Shown here: one piece after another, positions 1 to 64,000 of the stretch | Position numbering within the stretch: the stretch's first letter is position 1 | Layout of the letters: each line of letters starts with the position of its first letter | DNA from: Siphonodentalium dalli | Lineage: Eukaryota > Mollusca > Scaphopoda > Gadilida > Siphonodentaliidae | DNA length: 64,000 nt | Direction of reading: 5' to 3' | Assembly (NCBI GenBank): GCA_032622095.1 | Contig: CP136061.1 | Location: forward strand, 21,392,991-21,456,990 | Made by a program: the position numbers and the translations under genes | Notes under the pieces: model-generated | Databases searched by the model: none | The model's input: only the letters and a program-made list of their open reading frames with translations | Told to the model about the DNA's origin: nothing

Positions 1-84
1 CTTGAAAAGTTTTTGAATTTCATCCCTGGACAGATATAGTAACTCAATATCCCTATGAAGAATGGACAATTCAAAAAAATACTT

Positions 85-251
85 TTAATCCTTTCATGAT
101 TGGAGCAGCACTGGTGCCGCATTAAAGATCCTGTGCCCGTGCATTCTCTTATATATGCAGGTCACTCATAGGGAGCCTCACATATCTAAGAGAATGCATT
201 GGCACAGGGTTTTTGCAAAATTTCAGGAAGCTCCAGTCATGGAAGGGTTAA
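85..251. mobile_element. TTAA-flanked MITE, family C (piggyBac-like)
   Basis: The ends are TTAATCCTTTCATGATTGG and its imperfect inverse ending CATGGAAGGGTTAA. The centre is a hairpin made of CATTCTCTTATATATGC arms. It is non-coding. The TTAA ends and CCYTT termini suggest a piggyBac-type non-autonomous element. Other family C copies in the window start near 10732, 14238, 42616 and 47278. Confidence 0.65.
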
Positions 252-290
252 ATTAACTAAATGGGAGAATCCAATTCAGCAATCAAAGGG

Positions 291-747
291 TTAACCCTTT
301 ACCCAACAGAACGGCCCTGTGCCAATGCATTCTCTTATATATGCGAGTCGACCATAGGTCGCCTCGCATATATAAGAGAATGCATTGGCTTAACACATAT
401 TAAAAATGATAAAATTGTCAAAGAATGTAGAAAAATATTATATTATTAAAAAAATGTAAGAAAAAATTATAAAATTGTTAATTGAAAAATGGTAAAAAGT
501 GTTAAAAAAAGATTTTTTTAGGCCAATGCATTCTCTTATATATGCGAGGCGACCTATGGTCGACTCGCATATATAAGAGAATGCATTGGCACAGGTCATA
601 ACTCAGTGTAACCATCACAATGTGGTCAATGAACCGGTTCCAATGATATCCATATTTGTATGGTGTTATTGAGACAGACCGAAGATATTTTAGGCTGTTG
701 AAGCTTTATTTGGCCGTTTTTGGCCGTTTTGTTGGGTAAAGGGTTAA
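291..747 (+). mobile_element. TTAA-flanked MITE, family A (piggyBac-like)
   Basis: The left end is TTAACCCTTTACCCAACA and the right end is the inverse TGTTGGGTAAAGGGTTAA. Inside are two copies of a ~65-base hairpin in opposite orientation, separated by an A/T-rich spacer, then a conserved ~130-base tail with ATGATATCCATATTTGTATG. It carries no coding capacity. This is the most abundant complete element here (11 copies). The copies look very alike, which suggests recent spread. Confidence 0.85.
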
Positions 748-950
748 ACTGCATGAATAATTTATTTTAAATTCAGTTTTAAATCAGTTTACATGACTTG
801 TGGCATTATCTTTTTATATTGTTTCAATTCCAATGATTTGTTTTCTTCTGACTTATTAAATTTAATATCATCCATTCAAGTTTGCTGGTTCACAATTAAG
901 ACTACACTATTTTCTGTTTATATAACTGCAGAATGGAATTCTTCATTTCT

Positions 951-1409
951 TTAACCCTTTCAGTGCCAGGGGCCGATCTCATCGGCCCTAATTTACAGTC
1001 TGTAAAATCGGCCCTAAAATTTTTTTTAAAATAGATTTTTTTTTTTTTGGGTCGAATTTATTTTTGGTATGCTTAAGCATGCTATAGCGAATTTAAAAAC
1101 AAACTGGATAAAACATTAGGGGCATGTTATAACTCAAAACTATCACCAAGTATTCATAGTAATAATTTTGATGCCAATGAAAAACGTAAGGTTCCCTGGC
1201 ACTAAACCTACAAAATAAGTCTGTTAAAGAATATAAGAAAAAATTATCAAAATTGTAAAAAATAATAACAAATGATGAAAATTTGTTAGGCCAATGCATT
1301 CTCTTATATATGCGAGGCGACCTATGGTCGACTTGTATATATAAGAAAATGCATTGGCACAGGGTATATGGGTTGATACAAAAATCGGACTTGGCACTCA
1401 AAGGGTTAA
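951..1409 (+). mobile_element. TTAA-flanked MITE, family B (piggyBac-like)
   Basis: The left end is TTAACCCTTTCAGTGCCAGG and the right end is CTTGGCACTCAAAGGGTTAA. After the left end come GGCCGATCTCATCGGCCC, a small palindrome, and an internal region ending in the same CCAATGCATTCTC...GAGAATGCATTGG hairpin as family A. Family B terminal sequence differs from family A inside the first 10 bases, so the shared hairpin is notable. Confidence 0.8.
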
Positions 1410-1453
1410 ATAATCCTATTGTAATATCTCTAAAACATATCAAGGCTAATTTT

Positions 1454-2590
1454 AGGCAGATATCTTCACTAGGGATATTCTGGTTCGATTTCATGTGAAT
1501 CCGTAAAAAAGCTCACATACATTCTCTTTGGTGTTCCTACAAATGTATCATTGTAGGAACAACTTATTATAATAGTTTAATAAATAGCAGGCTACTTGCT
1601 CAATTTATTAGCGGAACTACTCATTGGTCCAGTTAACAGATGATCAAATTTTTTTGAATAGAAAAATATGGATTAAATTTCTCTCTTCTCTTACTTAAGA
1701 GTGATCACCAGCGCTTCTGTGTAGGCAGATATCTACAATAATGTTATTCTTGTTTGGCGTCACATAAAGGTACATGTATATATTGTCATTGGAGTCCCTT
1801 TTAAATTGTGTCCATTGTAGCAATACTCATCATAATAGTTTACCAAACAGCAGGCTGTTTGCTAAACTTATTAGTTGAGCATTCCTACAAATGAATCAAT
1901 GGGAATCATGCAACGATTCATCTGTGAGTGTTCAGTTTCATTCAATTGAAGGGTTAAACTTCTACCTTCTCTCTACTTAGACGGATCACCCAGGGTTTCT
2001 ATGTTGGCAGATAGACTCGGGGGTTTCAATTAAATCCATACAAAGGATCGTGTGTATATATTATCCTATGGGTCCCTACAAACGTGTCTATTGTAGGAAT
2101 ATTTTTTATAATAGTTTATGAAACAGCAGGCTTCTTGCTAAAATTATTAGCTGAACATCCCCTACAAATGAATGAATGGGAATCAAGTAACTACTCATCA
2201 GTCCAGTTATCAAAGGATAAAATTTATATTAACCCTTTCAGTGCCAAGTCCGATTTTTGTATCAACCCATATTTCCTTGATCATTTTTCAAATTTATTGA
2301 TTATAATAATGTGATACATTGATGGAAAGAGCTCTAAGAGCTCTTTCCATCAAAGTATCACATTATTATAATCAATAAATTTGAAAAATGATCAAGGAAA
2401 TATGGGTTGATTCAAAATTCGGACTTGGCACTGAAAGGGTTAATATAAGGAGAAGGGTTAAATTTCTACCTTCTCTGTACATGAGAGGGATCATTCAGGG
2501 CTTCTGTGTTGGCAGATATGCCCGTTGGGTTTCACGTGAATCCATATAAAGGCTCGTGTATATATATTCTCCTTGGGGTCTCGAGGCCAA
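1454..2590. repeat. Tandem repeat, ~271-290 bp unit, about four copies
   Basis: The motif GGCAGATAT recurs at about 1455, 1726, 2006 and 2511, each followed by a TTTCA(N)TGAATCC stretch and then TTCCTACAAA and ATAATAGTTTA(N)AAACAGCAGGCT. Successive spacing is about 271, 281 and 505 bp. The 505-bp spacing reduces to about 290 when the 215-bp TTAA element inserted at 2229 is removed. Units are diverged and non-coding. Confidence 0.7.
2229..2443. mobile_element. Short TTAA foldback, family B ends, 215 bp
   Basis: This is a near-perfect palindrome over its whole length, with its centre at GAGCTCTAAGAGCTC. The ends are TTAACCCTTTCAGTGCCAAG and CTTGGCACTGAAAGGGTTAA. It sits inside the last unit of the surrounding tandem array. 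A copy of the same length is at 56996-57210. Confidence 0.85.
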
Positions 2591-2714
2591 TCAATACAGG
2601 AAGAGATATCTATCCTCTTAACATTGCGTGCATATGATGCCATCCTAGCTTATTGATTGTTCTCTTATTTTTCCATAATCCTAAGTTGGCTGCCTATCAA
2701 AGAAAATATTGCAT

Positions 2715-2975
2715 GGGCACTCAAACCTTTTGAGAGGCCGGAAATTAAAATAAATTGTGCATCAACACTCTCGTTGATACTCTTGTTCTAATTTGACTTG
2801 AATAATTTACTCGGAGCGTCTTGCATGACGAAGAATCATATTCAAAATATTATCAACTCGGAGCATTGTCATACTTCGGCTGTAGTTTTTGCAAACGCTT
2901 TCTAAGAAATTGTCAATAAAGCAAACAAGTTATTAATAAAGTCGTGTAGGAATCCAGCTCTGAAACCTGGAGTTG
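2715..2975. repeat. Direct repeat copy 1 (~255 bp)
   Basis: From CCTTTTGAGAGGCCGG to CTGAAACCTGGAGTTG this segment closely matches 3277-3539, including TTTACTCGGAGCGTCTTGCA and GTAGTTTTTGCAAACGC. The two copies are in the same orientation and ~300 bp apart. They could be a local duplication or two copies of a dispersed repeat. No terminal inverted repeats were seen. Confidence 0.7.
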
Positions 2976-3276
2976 TCAATAACACTAAGCCCGATTGAAA
3001 ATAATTTTAGCAGAAATGTTGATTTTATAAGTTTCATAACTTCTCATATTGACCCCGTAATGTCATCAGTATCACATGGTGCATTGTAAACTTTATAAAT
3101 TGAAGATGCATTTAGTACTATTTATCCTGATAGTATTAACTTGAATTTCCTGTTCGATTAGTTTGCAAGCATTCTTAGCAAATTTTGGAATAATGTTGAA
3201 TATTTATAAAACCTAATTTGAAAAGCCTGATCAGATGACCCCCCAGTATAGTAGATATGCCAAAAACAAATATTGG

Positions 3277-3539
3277 ATGCACCTCGAACCTTTTGAGAGG
3301 CCGGAAATTAAAATAAATTCTACATCAACACTCTAACTGATATTCTTGTTCTAATTTGTCTTGAATAATTTACTCGGAGCGTCTTGCATGACGAAGAATT
3401 ATATTCAAAATAATATCAACTCGGAACATTATCATACTTCAGCTGTAGTTTTTGCAAACGCTTTCAAAGAAATTGTCAATAAAGCTAATTAGTTATTAAT
3501 AAAGTTGTGTAGGATTCCAACTCTGAAACCTGGAGTTGG
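3277..3539. repeat. Direct repeat copy 2 (~255 bp)
   Basis: This is the partner of 2715-2975, differing by scattered substitutions, and it ends in CCTGGAGTTGG. The following stretch, 3540-3897, shows no recognisable feature. Confidence 0.7.
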
Positions 3540-3897
3540 TGCCGGACAAAATCAGAGGCATCAATTAATAATTTTGTGTCTGTTTTAAATTATCATGAGT
3601 GCATTTATATGCTATGTGTAATGGGGACAATTCGGGTATCTAATAAAATATAAGTATTTGATAAAACTTGAAATTAAATGAAATTAATTTTCTATATATA
3701 TCTTTCTATGAAATGATATGACATTTAATTATAACAAGCCCCAGTTATTGGTCAACACCAACAAAATCAAATACTGAAAAATATAAAACTCCCCAAGATT
3801 TGTTTATATAACCACGTGGCGCGTACTTGAGATATATGCATTCGTTAAAACTCACAACTAAATTACCCAGCTAGAAATTTGACCTGTGCATGGTAGA

Positions 3898-4107
3898 TAC
3901 AGTAATGCCCTAAATAATCGACCCCTTAACCACAGCAGAATTATGGGTAATTTTTCAGGATTTAGTCGGAAATACTGCTTGCTGCCATTCATTGGAAAGC
4001 TCTCAGTGAGAGCAGAATGGCAACAAGCCATATTTCCGACTAAATCCTGAAAAATGTCCCATAATTCTGCTGTGGTTAAGGGGTTGATTATTTAGGGCAT
4101 TACTGTA
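3898..4107. mobile_element. TA-flanked foldback MITE (mariner-like)
   Basis: The ends are TA-CAGTAATGCCCTAAATAATC and GATTATTTAGGGCATTACTG-TA. The whole element folds back on itself around the CATTCATTGGAAAGCTC region. The TA dinucleotides at both ends and CAGT termini fit Tc1/mariner-type non-autonomous elements. Relatives are at 11044, 17658, 56260 and 60809. Confidence 0.8.
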
Positions 4108-4394
4108 AATAAGTACCGGTCATAATGACAGCCACAAACAAACATACATCGGTCATTTGGGGTATTTTTGGGCCTTTCATTTATCGTGCCCGGACGCTTA
4201 TTTCCAGACTTGAGAATACTAGTATTCCCAGGTTGGTCAACGTCGAAAGATACTATGAAATTGACTTGCAGAATTTATTGAATTCTCATGTCTGAAGCTA
4301 ACGAAGGATAATAATACAGGTTTAGATCGATAAATCCTAACTTCAAACTCCGTTCAATTAACTACCTTACAGTCACCTGATTGGGTCCATTGCC

Positions 4395-4643
4395 TTGAAA
4401 TAGGGTGTCTGTCATTTGCAGAGTGAGGTCCCCAGAGGGTGAATTTAGTGATTATACCCCGCATAGCGGGCTAGCATCACCAAATTCACCCTCTGGGAAC
4501 CTCATTCTGCTGAGGTGTAAGCAGAATGAGGTCCCCAGAGGGTGAATTTGGTGATGCTAGCCCGCTATGCGGGGGTAGCATCTCTAAATTCACCCTCTGG
4601 GGACCTCATTCTGCAAATGACAGACACGCTATTTGCAAGCTTG
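4395..4643. mobile_element. hAT-like double-foldback MITE (CAAGCCTTG family)
   Basis: It has two hairpins built from GAGGTCCCCAGAGGGTGAAT and its inverse around GCATAGCGGG. It is flanked by the direct repeat CCATTGCC (4387-4394 and 4644-4651). The left terminal CAAGCC appears lost, while the right end is CTATTTGCAAGCTTG. An 8-bp duplication is the hAT signature. Confidence 0.75.
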
Positions 4644-4757
4644 CCATTGCCAGACGTATACGGATAAATAGGATCAATCTTTATTGATATGTGAGAACTT
4701 CTGGCAGTCATGCATAAACTGACCGTTGGTAGCTGACGCGTCTGAAGTTTAGTGTTC

Positions 4758-5156
4758 TTAACCCTTTACCCAACAGAAGGGCCCTGTGCCAATGCATTCT
4801 CTTATATATGCGAGTCGACCATAGGTCGCCTCGCATATATAAGAGAATGCATTGGCTTAACACATTAAAAATTATAAAATTGTTAAAGAATGTAAGAAAA
4901 AATGGTAAAAAGTGTTAAAAAAAGATTTTGTTTAGGCCAATGCATTCTCTTATATATGCGAGGCGACCTATGGTCGACTCGCATATATAAGAGAATGCAT
5001 TGGCACAGGGCTAACTGTAACTATCACAATGTGGTCAAGGAGCCGGTTCCAATGATATCCATATTTGTATGGTTCTATTGAGACAGACCGAAGATATTTT
5101 AGGCTGTTGAAGCTTTATTTGGCCGGTTTTGGCCGGTTTGTTGGGTAAAGGGTTAA
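4758..5156 (+). mobile_element. TTAA-flanked MITE, family A
   Basis: This is a complete copy from TTAACCCTTTACCCAACAG to TTGTTGGGTAAAGGGTTAA, with two opposed hairpins and the conserved tail. It is nearly identical to the copy at 6511-6910. Confidence 0.85.
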
Positions 5157-5157
5157 A

Positions 5158-5533
5158 CTGATGTGAAACACTCCGGTTGGGTGATCAAATAGAAATGGAG
5201 AATAAACTTGTTAAAAGTAGTTATTTTTACGAATAATAACAAAAATTTACAGCACACACATCGTCATGATTATATATTAGCTAAATGCAATGACTCTCGA
5301 TGGCGAAATCATTTGCGTAGTTTATCGCCGATTGTTGCGTCCCGAATCGAGATGTAAATATTTACAATTATGCGTAGATCAGACGATGATGTCTATGGAA
5401 TGGTATGGTGGATTTCTTAGAGATTTTCGGCGATGTTAGTAGAATGGTACATTCCCACAGTTGGCATAGCTCATGAGTACTAACTTATCAGTTTCATGCA
5501 TCCGAACAAGTCCATAATATGTCTTTAATCTAA
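5158..5533. repeat. Dispersed repeat (GTGAAACACTCCGGTTG family), copy 1
   Basis: From TGATGTGAAACACTCCGG to CATCCGAACAAGTCCAT it matches 41878-42248 over ~370 bases, including TTTATCGCCGATTGTTGCGT. A short related start occurs near 59448. The class is unknown; no coding or terminal repeats were recognised. Confidence 0.65.
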
Positions 5534-5639
5534 ACATGTCTATTGTTACAAAATCTTCATAAAATCGTCTTTTATCCACCGCTCACTGCCTCTACCTGAT
5601 ACAAAATGCATAAAACAAATTTCAAGCCTGAGTTTATTG

Positions 5640-5879
5640 TACAGTAATGCTCTAAGTAATCGACTTCGAAACTAAACTAAAAAAGAAATAGAATCTTCTG
5701 AAGAAGTTTCTATAGAAATTTTATAATGAGGAAACTTTCCAGAGAAGATGGGCCTAAGCAGAATGAGGTCTCCAGAGAGTGAATTTTGTGATGCTAGCCC
5801 GCTATGCGGGATAGCGTCACTAAATTCACCCTCTGGGGACCTTATTCTGTAAATGAGAGACACACTATAATCAGGCTTG
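5640..5879. mobile_element. Fragment of long hAT-like foldback, plus a TA-MITE end
   Basis: 5640-5663 is an isolated TACAGTAATGCTCTAAGTAA end of the mariner-like MITE. It is followed by the right half of the long CAAGCCTTG-type element: an AGTTTCTATAGAAATTT spacer and the hairpin GGTGATGCTAGCCCGC region. The spacer matches the inverse of 45765-45840. Confidence 0.55.
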
Positions 5880-6100
5880 ACAGATGTGTCTAAAACATCT
5901 ATAAACTATCCGAACAATACCAGTTTAGAATTAATAATAATAAAAAAAAAAAAACAATGAACTGTTTCGCTCTCGACTCCGGTTTACCCATGTCATGAAT
6001 ACTAATTAGTTCACTTGATCTCATAAACATAAGAGCGTCATCAAAGTAGCTAATAAAAAACTTAGGAAAATGATAGAATTCCCCCACAAAAGGCAAGTTT
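5880..6100. repeat. Dispersed repeat shared with 23220-23400
   Basis: Both copies carry ACATCTATAAA(C/T)TATC(C/A)GAACAA, TAATACTAATTAGTT and GTCATCAAAGTA(G/A)C(T/G)AATAAAAAACTTA(G/A)GAAAATGA. Unknown class. The stretch 6101-6352 beyond it holds nothing recognised. Confidence 0.55.
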
Positions 6101-6352
6101 TGCGCGATGGACAAATAAAAAATGTCGTTAATGCTGTTGCTTAAATGGTTCGCGTCTGCTCGGAGGAGTTTTCGTCTATTGAATTCGGCTGAGCCTCACC
6201 TAATAGATGCAGATGCTCAAATCCTCATGCACATATAAATAGCTTCAGCGACTGCACAAGCTACGTATTCTACATATATCAAAACTATTGAGGGGGCATA
6301 AAAATATCATTGGCATGCTGATTTTGAACTGGATATTCTATTGTCACTTGTT

Positions 6353-7193
6353 CACGACTTGAAATAGTGCGTCTGTTATTTGCAGAATGAGGTCTCCAGA
6401 GGGTAATTTAGTGACACTACCCCATACAGTGGGCTAACATCACTAAATTCACCCTCTGGGAACCTCATTTTGCTTAGGCCTCATCTTCTGGGAAGCATCT
6501 ATAGCTCAAATTAACCCTTTACCCAACAGAAGGGCCCTGTGCCAATGCATTCTCTTATATATGCGAGTCGACCATAGGTCGCCTCGCATATATAAGAGAA
6601 TGCATTGGCTTAACACATTAAAAATTATAAAATTGTTAAAGAATGTAAGACAAAATGGTAAAAAGTGTTAAAAAAAGATTTTTTTTAGGCCAATGCATTC
6701 TCTTATATATGCGAGGCGACCTATGGTCGACTCGCATATATAAGAGAATGCATTGGCACAGGGTATAACTGTAACTATCACAATGTGGTCAAGGAGCCGG
6801 TTCCAATGATATCCATATTTGTATGGTTCTATTGAGACAGACCGAAGATATTTTAGGCTGTTGAAGCTTTATTTGGCCGGTTTTGGCCGTTTTGTTGGGT
6901 AAAGGGTTAACATGGTTTTCAGTTACTTTTTCCCTTCTGTTCATTTTTATTTTTCCCATAATTTTCAGAAGATAAAATGCTTAATTAATTGAGGTGACCA
7001 ATGGGTGAACATCAATTTCAACTGGGGAACTTCAATCTGATCCTTGGTCTCCCGTAGTAATTTAGGTCTCCTCAGAATGAGGTTCCCAGAGGGTGAATTT
7101 GGTGATGCTAGCCCACTATGCGGTATAGTATCACTAAATTCACCCTCTGAGGACCTCATTGTGCAAATGACAGACACACTATTTCAAGTCATG
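6353..7193. mobile_element. Long hAT-like foldback element, interrupted
   Basis: The terminal CACGACTTGAAATAG at 6353 pairs with CTATTTCAAGTCATG at 7193. The flanks CACTTGTT and CACTTATT form a 7/8 matching target duplication. Inside are the two AGAGGGTGAATTT hairpins separated by a spacer, and the spacer is interrupted by the TTAA element at 6511-6910. Without that insertion the element is ~440 bp. Confidence 0.7.
6511..6910 (+). mobile_element. TTAA-flanked MITE, family A, nested
   Basis: This complete family A copy is inserted inside the hAT-like element 6353-7193, so it is younger than its host. TTAA is present at both junctions. Confidence 0.85.
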
Positions 7194-7201
7194 CACTTAT
7201 T

Positions 7202-7690
7202 GTGCCAATGAAACATGACCAACCTGTGTATCTTATTACACATTTCTACTGAGTCTGCACACGATTCTTCTTGATTTCAAAGCATCGCAATTTTGTTCTA
7301 TGCATCGCATCGGGAATGTCTAATCACGATTTAACACCAGCAGAAGTTTGCATCCAAAGCTCATCAAATGCTATCTTACAACAATCAAGTATTCAGTTTC
7401 TTAACATTCATTTCCATAAAGTAGATAAATTTACCCTTCCTAATTGCAGGAATCAGGTTGAAGTTTCCATGCGAGCAGTGAGCAACTTGATTCCTGCAAC
7501 AGGCTGAATTAATTCATAGTGGCAACTATTAAAATTATGCGTTTGATGTAACATAAACATCACGATGTGCATCATGGAGTTATGCATCATTGTAGCCCTG
7601 AGTTCTATGTAGCTAGGTACCAAACTACCCAGAGCTCGAAATAAACACCTTTCCCAGAACGGTTCATGGGCAACAAGTAGATTCTTGTTC
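7202..7690. other. No recognised feature
   Basis: AT-rich sequence with short reading frames of no recognisable family. There is a short inverted pair GGAATCAGGTTGAAG / CAACTTGATTCC at ~7449-7495. No exon-like match to the ATPase was seen. Confidence 0.5.
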
Positions 7691-7691
7691 T

Positions 7692-8087
7692 ACCTGTGCC
7701 AATGCATTCTCTTATATATGCGAGTTGACCATAGGTCGCCTCGCATATATAAAGAGAATTATTTTTTTATAATTGTTCAAAAATGTAAGAAAAAATTTAA
7801 AAAATGATAAAAAAAATTGTTAAAGAATGTAAGAAATGATGATAAAAAATTGTTAAAGAATGTAAGAAAAAATGATAAAAATTTATAAAGAATGTAAGAA
7901 AAAAATGGTAAACAATGTAAGAAGAAATTTTTTTATAAAAATTGTTATAGAATGTAAAAAACAATTAAAAAAAATGATATAAACAAAATTGATAAAAATT
8001 GTTAAAGAATATAAGAAATAGATAAAAAATGATAAAAATATGGTCTTTAATGTTGCGCCAGCACAGCTCCCATCATCAAAGGGTTAA
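7692..8087. mobile_element. Degenerate TTAA-type remnant with A/T-rich slippage tract
   Basis: It starts with one CTGTGCCAATGCATTCTC hairpin, followed by ~300 bases of repeated GTTAAAGAATGTAAGAAAAAA-like A/T units. It ends CAGCTCCCATCATCAAAGGG-TTAA. The repeats look like local expansion of the spacer normally found once in family A. Confidence 0.55.
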
Positions 8088-9118
8088 TAGTCTGCACGCT
8101 TCTGTTTGAAATGTAGAATAATATCGAAGTACTTATATCAGTTAGGGACATCTATTATTCCGAGTAAGATATTTCTAATTTGCTGGGAATTATCTTGAAT
8201 ATTGCCCAACCTAAATCCCAAATGGGAAGGAATTAATTGAGTGTTATTTAATAGCCAGTTATTGTGGATGAACTCAATCAAATCAGCTGATCAGTCCACT
8301 CCTCACTATAATACATGTAATATGCTCCCACATAATACAGGTATGCACAGGTAAAATTCTCAGGTGACAGGATGGAAATTATAAAACATTTCGAGTCTTG
8401 CAGCTACATGTACCCAATTTGTGAACCTAACTATAATAAGATCCAAATTATAAAGAGAAGAATAAATATTGGCCAGTTTTCAATTGACATATCTGCAGCA
8501 TAAATGAATAGAAATTGTTTTAAAAAAAAATTGATTGTTAATGACTTCAGAAAGGATTCTCAGGTGAAAACAAGTCATTGGAGCACTGTAAATTATGTAT
8601 GGAACATTGCTTGCCAAGTAAATTGTTTCTGCCAGATTTCTGTTCTCATGTCTCATGTCTCCTTTTATTTTGATAGTGCTTTCTAGCGACCCTGATGAGA
8701 AAGTTGGTATGTGAATTAGCACCTTTTCTTTGCATGTGGAGAGTAGGACCTGGAGTTAACCTTGTCAGGCTGTGTATTTACTTCACACTCTGTGAATCAC
8801 CTAACCTTGATTTATCTGAAGCACTAACTAGTACTGCACCTACTCTCATTGTTATAGGGATTCATATGTGTGCTTTACAGCTCCTCCGTTAACATTGCTT
8901 GATCCTTGCTTGTCTCCATTACATCCTTTATATTCCCTAAATGTTCTGTATTCGACTTTTCAGGTTGGGAGATTTAATTGAATATAGAGTATACATTTGG
9001 AAATATAAAATAATGACTTGAGTCAGATAGACAGTCAACAGTAGCTTTTGTCTTACGAAATGTTTTTTTTTTTTTTTTCTCCTATGAATTTTTCGTTAAT
9101 TTTATATTATAATTATAT
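8088..9118. other. No recognised feature
   Basis: AT-rich sequence with no convincing exon, tandem repeat or transposon terminus. The small open frames at 8480-8892 overlap on both strands and resemble no known family. Confidence 0.5.
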
Positions 9119-9452
9119 ATATAGAGGATCTCACATGAGTTACTATTTTATACGGAATTTATCAACCGAGTTCACTAAATTCGATTTGAGCCGAGGTTTA
9201 CCGAGGCTCAAATAGAATGTAGTGGACGAGGTTGATAAATTACGTATAAAATAGGACGAGTGTGAGATACTTTTTATCACATGATCAAATAAACGCGAAG
9301 CAATGCGAAATATCCATCGAAAACAACGATAAAAACCGCAGCGATCGAAAGTCATTTGAAGAACGATGTGACGTCATCGCACGCGCTGATATTAAACGTG
9401 TCTCTTATCGATAATTATGAAACCGCTTTTATGGCCAAATTATGTGATAAAA
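9119..9452. repeat. Foldback-bearing dispersed repeat, copy 1
   Basis: 9124-9270 is an imperfect foldback: GATCTCACATGAG...ACTATTTTATACGGAATTTA pairs with TACGTATAAAATAGG...GTGTGAGATAC. A non-foldback tail with GTGACGTCATCGCACGCGC follows. The whole unit recurs at 42839-43165, ~90% alike by eye. Likely a MITE of unassigned class. Confidence 0.7.
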
Positions 9453-9602
9453 GTATATCCAATAATTTTTGCGTTTCTCACATGACTATCCAGTTCCATT
9501 GATCAAAATATGTCCATAAATATGTGAAGTACTTTCAAATGGACTTAATTTACCCTAGAAAGAGTCATTGATGTTATAGTAATAACCATTTGGAAACAAA
9601 TA

Positions 9603-9728
9603 CAGAATACACCCATAGTAGGGGTCACTAGGGGATAGTACCAAATTTTCACCGCAGGTGGCATTGTGATTTTAACCACGAGCCTTTGGGCGAGTGGTTT
9701 CCACAAGCGCTACTGTGGGTGTATTCTG
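9603..9728. mobile_element. Small TA-flanked inverted-repeat element
   Basis: CAGAATACACCC at the left pairs with GGGTGTATTCTG at the right, and a TA precedes the left end. The inner arms continue imperfectly (ATAGTAG / CTACTGT). About 126 bp, non-coding. A mariner-like MITE is plausible. Confidence 0.55.
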
Positions 9729-10145
9729 TTTCTGCCATAATTATTATTTTTTATTTGTTTTATGAATTTAACTAATCATCTTAAAAAAATGCCACCGGTA
9801 AAATAAAGCCACGTACTTTATTTGGGGGACGTGTGTCCTAATAATAATAAAGCCATCTTATTTGGGGGAAGGTTGTCCTTGCAGTATTTTATTATATTGG
9901 CCTTTACTCTTCATACTTTGTTAAATCTCTGAAGACCAGAAGTTGACTACAGGGTATCATCTACCTCTCTCACTTCATTACAGCATGCCCAGCGTCCATA
10001 GAGTCTGCGGCATCATAGCTAATACTGCCTTGTATAATATTGTATAATATTATATATATATATGTATATAACTCTAATACAATCCTTGTGTAAAAGTTTT
10101 CGGAAGATTGATTTGGTTTGGTTTTTCATCTTTTTCCGCTAAATT
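9729..10145. other. No recognised gene; short AT microsatellite
   Basis: Apart from a TATATATATATATG tract around 10050-10070 and a short duplicated ATAAAGCCA...TTTATTTGGGG pair near 9804-9866, nothing is identifiable. Confidence 0.5.
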
Positions 10146-10540
10146 CAATAATGTCAGTTTTTATTATACGCCCGTATTATGTTATTGGTCTATCCATCCG
10201 GTCGTTTTTTGTTTCAAGATGATAACTTTTTATATTCTCAACTGACTGGAATTAAATTTGGTATATTGGTTTACTAGCACAAAATACAGGTCAAGTTCGA
10301 AGGTCAGAGTTATTGCCCTTTATGTTGGAATTTGCACTAAATTTTCGTTTCCGGATGATAACTTCAGTAAGTCTGAACTGAATGGAATGAAATCTTGTTC
10401 CGCCCGCCATTTTTCACCAGTTATGTCTATTTTGCCTTGCACTAGCAATGCTCTTGTTTACATGTTTAAAATAGTTAGGATCTACTACCTACTATTCTCG
10501 CAGAATATTTTTTACTATGATACCAACCCGCATTAGCACA
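10146..10540. repeat. Dispersed 'GTCCGTCC / GATAACTTT' repeat fragment
   Basis: Contains GGTCTATCCATCCGGTCG, GATGATAACTTTTTAT, AATTTGGTATATTGG and ACTAGCACAAAATACAGGTC. These are hallmarks of a dispersed family also seen at 15610, 19905, 23749, 28967 and 31590. The frame at 10258-10536 is read through this repeat and is not a gene. Confidence 0.6.
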
Positions 10541-10731
10541 CTAACTAAGTACTGGAACATACAAGAAGAAGGCATGTTTCCACATACAATTGTATTTAAT
10601 AATGTTACCGAAACTAATATTTTCTCTCCATATTACCTAATTTTCCTTGACTCAACTGTGCATTGACTATTGATTTCTTTTATGACCCTGATTATATTTC
10701 TGATGGTGATGGTGGGGTCTTTGAACTGTTT

Positions 10732-10996
10732 TTAACCCTTCAATGATGGGAGCTGCATTAAAGATCCAATGCATTCTCTTATATATGCGAGTTCCATAGG
10801 GAACCTCACATATATAAAAGAATGCACTGGCTTACAAGGTCAATGTAAATATTAAATATTGTTAGGCCAATTTATTCTCTTATATATGCGAGGCTCCCTA
10901 AAGTAGGCTCCCTAGGGGAGACTCGCATATATAAGAGAATGCATTGGCACTGGGTTTTCGCAAAATATTTAGGAAGCTCCAGTCGTGGAAGGTTTA
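10732..10996. mobile_element. TTAA-flanked MITE, family C
   Basis: It starts TTAACCCTTCAATGATGGGA and ends CCAGTCGTGGAAGGTTTAA. Two CATTCTCTTATATATGCGAG hairpins are inside, with CTCCC/GGGAG loops rather than the GTCGACC loop of family A. Confidence 0.7.
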
Positions 10997-11043
10997 ACAG
11001 CTATGCTTAACTAATTATATAAATCACTATATGCTAATACATG

Positions 11044-11651
11044 TACAGTAATGCTCTAATTAATCGACCTCTTAACCACAGCAGAATTATGGGTAACATT
11101 TCAGGATTTAGACGGAAATATGGCTTGTTGCCATTCATCGGGAAAGCTCTCGCTGAGAGCTTTCCGATGAATGGCAGCAAGCCATATTTCCGACTAAATC
11201 CTGAAAAGTTACCCATAATTCTGCTGTGGTTAACCCTTTACCCAACAAAACGGCCAAAACCGTCCAAATAAAGCTTCAACAGCCTAAAATATCTTCGGTC
11301 TGTCTCAATAGAACCATACAAATATGGATATCATTGGAACCGGCTCCTTGACCACATTGTGATAGTTATGCCCTGTGCCAATGCATTCTCTTATATATGC
11401 GAGTCGACCATAGGTCGCCTCGCATATATAAGAGAATGAATTGGCCTAAAAAAAATCTTTTTTAAACACTTTTTACCATTTTTTCTTACATTCTTTAACA
11501 ATTTTATAATTTTTAATGTGTTAAGCTAATGCATTCTCTTATATATGCGAGGCGACCTATGGTCGACTCGCATATATAAGAGAATGCATTGGCACAGGGC
11601 CGTTCTGTTGGGTAAAGGGTTAAGAGGTCGATTAATTAGAGCATTACTGTA
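11044..11651. mobile_element. TA-flanked foldback MITE (mariner-like), interrupted
   Basis: It runs from TA-CAGTAATGCTCTAATTAAT to ATTAATTAGAGCATTACTG-TA. The arms ACCACAGCAGAATTATGGG and CCATAATTCTGCTGTGG are intact. The right arm is split at its TTAA by the family A element 11230-11623. Removing that insertion and one TTAA restores the arrangement of the uninterrupted copies at 3898 and 60809. Confidence 0.85.
11230..11623 (-). mobile_element. TTAA-flanked MITE, family A, nested
   Basis: A complete family A copy in reverse orientation, inserted in GCTGTGG-TTAA-GAGGTCG of the mariner-like MITE. TTAA is present once at the same place in uninterrupted relatives and twice here. This is direct evidence of a 4-bp TTAA target duplication. 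Confidence 0.9.
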
Positions 11652-12300
11652 GGTGTGTACATTTGTTGTACATCTATCTAACACAATATTTAAATTAACA
11701 CAAATTTGTAGTCAATTCACTTAACTAGCTTATCCAATAACACCATAGATTTGACCTACCCTATAATATATTGCACTTTTATATATCTGATAAAATACTA
11801 ATAAATTTAAGGTGAGTTTTTAGGATTGATTAGCTTATTCAAGTAATTTTCTCAACTAACTCAAAGCACTTTGTTTTCTTGTTCTATTTTAATGTTTCTG
11901 TTTGTATTTAAATAAATTTATTTTTATATTTTCATGTCTGATAATTCATTTTCTGAATAACTAAATTATAGAAAAGAAACTGTTTGATGTTGTCAGATTG
12001 TTAATATATTATAAGATTATGACAGATATCATATAATCTAAATTAACTTAGCTGATTATGATTGTTATCATATAATCAAAAATAATTTCAGAAACAAGTA
12101 GTCTTAGAAGTTTTCCCAATAACTATCTACCTAAAGTGTTAAGTGGAAGTGGTACAGTTTCTATATATGGGTTGGAGATTGTTTATCTTTGACTTCTCGA
12201 AATTTATCAAAAGCTATTTTGACTTGTTTAGATTATGATAAAATGTGATCTAATATTAGAGCGATTCTCAGAAGACTGTAATTAACAATTTATCGCTGCG
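11652..12300. other. AT-rich stretch, nothing recognised
   Basis: Very AT-rich, with runs such as ATCATATAATC repeated near 12019-12080. No exon or element termini were recognised. Confidence 0.5.
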
Positions 12301-12302
12301 GA

Positions 12303-12690
12303 GATAGTGTGTCTGACATTGCAGAATGATGTCCTTGGAGGGTGAATTTGAATTTAGTGACGCTACCCCGTACAGTAGGCTAGCATCACTAAATTTACCC
12401 TCTGGGAACCTCATTCTGCATAGGTCTCAACTGCTATGCGAGATGTAGGATCAGAATGAAGTTCCCCAGTTGAAGTTGGTGATGTTCACCCATTATTAGT
12501 CACCTCGATTATGCAATTTATCTTCTGCAAATTAGGGGATATAGAAACTGAACACAAGTGAAAAAGTAACTAAAAACAATGTTAATTTGATACTATAGAT
12601 ACTTCCCAGAAGATGAGGCCTAAGCAGAATGAGTTCACCCAGAGGGTGAATTTGGTATGCTTGCACACTGTGTGGGATAGAATAACTAAA
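12303..12690. mobile_element. Long hAT-like foldback element, right end truncated
   Basis: Left hairpin (GGAGGGTGAATTT...AAATTTACCCTCTGG), spacer with GTGATGTTCACCCATTATTA, and the start of the right hairpin (CCCAGAGGGTGAATTTGG). The right end is lost at ~12690, where an imperfect palindrome (GTCCAGTAAATTA / TAATTTACTGGAC) begins, just before the minisatellite. Confidence 0.6.
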
Positions 12691-12799
12691 TTCATAATGA
12701 GTCCAGTAAATTACATCTGGACCGAGACTTTGGCAAGGTCCAGACCTAATTTACTGGACAAATTTGGTAAAATCCACTATAAACTGGGAACGAGTTGTA

Positions 12800-14133
12800 G
12801 ATCTGAAGCGACGGTTTAAAGATTACATATAGTGATGTAGGTTCCTGAACGTCTGAAGCGACGTTTAGAGATTACATTAGTGATGTAGGTTCCTAAACGT
12901 CTGAAGCGACGGTTTAAAGATTACATATAGTGATGTAGGTTCCGAAACGTCTGAAGCGACGGTTTAAAGATTACATATAGTGATGTAGGTTCCTGAACGT
13001 CTGAAATGAGTTTAGAGATTACATTAGTGACGTAGGTTCCTGAACGTCTGAAACGAGTTTAGAGATTACATTAGTGACGTAGGTTCCTGAACGTCTGAAG
13101 AGACATTTAGAGATTACATTAGTGATGTAGGTTCCTAAACGTCTGAAGCGACGGTTTAAAGATTACATATAGTGATGTAGGTTCCGAAACGTCTGAAGCG
13201 ACGGTTTAAAGATTACATATAGTGGTGTAGGTTCCTGAATGTCTGAAGTGTGTTTAGAGATTACATTAGTGACGTAGGTTCCTGAATGTCTGAAGTGACG
13301 TTTTAAAGATTACATATAGTGACGTAGATTCCTGAACATCTGAAGCGAGTTTAGAGATTACATTAGTGACGTATGTTCCTGACTGTTTGAAGTTACGGTT
13401 TAAAGATTACCGTACATATATTGACATAGGTTCTTGAACGTCGGAAGCAAGTTTAGACATTACATTAGTGGTGTAGTTTCCTGAACATCTGAAGCGACTG
13501 TTTAAAGATTACATATAGTGATGTAGGTTCCTGAACGTCTGAAACGAGTTTAGAGATTACATTAGTGATGTAGGTTCCTAAATGTCTGAAGCGACGGTTT
13601 AAAGATTACATATAGTGGTGTATGTTCCTGAATGTCTGAAGTGTGTTTAGAGATTACATTAGTGACGTAGGTTCCTGAACATCTGAAGCGACGGTTTAAA
13701 GATTACATATAGTGATGTAGGTTCCTGAACGTCTGAAGCAACGGTTTAAAGATTACATTAGTGACGTAGGTTCCTGAATGTCTGAAGCGAGTTTAGAGAT
13801 TACATTAGTGACGAAGGTTCCTGAACGTCTCAAGCGACAGTTTAAAGTTTACATATAGTGACATAGTTTCCTGAACGTCTAAAGCGAGTTTAGAGATTAC
13901 ATATAGTGACATAGTTTCCTGAACGTCTAAAGCGAGTTTAGAGATTACATTAGTGACATAGGTTCCTGAACATCTGAAGAGACGGTTTAAAGATTACATG
14001 TAGTGACGTAGGTTCCTGAACATCTTAACCGACGATTTAGAGATTACATATAGTGATGTAGTTTCCTGAACGTCTGAAGTGAGTTTAGAGATTACATATA
14101 GTGATGTAGGTTCCTGAACATCTCAAGCGAGTT
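12800..14133. repeat. Minisatellite array 1, ~47-50 bp unit, ~27 copies
   Basis: Two interleaved unit types are present: GTCTGAAGCGACGGTTTAAA + GATTACATATAGTGATGTAG + GTTCCTGAAC (50 bp), and a 47-bp form with GAGTTTAGAGATTACATTAG. Each unit contains a TGACGTAG or TGATGTAG motif. Single units of the same sequence form the right end of the dispersed element at 27933-28264 and 49945-50747. Confidence 0.9.
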
Positions 14134-14237
14134 GGAGAAAAAAATTCCACTTTCACAAAAAAATCATTTTCTCACAACTGAAGATTAGAAAGACTTGATG
14201 TGACTGATATGTATGGATAGTAAGCTAAACATACTTC

Positions 14238-14495
14238 TTAACACTTTCTGTATTGGGAGCTGCACTGATGCAGCATTAAATATCATGTGCCATCTCTTAT
14301 ATATATGAGTCTCCCAAAGGGAGCCTCGCAAATATAAGATAATGCACTGGCTTACGAGATCAATGTAATTATTGTTAGGCCATTGTATTCTCTTATATAT
14401 GCGAGGCACCCTATGGGAGACTCGCATATATAAGAGAATACTTTGGCACAGGGTTTTCATAAAATTTCATGAAGATCCAGTCAAGGAAGTGTTAA
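14238..14495. mobile_element. TTAA-flanked MITE, family C, degenerate
   Basis: The left end is TTAACACTTTCTGTATTGGG and the right end is CAGTCAAGGAAGTGTTAA. Two hairpins with TCTCTTATATAT arms lie inside. More substitutions than in family A, so probably older. Confidence 0.6.
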
Positions 14496-15054
14496 TAATA
14501 TATCGCTGTCGGCTGGAAATAGACAACAAGCACTTCCTAATGGCTAATTACTCTTCCCATGCTCCCTGATAATTTGTATGTCACTGTTAATGTGAGCACC
14601 AGAGGAGCACTATTCTATCTAAAAAGTATCATTGTTGCTATGGTATCCTACTGATTCCCATCTCTGCCACCGGATTAATATACACTCAACAGCACTTCAG
14701 TTTCCTCTTTTGACACAATTTGTTCCTCTTGGAATAGAAATTATTTCAATGAACTTTGCGGTATTTTTCTTGAAAACAATAAATTGTTATTCATACTTAG
14801 ATAATATAAGCTAGTGGTAAATAACATTGGCTACTTCGATGTCAGATCATTCCAGGAACGGAAATACTTTGCTTATGACATTTTGCTGGAGTGTACATAG
14901 GCGCCCCCAAAGCTATATAACATCGCCGTTTATTGATGGATTCTGACAATTTTATGTATGTGAGTTTATTGTCACATTCGACAGCTGTATACCGAAAATC
15001 AGGCCTGCCCCGATTTTCAAACCAGAGTTATGGCACTTGTTTTATTTATTACAT
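14496..15054. other. No recognised feature
   Basis: Unique-looking AT-rich sequence. No exon match, tandem repeat or element ends were recognised. Confidence 0.45.
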
Positions 15055-15062
15055 CCGTTGTT

Positions 15063-15166
15063 CAGGTCTCAAAATATGGTGCTGAGAATTTGTAGAATGA
15101 GGTCTACTAAATGCACCCTCTGGGGACCTCATTCTGCCAATGTCCGACATCATATTTTGAGCCTTG
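15063..15166. mobile_element. 104-bp hAT-like MITE with 8-bp target duplication
   Basis: CAGGTCTCAAAATATG at the left pairs with CATATTTTGAGCCTTG at the right. The flanks are the exact 8-bp repeat CCGTTGTT (15055-15062 and 15167-15174). The core AGAATGAGGTCTACTAAAT...CACCCTCTGGGGACCTCATT links it to the CAAGCCTTG family. A local ~46-bp duplication follows (15161-15207 and 15273-15317). Confidence 0.75.
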
Positions 15167-15326
15167 CCGTTGTTGTTTTATTAGTAAATGTAACTTATAG
15201 TTCACCAGCCTGTGTGGTAACTGTTCTCTCTCGTGCGATCCTGGATTCTCAATGTCCGGCACCATACTTGGAGGCCTGCCGTTGTTGTATTCTTAGGAAA
15301 TGTAACTTATAGTTCCACCATTTCCC

Positions 15327-15557
15327 TTAACCCTTTGAGTGCCAGGGGCCGATCTTATCGGCCCTAAACCTACAAAATAAGTCTGTTAAAGAATATAAGA
15401 ATAAATTATTAAAATTGTATAAAAAAAATAATTGTTAGGCCAATGCATTCTCTTATATATGCGAGGCGACCTATGGTCGACTCGCATATATAAGAGAATG
15501 CATTGGCACAGGGTACATGGGTTGATACAAAAATCGACATGGCACTCAAAGGGTTAA
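15327..15557 (+). mobile_element. TTAA-flanked MITE, family B, internally deleted
   Basis: The ends are TTAACCCTTTGAGTGCCAGG and CATGGCACTCAAAGGGTTAA. It keeps the GGCCGATCTTATCGGCCC palindrome and one hairpin but lacks ~230 bases present in the copy at 951-1409. Confidence 0.75.
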
Positions 15558-15609
15558 ATTTGGCCAACTAATACTGCACTATACTTCAAAACTAATTTAT
15601 AGGTTCGTT

Positions 15610-15910
15610 TTAAAAATTGAATGTATTATGTTTTTGGTCTGTCCGTCCATCGGTGCATCCGTTCATATTTCGTTTCCAGATGATAACTTTAGTTCTACTG
15701 AACTAAATACTGAACTAAATGGAATAATGTTTGTTATGTAGGCTCACTAGCACAAAATACAGTCAAAATTCAAAGTTGGGTCCGGCCGCCTATTTCTACC
15801 ACACTTACGGCCGTTTAAAAAAAAAAAACATAAATACAGTCAAGTACGATCGCATATTTTTACCCGAGTTATGACCCTTTTTCACAACCAAGCTTGGTAT
15901 GTGGGTGAAT
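15610..15910. repeat. Dispersed 'GTCCGTCC / GATAACTTT' repeat fragment
   Basis: Contains TTGGTCTGTCCGTCCATCGG, CCAGATGATAACTTTAG, CACTAGCACAAAATACAGTC and GAGTTATGACCCTTTTTC, the same order of motifs as at 10146 and 28967. Confidence 0.6.
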
Positions 15911-16016
15911 TACTAAAAAATACAAGCTGCGCTTAAGTCCGATGATTCTCAACAGACTTATCTGCTATTTTTGACTTAGATTTGGTTATTTTATTGGTTT
16001 ACTGGTTTATTATATC

Positions 16017-16271
16017 CAAGCCTTGAAATAGTGTGTCTGTCATTTGCAGAATGAGGTCCCCAGAGGGTGAATTTAGTGATGCTATCCCGCATAGTGGGCT
16101 AGCATCACCAAATTCGCCCTCTGGGAACCTCATTCTGCTGAGGTGTAAGCAGAATGAGGTCCCCAGAGGGTGAATTTGGGTGATGCTAGCCCGCTATGCG
16201 GGATAGCATCACTAAATTCACCCTCTGGGGACCTCATTCTGCAAATGACAGACACGCTATTTCAAGGCTTT
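16017..16271. mobile_element. hAT-like double-foldback MITE
   Basis: CAAGCCTTGAAATAG at the left and CTATTTCAAGGCTTT at the right enclose two hairpins of the GAGGTCCCCAGAGGGTGAAT type. The flanks ATTATATC and ATTATGTC are a 7/8 target duplication. Confidence 0.8.
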
Positions 16272-16279
16272 ATTATGTC

Positions 16280-16820
16280 ACCATGGTGGTGCTCTTGTTA
16301 GCCATTTTCCTTGGTGTTGCCCCATCCGCCATTTTGTTTATTTCAGAGTTCAGACAGAAACGGTCAGAGAAATGATCTAACCTGATATAAATCCAATCAT
16401 AACTCAACTAAGATCGACGATTAATATTTGAGTATAAGGTATCATGGTTGATTGACCTTGACATGGTGTGACATTGATGGCTGTCTGAAAAATAAGAATT
16501 CTGTTCAATTTTATTGACAATCTTGGTGAAGAAATCAGCAAGATTCTGTATGAAAACAGAATTTTCTTTAAAAAACTATTTCACAACCGGTTTTGATTCA
16601 AATCAAGATAAAGATTATGTAATATTGGGGTTTGGAACATCATCTTTGAATTAAATAATAAGTTTGATCCACTCAACTTTGGAAAATAAGTCTACTTTCT
16701 CTATTTACTAAAAATAAGAATGTTTAAGAATATTGTTCAATCAGTTTCAACTATGTCTCTATTAAACAATTATTTGTGTAACATTTGGGTCTATATATCT
16801 CTTCTTTGATTTTCATTTAG
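16280..16820 (+). other. Intron upstream of the first visible exon
   Basis: No element ends or tandem repeats were recognised. It ends in the acceptor TTGATTTTCATTTAG at 16820. Confidence 0.6.
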
Positions 16821-17018
16821 ATACGGATGATGTCAAGGTGCAGATAGAAACCGGTAACTCTCATGCAGGAAAGAACGTCTCACAAAATGCCGAAGTCAAA
16901 GAAAATGAAGGTTCAGAGGAGCAAGTCGAGGAAAAGAAAAAGAAGGTTTCAACTAGAAAAGAAAAGTCTGTGCTCCAGACCAAACTCACCAAATTAGCTA
17001 TCCAAATTGGATATGGCG
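16821..17018 (+). CDS. ATP2B: PMCA exon 1 in window: splice-site-A loop before TM3
   Basis: The acceptor is CATTTAG at 16820 and the donor is GGCG|GTGAGC. The exon begins with the last two bases of a split codon, then TDDVKVQIETGNSHAG, and ends LQTKLTKLAIQIGYG plus one base. The middle is acidic then lysine-rich (EEQVEEKKKKVSTRKEK), typical of the cytosolic segment after the actuator domain where vertebrate PMCAs have splice site A and a phospholipid-responsive region. LxTKLTKLAxQIG directly precedes TM3 in the family. The upstream exon is not in the window. Confidence 0.93.
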
Positions 17019-17206
17019 GTGAGCACTAGAATTTACAAACACTTGTTTCTTAGCTGAAGGCAAACTACTTGTTTTAAAATATAGTTGTTTGAGGTTCATT
17101 GACATAGCATGAGTTTCCCCAAGTACATTATTTCCTTTCCTATCCATCTATAACTACATGTTGGCACAATACTGAATAGTGTGTGTGTATCTCGCAAAGC
17201 TTATGT

Positions 17207-17580
17207 TTAACCCTTTACCCAACAGAAGGGCCCTGTGCCAATGCATTCTCTTATATATGCGAGTCGACCATAGGTCTCCTCGCATATATAAGAGAATGCA
17301 TTGGCTTAACACATTAAAAATTATAAAATTGTTAATGGTAAAAAGTGTTAAAAAAAGATTTTTTTTAGGCCAATGCATTCTCTTATATATGCGAGGCGAC
17401 CTATGGTCGACTCACATATATAAGAGAATGCATTGGCACAGGGCATAACTGTAACCATCACAATGTGGTCAATGAGCCGGTTCCAATGATATCCATATTT
17501 GTATGGTTCTATTGAGACAGACCGAAGATATTTTAGGCTGTTGAAGCTTTATTTGGCCGGTTTGTTGGGTAAAGGGTTAA
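17207..17580 (+). mobile_element. TTAA-flanked MITE, family A
   Basis: Complete ends TTAACCCTTTACCCAACAG and TTTGTTGGGTAAAGGGTTAA. The spacer between the two hairpins is shortened (no GAATGTAAGAAAAA segment). Confidence 0.85.
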
Positions 17581-17657
17581 CTAGTAACTAGACATCATTT
17601 GGCAATGAGGGTATCTTTTGTTGAGGTACTTTTAAATCGCCTGTCCCAAGCACTAAC

Positions 17658-17878
17658 TACAGTAATGCCCTAAATAATCGACTCCTTAACCAGAGAAGAA
17701 TTATGGGTAATTTTTCAGGATTTAGTCGGAAATATGGCTTGTAGCCATTCATCGGAAAGCTCTCCCTCACTGAGAGCTTTCCGATGAATGGCAACAAGCC
17801 ATATTTCCAACTAAATCCTGAAAAATTACCCATTAATTCTGCTTTGGTTAAGGAGTGGATTATTTAGGGCATTACTGG
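17658..17878. mobile_element. TA-flanked foldback MITE (mariner-like)
   Basis: Starts TA-CAGTAATGCCCTAAATAAT and ends TATTTAGGGCATTACTG with the final TA mutated. The arms GCTCTCCCTCACTGAGAGC form the centre. Some arm mismatches indicate age. Confidence 0.7.
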
Positions 17879-17898
17879 ATTTCCAATTGAATAGTACA

Positions 17899-18840
17899 CT
17901 TACTGCCAATACTGGTATATTTCAGTGTTGCCTGCACAATAAAAGCGAACATTCCCACGAGTCATGTTGGGGTCATTCGGCAAAAAAACATGGCTGCTGG
18001 TGGCCATCTTGGATTTCAAAATTCAATCCATTGGCGCGGGCTACAGGTCTGATCATCATGAAATTTGTCATGGATGTTAATATTGACATGTAGATGGGAA
18101 CGAGTGATTTTGGGGTCGTTCAGCCAAAAAACATGGCTGCCAGAAGCCATCTTGGATTTTACTCTTTGCATGACTAAATCCTTTGGCGCGGGCTACAGGT
18201 CGTAGCTTTGGTTGGAACTTCATGAAATTTGTCATGGATTTTAACAATGAGATGTAGATACGAACGAGTCATTTTGGGGTCGTCCGGCCGAAAAACATGG
18301 CCACCATCAGCCATCTTGGATTTTACTCTTTGCATGACTAAATCCTTTGGCGCGGGCTACAGGTCGTACCTTTGGTCTGATGTTTATGAAATTTGTCATG
18401 AATGTTGACATTGACATGTAGATGGGAACGAGTCATTTTGGGGTCATTCGGCAAAAGAACATGGCTGCTGGTGGCCATCTTGGATTTCAAAATTCAATCC
18501 ATTGGCGCGGGCTACAGGTTGTACTGTTTGTCTGATCATCATGAAATTTGTCATGGATGTTAACAATGACATGTAGATGGGAACGAGTCATTTTGGGGTC
18601 GTTCGGCCAAAAAACATGGCCACCAGCAGCCATCTTGGATTTTACTCTTTGCATGACTAAATCCTTTGGCGCGGGCTACAGGTCATAGGTTTGGTCAGAT
18701 CTTCATGAAATTTGTCATGGATGTTAACAATGACACGTAGATGGGAACGAGTCCTTTTGGGGTCAATTGGCCAAAAAACATGCCCGCCAGCGGCCATCTT
18801 GGATTTTACTCTTTGCATGACTAAATCCTTTGGCACAGGT
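17899..18840. repeat. ~164-bp tandem repeat, about six units
   Basis: GCCATCTTGGATTT recurs at about 18003, 18146, 18310, 18474, 18629 and 18793 (spacing 143, 164, 164, 155, 164). Each unit also carries CCTTTGGCGCGGGCTACAGG, ATGAAATTTGTCATGGAT and GATGGGAACGAGTCATTTTG. A diverged single unit is at ~38100-38165. Non-coding. Confidence 0.85.
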
Positions 18841-19670
18841 TAGACATTTCAATTAGCACCTTTCCTATTCCTCCATTTACTGTCAACCATTAAATTATTC
18901 CCCTACCTAAGTTGAGCTACAGTGTCATTGACACTTTCATGTTCAGAATCAGAATACTTTATTTCATGACATAACATAGTATATAAAATATAAACATAGA
19001 CATAATAAGAAACAGAAGTGAGATGTCATATGGAGGCAACATGACCTATCCAGGTCGTCTTCCTGTTGCCACCATCAATAACAACAATTTTTGGCTGATT
19101 CTAGGTTTATTTTATAATATAACTGGTCATATGACACGTGCGAGCTGGAATAATTATGTTATAATCCTTGTTCATTACTAAAAACTAATAAAATGACAAA
19201 TAGATTTTGAAATCATGATGTGAAACCACATAAGATCGGTTAAATAGACAATGTTTTATAAATCAATTAATCGATTAATTAGCACTAATCAACCAATTAA
19301 TATAGGCACGGAATATAGGCACGTTACAAGACAAGAAACAACAATTTTAAATTTGATATTCGATTTGTTTTGCGAATATTGATGTGTATTCAGTTCATAT
19401 GGAAACAATGTTCACAGGACCCAACCTGGAAAGTTATTAAATTCCAATGGAGGGCCTCAGAAAATTGCTGAGAAATGGTCTTGGAATATGATTGTAGAGG
19501 GCCATATCAACTGTCGCAAAATAGACATGATTAGCTAAAAACCTAATGACCGAAAACCAAGGATAAAATGCTGTATTTTCATTAGTCACACTCACAGCCT
19601 TTAATTTCATTAGGTTTGACCTGTGGTAATTTGATTAAACAAATCTTTGATGTTAATTTGTAATTTTCAG
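18841..19670 (+). other. Intron; possible retroelement tail fragment
   Basis: 18945-19095 contains AGAATCAGAATACTTTATTT and GGCAACATGACCTATCCAGG, a type of sequence often found in dispersed retroelement tails of invertebrates. A weak relative is near 40920. The rest is AT-rich with nothing recognised. Ends in acceptor TAATTTTCAG. Confidence 0.4.
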
Positions 19671-19885
19671 GTACAATTGTTGCCGTTCTGACAGTACTCA
19701 TTCTCATTGTCAAATTCTGTGTCATTAAATTCGCCATCGACGGAGAGGAGTGGACTAGTGATAAAACACCAATATATATTGAAGTGTTTGTTAAGTATTT
19801 CATCATCGGTGTTACCGTGCTGGTGGTAGCTGTTCCAGAAGGTCTTCCATTGGCTGTTACACTTGCCCTTGCGTATTCAGTCAGA
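19671..19885 (+). CDS. ATP2B: PMCA exon 2: TM3, extracellular loop, TM4 with PEGLP
   Basis: Encodes GTIVAVLTVLILIVKFCVIK (TM3), an acidic outside loop with DGEEWTSDKTPIYIEV, then YFIIGVTVLVVAVPEGLPLA and VTLALAYSVR (TM4). PEGLP is the P-type ATPase kink that forms part of the transmembrane calcium site. The split glycine codon joins exon 1 in frame, and the exon ends on a codon boundary (AGA|GTAAGT). Confidence 0.97.
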
Positions 19886-19904
19886 GTAAGTATTTTAGTT
19901 TTGT

Positions 19905-20581
19905 TCCCTCAGTGAGTTTTGGTCCCTCCGAGAACTATTATAATCAGTATGGCCATCTGTCTGGGTTGACCAGATCATAACATTAACGATATTAATCAGA
20001 CTTACATGGGATTTGGTATATATTTGATATTTGAGAACGTGCAAGCCATGTTCGAATTTGGTGACGAACCGAATGATTTTTGACAGAGATATGCTCCTTT
20101 TTCGACTTAGAAGAAATCTTAATTTTTAGTTGTCCGGATGATAACATAGCAATATTCAATGGAATTTCTGGATAATCACTATGTGGTTAAAATTTGAGAA
20201 GACACAGGCCCAAGCCTTGAAATGGTGTGTCTGTCATTTGCAGAATGAGGTCCTCAGAGGGTGAATTTAGTGATCCTACCCCATATAGCGGGCTAGCATC
20301 ACCAAATTCACCCTCTGGGGACCTCATTCTGCTTACAACTCAGCAGAATGAGGTTCCCAGAGGGTGAATTTGGTGATGCTAGCCTGCTATGCGGGGTAGC
20401 ATAACTAAATTCACCCTCTGGGGACCTCATTCTGCAAATGACAGGCACACTATTTCAAGGCTTGCACAGGCCAAATTTGATTTGGGTTATGGTCCGAGTT
20501 ATGCTTCTTTTTTTACGTAGAAAACATAATTTTTGGGTTGACCCAATGATAACTTGAGCAATATTTTACGGAATATCTTTA
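19905..20581. repeat. Dispersed 'GATAACTTT' repeat fragment hosting insertions
   Basis: 19905-20202 and 20465-20581 carry TTGGGTTGACC(A/C)(A/G)ATGATAAC-like and GAGTTATGCTTCTTTTTTTA-like blocks of the CCGTCC family. The hAT-like element 20211-20464 splits it, and the family A MITE at 20582 interrupts its right side. Confidence 0.5.
20211..20464. mobile_element. hAT-like double-foldback MITE with exact 8-bp duplication
   Basis: CAAGCCTTGAAATGG at the left and CTATTTCAAGGCTTG at the right. The direct repeat CACAGGCC is exact at 20203-20210 and 20465-20472. Two hairpins lie inside around GCTTACAACTCAGC. Confidence 0.88.
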
Positions 20582-20978
20582 TTAACCCTTTACCCAACAG
20601 AAGGGCCCTGTGCCAATGCATTCTCTTATATATGCGAGTCGACCATAGGTCGCCTCGCATATATAAGAGAATGCATTGGCTTAACACATTAAAAATTATA
20701 AAATTGTTAAAGAATGTAAGAAAAAATGGTAAAAAGTGTTAATTTTTTTTTTTTTAGGCCAATGCTTTCTCTTATATATGCGAGGCGACATATGGTCGAC
20801 TCGCATATATAAGAGAATGCATTGGCACAGGGCTAACTGTAACTATCACAATGTGGTCAAGGAGCCGGTTCCAATGATATCCATATTTGTATGGTTCTAT
20901 TGAGACAGACCGAAGATATTTTAGGCTGTTGAAGCTTTATTTGGCCGGTTTTGGCCGGTTTGTTGGGTAAAGGGTTAA
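20582..20978 (+). mobile_element. TTAA-flanked MITE, family A
   Basis: Complete ends and tail. One hairpin arm has a substitution (CCAATGCTTTCTC). The spacer ends in a T run at 20742-20755. Confidence 0.85.
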
Positions 20979-21079
20979 TTGGGGAGGCAGTGTTGCTGCC
21001 ACATGACCATCAGTTACCCGGTCGTTTGTTATTTCCGAGATCTGTATTCAAGACTTGATGTATTCAATGGACAGCTCTC

Positions 21080-21510
21080 TTAACCCTTTCAGTGCCAGGT
21101 CCGATTTTTGTATCAACCCATATACCCTGTGCCAATGCATTCTCTTATATATGCGAGTCGACCGTAGGTCGCCTCGCATATATAAGAGAATGCATTGGCC
21201 TAACAATTTTTCATCATTTGTTATTATTTTTTACAATTTTTTACAATTTTAATAATTTTTTCTTATATTCTTTAACAGACTTATTTTGTAGGTTTAGTGC
21301 CAGGGAATATTACGTTTTTCATGGGCATCAAAATTATTACTATGAATACTTGGTGATAGTTTTTTTAAGTTATAACATGCCCCTAATGTTTTGTCCAGTT
21401 TGTTTTTAAATTCGCTATAGCATGCTTAAGCATACCACCTAAAAAAGGGCTGATTTTACAGACCGTAAATTAGGGCCGATGAGATAGGCCCCTGGCACTG
21501 AAAGGGTTAA
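21080..21510 (-). mobile_element. TTAA-flanked MITE, family B, reverse orientation
   Basis: Starts TTAACCCTTTCAGTGCCAGG and ends CCCCTGGCACTGAAAGGGTTAA in parts. The internal order is the reverse of the copy at 951-1409, with the hairpin near the left end here. The small reading frames across it are repeat-derived. Confidence 0.8.
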
Positions 21511-22344
21511 TTACCAGAAATTTGCCTTGGCAAGAAATTTTTCTTCTGCTAAAACGCCAACGATATGTTGCATACTTGACTGTGCTCTAGACATATAACT
21601 TCAGTATACAATTGGAATTTAGTCCATTATTATTGTAAACTTTGGTTGGATCTTGTTTAAAATTAATGATTATCAAGATAATCCTTGTGCAGTTATCTCA
21701 GTAATTCCTAGGTATTCAACTATGAATTTTTGCTGTCTCCAGACTTCCACAGTGCGACATTAAAGCGAAGTCTCCAGCAATTTGTTTCAATTTTGCACAA
21801 AACATCGGCAGGCTCTGAAATTTGCCTCGGCTAAAAAAATAGCTGACAATTTTTTTTTTCGCCTAAGAATTTGGGTTGGCTCACCCAATAGCCGTTGCTA
21901 ATTAACAGATTAACAGGGCTGTGAATACATATATTGGGAGCCTATAGAGTGGTGATAACCAATTTATCTTATAATTCACACAACAGTGTATCGACTAAAA
22001 GGTACTATGGTATGCGAACTATGTCTTTGCGTGTATGACTATGTACAGCATAAACAATTTTCTTTGAATGCAGCGATTTTCCTAGTATTTCCATCATTAA
22101 TTTCTTTTCATTGTTTACTCAATTGATTGAAAATAGTAAATGTATTTGTCACATTTTATAAAGAAAATAAATAATTGAAACTCAAAGAGTGTAAATTTAT
22201 ATATTCTACCAAAAACTTATAATTGGTTAATAAATAGAAATATCTGAATAATGCCTCTTTTTTAAATTTATTTTGGCTTCATATATGAAATAAAAATTTT
22301 CTCAATGTTTGCATAAATTCATCCAAAGTCACTTTACTTTCCAG
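21511..22344 (+). other. Intron stretch, nothing recognised
   Basis: AT-rich unique-looking sequence ending in acceptor TTTACTTTCCAG at 22344. Confidence 0.6.
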
Positions 22345-22480
22345 AAAATGATGTTCGACAACAACTTGGTACGTCATTTAGATGCATGTGAAACTATGGG
22401 CAATGCTACAATCATCTGTTCAGATAAAACTGGAACACTGACTACGAATCGAATGACAGTTGTTCAAAGTTATATTGGAG
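22345..22480 (+). CDS. ATP2B: PMCA exon 3: catalytic aspartate (CSDKTGTLT)
   Basis: Encodes [20 protein letters not shown] followed by [20 protein letters not shown] and QSYIGG. The aspartate at 22423-22425 is the residue phosphorylated by ATP in each pump cycle. [12 protein letters not shown] and the following motif are diagnostic of PMCAs within P-type ATPases. The exon starts in phase 0 and ends after one base of a glycine codon (GGAG|GTAAGA). Confidence 0.98.
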
Positions 22481-22674
22481 GTAAGATCTTGCAAGCATTC
22501 AGTAAATTGTGGCCATATCCATTAATTTCACTGATCAGGGTCTGCACATTTCTCTAGGCGAAATGATCTTTTTTTGGAGTCATTTGATAGTAACCTGTAT
22601 CAAAATGGTGGTTTAAACTACATTGTAAATGTTTGTTACTTTTATTTGAATTGTGTTAAATTAATATTGCACAT

Positions 22675-22741
22675 GAAAACCAACAGGTGAATGAATGAAA
22701 ACCAACAGGTGAATGAATGAAAACCAACAGGTGAATGAATG
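22675..22741. repeat. 22-bp tandem repeat, three copies
   Basis: Unit AAAACCAACAGGTGAATGAA + TG repeated three times almost exactly. Intronic, no coding. Confidence 0.85.
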
Positions 22742-22751
22742 AGTCACTTAT

Positions 22752-22942
22752 TTAACCCATTCTTTACTAAATGGATTCTTCCACTCAGTTATAAATGCAT
22801 ACATTAGATGTATGGGTAGAAGTAATCCTATTTATTGGAGGGAGATGTTCAGAGAAGTACAACTAATTACTCATCAATGAGTATTTAGAATAGAATGATA
22901 TTTAATGCTGCACCAACACAGCTCCCACCATGAAAGGGTTAA
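22752..22942. mobile_element. TTAA-flanked MITE, family E/C-like ends
   Basis: The left end TTAACCCATTCTTTACTAAA resembles elements at 45046 and 49277. The right end CAGCTCCCACCATGAAAGGG-TTAA resembles the end at 8063-8087. Possibly a chimera or a distinct subfamily. No hairpin module is present. Confidence 0.5.
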
Positions 22943-23511
22943 ATCTTATCGGATGAGAATATAAGTTTATCCACTGCTCACTACCTCTATTGACTACATA
23001 AAGCCTGCCTAATAAATTTTACGTTTATTTCGTCAATGTGTAGCTTTATTATGTCAACATAGCTTTATTAGGTTAGTACTACTTTCATGACGTAATTATA
23101 TATGCAAATTGCGCAGGTAACTAGGGACGTCAGCCGGCCGAAATGACGTCATTGCGATTTGAGAATGTTTTTATCATCCATAATTCACTGTTATTGATAC
23201 AAAATTAGTAAAAGGGTATAAGTTTTACCTATAGAACATCTATAAATTATCAGAACAAGGCCGGCTTAGAATAACTGTAAAAAAAATCCTACAGCTACAC
23301 TTCGGTTTTCCTCGTCATTAATACTAATTAGTTTGCTTGACCCCATAAATGTAATGCGGTCATCAAAGTAACGAATAAAAAACTTAAGAAAATGACAGGA
23401 TTATGCCCGCTCGGGGGATTTGGCATCTATGGGGCTAGGCTCTGCTCAAAACCCCCTCACGTACCTAAACCGTTTTTTTAAACGATGACACATATTCTAT
23501 ATATCTTTCAG
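22943..23511 (+). repeat. Intron with dispersed repeat shared with 5880-6100
   Basis: 23220-23400 matches 5880-6100. Upstream is GTTATCCACTGCTCACTACC-like sequence that also resembles 5575-5600, suggesting a longer shared unit of unknown class. GGAAATGACGTCATTG-like sequence occurs at ~23138. It ends in acceptor TATCTTTCAG. Confidence 0.5.
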
Positions 23512-23618
23512 GAGTGCATTACAAATCTACCCCAAATTTCTCAACACTGCCGAAGAAGCTTGGCGACCTGATTGTCAGGTCGATCAGCATCAACAGCGGA
23601 TACACCTCAATTCTTATT
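23512..23618 (+). CDS. ATP2B: PMCA exon 4: start of nucleotide-binding domain
   Basis: After the split glycine the exon reads VHYKSTPNFSTLPKKLGDLI and VRSISINSGYTSILI, then ATT|GTAAGTAA. In vertebrate PMCAs the same region has xAIAINSAYTTKIL, so the alignment is clear. It ends in phase 0. The last 29 bases and the donor are repeated twice more immediately downstream (see 23590-23748). Only the first donor keeps the frame. Confidence 0.95.
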
Positions 23619-23748
23619 GTAAGTAACTCATCTTATAGTCATCTCCATCAACAGCGGATACACCTCAATTCTTATTGTAAGTAACTCATCTTATAGTCAT
23701 CTCCATCAACGGCAGATACACCTCAATTCTTATTGTAAGTAATTATCT
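23590..23748 (+). repeat. 58-bp tandem triplication of exon 4 end and splice donor
   Basis: Units start at 23590, 23648 and 23706, each TCAAC(A/G)GC(G/A)GATACACC, then TCAATTCTTATT|GTAAGTAA. Donor GTs lie at 23619, 23677 and 23735. Use of donor 2 adds 58 nt and runs into TGA early in exon 5. Use of donor 3 meets TAA just after donor 2. So only donor 1 gives full-length protein. Confidence 0.9.
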
Positions 23749-24325
23749 GAATGAAATTTTGTTTTGGTGTTCACTATTATGAGGGCACTCAACAGAGTGT
23801 TCAATCGTTTTTTCCAGATTTTCCATTCTAGAGTTATTCATCTTTATTTATCTGGAAATGTTTTTTTGTCCAACCGAGCAGATATCTCCACCACCAGTTG
23901 ACGAATCTCATTGAAATTTGGTATGGATGTTCACTACTATGCGGGCAATCAATTCAGTGTTCAATCGTTTTATTAAGTGTTATTTTTTCAGGTTTTCTAT
24001 TCTAGAACTATTCATTTTTGTAGATTTTGAAGTGTTGGTTTTTTGTCAATATCTCCACCAACGGTTGACTGATATCAATAAAATTTGGCACTGATGTTCA
24101 CTATTATGATGGCAATTAATTTTGTTCATGTTTTCCATTCTACAGTTATTTATCTTTGTTTATATTAAAATGTTGGGTTTTTTTTCCCGTCCAAACAGAT
24201 ATCTCACCCATACTTTGTTGGTTTGAATTTGCCACCGTGGGTGCATGCCAGCACCGCCGGTGCAATTTCCTGTTAATTCTGACCTGCCTCATCTTGTTAT
24301 CCATCTGTCAACTTAAGTCAATATC
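23749..24325. repeat. ~145-160-bp diverged tandem of the GTCC/ATATCTCCACCA repeat, with 3' hairpin
   Basis: Units with CAGATATCTCCACCA, AAATTTGG(T/C)A(T/C)(G/T)GATGTTCACTA and TTTTCCATTCTA(G/C)AG recur about three times. It ends with GTGGGTGCATGCCAGCACCG and CCGGTGCAATTTCCTGTT, a short hairpin also seen at the ends near 32180 and 48510. Confidence 0.6.
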
Positions 24326-24337
24326 AGCACCCAGTTC

Positions 24338-24727
24338 CAAGCCTTGAAATAGTGTATCTATCATTTGCAGAATGAGGTCCTCAGACTGTGAATTTAGTGA
24401 TGCTAGCCCCCACAGTAGGCTAGCATCACTAAATTGACCCTCTGTGGACATCATTAGTTACTTTTTCCCCTTGTGTTCAGGTTTTATATACCTTAATTTG
24501 CAGAAGATGAAATGCATAATCGAGGTGACTAATTGGTGAACATCACCAACTTCAATTTGGGAACTTCAATCTGATCATAGCTCTCCCATATTAGTTGAGA
24601 CCTAAACAGAATGAAGTTCCCCGAGGGTGAATTTGGTGACTCTAGCGCACTGCGCGGGTTAGTGTCACTAAATTCACCCTCTGGGGACCTCATTCTGCAA
24701 ATGACAGACTTACTATTTCAAGGCTTG
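24338..24727. mobile_element. Long hAT-like foldback element, 390 bp, exact 8-bp duplication
   Basis: CAAGCCTTGAAATAG...CTATTTCAAGGCTTG, with CCCAGTTC at 24330-24337 and 24728-24735. Two hairpins are separated by ~130 bp containing GGTGAACATCACCAACTTCA and a TTTGCAGAAGATGAAATGC block. This is the best complete example of the long form found interrupted at 6353, 12303 and 32608. Confidence 0.88.
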
Positions 24728-24774
24728 CCCAGTTCGAAGTCCAATATTGAAGAAATGGGATTTCTAGTGCTGAT

Positions 24775-25028
24775 CTAGCCTTGAAATAGGGTGTCTGTCA
24801 TTTGCAGAATGAGGTCCCCAGAGGGTGAATTTAGTGATGCTACCCTGCATAGCGGGCTAGCATCACCAAATTCACCCTCTGGGGACCTCATTCTGCTTAC
24901 ACCTCAGCAGAATGAGGTTCCCAGAGGGTGAATTTGGTGATGCTAGCCCGCTATGTGGGGTAGCATCACTAAATTCACCCTCTGGGGACCTCATTCTGCA
25001 AATGACAGACACCCTATTTCAAGGCTTG
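24775..25028. mobile_element. hAT-like double-foldback MITE
   Basis: CTAGCCTTGAAATAG...CTATTTCAAGGCTTG. The flanks GTGCTGAT and ATGCTGAT match 7/8. Only ~47 bp separate it from the previous copy of the same family. Confidence 0.82.
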
Positions 25029-25047
25029 ATGCTGATTTGGGTCATAT

Positions 25048-27932
25048 TTCTCTAACCCAAAGTGGAACCTACGTCACCAATCAAGTCTCTAACCCAAAGC
25101 AGAATTAACCAACGTCACCAATCAAGTCTCTAACCCAAAGCGGAACATACGTCACCAATCAAGTCTCTAACCCAAAGCGGAACCTACATCACCAATCAAG
25201 TCTCTAACCCAAAGTGGAACCAACGTCACCAATCAAGTCTCTAACCCAAAGTGGAACCTACGTCACCAATCAAGTCTCTTAACCCAAAGCAGAATTAACC
25301 AACGTCACCAATCAAGTCTCTAACCCAAAGCGGAACATACGTCACCAATCAAGTCTCTAACCCAAAGTGGAACCTACGTCACCAATCAAGTCTCTAACCC
25401 AAAGCAGAACCTACGTCACCAATCAAGTCTCTAACCCAAAGTGGAACCTACGTCACCAATCAAGTCTCTAACCCAAAGCAGAATTAACCAACGTCACCAA
25501 TCAAGTCTCTAACCCAAAGAGGAACATACGTCACCAATCAAGTCTCTAACCCAAAGCGGAACCTACGTCACCAATCAAGTCTCTAACCCAAAGCGGAACA
25601 TACGTCACCAATCAAGTCTCTAACCCAAAGTGGAACCTACGTCACCAATCAAGTCTCTAACCCAAAGCAGAACCTACGTCACCAATCAAGTCTCTAACCC
25701 AAAGTGGAACCTACGTCACCAATCAAGTCTCTAACCCAAAGCAGAATTAACCAACGTCACCAATCAAGTCTCTAACCCAAAGAGGAACATACGTCACCAA
25801 TCAAGTCTCTAACCCAAAGCGGAACATACGTCACCAATCAAGTCTCTAACCCAAAGCGGAACATACGTCACCAATCAAGTCTCTAACCCAAAGTGGAACA
25901 TACGTCACCAATCAAGTCTCTAACCCAAAGTGGAACCTACGTCACCAATCAATTCTCTAACCCAAAGTGGAACCTACGTCACCAATCAAGTCTCTAACCC
26001 AAAGCAGAATTAACCTACGTCACCAATCAAGTCTCTAACCCAAAGCGGAACCTACGTCACCAATCAAGTCTCTAACCCAAAGCAGAACCAACGTCACTGA
26101 TCAAGTCTCTAACCCAAAGCGGAACCTACGTCACCAATCAAGTCTCTAACCCAAAGCAGAATTAACCAACGTCGCCAATCAAGTCTCTAACCCAAAGCGG
26201 AACCTACGTCACCAATCAAGTCTCTAACCCAAAGCAGAACCTACGTCACCAATCAAGTCTCTAACCCAAAGTGGAACCTACGTCACCAATCAAGTCTCTA
26301 ACCCAAAGTGGAACCAACGTCATCGATCAAGTCTCTAACCCAAAGCGGAACCAACGTCATCGATCAAGTCTCTAACCCAAAGCGGAACCTACGTCACCAA
26401 TCAAGTCTCTAACCCAAAGCAGAACATACATCACCAATCAAGTCTCTAACCCAAAGTGGAACCAACGTCACCAATCAAGTCTCTAACCCAAAGTGGAACC
26501 AACGTCACCAATCAAGTCTCTAACCCAAAGCAGAATTAACCAACGTCACTGATCAAGTCTCTAACCCAAAGCAGAATTAACCAACGTCACCAATCAAGTC
26601 TCTAACCCAAAGCGGAACCTACGTCACCAATCAAGTCTCTAACCCAAAGCGGAACATACGTCACCAATCAAGTCTCTAACCCAAAGTGGAACCTACGTCA
26701 CCAATCAAGTCTCTAACCCAAAGTGGAACCTACGTCACCAATCAAGTCTCTAACCCAAAGTGGAACCAACATCACCAATCAAGTCTCTAACCCAAAGTGG
26801 AACCAACGTCACCAATCAAGTCTCTAACCCAAAGCGGAACCAACGTCACCAATCAAGTCTCTAACCCAAAGCGGAACCTACGTCACCAATCAAGTCTCTA
26901 ACCCAAAGCGGAACATACGTCACCAATCAAGTCTCTAACCCAAAGCAGAATTAACCAACGTCGCCAATCAAGTCTCTAACCCAAAGCGGAACCTACGTCA
27001 CCAATCAAGTCTCTAACCCAAAGCAGAACCTACGTCACCAATCAAGTCTCTAACCCAAAGTGGAACCTACGTCACCAATCAAGTCTCTAACCCAAAGCAG
27101 AATTAACCTACGTCACCAATCAAGTCTCTAACCCAAAGTGGAACCAACGTCATCGATCAAGTCTCTAACCCAAAGCAGAACCAACGTCATCGATCAAGTC
27201 TCTAACCCAAAGCGGAACCTACGTCACCAATCAAGTCTCTAACCCAAAGCAGAACATACATCACCAATCAAGTCTCTAACCCAAAGTGGAACCAACGTCA
27301 CCAATCAAGTCTCTAACCCAAAGTGGAACCAACGTCACCAATCAAGTCTCTAACCCAAAGCAGAATTAACCAACGTCACTGATCAAGTCTCTAACCCAAA
27401 GCAGAATTAACCAACGTCACCAATCAAGTCTCTAACCCAAAGCGGAACCTACGTCACCAATCAAGTCTCTAACCCAAAGTGGAACCTACGTCACCAATCA
27501 AGTCTCTAACCCAAAGTGGAACCTACGTCACCAATCAAGTCTCTAACCCAAAGTGGAACCTACGTCACCAATCAAGTCTCTAACCCAAAGCGGAACCTAC
27601 GTCACCAATCAAGTCTCTAACCCAAAGCAGAACCTACATCACCAATCAAGTCTCTAACCCAAAGCAGAATTAACCTACGTCACCAATCAAGTCTCTAACC
27701 CAAAGTGGAACCTACGTCACCAATCAAGTCTCTAACCCAAAGTGGAACCTACGTCACCAATCAAGTCTCTAACCCAAAGCAGAACCAACGTCACTGATCA
27801 AGTCTCTAACCCAAAGTGGAACCTACGTCACCAATCAAGTCTCTAACCCAAAGCGGAACCTACGCCACCAATCAAGTCTCTAACCCAAAGCAGAATTAAC
27901 CCACGTCACCAATCAATTCTCTAACCAAAGCG
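25048..27932. repeat. Minisatellite array 2, 37-41 bp unit, ~76 copies
   Basis: The unit is GGAACCTACGTCACCAATCA + AGTCTCTAACCCAAAGC (37 bp). Variant units replace GGAACC with AGAATTAACC (41 bp), and there are point variants ACATACG, ACCAACG, GTCATCGATC and GTCACTGATC. It lies in the intron between exons 4 and 5. The reverse complement resembles array 1 units (GGAACCTACGTCAC...). It shows long-range duplication of ordered variant blocks. Confidence 0.95.
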
Positions 27933-28264
27933 TTTTTTTTATTTAAATTTTGTTTAAAACATATACAAACGTTTGTCTGACGGGATTAACTAGTACATGA
28001 GCTGTGGAAATTCTCAATGTATATTAAAAAATCAGTAATCATTAGAAAGGAAAATATGTATTGATTGTGCCTTGATTTTGAACATCAAACACAGGTCAAC
28101 CATTTAATAGATGTTCGTAAAATGCACATAATCCCCTTCACTCGTAAGTACAATAACTGCTGCAAAAAGCATCGAGCTCAATCGCTTCACGTGTTCTAGA
28201 TAGCAGCTATCCGAAGTCTGAAGTGACGGCTTTGAGATTACATTAGTGACGTAGGTTGCCGGCC
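27933..28264. mobile_element. Body and right end of the satellite-linked dispersed element, copy 1
   Basis: Matches 49980-50747 of copy 2: TTTGTCTGACGGGATTAACT, GAGCTGTGGAAATTCTCAAT, AACATCAAACACAGGTCAAC and TAGATGTTCGTAAAATGCAC. Its right end is one array-1-like unit, GAAGTCTGAAGTGACGGC...TTAGTGACGTAGGTTGCC. Its left end merges with array 2. No coding region recognised. Confidence 0.75.
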
Positions 28265-28399
28265 CTGTATATGTTCTGGAAAACCTTGAAAGTTTTTGAA
28301 TTTTATGTTTCTTATAATCATATTTTTGCTTTCATGTTATACAAATTACAATCATTTAATTTAGAAAACAAAATTATATTCATTTTATTTTATATTCAG

Positions 28400-28641
28400 C
28401 AACCAAAATTTGAAGGTGAACTTGCAAAGCAAATTGGTAATAAAACTGAGTGTTCCCTGTTAGGATTGGTGCACGACATGGGTCAGGATTACGAATCGGT
28501 GCGACAGGAGACCCCCGAAGATACACTCACAAAAGTCTACACTTTCAACTCGCTCCGAAAGTCAATGAGCACCGTCATCCCACTGCCTGGTGGTGGCTTC
28601 AGGCTGTTCACGAAAGGAGCATCAGAAATAGTACTCAAAAA
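28400..28641 (+). CDS. ATP2B: PMCA exon 5: nucleotide-binding domain with KGASE
   Basis: Encodes [60 protein letters not shown] and [26 protein letters not shown], [15 protein letters not shown] and KGASE are N-domain hallmarks. The lysine of KGASE sits in the ATP pocket (the FITC-reactive lysine in the family). The donor is AAAAA|GTGAGT, leaving two bases for a lysine codon completed in exon 6. Confidence 0.97.
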
Positions 28642-28966
28642 GTGAGTAATTGAGTAATAGTTAGTTCAGAGACAAGGGTACATACAGCTGCTTCAATCCC
28701 TTGAGCCCTATTCTCTGGAGCCCCATTCTCAGATAATGGGGAGTATACTAGGGTCCTGCGAATATTCGATTCGAGATTCGATTCGAAAGTCAAATTCGAT
28801 TCGAATTCGATTCGAAATTGCCAACTCGAAATTTCGAATATACACTGACGAAAAGTATACGCTGTTTACGGACATGTACACATGTCGATCTTAGCTGTTT
28901 CTGTGCCATTTAATTCCAGAAAATTATATATATGCACCTTATAATTCTTCGAATGTTCGCATTATT

Positions 28967-29580
28967 ATGCCCCCGATCTCCGATGGAGATTTGGGGGTAT
29001 ATAGTGGAGCCCTCCGTCCGTCCGTCCTTCCGTCCGTCCTTCCGTCCGTCCTTCCGTCCGTCCATCCGTCCTTCCGTCCTTCCGTCCGTACGAACGTTTC
29101 AACTCATAACTTTGGTTTCGCTAACTCAATTCAGTTGATCTTTGGTATGCCAATAGACCAGCTGGGGGGACAAGATTTCCCCATAGCCGTGGTTTCGTCC
29201 GCCCATTTTTTCCAGAGTTACGTCCCTTTTTGGACTTAGAAAATTCAGGTTTTCTGCTACTTTTTTGGTTTCCAGATGTTAACTTGATTTTGGATTTTTT
29301 ATTTGCAAAACCCGTTTTTTTGTGTATTACCAATATCGCAATACAGGTCAAGGTAAAATTTCGGTTCAATCGGATAAATTTTGTGAGAGTTATGACCCTT
29401 TTTCGACTTAAAAAATTCAGTTTTTTTTTAGAAAATTCAGATTTCCTTCTATTTTTGTGGCACCAGACCAAATTTGAAGCTAATATAGAACAACATGTGG
29501 CATTTTTATAGCGCTTAACCAGAAAGTTTCTCTTATTGTACAGTCGGGGGCGTTACCTCCGCCCAGCGGTGCACTTGTAT
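28967..29580. repeat. CCGTCC-family repeat nested in the hAT element
   Basis: Starts near the hairpin CCCCCGATCTCCGATGGAGA-TTTGGGGG and has a CCGTCCGTCCTTCCGTCCGT microsatellite at ~29018-29088. GGTATGCCAATAGACCAGC and GAGTTA(C/T)G(T/A)CCCTTTTT-type blocks follow. It ends CTCCGCCCAGCGGTGCACTTG. The layout (5' microsatellite, 3' hairpin) resembles Helentron-type non-autonomous elements, but this is only an inference. Confidence 0.6.
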
Positions 29581-29823
29581 TAAATATAAGTATAGCCAAC
29601 AATTAGCCACTACAGGACGACTAAATACGTCTGAATTCTAGCTTTGAACATGGTAGCCAAAAGCTCGGAGATCGCCGATGGACCGACGACGTGCGTAAAT
29701 TATAATAGCTATGAGACTGAGCAACCGCTAGTGTTATCCGCTATCTATCAGTCTCAGATTCCGCGTCATCTAATATCGCTGAGAATGTAGACAACACGTG
29801 TTCCCGGTGTCGAAAAGTTCATT

Positions 29824-30063
29824 TTGGTGGTGTTTTTCTTTACTGACTCTCATGCAGTTTCGGAACGTTCTTTGACACTTGACAAAATGTGGTCCATTAT
29901 TCATGTTTATTTTAAACATGACAAAGCTGCAGCCAGTGCAGGGACTTACACGTGTGATGAATGCAACATGGTGTATAAATCGCAAGCATCTGGGACAACC
30001 ACCCATCTGTGGAATCGTCTGTCCAAGAAGCATCCAGCACTACATAAACAGGATACCATGTGA
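29824..30063 (+). pseudogene. BED zinc-finger fragment of a hAT transposase
   Basis: The frame contains KMWSIIHVYFKHDKAAAS, then YTCDECNMVYKSQASGTTTH and LWNRLSKKHPALHKQ. W-x4-F spacing, the CDEC pair and H-x8-H fit the BED-type DNA-binding finger found at the N-terminus of hAT transposases and ZBED proteins. It stops after HKQDTM with no RNase-H-like catalytic domain nearby. Probably a remnant, since the surrounding element is deleted. The true start is unknown. Confidence 0.75.
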
Positions 30064-30474
30064 CTGTTGTTGCATCTTTAAGTTTATAACAACGGGTGTT
30101 TCCGAATGCCGATTTGCAATTTTGAATGTACATGCAAATTGTACAAATTTTGCGTGATTTTAGTTCCGAATGAACCGTTTAGTGGTTATATATTAATCGT
30201 CGTGACGGCCGCATGGCCGTTTTAATCTGTTCTTTTTCTTGACAATTGTCAATTGAAGTTAATAGTATCACAAGTGATGGTTCATCACCACGTAAGTTAT
30301 GATGGAACTTCATGCATGTAGTTCATAAAACGTATCACAAATTGTCTAATCGTTGAAAAAACATGAGAAGCAACACACAGGTATGATTCGATTCGAAATT
30401 CGATTCGATTTCGTGAATTCGATTCGATATTCGATTCGATCAAAATCTCCAATTCGCAGGACCCTAGAGTATAC

Positions 30475-31276
30475 TCGTTTATCTCCATCCGTGCAGATAT
30501 CTCAAGCACCAATTGTCGGATCTGAATGAAATAATGAACTCAAATCTCATTATACGAGATGAAAAAGAAGATCGAACATTAAGTCTGTTTTCGGCATGTC
30601 GTAAAATAGGTTGACAAAAAACACTGAAGATGAGATGAAACAAAATTTAATTTGTTGGTGGCCTAATCATAATAGTTTATATACAACGTTATGATCCATG
30701 CTATAATAGTTTGTATTTTACATAAATTTTACAAAAATTGTGAAAAAATGTTTTTGAATGAAATTCTGAACCAAACAAGACATTTCTTGTCATGAAAATA
30801 TGGATCTGTAAATGATCATAAGCAGAACCGGATGCGACAGCACATGAAAAAAATTTGGGAGAAAAAAATTGTATTTTTTTTTCATGAAATGGAAAAAAAG
30901 TTGTAGGAGGTGTTCGTAAACCAGACTTAAAAATTGGTGTCGCCCAAGCAGGTTACATAAAACAATAAATGACTACCTCACCAGCGTGTGATATGAAGCC
31001 GGTAGTTATTAGTGCATTGATTGCATGATGACATAGCCACATATTAAATAGTGGGTCTGATGACCTTTCGTAAAGTTTTCATTTCCCAACCCCAGGATTC
31101 CATGTCTGTAGTGCCAATCATAACTCACTATTGTTAGCACCAAGATAAAGGAGTCCAATCAAAACGATTAACGTAGCGTGATGTGACGTAATTCGGGGGG
31201 GATACTACAAGTCTTCTGAGAAATGAAAACCTGGCGGGAATATGATAGACTCAGTATCCATATGAATCTGAGTTTG
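30475..31276 (+). other. Intron stretch, nothing firm
   Basis: Begins with CCATCCGTGCAGATATCTCA and CCAATTGTCGGATCTGAATG, related to the CCGTCC family, so the hAT element may have landed in that repeat. The rest is AT-rich with no recognised element. Confidence 0.45.
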
Positions 31277-31284
31277 TTCTTACC

Positions 31285-31537
31285 CAAGCCTTGAAATAGG
31301 GTGTCTGTCATTTCAGAATGAGGTCCCCAGAGGGTGAATTTAGTGATGCTACCCCGCATAGCGGGCTAGCATCACCAAATTCATCCTCTGGGGACCTCAT
31401 TCTGCTTACACCTCAGCAGAATGAGGTTCCCAGAGGGTGAATTTGGTGATGCTAGCACGCTATGCGGGGTAGCATCACTAAATTCACCCTCTGGGGACCT
31501 CATTCTGCAAATGACAGACACCCTATTTCAAGGCTTG
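31285..31537. mobile_element. hAT-like double-foldback MITE with exact 8-bp duplication
   Basis: CAAGCCTTGAAATAG...CTATTTCAAGGCTTG, flanked by TTCTTACC at 31277-31284 and 31538-31545. Two near-identical hairpins of ~105 bp each are joined by TTACACCTCAG. Confidence 0.9.
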
Positions 31538-31589
31538 TTCTTACCCTTGATCAGAGAGTGAATGTGATATTCAGAATTTCTATTATTAT

Positions 31590-32180
31590 ATTCTTCGAAA
31601 GTGGGGGGTATACTGGATTGACTGCCTCTGTCTGTCCGTCCGTCGTTCCGTCCGCTTTCTCCGTCCGTCCAACCGACCTCATAACTCGAACAACTATGAA
31701 CCGATTTCAATAATTTTTGTATGCATTCTCCTTAGGACTGCCTCTCCGCATGATGCTGATTGCGGTTCGGTCCGACTTTTGTTTTTCAAGTTATGCCTTA
31801 TTTTGACTTTGAAAATTCTGTCCGACTTAATAACTTTAACAAATATGAACCGATTTCAATAATTTTTGGTATACATGCTTCTCACAATACCCTCTCTACA
31901 TGATGCGGCTAGGGATTGGCTCAGACTGTTTTTCGTAATATTACACTTCATTTTCGACTTATTTTGACTTAGAAAATTCTGTCCGACTTAATAACTTTTG
32001 CAAATATGAACCAATTTGAATAATTTTTTCTGTACAAGCTTCTTGTGACACCATATCGATATTATTATTTCGCTTTTTTCTTTAAAGTTAAAAATCTTTT
32101 TTGTTGGGTTTACAGATCATGCGGGTTGTATTTGCCACGGTGGGGGGTATGCTAGCACTCGAGTGCACACCTCTTGTTTT
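31590..32180. repeat. CCGTCC-family dispersed repeat with 3' hairpin
   Basis: GTGGGGGGTATACTGG, then CTGTCTGTCCGTCCGTCG, and two copies of TCATAACTCGAACAACTATGAACC-like sequence. The block TATGAACCGATTTCAATAAT recurs. It ends GGGGGTATGCTAGCACTCGA-GTGCACACCTCTTGTTT, containing the short hairpin AGCACTCGAGTGC. Confidence 0.65.
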
Positions 32181-32607
32181 ACCCATGAATGCTCTTGAAC
32201 AATTATCTGAATATAGATATTTATAGGGAATAGTACAAGTAAAAAGTATGAAACTTAAGTTTTACCTTATCCATCAAGAGTATTAATTTTATATTTGTAT
32301 TTTATGCTCTTTATGGAGAGGGTGAAAATTATATTATACTGTGCGCAATAGTCTGTGGTCAACACCCTATCACCAACCTTCAACGGGAGACCACCTGTCA
32401 TGAGAGTTTGATTGGACAAAAGGTGTGGTCTTTTAAGACAGGTTTTACTGTAAACATATTTATGTTATAGAAAATCTGGCTTATGATTACCTTGTGCATG
32501 TCTTGCAGTTAGTTTTTTGTCGAAACTATTTAAATTATTGACTTTGGTCACGTGATACATCTTCTTACCAGTCGCTTTTCTCAAACCAGTAAGATCGCTA
32601 TTTAAAC
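32181..32607 (+). other. Intron stretch, nothing recognised
   Basis: AT-rich, with no element termini or exon. Confidence 0.5.
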
Positions 32608-34137
32608 TAAGGTCCCCAGAGCAGGATAGTGTCACCAAATTCACCCTCTGGGTCCTCATTCTGCTTAATCCTCAACTGCTATGGGAGACCTGGGATCAGA
32701 TTGAAGTTCCCCATTTGAAGTTGGTGATGCGCATGTTCACCCATTACCGTACTGACCCGGCTCAAGGCCCATGCCCGTGTTTAAGCCCACCCATATCTTT
32801 TGGCCAAATTCCATGCACAGGGGTATATTCGAGTTTAGGCCCACCCCAAATTTTGTTCAATTTCAGCGGTGGTAAGTAAGTATTTTCTATCAGCTTGTAG
32901 ACAGCAATAAAGATTGACGAACTCGACAAATATAATATTTATATTAAAAACGGAAAAATTATACTTTGTAGGCAAGTGAGAATAATCAATAAAATAAAGT
33001 GAATCTTAAAATCTCATTTGTTTATTCAATTATACTTCCCGGGGAAACCAATCGTTAACAGACATCATATCTGAAAACGCGATAAACATGAGTGCTTCAA
33101 AAGCCAAGCGCGTGCAAAACTAACCTGTCCAACCACGGTACTGTAAAAACATATTTTTCGTGTTCAGTGACGTCGGTATGTTCCTACATGTGGCCAAACA
33201 CAAAGAACTGGCTTCCTGGTTATGTAAACACAGTGTTAACACCATGGGTATAATAATGGGGCAGAAGGGGAACTTGTCATTCAACAACCATGCCTTCCAA
33301 ACTATGTCAATGCGTTATACACTCGAAACCAAAATAAGGTTATCGACATTAACATTTTTAAACTGCATTTTGTTCACGTTTTACAGTATAAACAGTTTAG
33401 GAGCAATAACTCTAAATATTCAAACACATGCTTTTAGCAGAAATACATCATCCTGTCTTTTGTCAATACTGTTAATTAATTACACTCACTGGCTTTTGTT
33501 AAACATGCAATTAGTCGCTATTGTAACATCTTCTATGCGGACAACGGATCACGAATAAAGCGCTGGGTTTATTATTCTAATCGGATTAAGTCTCAACATT
33601 GATATAAACTATAGTCTAGACTACTATATTATATAGTATAGACTATAGATACGGGATTTACCGATAACCCACACTGTTTACAAATTAGTCAAATTGTGTC
33701 ATTTATCTGGAAGCCGGGTATATTTCCCGATACTCAGCGTTAGATCGGCTTTCATCTATTTCATCAGTTTTACTGTCTCGATTTCTTGGGATTTTTGGTT
33801 TGCAAAGGGCCATATCCGAGTTTAAGCCCACTTGTGTTTTTGAGCTCAAATAAAACAAAGGCCCCCTGGGCCTAAACCCGGGTCAGTACGGTAGTCACCT
33901 TGATTATGTAATCTATCTTCTGCAAATTATGGGATATAGAAATTGAACAGGGAAAAAAGAACTAAAAACAACGTTAATTTAAGACACTGTAGATAGTTCC
34001 CAGAAGATGAGGCCTAAGAAAGAGGTCCCCAGAGGGTTCATTTAGTTATGCCAGCCTGCTGATAGGATAGCATCACTAAATTTCCCCTCTGGGGACCTCA
34101 TTCTGCAAATGAAAGACACACCAATTCAAAACTTGTA
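32608..34137. mobile_element. Long hAT-like foldback element split by a 1.15-kb insertion
   Basis: The left hairpin is partial (AAGGTCCCCAGAGCAGG...CACCAAATTCACCCTCTGG). The spacer GATGCGCATGTTCACCCATTA continues after the insertion as TAGTCACCTTGATTATGTAA. The right hairpin ends near CAATTCAAAACTTG. It matches the long form at 24338-24727. Confidence 0.7.
32747..33891. mobile_element. TA-flanked 1.15-kb inverted-repeat element
   Basis: CCGTACTGACCCGG at the left is the exact inverse of CCGGGTCAGTACGG at the right, with TA on both sides. Inner arms are weaker: GTTTAAGCCCACC / GAGTTTAAGCCCACTT-type blocks. A 132-codon frame at 33160-33558 has no recognisable motif. Probably a non-autonomous DNA transposon; a mariner-like class is suggested by the TA only. 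Confidence 0.75.
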
Positions 34138-34205
34138 TATCCATATTTTTCGCACAGCGTTTACCGACTTGAATTGGAGGAATATAAAGGCCTGTTCGAG
34201 ACAGT

Positions 34206-34394
34206 CAAGCCTTGAAATAGGGTGTCTGTCAATTGCAGAATGAGGTCCCCAGAGGGTGAATTTAGTGATGCTACCCCGCATAGCGGGCTAGCATCACCAA
34301 ATTAACCCTCTGGGAACCTCATTCTGCTGAGGTGTAAATTCACCCTCTGGGGACCTCATTCTGCAAATGACAAGACACCCTATTTCAAGGCTTG
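34206..34394. mobile_element. hAT-like MITE, internally deleted
   Basis: CAAGCCTTGAAATAG...CTATTTCAAGGCTTG. The second hairpin has lost its left arm (GAGGTGTAAATTCACCCTCTG junction). The flanks GAGACAGT and GAGAGTCA match poorly. Confidence 0.75.
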
Positions 34395-34568
34395 GAGAGT
34401 CACATCAATAGTTTTGTCAATGAAAGTCATTATAGCCTTCACACAATTTCTACCAACTGCACAAAAGTCCATGATGAGCAATGAGTATTTAGTCATAAAA
34501 TTTTATGACTTTTGTCTTTCTTTTTAAATTTTGATCTTCTTTTGATCAATAAATTAACTCATTTTCAG

Positions 34569-34711
34569 ATGCGACTACACATTTACACCTGATGGAGAAA
34601 CGAAGCAGTTCCTACTAGAAGACCAGGAGCAAACGGTTGTCAATGTTATTGAACCAATGGCTTGTGATGGTCTCAGGACTATTTGTGTGGCATACAAAGA
34701 TTTTGTTAAAG
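34569..34711 (+). CDS. ATP2B: PMCA exon 6: end of nucleotide-binding domain
   Basis: After the split lysine it reads CDYTFTPDGETKQFLLEDQE, QTVVNVIEPMACDGLRTICV and AYKDFVK. IEPMACDGLRTICVAYxDF is strongly conserved in PMCAs at the end of the N domain. The exon ends after one base (AAAG|GTAAAT). Confidence 0.97.
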
Positions 34712-34753
34712 GTAAATCATTCTGTTTTTGTGTGATCTTAATATTATCTCTTG

Positions 34754-35318
34754 ACAAGGCTCCCGGTGCCTCACTTTTGGAGGTTCATATCTCATAGGGT
34801 AGCAAGATTTTATGGGTTGTCGAGGTGCATAACACATTGGGTAGCAGCACATTATTTTATAGGTTGTAGAGGTGCATAACACATATGGTAGCAGTACATG
34901 ATTTTACAGTTGTATGAGTTCTAAAAAATAAGTATCTGGGGGAGGAGGGGGGGGGGGCATAACTGCCAGTGTGGCCTGTGTTTGCTGTGACATATTACTG
35001 GTTTGATGGTTTAATTATTTTACAGTGAAAAATTTGGATGCGTAACATGATTTTCATATTTAGAGTAGGCCAACTCCATATGTTTGGTTATAGGAAAATA
35101 GTGGCAGACCTGTTAATTACTGTCCACTATCGGCTGAGCAGAGACAAAAAGTTATTTTGTTGACAAAAAAGGAAAATTTCAGAACCTGGCAATGGTTTGT
35201 GCAAAATTGAAACTAACTGCTGCAGATATTGTCTTAGTTTCCCACTGTGTAAGGCTTCATACAGCATTCATTGTTGAATGCCAATCTTGAGAATCAACAA
35301 TTTTAAGCCAGATCCAAC
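34754..35318 (+). other. Intron stretch
   Basis: Contains an imperfect ~55-bp direct repeat (GGTTGT(C/A)GAGGTGCATAACACA at 34815 and 34860) and a G-run at 34945-34958. Otherwise nothing recognised. Confidence 0.5.
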
Positions 35319-35571
35319 CAAGCCTTGAAATAGCGTGTCTGTCATTTGCAGAATGATGTCCCCAGAGGGTGAATTTAGCGATGCTACCCCGTATAGCGGG
35401 CTAGCATCACCAAATTCACCCTCTGGGAATCTCATTCTGCTGATGTGTAACAGAATGAGGTCCCCAGAGGGTGAATTTGGTGATGATAGCCCGCTATGCG
35501 GGGTAGCATCACTAAATTCACCCTCTGAGGACCTCATTCTGCAAATGACAGACACCCTATTTCAAGACTTG
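35319..35571. mobile_element. hAT-like double-foldback MITE
   Basis: CAAGCCTTGAAATAG...CTATTTCAAGACTTG with two hairpins. No convincing 8-bp duplication remains (GATCCAAC versus TTTGCGGA). The long frames across it on both strands follow from the palindromes. Confidence 0.78.
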
Positions 35572-35880
35572 TTTGCGGATCGAAGGCTTTTTAGCTGTGG
35601 AAATATTTCTGGCCAAGGCAATTTTTTGCTAATTAACATGGCTGTATTTGACCGTCATATAAAACCTCTGGTAATGGTGGAGAGGGTTTGCTTCCTGCAT
35701 ATGGGTGTTTCTTTCAAGAAAAGCTTACAGGATACATATATTCGAGAAAGTATTTCAGCTTAACCTTTTCTCTACTAAATACTCATTGATGAATAGTTCC
35801 CTTAGGAATTGTTTAGTTCTTTATAAGCAAAGCTGCAATAAAACGACAAAGTTACTCTCATACTCATATTTTGATTTCAG

Positions 35881-36005
35881 AAAAGCCAGACGATAATCAA
35901 GAATTAATTCCAGCAGAAGGGATTGACTGGGAGAAGGAGGATACTGTAGTCCGGGGTCTGACATGTTTGTTAATTGTTGGAATTGAAGACCCAGTACGAC
36001 CAGAG
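35881..36005 (+). CDS. ATP2B: PMCA exon 7: P-domain hinge (GIEDPVRPE)
   Basis: Encodes (E)[20 protein letters not shown] then [20 protein letters not shown] and E. The DPVRPE segment is the conserved DP(V)R hinge entering the phosphorylation domain. The first part is a variable acidic linker. Acceptor TTTGATTTCAG, donor GAG|GTAGGT, phase 0 at the end. The 309-bp intron part before it (35572-35880) shows nothing, apart from TTAACCTTTTCTCTACTAAA near 35760, resembling a family E end. Confidence 0.97.
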
Positions 36006-36079
36006 GTAGGTATAATCTGATAAATGTATAGAGGATTCCTGCAGGTTTTGGTTCTATGCCATTGCTATTTCCCCACTAT

Positions 36080-37310
36080 TTAATCTTTTCATGACTGGAT
36101 CTTCCTGAAATTTTGCAGAAACCATGAGCCTCGCATATATACTAGTAAGAGAATGCATTGGCCTAACACAAGGCCAGCCACCCAGCGGCCTCATTCCCCT
36201 TCCCAACCTTGACTTAATATGGGTCACAAAATAGCCACAGGCCTAGGTCAGTCCGCTTTTTACACAGGACGAGCGATCACCGACACTGATGATTAACAGA
36301 TTGCAAGGAATCCCACACTTGGTGCCTGAATATAACATGATCAGTAGCGTGGACCATGTGCACAATTGTCTACACAATCCTGGGTAACGCTTTGTCGGGC
36401 AAATGTTTAGTAGTAATCAGCATTTCGCATTTTAATTTACTGTAGATTTCTGTCTATAAATCCCAATTTTCTGACCCACTATTTCTCCTCAAAAAGCGGT
36501 AAGTCATATGGGGCGGGCGCTGAATTCTGAGCTACAACCGTGAACACAGGTGAGTTTTGGCAGTCCCTGCGACGAACAGTGCAGACACCTTTTTCATCAA
36601 AACAAGGTCTGGATCAATGAAATGTTTAATTAAAAATAAAACAAAATATTAATAGTTATTATCAGTGTATTTATTCCCTATCCAATGATTATTATTCCAT
36701 TATACGAATCCAGCATGAGGTCATCTCCGCCTGAGGAACGGCTTTTGATTTTACAACAAATTGTTTTAATCGGTACTGTGAACAAAATACAAAGAGAGCA
36801 GGCATGCAGAACGTTAGCAAGTGACATGAGCTCTGCTCATGGCGTAAAACAAACACTTGTTACTGCCAGACAGTATGACAATGTGTCTTTTGCCAACTGC
36901 GGTAGTCTTTGATGTCGGCTTTTAATAATGCTACTGTTATAAAAGTCGTTGTATTCCATTGTATGCTGTTGTGCTGACGTGCTGTTGTGCTTATATGCTT
37001 TTAGTTCATTAACTTGAGATCTAAGAAAGATGGTCTGTTTTAATTTGGTTTCTATACGAAGCTTCAATTTTCATGCTTGTTGTCTCAAGTGCAAGGAAAT
37101 GGCTACTTTTCACTGATAAACATCCAAATTTTCTCCCGACAGGGTGGCTGGTATGTGCTTCCCAAATACAGCCACATTCCCTAACCCCTAGCGGAAACCC
37201 TGCCTAACAATATCTACCTTGACTCCCTATGAGAGACTCGAATATATAAGAGAATGCATTGGCACAGTGTTTTCACAAAATTACAAGAGGCTCCAGTCAT
37301 GGAAGAGTTG
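36080..37310. mobile_element. TTAA-type MITE, family C, split by a 1.03-kb insertion
   Basis: Left part: TTAATCTTTTCATGACTGGA and a half hairpin to CATTGGCCTAACA. Right part: CCTAACAATATCTACCTTGA to CTCCAGTCATGGAAGAGTTG. Between them lies unrelated sequence (36169-37202). Confidence 0.65.
36169..37202. mobile_element. Insertion within family C MITE, flanked by CCTAACA
   Basis: CCTAACA is present at 36162-36168 and 37203-37209. The right end CCCCTAGCGGAAACCCTG looks like a hAT terminus (inverse CAGGGTTTCCGC). The left end (AAGGCCAGCCACCC) does not match it well, so the left terminus may be rearranged. No transposase frame recognised. Confidence 0.55.
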
Positions 37311-37643
37311 ACATGATATATAATAATAACAATTGACCGATTCATAAGGATTTTTGTAATATTCCTGTCACGCATTGTACACCGTACACTTAATTGAATG
37401 ATCGTTCGGTTGATCGTGCAAGGGTTAGTCTGGAAGTGAACATTTCTATTTCCCCCTTATCAGGGATAACGATATTTATCTACCTGCAACTTTATCTATA
37501 ATTCATTGGTGAGCGTATAATAAATGGAAATATTGGAAACATATTTAGGGTCCAGATCATTTCATATAACTAACCCCCACTCGAAGATTGAGTTTACTTG
37601 TCCTTCCAAGGTGGTAACTCAACTATTCTGCCAACTGTCTAGC

Positions 37644-38009
37644 TTAACCCTTTACCCAACAGAATGGCCCTGTGCCAATGCATTCTCTTATATATGCGAG
37701 TCGACCATAGGTCGCCTCGCATATATAAGAGAATGCATTGGCTTAACACATTAAAAATTATAAAATTGTTAAAGAATGTAAGAAATTTATTTTTTAGGCC
37801 AATGCATTCTCTTATATATGCGAGGCGACCTATGGTCGACTCGCATATATAAGAGAATGCATTGGCACAGGGCATAACTGTAACCATCACAATGTGGTCA
37901 AGGAGCCGGTACCAATGATATCCATATTTGTATGGTTCTATTGAGACAGACCGAAGATATTTTAGGCTGTTGAAACTTTATTTGGCCGGTTTGTTGGGTA
38001 AAGGCTTAA
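37644..38009 (+). mobile_element. TTAA-flanked MITE, family A
   Basis: Complete copy with a short spacer (GAATGTAAGAAATTTATTTT). The right end has one change, AAAGGCTTAA instead of AAAGGGTTAA. A diverged GCCATCTTAGATTTTACACT unit of the 164-bp repeat follows at 38100-38165. Confidence 0.85.
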
Positions 38010-38261
38010 CTTGATAAAGTCAAGTTTGAGCTGTTGCCATGTTTCCGTCAACAATGTTCAGGGTCACCTCTATATGGGAAATATCGAATTTGAACGATTT
38101 TTGATCGAATCATGTCCACCGGCAGCCATCTTAGATTTTACACTTTGCAGACTAAATCCTTTGGCACACCCTATTACCAACATTTTCTATTTAATATTGA
38201 TCCCCAACATCATGTGGGTCTTTGAAGTGACCTTTAGATGTGAGCTATCAAAATAAATATT

Positions 38262-38382
38262 GTTAGGCCAATGCATTCTCTTATACATGTGAGGCTCCCT
38301 GTGGGAGACACGGATATATAAGAGAATGCATTTGCACAGGGTTTTCCCAAATTTCTGGAATCTCCTGTCGTGGAAGGGTTAT
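38262..38382. mobile_element. TTAA-type MITE family C, right-hand fragment
   Basis: One hairpin (CCAATGCATTCTCTTATACA arms) and the right end CTCCTGTCGTGGAAGGGTTA. The left end is missing. Confidence 0.5.
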
Positions 38383-38426
38383 TCATTTATCTGTGTTTTA
38401 TATTTTATATTTATTGACTTTTGTAG

Positions 38427-38606
38427 GTCCCAAACGCTATCAGAAAGTGCCAAAAGTCTGGAATTACTGTGCGTATGGTTACCGGTGATAATATTAATAC
38501 TGCTAGGTCCATTGCTGCAAAATGTGGTATCCTGGAACCGAACAGCCAGTTCCTCGTTATGGAAGGCAAGGAATTCAACAGGCGAATTAAAGATCAAAAT
38601 GGAAAT
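38427..38606 (+). CDS. ATP2B: PMCA exon 8: P domain with VTGDN
   Basis: Sixty codons: [60 protein letters not shown]. MVTGDNxxTARxIAxxCGI is the conserved P-domain motif that positions the nucleotide and Mg2+. Phase 0 at both ends. Acceptor TTTTGTAG and donor AAAT|GTGAGT. Confidence 0.98.
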
Positions 38607-38782
38607 GTGAGTAATTGTATCTGATTGGACCGAATAGTATCTCTGCTTCTACTGATGAATATCTTGGATCAGTTTGATAACAGAACTGCACAAATTTTAT
38701 TTCAGGTGTTTCCTATAGTGTCAGATTTTGCGACATAAGCATAATAACTCTTAACGCAATATTTGATTTTGTCCAAATACAG

Positions 38783-39255
38783 TTAACCCTTTCAGTGTCA
38801 GGGGCCGATCTCATCGGCCCTAATTTACAGTCTAAAATCGGCCCTAAAAAAAATCTTTTTTTATTTGTTTTTTGTTTTTGTTTTAGATTTGTTTGGGTTG
38901 AATTTTTTTTGGGTATGCTTAAGCATGCTATAGCGAATTTAAAAACAAACTGGATAAAACCTTAGGGGCATGTTATAACTCAAAACTATAACCAAGTATT
39001 CATAGTAATAATTTTGATGCCCATGAAAAACGTAAGATTCCCTGGTACTAAACCTACAAAATAAGTCTGTTAAAGAATATAAGAACAAATTATTAAAATT
39101 GTAAAAAATAATAACAAATGATGAAAAATTGTTAGGCCAATGCATTCTCTTATATATGCGAGGCGACCTATGGTCGACTCGCATATATAAGAGAATACAT
39201 TGGCACAGGGTATATGGGTTGATACAAAAATCGGACCTGGCACTGAAAGGGTTAA
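38783..39255 (+). mobile_element. TTAA-flanked MITE, family B
   Basis: Full-length, like 951-1409: TTAACCCTTTCAGTGTCAGG, then GGCCGATCTCATCGGCCC, the internal CTTAAGCATGCTATAGCG, one hairpin, and CTGGCACTGAAAGGGTTAA. Confidence 0.82.
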
Positions 39256-39470
39256 TGGTTTCTATTCATTAACAACTTAGATGAGTTTGAAAAGCAATCA
39301 TGTACCTCCTTGATTATTTTCCTAATTAATAGATACCTACAGTGTTGTGCAAGCATAAATTTGTATGGATGTTTTAGTATGTATGTACATGCCTCACCAC
39401 TCTAGCCTGTAAAATGGTAGCACACATCAAACTTGGCTTGTTCAACAACTGCTGTAATAATGTAACTGTT

Positions 39471-39870
39471 TTAACCCTTTACCCAACAAACCGGCCAAAA
39501 CCGGCCAAATAAAGCTTCAACAGCCTAAATTATCTTGGGTCTGTCTCAATAAAACCATACAAATATGGATATCATTGGAACCGGCTCATTGACCACATTG
39601 TGATGGTTACAGTTATGCCCTGTGCCAATGCATTCTCTTATATATGCGAGTCGACCATAGGTCGCCTCGCATATATAAGAGAATGCATTGGCCTAAAAAA
39701 AATCTTTTTTTAACACTTTTTAATATTTTTTCTTACATTCTTTAACAATTTTATAATTTTTAATGTGTTAAGCCAATGCATTCTCTTATATATGCGAGGC
39801 GACCTATGGTCGACTCGCATATATAAGAGAATGCATTGGCACAGGGCCGTTCTGTTGGGTAAAGGGTTAA
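39471..39870 (-). mobile_element. TTAA-flanked MITE, family A, reverse orientation
   Basis: Complete, starting TTAACCCTTTACCCAACAAA and ending TTCTGTTGGGTAAAGGGTTAA in parts. Both hairpins are intact. Confidence 0.85.
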
Positions 39871-40025
39871 GAGCTTAGGGATTCATGTGATTAAGCGCTA
39901 TATAAAATCTATCCATTATTTTTATTAAAATTGTCTGATCCAGGAATCAAACATACGACTTTGTGGTCAATTATACAATGCTCAGAATGATTACCTTCTT
40001 CAATATTTCTTTCCTTTATTTTCAG

Positions 40026-40220
40026 GTTGATACCCAAAAATTTGACAGTGTGTGGCCTGACCTCCGTGTTTTAGCTAGGTCATCTCCACAGGATAAATAC
40101 ACATTAGTCAAGGGAATAATCGAAAGCAAACTGAACCCTAACAGGGAGGTAGTGGCTGTCACTGGTGATGGAACCAATGATGGTCCCGCTCTCAAAAAAG
40201 CTGATGTTGGATTTGCTATG
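40026..40220 (+). CDS. ATP2B: PMCA exon 9: P domain with [11 protein letters not shown]
   Basis: Sixty-five codons: [85 protein letters not shown] carries the aspartates that coordinate Mg2+ at the phosphorylation site. Phase 0 both ends. Acceptor TATTTTCAG, donor ATG|GTGAGT. Confidence 0.98.
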
Positions 40221-41092
40221 GTGAGTAAATTAGGCTTCTGCAAATCACTTTTTTCGTCAAATTGAAACAGAGGTCAGATTTCACATCGAATTTAACCACC
40301 ATAATTTAAAGTTCAGCGACAATAACCATTTGTTTTCGTTGTCGGCAATTATAGAAAAAATTATTAGTTATTTATCACTTCATCATGGCCCTACACTGAT
40401 TATACTAATGGCTGATTATACTGGAAAATTTTATTTATAAATGAAATCGGACTAGAATAAACCACTGAATACAAAAGAGGAAAAGAATTTCGGGAAATTA
40501 CGCCGAGACCAGGATGTTTAACTTTGGCATTTTACATGTGTGCAAGGAGAGGAATCCAATGTGTTCCTCATGATGGACGGTGAGTAGTTGGGATAAATCT
40601 ATTGTTTGTGTCATGGTGACATAGGCTCCTGGCCCTAGGATATAACAATTTCTTTGATGGTTATAACGAGATTGCCTAAATTTTGCCTGAAGTCTGTCTG
40701 CATAGAATTGAAAAACAATTATTGACTCAAGTCTGTTGTCTGTACAATGAAATTAGAAAAATCCCCTTAAGTCTGTCTGCAATTTAATTCTATCTTTAAC
40801 TTTTGTGTTATGACTTCTTGTTGTGCTTCCAATCTTCACGATGATGATGATTGGTTATTTGTATAATATTTACAAGCTTATGACCATGGTGATAGTTAAC
40901 AAAAATATTATATTAAACAGGAGTGGCATGGCCCAGATATGCCGACTTCCTGTCGCTCCAACGTATACAAACAAGGCCCTCAAGAAAATGTGATCAAGTC
41001 ATATTTACAATTTTCGGATTATTTTATTGGTAGTTGCACTATTCCAATTTTAGATTATCATTTTGAAGCTCAGCCCTGATGTCTAAGAAGGG
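40221..41092 (+). other. Intron stretch, nothing firm
   Basis: AT-rich. A fragment near 40915-40965 (GGAGTGGCATGGCCCAGATA...CTTCCTGTCGCTCCAACG) resembles 19040-19065. No other feature. Confidence 0.45.
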
Positions 41093-41113
41093 TGTAACGA
41101 TTAATCGTGACAC

Positions 41114-41586
41114 CAGGGTTCTCGCTGCCACTTGCCAAATTTGGCAAAACATATTTTCATTTGGCAATAGCTTTGGCAAGTCATTTTTAATTCTGCTAGG
41201 GAATTGAAAAATATTGGTCTATCAATACTATTAATTTCAGGAAACGTTTCCAATATAATTGCATTATAGTTGTGTGTTATAAGGTTTAAGAAAAGTTAAC
41301 ACCTCTACTAAGATGCAGTTAATCCGATACGATTAGTGTCGACAAAAGGAGGGATTACTAACTAGTATGTGTTGTTGTTGTTGTTCTTGTAGTTCTAATT
41401 CTCTTTGTTTTTGACAATTAAACCTAAGTTCTAAATCATATCGATATCAACAGTTGCACAAACAGCAATTGTCGAAATATGTCAGTCCATGTTGCAGAAA
41501 CTGATAGCATTTGGCAATTTCTAGAAGAATTTGGCAAAAAATATTTTCATTTGGCAAAAGTAATTTTTGGTCCAGCGCGAACCCTG
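41114..41586. mobile_element. hAT-type non-autonomous element, 473 bp
   Basis: CAGGGTTCTCGCTG at the left and CAGCGCGAACCCTG at the right, with the exact 8-bp direct repeat CGTGACAC at 41106-41113 and 41587-41594. Subterminal ATATTTTCATTTGGCAA arms are repeated on both sides. It contains a short TGTTGTTGTTGTTGTT tract. Non-coding. Confidence 0.88.
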
Positions 41587-41877
41587 CGTGACACATGTGT
41601 ATAACAATTCTTTCTGAAAAATCGTATCACAATATGTTATAAATGATGTATTGAAATTCACTTATTTTCATATTCTGAAATATATTGTCGACTACATGAA
41701 GTTCCTTAGCGGCTGTGATTGGTAAATCTAGCATTCAACACTAGAAAATAGTGTTCAACTAAAGCTTAATGATAAATTTAAATGTTTCAGTGTGACTATT
41801 TACCTTAGGAATGGAATGGTATGTTATTAGAAACGGAAATATTATACCAGGACACTATTAAAATTTTGTTATTGGGG

Positions 41878-42248
41878 GTTAAAGTGATGTGAAACACTCC
41901 GGTTGTGTGATCAAATAGAAATAAAGAATAATCTTGATCAGAGTTGTTATTTTTAATAATATTAATCCAAATTTACAGCACACACCGTCATTCTTATATA
42001 TTAATTAAATACAATGACTTTCGATCGTGAAATAATTTGCGTTAGTTTATCGCCGATTGTTGCGTCCCGAATCGGCATGTAAATATTTACAATTAAGTGT
42101 AGTTCAGACGATGATTTCTATGGAATGGTACGGTTGATTTGCTTGAGATTTTCGACGATGTTAGTAGAATGCTACATTCCTCCAGTAGGCGCAGCGCCTG
42201 CATACTAACTTGTCAATTTCAAGCACCCGAACAAGTCCATGATATATC
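41878..42248. repeat. Dispersed repeat (GTGAAACACTCCGGTTG family), copy 2
   Basis: Partner of 5158-5533 in the same order and orientation, with GCCGATTGTTGCGTCCCGAA intact. Confidence 0.65.
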
Positions 42249-42278
42249 TCTAAAACTTCAACAATTGTGTAAGTCTAA

Positions 42279-42608
<330 letters not shown>

Positions 42609-42615
42609 TAGACAT

Positions 42616-42823
42616 ATAGGAACCCTTTCTCGACTGGTACCGTGCCTTTGCAGCATTAAAGATCATGTGCCAGTGCATTCTCTTATATATGCGAGTCTCC
42701 CATAGGCCAATGTATTCTCTTCTATATGCGAGGCTCCCTATGGGAGACTCGCATATATAAGATAATGCATTGGCACAGTGTTTTCACAAAATTTCAGGAA
42801 GCTCCAGTTATGGATAGGGTTAA
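42616..42823. mobile_element. TTAA-type MITE, family C, left end degraded
   Basis: Left ACCCTTTCTCGACTGGTACC, hairpins with TCTCTTATATATGCGAG arms, right end CTCCAGTTATGGATAGGGTTAA. Confidence 0.55.
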
Positions 42824-42838
42824 AATAATTACTTCTTA

Positions 42839-43165
42839 TATATAGAGGATCTCACATGAGTTTCTATTTTATACGGAATTTATCAACCGAGTTCACTAAA
42901 TTCGATTTGAGCCGAGGTTTACCGAGGCTCAAATAGAATTTAGAGGACGAGGTTGATAAATTACGTATAAAATAGGACGAGTGTGAGATACCTTTTATCA
43001 CATGATCAAATAAACCCGAAGCAACGCGAAATATTCATCGAAAACAACAATCATAAACTACAGCGATCGCAAGTTATTTGAAGAACGCCGTGACGTCATC
43101 GCACGCGCTGATATTAAACGTGTCTATTACCGATAATGCTTTTATGGCCAAATTATGTGATAAAT
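42839..43165. repeat. Foldback-bearing dispersed repeat, copy 2
   Basis: Same order as 9119-9452: GATCTCACATGAGT, the foldback around GAGCCGAGGTTTACCGAGGC, and the tail with GTGACGTCATCGCACGCGC. The residual intron 43166-43504 shows nothing else. Confidence 0.7.
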
Positions 43166-43504
43166 CAATGTATGTGGTCTCACAGGAATGCAGTCCATCT
43201 TTTCTATTCCACACACACGATAAATATGACTGACTTTTTTAACTTTCGTATTATTCTCAATGAAATTTTGATTAATCACTTTGAATTTGACACCGTTATT
43301 AACAACCATGGGAACCTGATCATATTTATTTTTGGCTGAGTTATTTCTCTTTTTGACCAAAATGGTTTCAATATATGTACTAGTAATTATGTTTGAGTTT
43401 TTAATATCTTCAATATTTGGACAATGCTTTTGAAACTTGCTTTCATTATAATTTTTCATCGTTCGAATGACTCTTCTCTGAAATTGATATCCTTTATATT
43501 ACAG

Positions 43505-43718
43505 GACAGTCCTCTGAAGGCTATCCAGATGTTATGGGTGAATCTTATTATGGATACCTTAGCATCGTTGGCGTTGGCCACAGAACTTCCCAGTGAAGAG
43601 TTGCTGGAAAGAATGCCATATGGACGAACAAAGCCATTGATCTCACTCACTATGATGAAAAATATCTTGGGTCATTCTATTTATCAATTAATTGTTATAT
43701 TTGTGCTGTTATTCGCTG
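43505..43718 (+). CDS. ATP2B: PMCA exon 11: TM6 and TM7
   Basis: [71 protein letters not shown] plus one base. [11 protein letters not shown] in TM6 includes the asparagine and aspartate used for the single PMCA calcium site. RKPYGR-like [12 protein letters not shown] is the cytosolic loop, and the end is TM7. Donor GCTG|GTAAGT. Confidence 0.98.
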
Positions 43719-43808
43719 GTAAGTTGTAACTTGTAATTTATAATTTGAAAATAAATATGCTTACGATGTTTGCGAATAATGAATTTTAATCACCAGCAGG
43801 ATAGCCTA

Positions 43809-44209
43809 TTAACCCTTTACCCAACAGAAGGGCCCTGTGCCAATGCATTCTCTTATATATGCGAGTCGACCATAGGTCGCCTCGCATATATAAGAGAATG
43901 CATTGGCTTAACACATTAAAAATTATAAAATTGTTAAAGAATGTAAGAAAAAATGGTAAAAAGTGTTAAAAAATGTGTTTTTTTTAGGCCAATGCATTCT
44001 CTTATATATGCGAGGCGACCTATGGTCGACTCGCATATATAAGAGAATGCATTGGCACAGGGCATAACTGTAACTATCACAATGTGGTCAAGGAGCCGGT
44101 TCCAATGATATCCATATTTGTATGGTTCTATCGAGACAGACCGAAGATATTTTAGGCTGTCGAAGCTTTATTTGGCCCGTTTTGGCCGGTTTGTTGGGTA
44201 AAGGGTTAA
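43809..44209 (+). mobile_element. TTAA-flanked MITE, family A
   Basis: Complete copy; the ends and both hairpins are intact. Confidence 0.85.
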
Positions 44210-45045
44210 ACTGTTGAAGAAGCTATTCTTTGAGTGATGTTAATATTTTATTCACCATTATTTGGGGTGTATTTTGTTCATATTGTGACTAAAAACTTTT
44301 TCTGTCAATCAATCTAAAGCCATCCATTGTGTGTATGTCTTAGATTTTGAAGATTTATTTAGTTATTCTGAAAAATGTATTTCAAACTTTATTACAAAAA
44401 TGAAGTTAACACAATATGGGCCTTTGCTGTGCATTATACTAGTAGTATATGCAGATATTGCACCATTCACCAGGCATGTCAATACACTAATTAATCGATA
44501 TTATTCTATACATAATGAAGAAAGTAATGATAAGGCAATGATGAGTTGATGTCATCGTTATGATAGTCCCTACTATGTCAATATAGCTTTCTATCCAGTA
44601 ACTAGTGTTGAAATGATTTGTCGACATTGACGAATTGTTCACCAAAAGTCGACTCCAGAATCCGAAGTCGATTAGATGCATTAAATTTGAGCACGCACTA
44701 TGTATTAACAGAACAATGGTATTATACAATATACCAACAACAACAGTGTTAAAAGTTAAACCAAAAGCCGCTCTATTTAGTAGAATTACCAGTTATGAAA
44801 TTAACAATGTGGCTAATAAATATACATGGCTGCTTAATGGCCGATCAAAGATAACGGTACCGCTACCGCGCTTTGAAAACCTTTGGTGTTCATTCAATTT
44901 GTGTCATGTCACATGTAAATATAATGCACGCAGTGATATTAATTCAGTATGAGACTTTGAGTATGGACATAGCATGATGAATGTGTCATAATACAACGTT
45001 AAATGAGACACCTAGAAAGTAGTGACCATCGTGATATGTATTTGT
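44210..45045 (+). other. Intron stretch, nothing recognised
   Basis: AT-rich. The frames at 44331-44549 and 44635-44952 have no family resemblance and overlap opposite-strand frames. Confidence 0.5.
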
Positions 45046-45303
45046 TTAACCATTTCTATACTAAATAATCATTGACGAGTAGTAATCCCATAGGAAATGT
45101 TTAGATAATAAGTTCAACAAATGAGGTCGTTTTGTTGAACTTATTCTCGAAACATTTCCCTCCAATAAATGGGCATCCTTCTGCACTTTTATTATCTGTC
45201 GTCTGCCTATATTTTCCAAAACACACCTCCAGATGAATAATAGACCATTCCAATGTACACTTTCATGTTAGTAGGAGATTCCATTTAGTATAGAAAGGGT
45301 TGA
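45046..45303. mobile_element. TTAA-type foldback MITE, family E
   Basis: Left TTAACCATTTCTATACTAAA, right ATTTAGTATAGAAAGGGTTGA (last TTAA mutated). Inner inverted pairs: AATGTTTAGATAATAAGTTC / GAACTTATTCTCGAAACATT. Related sequence is at 49277-49707 and 22752. Confidence 0.6.
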
Positions 45304-45400
45304 GTATGAGTGATTCCTTCTTCTTCTATAAAGGTGCATTTACCGCAATTTTGTGTATTATCGCACAGATATTGATACTAACGTCGTGTTTTCGTTTCAG

Positions 45401-45612
45401 GCTCAGACATATTTAATATTGATGATGGTAGGGGAGCCAGGCTGCATGCACCTCCAACTCAGCATTTTACTATTATATTCAATACTTTTGTTATGATGAC
45501 TTTATTTAATGAAGTTAATGCAAGAAAAATTCATGGACAACGTAATATTCTAGAAGGATTAAATCGGAATCCTGTGTTCCTTGGTATCTGGATAGGTACA
45601 TTTATATCACAG
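45401..45612 (+). CDS. ATP2B: PMCA exon 12: outside loop, TM8, start of TM9
   Basis: (G)[70 protein letters not shown]. [25 protein letters not shown] is a PMCA signature (TM8 and cytosolic loop). Vertebrate PMCAs have MMQLFNEIN, here MMTLFNEVN. Acceptor TCGTTTCAG, donor CACAG|GTATGT, phase 0. Confidence 0.98.
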
Positions 45613-45645
45613 GTATGTATATATCCCATGCAAGAATGAGTTTAA

Positions 45646-46070
45646 TATGTCTGACATATGCAGAATGAGGTCCCCAGAGGGTGAATTTAGTGATGCTATC
45701 ATGCATATTGTGTTAGCATCACCAAATTCACCTTCTGGGGACCTCATTCTGCTCAGGCCTCATCTTCTCTGTAAGTTTCTTTGTTATCAAATTTCTATGG
45801 AAACTTCTTCAAATAGATTCTATTTCTTATTAGTTTAGTTTCACTATATCCCCAAATTTTCAGACGACACATTGCATAATCAAGATTCCCAATCGGTGTA
45901 CATCACAATATTCACCATTTTGGAACTTCAATCTGAGTTCTATGTCTCCCATAGCAATTATGAGGCCATGTAGAATGAGGTCCCCATAGGGTGAATTTTG
46001 ACAGTATCACTAAATTCACCCTCCGGGGACCTCATTCTGCAAATGACAGGCGCACTAAGCTCAGACTTGA
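45646..46070. mobile_element. Long hAT-like foldback element, diverged
   Basis: Left hairpin GAGGTCCCCAGAGGGTGAAT...ATTCACCTTCTGGGGACCTC, a spacer with TCTATGGAAACTTCTTCAAA, and a shortened right hairpin around TGACAGTATCACTAAATTCA. The terminal regions are diverged (CAGACTTG at the right). Confidence 0.6.
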
Positions 46071-46319
46071 TCCCATGGCAGGGACTCTTTAATTAGACTA
46101 TGGATAATTAAGTTTAATATGTTTTGTGTCATCCAGGATTCTGAGAATTAGATGCGAAATGCGGTGATTATTCCTTTTTAGTTATCCTTGATTGGTTTCC
46201 GAAGTTACTTATGTTACAATGTAATTATAATATAACATAAATATTAACACCAATCTTGTTTACATTCATTTTATATGAATGAAGCAAATTTTGTTATGTC
46301 CTATCATCTGATATTGAAC

Positions 46320-46680
46320 ATTTGCACAATGAGGTCCCAGAGGGGGATTTACTGATGCTGCCCCGCCCCGCACAGCGAGGTCCCAGGGGGGGATTTAGTG
46401 ATGCTACCCCGCCCCGCACAGCATTTTGCTTATGCCTCATCTCCTCTGGAATTTTTTTTAGTTTCTTTAGAAACTTCTTATGAAAGTTTCTTTTTCTTTT
46501 TTAGTTTAATTTCTTTATATCCCCAAATTGGCAGAGGACACATTGCATAATCGAGGTTCCCAATGGGTGCACATCACAATATTCACCATTTGGGAACTTG
46601 AATCTGAGTAGGTCTAAGCAGAATAAGGTCCCCAGAGGATGAATTTGGTGATGCTAGCCCTCTGTCCATTTAATTTAGAT
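46320..46680. mobile_element. Diverged fragment of the long hAT-like element with local duplication
   Basis: GAGGTCCCAG(A/G)GGGGGATTTA and CCCCGCCCCGCACAGC are repeated at about 46330 and 46378. Then the spacer (GTTTCTTTAGAAACTTCTTA) and the beginning of the right hairpin (GGTCCCCAGAGGATGAATTT) follow. 46681-47135 holds nothing recognised. Confidence 0.5.
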
Positions 46681-47135
46681 ATATTACATAAATTAATGTA
46701 AATTAGGCTGATATCGTATTGCATGTGTTTGTTGTCAAATGTATGGATGGTGACACAATTATGAAATATATGTTACAGATAGGTCAATAGTCATTTTCAG
46801 ATGATGGGTCAGTTATGTGGGGGTGTCTTTCCTTAGCAACCATGAGCCCGTTGCTAGGCACATATCTGGCATTGAAAATACTAAATTTCGGCCTATTTTT
46901 GGACTGAATATGACTTGGAAGTGCCTAATATAACACACTTGAAGACCAAATCATATTTTGACGACCCCCTATAGTATTGAGATTGATGGAAGGCTGGTCA
47001 CTGAAGTGTTGTAACGGTTGCCATGGACCTACCCTACCATATTGCGTAGGAAGATTGTTATGATTAAACTTGTTATATTATGAGTCTTTGCTTTATAAAC
47101 TATAGTGGTAACAACTCTTTTGCCTTGCATTGCAG

Positions 47136-47243
47136 ATTATTATCACGCAGTTTGGCGGTATAGCTTTTAGCACAGTAGGTCTAACGCTGGAGCAGTGGTT
47201 CTGGTGCATGTTTCTAGGATTAGGAGTTCTTCTATGGGGTCAG
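47136..47243 (+). CDS. ATP2B: PMCA exon 13: TM9/TM10
   Basis: Thirty-six codons: [37 protein letters not shown](V)I(V)QFGG...L...QW.WC.F.G.G.L.WGQ matches the end of TM9, the outside loop and TM10 of PMCAs. Phase 0 both ends. Acceptor CATTGCAG, donor CAG|GTGAGA. Confidence 0.97.
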
Positions 47244-47277
47244 GTGAGATTAATCTCCTTAATACTCCTTAATCTCC

Positions 47278-47551
47278 TTAACACTCTTTTGTGACGAGAG
47301 CTGCGCTTGTGCAGCATTAAAGATCATGTGCCAGTGCATTCTCTTATATATGCTAGTCTCCTATAAGGAGCCTCACATATTTAAGAGAATGCTCTGGCTT
47401 ACAAGGTCAAGGTAAATATTGTAAGGCCAATACATACAATACATTCTCTTATATATATGATGCTCCCTTAGTGAGACTCGCATATATAAGAGAATGCATT
47501 GGCACAAGGTTTTCGCAAAATTTCAGGAAGCTCCAGATATTGAAGGGTTAA
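47278..47551. mobile_element. TTAA-flanked MITE, family C
   Basis: Left TTAACACTCTTTTGTGACGA, right CCAGATATTGAAGGGTTAA. Hairpins with TCTCTTATATATGC arms. Directly preceded by a short duplication CTCCTTAATACTCCTTAATC. Confidence 0.6.
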
Positions 47552-47772
47552 ATTTAGAGTCTCTTCACAGCTAAATTCACAAACAACTCAATGATTAATT
47601 ATATGTTTTTCCCATTAGCACAGATTTCTATATGTGTTACAATGAAATTGGGGGCCAATCATTTCCATCAGGACAGGGTTCGCGGTCAAACGGCGGGCAT
47701 TTACAGATTGCGATAACTTGGAACAGATATCAACTGATTTTGTTGTTATTCAGTATATGAGACTTGCTCAAC

Positions 47773-47921
47773 AATGTCTTGAAATAGGGTGTCTGTCATT
47801 TGCAGAATGAGGTCTCCAGAGGGTGAATTTAGTGATGCTACCCCGCATAGCAGGCTAGCATCACCAAATTCACCCTCTGGGGACCTCATTCTGCAAATGA
47901 CACACCCTATTTCAAGGCTTG
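47773..47921. mobile_element. hAT-like single-foldback MITE
   Basis: AATGTCTTGAAATAGGG...CCCTATTTCAAGGCTTG with one ~105-bp hairpin. The flanks TGCTCAAC and TGCTCAGC match 7/8. It may derive from the double form by loss of one hairpin. Confidence 0.7.
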
Positions 47922-48007
47922 TGCTCAGCAATGTCTTGTTAGAGTTTGAAAACTGGCCCGGTTCACATATTTTAGGTGGAGTTACAGCCCTTGATATAAT
48001 AGTTCAC

Positions 48008-48416
48008 TTAACTCTTTCAGTGCCAGGGGCCGATCTCATTGGCCCTAATTTACAGTCTGTAGAGTGGCCCTAAAAAAAAATTAAAATTAAAAAAAAAATT
48101 TAAAAACAAACTGGATAAAACCTTAGGGGCATGTTATAAATCAAAACTATCAGCAAGTATTCATAGTAATAATTTTGATGCCCATGAAAAACGTAAGATT
48201 CCCTGGCACTAAACCTACAAAATAAGTCTGTTAAAGAATATAAGAAAAAATTATTAAAATTGTAAAAAATAATAACAAATGATGAAAAATTGTTAGGCCA
48301 ATGCATTCTCTTATATATGCGAGGCGACCTATGGTCGACTCGCATATATAAGAGAATGCATTGGCACAGGGTTTATGGGTTGATACAAAAATCAGACCTG
48401 GCACTGAAAGGGTTAA
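48008..48416 (+). mobile_element. TTAA-flanked MITE, family B
   Basis: Left TTAACTCTTTCAGTGCCAGG, right CCTGGCACTGAAAGGGTTAA, one hairpin. The CTTAAGCATGC segment found in other copies is deleted. Confidence 0.8.
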
Positions 48417-48429
48417 CAGACTGTTACAT

Positions 48430-48515
48430 TTATGTCACATTGGTGTTGGGGTATGCTGGTGTCCATAGTACAATGTGGGGGTATGCCAGCACACATGGTG
48501 CAACCTCTTGTTTCT
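48430..48515. repeat. 3' end of the CCGTCC-family repeat
   Basis: GGGGGTATGCCAGCACACAT-GGTGCAACCTCTTGTTT carries the conserved terminal hairpin (GCACACATGGTGC). The rest of the element is missing, or is upstream of the MITE. Confidence 0.5.
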
Positions 48516-48572
48516 AATTTAGCAGTGAGATTTATTTCTTATTGTAACTGATGAATTCTTTTTATCCTGCAG

Positions 48573-48752
48573 CTTGTAACGTCTGTTCCCACGAGCAAAA
48601 TTCCCAAAATATTTGAGTTTGGTGATAGCAAAGAAGCAGAATTAGATGAGCCAGATATTTGTGCTCCAGCTGGTAGTGGCGATATTGATGACGTTAATAA
48701 AGGTCGAGGTCAAATTCTGTGGGTGCGCGGTCTCACGAGATTACAACAACAG
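48573..48752 (+). CDS. ATP2B: PMCA exon 14: C-tail and first half of calmodulin-binding site
   Basis: Sixty codons: LVTSVPTSKIPKIFEFGDSK, EAELDEPDICAPAGSGDIDD, VNKGRGQILWVRGLTRLQQQ. RRGQILW(F)RGLNRIQTQ is the first half of the vertebrate PMCA calmodulin-binding helix, with the anchoring tryptophan present here. The exon ends in phase 0 right after QQQ, the same protein position at which vertebrate splice site C operates. The preceding acidic stretch is variable in the family. Confidence 0.97.
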
Positions 48753-49276
48753 GTATGGTCATTTTCTTCATATGAGATTTCGCTCATAACGTCATGTAGT
48801 TTCCATTTGTAATCAATTTGGATTCATATCTATTTGATTTACTATCATCTGGTGCCCTGATGTAAAACTTATGATTCGGTTTGATAATTCTAGCATCGGT
48901 AGTGACAAATTAATGTATCTGTTAGTTGAGTAACCCCAGTGATATCTTTCTCAGCAAGTGAAAGATACTGGATTTTTTTATTATTTATTTCCTTCTTTTT
49001 TTTTCCTTACACCTACCAAATTCGTTCTAGTGTAATGTCTGGGACAGCTTTTGATGTTCCCTCCCTAATATATGTCAGTGAACGTGTATAAATGTTACTT
49101 ATCACGTCTTTTGGAATTTAATATGCAGGACAGTTGAATTCCTTGTGTACAAGTGACATAAAAATGTCAAAATAATCTATGGAAACTACAGATGTGTGTT
49201 ATTGATGTTATTCTACACTGTGTCGTCATGTCTGGTGGAATAATGTGCCTGTTTCTTCTCTCGATACTAAGTGCTA
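48753..49276 (+). other. Intron stretch, nothing recognised
   Basis: AT-rich unique-looking sequence with donor GTATGG at its start. Confidence 0.5.
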
Positions 49277-49707
49277 TTAACCATTTTTACACTAAATGGA
49301 TTCTCCCATTCAGTTATAAAGTATACTTCGGTACAGTCTATTATTCATATGGAGAAATGTTCTCTGAATATAAGTAGACAACAGATAATATAAATGCAGA
49401 AGGATCCATATTCATTGGGGGGGAGATGTTCTGATATGGCCATTTGTTGAACGTTTTATCTTAACATTTCCTAAGGGAACTACTCATCAACGAGTATTTG
49501 GTTCTAAATTCATTTACAAAATACTCATTGACGAGTAGTTATCCCATAGGAAATGTTCCCCTCCAATAAATAGGACCCCTTCTGTACTTGTATTATCTGT
49601 TGTCTGCTAATTTATTTCAGGACACCCCTCCAAATGAATAATAGACTATCCCAATGTATACTTTTATAACTGAATGGGAGAATCCATTTAGTAAAAAAAA
49701 GGGTTAA
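49277..49707. mobile_element. TTAA-type MITE(s), family E
   Basis: Left TTAACCATTTTTACACTAAA, right TTTAGTAAAAAAAAGGGTTAA. Inside is a second copy of the ACTCATTGACGAGTAGT(T/A) block (49517) like that at 45066, and inverse blocks ACTACTCATCAACGAGTA. Probably one element with internal duplication, or two merged copies. Confidence 0.55.
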
Positions 49708-49944
49708 AAACATTGCACTTAATGTTGAGAGAACTTTGTACATGTACATGTTGTCTGATTGGTGACTGAATTCATGTTGATTTTATTCAGATTTGTCTAT
49801 ATCCCACTCATCCAAATCATAGTTCTTTTCAGTTTAATTTAATTAGCTTAGTCTCAGGATTACACTAAATTCATTTTAGCTAGTTAGTTTAATAATTTAC
49901 CATTTTTCCTTCATTTGACAATGAATCACTGTCATATTTCCCAA

Positions 49945-50747
49945 GGCCAGGAACGTACTTCATGAATCAAGTCTCTAATCCAACGCGGATTTGATTTTAA
50001 ATTTATTTAAAACATATATAACCATTTGTCTGACAGGATAAATTAGTACATTAGCTGTGGAAATTCACAATGCATATTCAAAAATCAGTAATCGTTAAAA
50101 ACTCATAAATATAACTGAAATTTACCATGAAAATAGGTATCGATTATACCCCGAATTGAACATGAGACACACATTTCAACATCAAACACACCTCAACCAT
50201 TTACTAGATGTTCGTAAAATACACTTAATTCCATTCACTCGCAAGTTAACCCTTTACCCAACAAACCGGCCAAAACCGGCCAAATAAAGCTTCAACAGCC
50301 TAAAATATCTTCGGTCTGTCTCAATAGAACCATACAAATATGGATATCATTGGAACCGTCTCCTTGACCACACTGTGATAGTTACAGTTATGCCCTGTGC
50401 CAATGCATTCTCTTATATATGCGAGTCGACCATAGGTCGCCTCGCATATATAAGAGAATGCATTGGCCTAAAAAAAATCTTTTTTTACCATTTTTTCTTA
50501 CATTCTTTAACAATTTTATAATTTTTAATGTGTTAAGCCAATGCATTCTCTTATATATGCGAGGCGACCTATGGTCGACTCGCATATATAAGAGAATGCA
50601 TTGGCACAGGGCCGTTCTATTGGGTAAAGGGTTAAATAACTCTTGCAACAAATATCCAGCTCATCCACTACTGAGTTCCAGATAGCAACTATATCCGAAG
50701 GTCTGAAGCGACGTTTTAGAGATTACATTAGTGATAGGTTCCTGGCC
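49945..50747. mobile_element. Satellite-linked dispersed element, copy 2
   Basis: The left end GGCCAGGAACGTACTTCATG-AATCAAGTCTCTAATCCAAC is an array-2-like unit. The right end GGTCTGAAGCGACGTTTTAG...TAGTGATAGGTTCCTGGCC is an array-1-like unit. The outer GGCCAGGAAC / GTTCCTGGCC are inverted repeats. The body matches 27933-28264. Interrupted by the family A MITE 50246-50635. Confidence 0.8.
50246..50635 (-). mobile_element. TTAA-flanked MITE, family A, nested
   Basis: Complete reverse copy inserted in CGCAAG-TTAA-ATAACTCTTGC. The uninterrupted paralogue reads CGTAAGTACAATAACTGCTGC at 28144-28164, consistent with insertion at one TTAA and its duplication. Confidence 0.88.
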
Positions 50748-52149
50748 ATGTCTCCTATTCCTTTGCAGGCTGTTGAAATTATCTGGACGTCATCACTAAA
50801 ATCGTTATTATCTATAGTATGCTTCATCTTTGTTTAAATTAGGTAAACATTTTGTTCTTTGGACAGAATTTATAGATTTCATCTTTCAGAAAATAAATTT
50901 TCAAAGTTTCTGAAAGTTTGGGAAATGGAACGTAAAAATTAAAGGGGAAAAAAAGGTATCCATGGTAACAAAAAAATTATTCTATTGTGATAATTGTTCC
51001 ACTGTAAGTGCCTCCGCAGACGCTGCAATATTATATCGCAGATGGGGGGGAACACAGGTGGAGAAAGGTGGCAAGCCTGCAGATGCTGCGATGTTAGACC
51101 CTTCTACTAGTTGAAGTTCTGTACAGTATCTTGGTCTGTAGGGTGAAAACAAAGAAAAAAAGGCAAAGGGTTATATTTCAATCTCCTCATTATGCCATTA
51201 TAGATGATGTATGGCATGTATCTCAAGTTTCTAAACCAAACACTAGGCTATTTTTATATTTGAACTTGGAAGTTGAACTTGGAACAATAACTTATATTTT
51301 TTATATATATATATGTTTTATTTTGTACTCGTCAGTTTCGGCACTGCTTTCACAATGTCAGCAATCACGGTGGGAATACGGCCCTCTTCTCTCTGACGGC
51401 ATAGCAACAGGCAGAAACATATAAACACTCCCTTTCCTGCCTCAACTCAATTAAAAGTGTCTCCTATGAAGAAGTCCTATGGGTTGAATTTGGTCGTAGC
51501 ATCTGTGGTGGCACTAAATAAGGGACCATTCTCAAGGATTCAAATTGAGAGAATTTAATTCTCACTACTGGTCTCAGCATCTGTGTGAAGTCTTAAAAGC
51601 TGTAGTTCACTTGACGCCTCAACATCTAATCATATATATGCATTAGTTCTCGTCTTTGAAAACAGAAATCCTAGAATACTGTCTGTTCTCTCGGGCAAAA
51701 AAAAACTTAAGTGCGGCTGAGACGTGACACTTTTCAGGGAGAAAAATCACTGATGTCTCCCTCTTGGCTGGTCCGCGTTCTAAAATCACTGATGTATCCC
51801 TCTCGGCTGGTCCTCGTTCTAAAATCACTGATGTCTCCCTCTCGGCTGGACCTTGTTCTAAAAACAATTAAAACATTGCAGTGATACATTTGTCTTAATT
51901 GTTTTCTTTCCATATCTGTAGGATTTGAATTTGAAAATTTTCATGATCTGACATGTTTTTTGTATTTTATTTTGCATGTGTTTTGAAAAGTTAACAAGAT
52001 TTTATTGGATTATATTTTTTATGCATGGACAACCAATAACTGGTGTGAGTTTAGCTGTCAAAGTTGATTTTGTTTGGTGTTCGGAGTTTCAGTGTTTGTC
52101 TGGCTTTTCTTTAATCCATAAACACATCCTTACTTTCTTTACTTGACAG
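50748..52149 (+). other. Intron stretch before the proximal last exon
   Basis: Mostly unique AT-rich sequence. It contains the 39-bp triple repeat at 51744-51862. It ends with a pyrimidine-rich tract and acceptor CTTGACAG. Confidence 0.55.
51744..51862. repeat. 39-bp tandem repeat, three copies
   Basis: Unit AAATCACTGATGTCTCCCTC + TCGGCTGGTCC(T/G)CGTTCTA, starting at 51744, 51783 and 51822. The length is a multiple of three, so a minus-strand frame reads through it with a 13-residue repeat, but nothing else supports coding. Confidence 0.85.
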
Positions 52150-52503
52150 CTGCGAGTTGTGAAGGCTTTCAGGAGCCTCTTGGAAGATATAGAGGACAAA
52201 CGTAGCGTTCACAGTCTACACAGTTTCAACAGTCTGCGTACCTCGCGCAGTCATCACGGACCCCGACCAATCAGTGAAATAATCGGGCATGATAGGGCCT
52301 TCAATGCACCGTCCTCTCGTTCTCTTATGAACAATATATCAGAGTTAGCAGCGTCATCGGGAAGTTCACGACTCCGTAGCAATAGCTCTGAGCTAGTCCC
52401 CTTAGTTTCTAAAAAGAAAGCTCACACTACTGTGTCGAGTCCCAATATCAGAACTTCGCCCGAAGACGCTAGAAAAAACAGCTATACTGAGACCAGTATA
52501 TGA
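52150..52503 (+). CDS. ATP2B: PMCA proximal last exon: calmodulin-binding second half, ETSI end
   Basis: 117 codons plus TGA. It opens LRVVKAFRSLLEDIEDKRSV, completing the calmodulin-binding helix in the manner of vertebrate 'b' forms (IRVVKAFRSSLYEGLE). A serine/arginine-rich tail follows (HSLHSFNSLRTSRSHHGPRP, later SSGSSRLRSNSSELVPLVSK). It ends SYTETSI*, a class I PDZ-ligand-type C-terminus comparable to ETSL/ETSV of vertebrate PMCA b forms. It has RSVHSLHSF and several RxxS sites that could be kinase targets (inference). Confidence 0.96.
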   Translation: MRVVKAFRSLLEDIEDKRSVHSLHSFNSLRTSRSHHGPRPISEIIGHDRAFNAPSSRSLMNNISELAASSGSSRLRSNSSELVPLVSKKKAHTTVSSPNIRTSPEDARKNSYTETSI

Positions 52504-53925
52504 ATTCAGTATGACAACCACTCTCCACCTAACGAATGGGCAAATTAATCAGGGCTCGAAATATTCTCATGTCACCGTTATTTGAGAGTTTTTATTCTTG
52601 AGATGGTATGTGGAAAACCTTCAGACTTGCACATGTGTTAGAATTTAAGGTGACATTTTTGTTCCAATTTTTCTTTTGGGATTTTGAGAACGTCTCGGAT
52701 CTGATTGGAGAAAAATATTTTCAGTGTTGGTTTAATTTTTTTGTTCTGAACAACTGAAGTTGCAGATATTTCGCAATAACTGTATTGAAATATAAAATAC
52801 AATATATCTCTGAAAATGAATGCTGTATCAGGAAGTTAAAATATAACAATTAGGCAAAGGGTGTCCCTTTATATCGTTTATAAAAAGTTACTTCATTTAG
52901 ATTCAATCTCCAACATATACTCAGTATTAATTGTGGAGAATACACGATGAGTTAGTTTGTCGCGGCGTTATGGATATGTCTATACCTTTATGTAGGGTGG
53001 AGAGTGTTTTGTTTTGTTGAATCTTTGTTACAATTATACATTGTTGATTATTTTTGCATATCACTATTGAAGCATGTTGATTAACAATAACTTCTATGTT
53101 ATTTTAAACAGTGTTGTGTATCGAGATTTTGGAATAGGCAGATGCTGATTGATATTATTTGATCTTATGTCTTTATTAACTAATTATAAATTTTTCGTTC
53201 ATCATTTTTTTTTCACAGGATAAATCTTTTTAGGTCAAGAAATTAATAACAAGCATACTAAACCTTGTACATTGACATACTTTCTTATGTAAAATAGGTT
53301 CAGAATATATAAACCCAACTAAAAGTATGATAATGATAACAAATACTTCAAACTCTGAGCTGCAAGTGCAACATTTCCAATTGGTTATCATTGAATTTAG
53401 GTTTGAAAAACAATATTCATCATGTCGCGAACTTCTGCTATACATGGATCAAACTATGTTGTTGTGACAGTCTGTTAGCTCCCTCCGCTCGTTTGACACC
53501 CACTTAATATTGTGTGAGATTGTGTTCAATATTGGTAAACAACGTTCTGTTTTGCTGTTGTCATAACACCTGAGAGTCCCTATCATTTGACGTGCTAGAC
53601 AAATTATTGTGTCTCTGCTTAGATCTGTAATTTGTTGGTTCCATTATTATTATTATTCATCTTGGGACTTTCTGTTTAAATATTCATGCACAAATTCCCA
53701 TCGTATTAAATCAGTTATTTCAGCGAACATTTAGCTTTCTTGTCTTTAAGTTTTTCAGAAAACGAAGCCAACAAAATTCTTAAAAGTACAACTCAATGCC
53801 ATCCCTAACAGGTCCTATGTTATCTCAAAATCACTTAAATTTTTCAGTACAAACATTTTGTTCTTAAAGAAGTTTGCTTATATAAAGTTTTCTTGTTGTG
53901 AAATAAAGAATGATCACCCAAGTTG
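52504..53925 (+). other. Probable 3' UTR of the proximal isoform
   Basis: AT-rich sequence following the stop, with no transposon ends, in contrast to the introns. It runs to the AATAAA at 53902. The exact cleavage site is unknown. Confidence 0.55.
53902..53907 (+). terminator. Candidate poly(A) signal AATAAA (proximal isoform)
   Basis: AATAAA ~1.4 kb after the stop, followed within ~20-30 bases by the GT-rich AAGTTGTTTTC. A canonical arrangement, but not proven. Confidence 0.5.
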
Positions 53926-54107
53926 TTTTCACCTGAATATTAAATTTAGATTTTATTTGTTTCTAATTAAATGTGCCTCCTGACATAATGAGCAATATGT
54001 CTAATACGGTGAAGTAAATTTTGAAAATTAATATGTAAACAAATTTAGGGAAGCTGTCAATGTAAAAGTGTGACGTTGAATTTCAGCATATTTAATGAGA
54101 ACCTGTT

Positions 54108-55265
54108 CCGGGCTGTAACGATTCATTGTAGTTCTTGGTAGTTTACCGTTCAATGCATAACATTTGGAATGATGTTTATGCAGTCTTGATTCGTCTTGCC
54201 ATGTTTTATCTAGAGCCCAGAAAACCTGGAATTCCCTTGAATTTGACAAATGACCAGAAGTCAAGATCTGGAAAGTGCTTAAATTACGACCTGGGGGGGG
54301 AGGGGGGGGATTGGGGTCTTGATTAGCCTTGAATTTCGATATTTGCACGGCTTGCTGAAGTTGTAATAACTTCAATTTCACTTACTATATCTTATTGAAG
54401 GGTCTTAAAAAAAACAAGCATTGGGTTTGAATAACCTTGAGTTTATTATCTGAGGGGCTTTATCTTTGGCGATATTTGCACAACTTGCTGAACTTGTAAT
54501 TATTACGATCTAATTGAATGGTCTTGAAAAAAACATTAAAATTGTCAAGCACTTGACCTGAATAACCTTGAATTTTTTAACTGATGCGAGGTCCTTAAAA
54601 AACCTTAAAACTTGTTGAAAAATGGCCTTTTATAGCTTTGAATTTTATTAATTATAAGCTGTGAGAATCCTGTTTAACCCTTTACCCAACAGAACGGCCC
54701 TGTGCCAATGCATTCTCTTATATATGCGAGTCGACCATAGGTCGCCTCGCATATATAAGAGAATGCATTGGCTTAACACATATTAAAAATGATCAAATTG
54801 TCAAAGAATGCAGAAAATATTATAAGAAAAAATGGTAAAAAGTGTTAAAAAAAAGATTTTTTTTAGGCCAATGCATTCTATTTATATATGCGAGGCGACC
54901 TATGGTCGACTCGCATATATAAGAGAATGCATTGGCACAGGGCATAACTGTAACCATCACAATGGGGTCAATGAACCGGTTCCAATGATATCCATATTTG
55001 TATGGTGTTATTGAGACAGACCCCAAGATATTTTAGGCTGTTGCAGCTTTATTTGGGCGTTTTTGGCCGTTTTGTTGGGTAAAGGGTTAATATGCCGATA
55101 CAAACGCTGATGAGAAGAAACTAATAATATGAGAGCAGTACATGGCATTTACAACCTTCAGTTTTCTGAAATTGCATTGCGTTGCACACCCAATCATATC
55201 TCTCACTCGTAAGAATAAACTCATGATTCACGCCGATTTGTGATAGTGAATCGTTGCAGCCCGAA
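54108..55265. mobile_element. Possible hAT-type element (GGGCTGTAACGATTCA ends) with nested MITE
   Basis: CGGGCTGTAACGATTCA at the left and TGAATCGTTGCAGCCCG at the right are inverse of each other with one mismatch. The interior contains CTTGAATTT/CTTGAAAAAAAC-type repeats (54210-54670, related to 61813-62183) and the family A MITE at 54674. No clear target duplication. Confidence 0.55.
54674..55090 (+). mobile_element. TTAA-flanked MITE, family A
   Basis: Complete ends. The spacer with CAAAGAATGCAGAAAATATT resembles the copy at 291-747, suggesting these two form a subgroup. Confidence 0.85.
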
Positions 55266-56259
55266 ACACCTCCAATACTCAATTAACTGGCAGGAATTAT
55301 TCTCAATACATGGAAGAATCCAGAGATTTATTGGGGATACATTTCTGCAATTTGAGAATGTCCCCATATAAATTGGGATGGTTAAATATTTCTTACTGGA
55401 TTCTTGATTGTACAATTAAAGGCTCTACATATACTGCATATCGATGATTGCATTGCATTCTATTCAATTTGGAAAAATTGCCTTCAAAATGTAGAAAAGT
55501 AAGATTGAATATAAATACTGTCAACTAGTAATTTGGGGACATTTGAGCTTCCACGGTTTGTGCACCAAAAACTGTAACGGGTTTCAAAACAGCCCTGGAT
55601 TCTTCCCTTTCTAAATTCTCTGAAAATTTACTTTAGAAAGTTTTGAGATACTGTAACTAAGGTTAATACTCTCCATGCATCTTTGGAATTTGATCCTTCC
55701 ACGATGATCTGGACATCATCAATAAAAACGTGAGACGCCTCCAGTATTTTGAGTATTGAAGAAAATGTTGATAAACCATATATGGCTAATAAATAAGATG
55801 CTTAAAGCCACATGGCGGTATGTGCTCCAAAATACACCTAATAATATTCACTTTTTAATTTTACCCAGTACCGAAATAGGTTTATAAATACCTTAACTGT
55901 CTTTCTAAGAGCATTATATGTCACAGAAAAATGCATTGAAGTCATAAAAAATACAAAGGAATTCTGGAATCTGAATGGAATGGTTGGAAAAGATCCATTG
56001 CGTTATCTTAACATGAAACTATTTTAAAACATCACTCTCTGCTTTATCGTCATTTTAATCAACAAAATTATGCGACGACAGCTCTAGATTTTCTTCCCTT
56101 GGTCTTCATTTCCAGTTTTTACATGACCGCTTACTAAAAACAAATTATCCAGTAAACGAAACCATATAATTTATCAAATAATATAAGACACAAAGCATGT
56201 AATCTCAGCACATTATCGACGAATTGTTTCGAAATCTTCCATGTAGGTATGTTTTGAGA
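55266..56259 (+). other. Intron stretch with one dispersed-repeat fragment
   Basis: 55802-55960 (AAAGCCACATGGCGG...CCAGTACCGAAATAGGTTTA...GCATTATATGT) resembles 58510-58660. The rest is unrecognised. Confidence 0.5.
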
Positions 56260-56416
56260 TACAGTAATGCCCTAATTAATCGACTCCATAACCACAGCAG
56301 AATTATGGGTAACTTTTCAGGATTTAGGTGGAAATATGGCTTGTTGCCATTCATCCTGAAAAGTTACCCATAATTCTGATGTGGTTATGGAGTCGATTAA
56401 TTAAGGCATTACTGTA
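56260..56416. mobile_element. TA-flanked foldback MITE (mariner-like), short form
   Basis: TA-CAGTAATGCCCTAATTAATC...GATTAATTAAGGCATTACTG-TA. The centre has lost the left GAAAGCTCTC arm and one side of the inner arm, giving 157 bp instead of ~210. Confidence 0.8.
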
Positions 56417-56995
56417 CCTCCTACCAAACTTTTCGGGTTCGAACAAGCAATGTCCATTTACTATATCTTCACTCTTTGGTTCTATATTTTTCATAAGAAA
56501 GATTAAAAAAGAAATATTATTCTATAATTCATGCTATCAATTTTTGGTCTACTTTCAAATTTACACTTGATCCTATTGGTCACGCTGTTATCACACACTC
56601 CGTTGTAATAACACTTTTAATGGCATCGTATCTTATTTGTTTGTTTGATAGTCATATTATTGTTCATATACTGTTCATTTTGTTTTCACAGTTCACCATA
56701 GCAGCTGTCTATAGTCCCCTTTATTGTATTTTGTAGTATATTTTGTTTGTAGATAACAAAATGAGTTGTTATATTGACTGAAACCAATTCCCAAAACTGC
56801 TGACTTAGCGACGATTTCTCAGCAGAAAATGATGCTGATGACGAGAACTCAGGAAATCTCAACCAAAATATGTTATTAACCTCTTTTTGCATGCTGTTCA
56901 TCAAATGACTTTGGAAGACTTATTATTTGAGTTGTCTCTGTTAGGCACAGTGACAATGCTTGTTCTTTAGTCTCACAGTGAAAGTCGAAAGAGCT
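56417..56995 (+). other. Intron stretch, nothing recognised
   Basis: AT-rich, with no element termini. Confidence 0.5.
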
Positions 56996-57210
56996 TTAAC
57001 CCTTTCAGTGCCAAGTCTGATTTTTGTATCAACCCATATTTCCTTGATCATTTTTCAAATTTATTGATTATAATAATGTGATACATTGATGGAAAGAGCT
57101 CTTGGAGCTCTTTCCATCAATGTATCACATTATTATAATCAATAAATTTGAAAAATGATCAAGGAAATATGGGTTGATACAAAAATCAGACTTGGCACTG
57201 AAAGGGTTAA
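56996..57210. mobile_element. Short TTAA foldback, family B ends, 215 bp
   Basis: The same length and almost the same sequence as 2229-2443. Near-perfect palindrome centred on GAGCTCTTGGAGCTC. Confidence 0.85.
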
Positions 57211-58032
57211 GCATGTCTGTAGGTGACGTAGTGAATTCTACAGCCAAACTTAGATGGATTATAGTATAGCTAAAATAGCCTGCTCTTCTTCTCATTTGCA
57301 TATTAAGTTATCTCCCCAAGTGAACTAGGGACCCAGTGGTTTGGTCAGTAAGGTGTATAACTGTCCAGCAATGGCAGAGCTAGTTCAATTCCCAATAGCT
57401 GCATATTTTTTATCTATGCGAAGGGAGAATATTATAATTGGTGTATCTGAGTAAATTTGTCAGTTGATTACTGTTGTGTCTGAGGTTTATATATGCAGTG
57501 CAATGATTTTCAATGAAATTAACCATCTTAACTGTTTTTCTTCCACCAATATTGGCAATAAAACTGACAACATTGCACATGGAAACAATGATAAACCAAA
57601 CTTTACAGTGAACCATCCCTCCATAAATGAGTTGATTTATACATGATAAATCTGGTATCCCTCCATAAATAAGTTGATTTATCATGCTAAATCTGGTTGC
57701 TTCCATTCATGTTTCACTCGGCACAATCTATGGCAGGTCCATGCCAATGAAGATTATTTTGGAGTATTTATGGATCATTTTCAGACTTGATATTCTTATC
57801 ACTGTAATCGGGTGAATTTCAGAGATAATTTCTGGCTTCAACTAATGCAAATTTTGAAGTGTATACCAAATGAGAAGAAGAACGGCATATAACGGTTTGA
57901 CCTTGACATCCCCCATCTTGTTCCGTCTGAGTTTATATTAATCATCAGTAACAACTTGTTTTGAGTAGATATAGAATTGATATGTTTGGTTTTTGTCCCT
58001 TAACAGTGTTTGTGTTCTGTTTCTGCTTTCAG
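57211..58032 (+). other. Intron stretch before the distal last exon
   Basis: Contains a ~42-bp direct repeat with CCCTCCATAAATGAGTTGAT / CCCTCCATAAATAAGTTGAT at about 57607 and 57659. Ends with TTCTGTTTCTGCTTTCAG, a strong acceptor. Confidence 0.6.
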
Positions 58033-58197
58033 ATCCGTGTCATTAATGCTTTCCGCATGGGCTTGTATGACAACCATAGTCTGTCTTCACAACAATCTCT
58101 TCAAAATCTTAGGCAGATGTATAAAAGACCTGCCACCTCGGCTTCCCAAGATCTAATCCAGCCATCATCCTCTAACGTAGAATCCACAGCACTTTAA
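58033..58197 (+). CDS. ATP2B: PMCA distal alternative last exon: second calmodulin-binding variant, ESTAL end
   Basis: Fifty-four codons plus TAA, phase 0, so it can replace the exon at 52150: IRVINAFRMGLYDNHSLSSQ, QSLQNLRQMYKRPATSASQD, LIQPSSSNVESTAL*. IRVxNAFR again completes the calmodulin-binding helix after LTRLQQQ. The following SSQQSLQNLRQ resembles the arrangement in vertebrate 'a' tails (VVNAFQSGSSIQGALRRQ). The two exons cannot be spliced together usefully because the proximal one has its own stop and no donor was seen. Confidence 0.92.
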   Translation: MRVINAFRMGLYDNHSLSSQQSLQNLRQMYKRPATSASQDLIQPSSSNVESTAL

Positions 58198-58430
58198 CCA
58201 AGCTACACATTTTCGTTATATGGCATATGTAGTCTTTATATATTGTATAAGGATATTTATTAGACTAAACATATTTTTCACATCCTCACTGGCCCATATT
58301 TTTCCTCTATCTGGCAGCTTGGACGGTTAACTTTAAGACATATTTTCTTCCTTCCGATTAAAGCATTTCTTGCCTTTTATGATATATTTTAGCGAATTCA
58401 TATTAATATAAGAACAAAATAAGCACTGAC

Positions 58431-58436
58431 AATAAA
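58431..58436 (+). terminator. Candidate poly(A) signal AATAAA (distal isoform)
   Basis: AATAAA 234 bases after the TAA stop, in AT-rich sequence. No strong GT-rich element follows, so this is tentative. Confidence 0.35.
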
Positions 58437-58509
58437 TTGAATACATGACATTTGAAGGCCACACATAATGTTCATTTCTTCTATTTATATTAAATATATT
58501 ATGTACTTT

Positions 58510-58713
58510 TAAAGCCACATGGCGGATCGCTTTTGAATATTTTCCCAGTATCGAAATAGGTCGATAAATACTTGAATATATACCTTTCTACAAGCATTAT
58601 ATGTACCAGAAAGATACATTGAAATCATAAAACATACAACTTCGAACACCTTTTTTTTGTTGTCAGTTATAAGTTATTATAATAATCATATGAACATGAT
58701 GTGTGGCTTTAAA
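58510..58713. mobile_element. Small inverted-repeat element (TTTAAAGCCACA ends)
   Basis: TTTAAAGCCACA at the left and TGTGGCTTTAAA at the right. ~200 bp, non-coding. The left portion is shared with 55802-55960. Confidence 0.55.
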
Positions 58714-58805
58714 GCGGGAAATATCTATAATAATTTCACTCAGATGATCATTTTATGAAAAAAATTAATAATCCTCAAGAAAAATTACTATAATCTTCAT
58801 GAATA

Positions 58806-59202
58806 CTCTTGTGTGCCAAATAGAAGTGCAGGTCGGAATATAAGTACAGGGTGGAAACTTCCGACAAAGCTAATAATTGTGCAGGGTTGAATAGAAGTAC
58901 AGGGTGGAAGCATGTTATCAATTCTCACCAAAAAAACGCAATAATTTTTAAAATGCCCAGAAGTAAAACAACGTAATGACAACAATTGCACATGTTCTTA
59001 TAAGAATACTAAGATGTTTGTCGCGCGACCACCACTTTGAGAACCGATATTCTGGTATTTTATTTGCACTGGCATCCGTTATGGACTTCTGCTATCGAGC
59101 CATCAATTTTCAAAAAATCTTTCAGACCCGAATAAGCATGCAGGGTGGATTTTGTTCATAAAATTAATAAATGTACAGGTATGTTTATTTGGCACACAGG
59201 AG
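58806..59202. mobile_element. TA-flanked inverted-repeat element, ~397 bp
   Basis: CTCTTGTGTGCCAAATA at the left is the inverse, with one mismatch, of TATTTGGCACACAGGAG at the right, with TA on both sides. The motif AGAAGTACAGGGTGGAA recurs inside. The class is probably mariner-like. A minus-strand frame at 59103-59339 is not convincing. Confidence 0.65.
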
Positions 59203-59204
59203 TA

Positions 59205-60808
59205 ATTGTTTTCCCTGATTTTGTTGTACCCACATCCTGGCATTGTCTTCTCCAATGTTCCCCTCATTCTCCCCATATAGTTTTTTGATAATTTGCAGCA
59301 TATCTGGCTAGTTCCCCCAATGCTGATTTTTTTTCCCATTCACAAGCTGTTGGAAAACGGAGAGATTCCGGCCACTGTTTGATGACTGTTTTATTGTTTC
59401 CCACAAATCATTAAAATCTGACATATCGACTTTTCTTGTCGTTAAAGTGATTTGAAACAATAACGTTGTGATTCACAGTAAATAAACTTGCTCAACGCAG
59501 GTATTTCTATAAATTTTTTATAAAAATTGACAGAACGCAATGCTATTCTTTCACATAAATTAAATAAAGAGACTCTCGTTGACGAAGTAATTCTCGTTTG
59601 TTTATCAGTGACTTGGTTGGGACGAATGAACGGCTGTCTGTTTACTTTTTTACAGTCTTAATTAGCATGGGCTTAGTTAGAATTTATTTGCATAGATCTT
59701 TATTTGGGAATAAAATAGCTCTGTTTCCATAGAAACTAATAATAATTTTATTATTGATGCTTATGAGATAGTAATTTTTTTTTTAGTAGTCCAATGTAAC
59801 TTGATAAGTTATTTTCCATAGCACTCAGTGTAAGTTAGGATTAGCAAGTCCATGAATATCTCTCTATTCTCATGAGACTAGAGAACAATACAAGAAATGT
59901 AGCTATGTCAGATTTTGATATTTATATGGACAGATTTATGTTTTATTCATGTGTGTTGATACCATTAATAGCAGAAGTTGATTTCGTGAAGGAAAACATG
60001 TGTTCTGCAGTTTTTGGTAAGGAACATGAGGCAGTTCGTGGATAATAAAGGGACATATTTTCAAAACTGGAAATTATGTCTAAAAGTCAAAGTTGTCCTA
60101 TTTACAGATTAAAAAAATAGTAATGACCATACAATCACATTTCTTTAATGTCAAAAATTTGTCGGGTAATTTAAAAAATAAGATGCCGCTTAGTTATGAT
60201 GGTTGAAAAGTTTCATCCATTTTATTAAATACATTTTTTTTTTTTTTTTATTATTTAAATTTTTTTTCTGGTTTTCATATACCATACATTCACATAGCAT
60301 AAAACTCTGGTTGGACCAAACTTTGTATATACCTGTAAATACTTTGTATATTCACTGCAAACTGAGATCATTTAAAGCTCACTGCCACTTGTGATGTAAA
60401 TGCACCTTAAAGTAGGGTTAAAAAATTTATTGCAAAAATATATGCCATGAATTTGAAAAAACTGGTTTATGACAGATGATTAATCTTATGTACCTTGCAA
60501 TCAGATTCTATACTCGTACAGTTAGTAACCTACAGAGTTAATCAGATATTATGCAGCATATACATAATTGGATTTAATAATCAATTAACTTTTTGTTTGG
60601 TTATATCAAATGTTAAGTTAAAAAGATGGATGCACCTGTTTTAACTATGTCTGTACATATTATAAGGAGAAAAATGTTTTTAAATCAATTATCTCTAAAT
60701 TATTTCCTGTTAAAACCGACATATAATTCAGTTATGAACTTTGATGAACTCGGCTAAATAAATGTGCCCCGCAATTTAATTGAAAATCAACTTGTCCATA
60801 GTGGGATA
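59205..60808. other. Intergenic AT-rich stretch, nothing firm
   Basis: A start of the GTGAAACA repeat family (GTGATTTGAAACAATAACGT) lies near 59448, and a T-rich run at 60233-60265. No exon or gene recognised. Confidence 0.45.
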
Positions 60809-61025
60809 TTCAGTAATGCTCTAAGTAATCGACTTCTTAACCACAGCAGAATTATGGGTAACTTTTCAGGATTTAGTCGGAAATATGGCTTGTTGCCATT
60901 CATCGGAAAGCTCTCCCCAAGAGCTTTCCGATGAATGGCAACAAGCCATATTTCCGACTAAATCCTGAAAAGTTACCCATAATTCTGCTGTGGTTAAGAA
61001 GTTGATTATTTAGAGCATTACTGTA
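60809..61025. mobile_element. TA-type foldback MITE (mariner-like)
   Basis: CAGTAATGCTCTAAGTAATC...GATTATTTAGAGCATTACTG-TA. Well preserved arms around GAAAGCTCTCCCCAAGAGCTTTC. The left TA is TT here. It gives the empty-site reference GCTGTGG-TTAA-GAAGTTG for the insertion at 11230. Confidence 0.8.
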
Positions 61026-61032
61026 AACACTG

Positions 61033-61364
61033 TTAACCCTTCGATGACTGGAGCTTCCTAAAATTTTATAAAATCCTGTGCCAATGCATTCTCTTATATA
61101 TGCGAGTCATATATAAGAGAACATATTGGCCTAACAATATTTACCTTATCCTTGTAAGCCAGTGCATTCTCTTATATATGCGAGTCATATATAAGAGAAC
61201 ACATTGGCCTAACAATATTTACCTTATCCTTGTAAGCCAGTGCATTCTCTTATATATGCGAGTCATATATAAGAGAACACATTGGCCTAACAATATTGAC
61301 CTTATCCTTGTAAGCCAGTGCATTCTCTTATAAGTATGCGAGGCTCCCTGTGGAGCCTCAAGGT
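61033..61364. repeat. Family C TTAA element with 78-bp tandem hairpin expansion
   Basis: Left end TTAACCCTTCGATGACTGGA. From ~61082 a 78-bp unit (CATTCTCTTATATATGCGAG, TCATATATAAGAGAAC and a CCTAACAATATTTACCTTAT spacer) repeats about 3.5 times, with ACCTTATCC at 61143, 61221 and 61299. The right end appears lost against the next TTAA element. Confidence 0.75.
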
Positions 61365-61692
61365 TTAACCCTTTGGAGAGTATCTATAACGTCATATACA
61401 TGCGTGAGTTTATCGTCAACGTCATAGCAATAATTATTAACAAATTCGGGTCAAATGGTCCAATAATTAATTTATGTGTATATTCTGTTTACGTGTGCTA
61501 TCATAATCTATTGCACTTATACATTGGGACATTATATTAATCAAAATATCTCCTATACAAATCATTTATAATTCAGATGATCAATTGAAGTTATATCTAC
61601 ATAAAAATGACACATCCTGAAATGACATATATGTCGGTCAACTCGCGAACCGTACAGCGACATATGTGTCGTTCTACTCGCCAAAGGGTTAA
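61365..61692. mobile_element. TTAA-flanked element, family D (piggyBac-like)
   Basis: TTAACCCTTTGGAGAG at the left and CTCGCCAAAGGGTTAA at the right. The interior carries CGACATATGTGTCG and GACATATATGTC palindromes near the right end, and no hairpin module. 328 bp, non-coding. Confidence 0.7.
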
Positions 61693-61812
61693 ATATTAGT
61701 AGGCTTCAATTAAATGAATGGAAACTTTAAATCTGCCCTTATTGTAAAAGCCTGTCTGAAATCGATAGAATATTAACTATAAATTCATGGGGAATAGTTG
61801 TGGTACAATCTT

Positions 61813-62183
61813 CAGGGTTCCCACAGGCCCATGAGAGCCTTGAAACTAACAAATTCCCACTCTAGTACTGGAACCATCTTGATTTTTTGTCAGTGAAACA
61901 TGCTAGATGCATAATTGAAGATCTTAACAATTGTGAAGAAAGTGCTTAAGTTGCCACAGGGGAGTCTTGATTAAGCCAATATAAATAAATTGCTAGATTT
62001 ACATCCAATTTGTTCAGAAACATGGGGCGGGAGGACAAATATTATTTAGGGAGGGGATGTAACTCAAGTCTTGAATTTGAGAAAATTATATATTACTCAC
62101 TTTATACATAATTGAAGTTAACAAAATTGTCAAGAAATGGTATTTGTCCTTGAATTGTGTTACTGTGACCTATGGGAACCCTG
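61813..62183. mobile_element. hAT-type element (CAGGGTTCCCACAGG ends)
   Basis: CAGGGTTCCCACAGG at the left and CCTATGGGAACCCTG at the right are inverse with one mismatch. The interior has GAGCCTTGAAACTAAC and CTTGAATTTGAGAAAA blocks like those at 54210-54670. No clear 8-bp duplication (ACAATCTT versus TTCTAGTT). Confidence 0.65.
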
Positions 62184-62624
62184 TTCTAGTTTATTTTTAT
62201 CTCATTGATTCCACCTAAGATAAATTTTAGAAAATTGGAAGTTGACGATATTGATTTTGAAATTTTCATTGTAAATAAAACCAGAAGATATTTAAATTTT
62301 GAATAAATTTGAATAATCCACCCATTGATCGATTTTAAAGATTTCATTTCTCTTCCATTCCACATTTCTTGACCTGAAAAATAAAGACTTTTGGTGGAGA
62401 AATAAACAATTCTACAACACAAACTTGAAAGATAGAAAATACTAAGTTTGAAAATAAGGATAATTTGTATATTATTTGTAAAAATATCAACCACAGACAG
62501 AACTGTAGATACCTTCCTGTACAGCGGTTTGTTTTCTTTCTCATGTCAATGTATATATCTTTATTCATGTAGAATATTTAATTTCTAATAAAATAAGCCA
62601 ATGATTTGCGAACTGTATGCTGGC

Positions 62625-63085
62625 CTCAAAATATGGTGCCGGAGGTCTACAGAGGGTGAATTTATTGATGCTACTCCGTACAGTGGGATAACATCACTAA
62701 ATTCACCCTCTGTGGACCTCATTCTGCTTAGCCCTCAACTGCTATCAGAGACCGAGACACAGATTTAAGTGCCCAGGTGGTGAAGATGGTGTGTGCACCC
62801 ATTGGGTATCTTGATTATGAAATGTGTCGTCTGCCAATTTGGAGATACAGAGAAAATAAACTAAAGAATAAACTTTATAAACTAATGAAACTAAAAAAAA
62901 ATATTTTGATAATAAAGATACTTTTGATAATAAAGATACTTTTGATAATAAAGATACTTTTCAGAGAAGATGAGACCAAAGAGGGTCCCCAGAGGGTGAA
63001 TTTACTGTGCGCCGTAGTGTCACTAAATCCACCCTCTGGAACCTCATTCTGCTAATGTTGGGCACCATGTTTTTAGGTCTGTTTG
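62625..63085. mobile_element. Long hAT-like element, CCTCAAAATATGGTGC subfamily
   Basis: Left GGCCTCAAAATATGGTGCCG, then the hairpin AGAGGGTGAATTT...AAATTCACCCTCTGTGG. The spacer contains an 18-bp triplication (62903-62969), followed by a degraded right hairpin and GGCACCATGTTTTTAGG. Related to the 104-bp copy at 15063. Confidence 0.6.
62903..62969. repeat. 18-bp tandem repeat, three copies
   Basis: Unit TTTTGATAATAAAGATAC repeated three times inside the spacer of the hAT-like element. Confidence 0.85.
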
Positions 63086-63873
63086 CAATCTGTATGCGTA
63101 TTTCAGTATTGCTAGCAGATGTCTTACATGTAGATTAAATAAATCATAAACTTTGCTCTTGTAAGAGTTCTCAACTAATCACAATTTTTATTTGTGAGTT
63201 GATTTATTTGCGCTTAGCTTTATATTTTATACACAGGTATACTGTCCATATAAGACACACGTATACTCAGGTATCCTGTCTATACAACAAAACTTGCTAT
63301 AAATAACTGGCAATAATGATATGATTAGTTTCCATTCTCTTTTAAAAAGATGAAATAATGTCTATGTCAAATAGTGAACAACATTCAAGATAAGTGATGC
63401 AGATTGTATGAGTCAGTGTAAAACTGACACTAAATGGAAAATTTTCCGAGTGAATTTCATCTTTATCATTGTTTGTGAAAACATAGCAGACGGTGTAGTC
63501 CTTAAACTCATTCTATATGTGGCTCACATAACCAGAGAGACATATTGGGTATAAGTTCCTGATGAAAAAATTGTACAAAGTTGTTCGGTGTAAATAAGTA
63601 CACACTTTTGAAATGCATTGACCTATTGGGAGGGATGAAGCAATCATACTTAAAAACTTACAGTGAAACCCGCTGCCTGCATGTTGATTCATTTCTATAA
63701 CGGTAAAGATAAAAAGCATTTCACTCGTTGCATTGCCATTGTTTTGTATATATATGTAGCTTTCTCACGACACATACAATATAATAGATCAGCACCTAGA
63801 TTTCCTAACCAAGACACTTTGAAAGTTTAGAGCAAATTGAAAAGTAATTGTTATTAAGCCACACAAAGTCAAT
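63086..63873. other. No recognised feature
   Basis: AT-rich, with two similar ACACAGGTATACTGTC / ACTCAGGTATCCTGTC blocks near 63232 and 63264. No gene seen. Confidence 0.45.
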
Positions 63874-64000
63874 TTAACCATTTCAGGCCTGTGTGCATGG
63901 TTCCGAAACCTCGTGATCAGGCCCGTGTGCATGGTTCCAAAACCTTGCGATCAGGCCCATGTGCACGATTCCCAAAAACCTCGTGATCAGGCCCGCGTGC
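63874..64000. repeat. ~34-37 bp tandem repeat running off the window, after a TTAA end
   Basis: TTAACCATTTCAGGCCTGTG may be the left end of another TTAA element. From ~63886 AGGCCYGTGTGCATGGTTCC + GAAACCTCGTGATC repeats about 3.4 times to the window edge. Confidence 0.7.

Follow-up and report, generated by a model that had tools for sequence, protein, structure and literature searches.

From exons, frames, splice-site strengths and homology, all read from the DNA, we infer (probability about 0.78) that a single PMCA gene of the scaphopod mollusc Siphonodentalium dalli, whose calmodulin-binding helix is split after LTRLQQQ, is completed in RNA by one of three homologous terminal exons, and that the choice among them is coupled to polyadenylation and shapes the protein. 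Two of these exons, termed here alt1 and alt2, lie in the window, i.e. the whole stretch of 64,000 nucleotides that was analysed. The third one, alt3, turned up when the 40 kb of this contig that follow the window were scanned; it lies 14.9 kb beyond the window end and ~30 kb from exon 14, a distance that counts against the proposal. The preliminary description of this DNA had reported two terminal exons ~5.5 kb apart: the pair and its spacing stand (5529 nt from the stop of alt1 to the start of alt2), while the number has to be raised to three.

The 14 constitutive exons at 16821..48752 (+) comprise 815 codons without a stop, and their splice sites are consistent in phase (Table 1). The protein with alt2 joined scores 819.8 bits against TIGR01517, the curated PMCA-type model (cut-off 507.05 bits), and matches six Pfam families (PF00689, PF13246, PF12424, PF00702, PF00122 and PF08282). 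The window carries the C-terminal part of a PMCA (P-type IIB Ca2+-ATPase) of about 870-930 residues, depending on the tail, and the N-terminal part (TM1-TM2, A domain) should lie upstream of 16821. The translation of exon 14 starts with LVTSV; its last residues, up to LTRLQQQ, make up the opening half of the calmodulin-binding helix, and the exon ends in phase 0. Its coordinates, phase and final residues agree with what had been described before. This donor (CAG/gtatgg, score 5.2) is the third lowest among the 14 constitutive donors, and such weakness would suit a regulated site. A search for PMCA copies in the genome (2.23 Gb, 9 contigs), which scores only its best candidates, returned one match for exon 14. 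For the catalytic exon 42396-42587 it gave one full match and, elsewhere than on this contig, a partial one (57% over 35 aa, E 8e-4), whose open frame may belong to a Na,K-ATPase. Because exon 14 matches the genome once, it is most likely that one PMCA gene serves all three tail exons.

Table 1. Features of the PMCA gene and of its three terminal exons; positions are relative to the first letter of the window.
Feature	Position	Strand	Remarks
Constitutive coding exons, 1st-5th of 14 in window	16821-17018, 19671-19885, 22345-22480, 23512-23618, 28400-28641	+	
Constitutive coding exons, 6th-10th of 14 in window	34569-34711, 35881-36005, 38427-38606, 40026-40220, 42396-42587	+	
Constitutive coding exons, 11th-13th of 14 in window	43505-43718, 45401-45612, 47136-47243	+	
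Exon 14, first half of calmodulin-binding helix (...GRGQILWVRGLTRLQQQ)	48573-48752	+	donor at 48752 common to the tail exons
Terminal exon alt1	52150-52503	+	117 aa, b-type tail, end ETSI; acceptor, frame, own stop, helix homology
Terminal exon alt2	58033-58197	+	54 aa, end STAL; acceptor, frame, own stop, helix homology
Terminal exon alt3	78947-79171 (L004:4947-5171; genome C1 from 21471937)	+	74-residue tail, end ADADQ
Putative poly(A) signal AATAAA for alt1	53902..53907	+	weak; one of 13 AATAAA/ATTAAA in 52504-58032
Putative poly(A) signal AATAAA for alt2	58431..58436	+	weak; AT-rich sequence
Putative poly(A) signal for alt3	80306		weak

The translation of alt1 runs from LRVVKAFRSLL to YTETSI and that of alt2 from IRVINAFRMGL to ESTAL, each followed by a stop codon. 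When the 2846 open 13-mers preceded by AG on both strands of the window were scored with human PMCA1/PMCA2 segments as the sole references, the best was the one at 58033 (49), followed by that at 52150 (41), and no other exceeded 21. With an acceptor matrix built from the 14 constitutive acceptors of this gene (own leave-one-out scores 1.2 to 13.5), 52150 ranks 2nd and 58033 4th among 726 AGs in 48760-63990. The acceptors, phase 0 starts and own stops ascribed to both exons in the preliminary description are borne out by these ranks and by the translations, and the sequence confirms that alt1 and alt2 are genuine terminal exons, homologous to each other at the calmodulin helix; both would be used in RNA. 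A test of codon usage, with the constitutive exons as its training set, marked neither of them as coding (chance open stretches were as good in 3/9 cases for alt1 and in 144/265 for alt2), but the power of this test is low, because even the b-type exon alt1 fails it.

The third exon, alt3, follows the acceptor ctctttttcctgtttcag and encodes IRVVNAFQMDLDSMHLDSYDKRSRPSVISLQSLQTQQKVMFKRPNLASSPEADESPASPWFGRQESIPYADADQ before its stop. In a scan of both strands of 264 kb (the window and 200 kb downstream of it), again with human references only, alt2, alt1 and alt3, all on the + strand, were the top three of 12,303 open 13-mers preceded by AG (scores 49, 41 and 34; the next 24). No fourth tail exon stood out in the 200 kb downstream of the window, and in the 20 kb upstream of it the best 13-mer scores just 24. 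The acceptor scores are 10.8 for alt1, 10.4 for alt2 and 11.5 for alt3, i.e. ranks 4, 8 and 2 among 2075 AGs in 48760-90000. Genome-wide protein searches with each of the three exons found the query itself, joined for alt2 and alt3 by one chance-level match (E 1.56 and 9.95, respectively); the searches missed the sister exons, and therefore leave room for further diverged copies elsewhere.

The relationship of the three exons probably extends beyond the helix. Between alt2 and alt3, 58 columns align with 38% identity (tblastn E 8e-5 in 184 kb), and for their tails past the helix only 6/5000 shuffles were as good. The alignment of alt1 with alt3 is nearer the limit (tblastn E 0.03-0.09; tails, 51/5000 shuffles as good), and the tails of alt1 and alt2 gave no alignment beyond the helix (1985/5000 shuffles as good). 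Since the tails of alt2 and alt1 both align with that of alt3 but not directly with each other, this pattern suggests that all three exons are related beyond the helix, alt3 being the link. Over the first 8 codons, alt1 and alt2 differ at 3, 0 and 6 sites in the first, second and third codon position, and an equally good protein match was obtained in 5/20000 copies carrying as many random substitutions as observed between the exons (7/20000 on repeat). In this test, the pairs alt1/alt3 (166/20000) and alt2/alt3 (661/20000) gave less support. Along 46 aligned codons alt2 and alt3 share 21 identical residues and mismatch at 19 first, 17 second and 26 third codon positions, a mild third-position excess only, from which it follows that the tails evolve rather freely. 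Similarity among the 200 nt flanks of the three exons is uneven (in six comparisons, 6 to 498 per 500 single-base shuffles were as good) and possibly reflects base composition.

Exon 14 alone scores 25.8 bits with the calmodulin-binding domain PF12424 (cut-off 22.9 bits), and alt1 and alt2 alone score 19.8 and 17.8 bits, both under the cut-off. Joined to exon 14, alt1, alt2 and alt3 give 63.7, 61.7 and 58.2 bits, respectively, in agreement with the earlier statement that the first two both complete the calmodulin-binding segment. The joined sequences match the PMCA helix peptides in PDB entries 2kne and 1cff, the former of which is presented, in the relevant portion of PMC4465641, as a complex with calmodulin. 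The spacing from W to F was computed as 17 residues in alt1 and alt2, and in alt3 F was found at the same position by inspection. Because each exon restores the helix with both hydrophobic anchors (W and F), all three pump products should still bind calmodulin. It had been proposed that the choice between alt1 and alt2 switches calmodulin affinity; with this spacing kept in both, the helix is not lost and the proposal cannot be maintained as worded, though affinity may differ. Past the helix, alt1 continues with LLEDIEDKR, an acidic patch of charge -2 over residues 10-18, alt2 with GLYDNHSLS (charge -1), and in alt3 FQ replaces FR.

A class I PDZ ligand has the pattern S/T-x-hydrophobic at the C-terminus. 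The ends TSI of alt1 and TAL of alt2 both fit this pattern and ADQ of alt3 does not, so that, judged by the pattern, alt1 and alt2 do not form an on/off PDZ switch; a change of PDZ targeting within this pair does not follow from the two ends, and alt3 alone would lack such an end. A chance fit to the pattern is possible, because 8/115 tripeptides of alt1 and 2/52 of alt2, the C-terminal one counted, fit it.

We propose that the single donor at 48752 joins any one of the terminal acceptors at 52150, 58033 or 78947, and that last-exon choice coupled to polyadenylation would be the likeliest mechanism: because each tail choice carries its own stop and 3' end, splicing and polyadenylation would be decided together. 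The putative poly(A) hexamers are weak evidence, since they are common in AT-rich DNA (13 between alt1 and alt2). The vertebrate layout, in which an exon may be included ahead of a common last exon and shifts the frame, does not fit the three exons, each of which has an in-frame stop. Their best internal donors score 2.0 (alt1), 4.6 (alt2) and 2.7 (alt3), compared with 3.4-9.9 for the constitutive donors; the donor-like GT of alt2 at 58064 (4.6) exceeds the weakest constitutive donor (3.4) and is the sole weak candidate among the three exons. In each product the helix would be kept, and the flank and the tail would differ. The most likely effect would be tissue-specific pumps unlike in autoinhibition, in the speed of activation by calmodulin and in anchoring to PDZ scaffolds; by analogy, autoinhibition may be weaker in the alt2 and alt3 pumps than in those with alt1. 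According to the pertinent parts of the sources, the mammalian a variant has a shortened autoinhibitory domain, higher basal activity and lower calmodulin sensitivity (PMC10690453), and the site C variants are unlike in autoinhibition and activation kinetics (PMC8428515). Whether a single invertebrate PMCA gene, by choosing among three paralogous last exons with polyadenylation coupled to the choice, yields a graded set of pumps, namely a b-type with a PDZ end, a short one with a weaker PDZ-like end and an FQ-type without a PDZ end, we regard as evenly balanced. If true, one gene with three ends would do what site C does across four vertebrate genes.

Could alt1 be the only exon in use, with alt2 and alt3 being relics of earlier last-exon duplications, now unspliced or spliced at noise level? 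Codon usage gives alt2 no support, and the mismatches between the alt2 and alt3 tails, spread over all codon positions, indicate little constraint. Nevertheless, both frames are intact over 54 and 74 codons, the acceptors are 8th and 2nd among the 2075 AGs, and the helix segment has been conserved as protein while third positions changed, which makes this explanation improbable in our view, albeit the most serious of those considered. Far less credit can be given to a splicing event within the 3' UTR of alt1, in which the donor at 52605 (ATG/gtatgt), strong on the gene's own matrix (score 8.7), would join 58033 and turn the latter exon into 3' UTR: 58033-58197 continues the frame of exon 14 and supplies the remaining half of the helix, which would be needless for a UTR exon.

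Hardly better is the prospect that two inverted copies of a repeat, one at 50246-50636 (+) and the other at 54673-55090 (-), base-pair in the pre-mRNA and exclude alt1 as a loop, so that splicing has to proceed to the downstream exons. The two copies, one on each side of alt1, are 89% identical, and their complementary arms reach up to 141 nt. However, the window contains 11 copies of the repeat, the putative poly(A) signals of alt1 precede the second copy, and adjacent inverted copies also bracket 8/14 constitutive exons, for which no skipping is known; for this last reason looping was rejected. TGCATG is an Rbfox-type motif, and copies of it precede alt1 at 51973 and 52022, but with 43 copies in the window against 41.5 expected they are meaningless by themselves. 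The viral contigs contained no relatives of alt2 and no exact match of a 26-nt palindrome arm, and Rfam reported nothing at gathering scores on 48500-58500. We retain the three-exon choice as the preferred reading.

In vertebrates, site C operates by inclusion of an exon upstream of the common last exon, which shifts the reading frame. In the a/b variants of ATP2B1-4 the cut falls at the same helix residue as in the scaphopod gene, after RIQTQ there and after LTRLQQQ here. In the human PMCA1 chain 6a69, RIQTQ is followed by MDVVNAFQSG and, further on, by IRVVNAFRSS, both segments being present in one protein. Here, in contrast, there are three separate terminal exons with the b-type one first, although in both systems one alternative is a b-type tail. 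The tail of alt1 resembles the human b tail (44/5000 shuffles as good), and alt1 is likely the counterpart of the vertebrate b exon. We do not claim orthology of alt2 or alt3 with the vertebrate a exon: alt2 has an ungapped stretch of 11 residues (182/20000 shuffles), but its gapped tail alignment is matched by 1571/5000 shuffles, and the tail alignment of alt3 is weak (361/5000 shuffles). The preliminary description was right that vertebrates cut the helix at the same place, as 6a69 illustrates. The vertebrate event is itself described, in the relevant portion of PMC4465641, as a choice between homologous exons that exclude each other and break PF12424, with support from peptides for ATP2B1 and ATP2B4. 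Switching of homologous exons at site C is already known in vertebrates; what is different here is the arrangement of exons, not the principle.

Fly PMCA and worm mca-3 are listed among the families with tandem duplicated exon substitutions, whose recurrence is read as convergent evolution (PMC9741552). The likeness to our case, the same gene family with swapped homologous exons, goes as far as that listing, which leaves the swapped region and its terminal position unstated; homologous exons in tandem within a single gene, by which such substitutions are recognized, were found here too. In Ciona, the Atp2b variants a and b also derive from one PMCA gene, change the tail just past the calmodulin-binding domain and are used in a tissue-specific manner, but variant a skips exon 21, exon 22 lies further downstream, and according to the authors, in the portion concerned, no ascidian variant has the PDZ feature (PMC6226504). 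Bivalves (Tridacna squamosa, Crassostrea gigas) are reported to have a single PMCA gene with multiple isoforms possible and an insert at splice site A, and the relevant sections of these reports describe no choice of last exons at site C (PMC5641333, PMC6987452). Among the accounts of vertebrate, ascidian and bivalve PMCAs considered here, none describes a set of three terminal exons led by the b-type one.

The PMCA calmodulin helix appears here re-cut by a different gene architecture, which would provide a natural series of three tails on one pump core, and it will be interesting to compare their autoinhibition, calmodulin response and PDZ anchoring. Should other phyla prove to have such exons, this would help to decide whether switching at site C is ancestral to bilaterians or originated repeatedly; repeated origin has been suggested for tandem duplicated exon substitution events generally, in the part of PMC9741552 that deals with them.

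Besides the two terminal exons of the plasma-membrane calcium pump (PMCA) gene that lie in the window (alt1 and alt2), a third homologous terminal exon, alt3, is located past the window end on the same contig, and it would be overlooked by an annotation confined to the window. Approximately 0.3 kb upstream of alt1, positions 51743-51866 comprise a repeat in three copies with a spacing of 39 nt (93% and 89% identity of copies 2 and 3, respectively, to copy 1). The presumed 3' UTR of alt1 contains a strong donor-like site at 52605 (ATG|gtatgt, score 8.7 on the matrix of the gene's own constitutive donors), which could give rise to an intron within this UTR.

Features located in and beyond the window
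Feature	Position	Location
~0.4-kb element, copies 1-4	291-747, 4758-5156, 6511-6910, 11230-11623	window
~0.4-kb element, copies 5-8	17206-17580, 20582-20978, 37644-38009, 39471-39870	window
~0.4-kb element, copies 9-11	43809-44209, 50246-50636, 54673-55090	window
67-nt palindrome (examples)	48298-48364, 50400-50466, 54705-54771	window
alt3	L004:4947-5171 (window-relative 78947-79171)	outside window

The window harbors 11 copies of a ~0.4-kb element with ends TTAA+CCCTTT(ACCC), which looks like a piggyBac-type MITE; the other 10 copies exhibit 81–96% identity to the copy at 50246, used as the reference. Both this family and a second element with the end CCCTTTCAGTGCC carry a near-perfect palindrome of 67 nt (CCAATGCATTCTCTTATATATGCGAG...), whose arm has 73 matches in the window at ≤3 mismatches (0 expected); no exact match to the arm was found in viral contigs. 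At 56996-57210, two perfectly complementary arms of 106 nt enclose a loop of 3 nt; this inverted repeat also ends in TTAA+CCCTTT.

The constitutive catalytic exon of PMCA (42396-42587) has a partial match on a different contig of the same genome (L030), where the open frame looks like that of a Na,K-ATPase.

The exon 16821-17018 encodes a charged stretch (TDDVKVQIETGN...EEKKKK) at the expected location of splice site A. Inserts at site A are on record for bivalve PMCAs (PMC5641333, PMC6987452), and the charged stretch is perhaps comparable to them.
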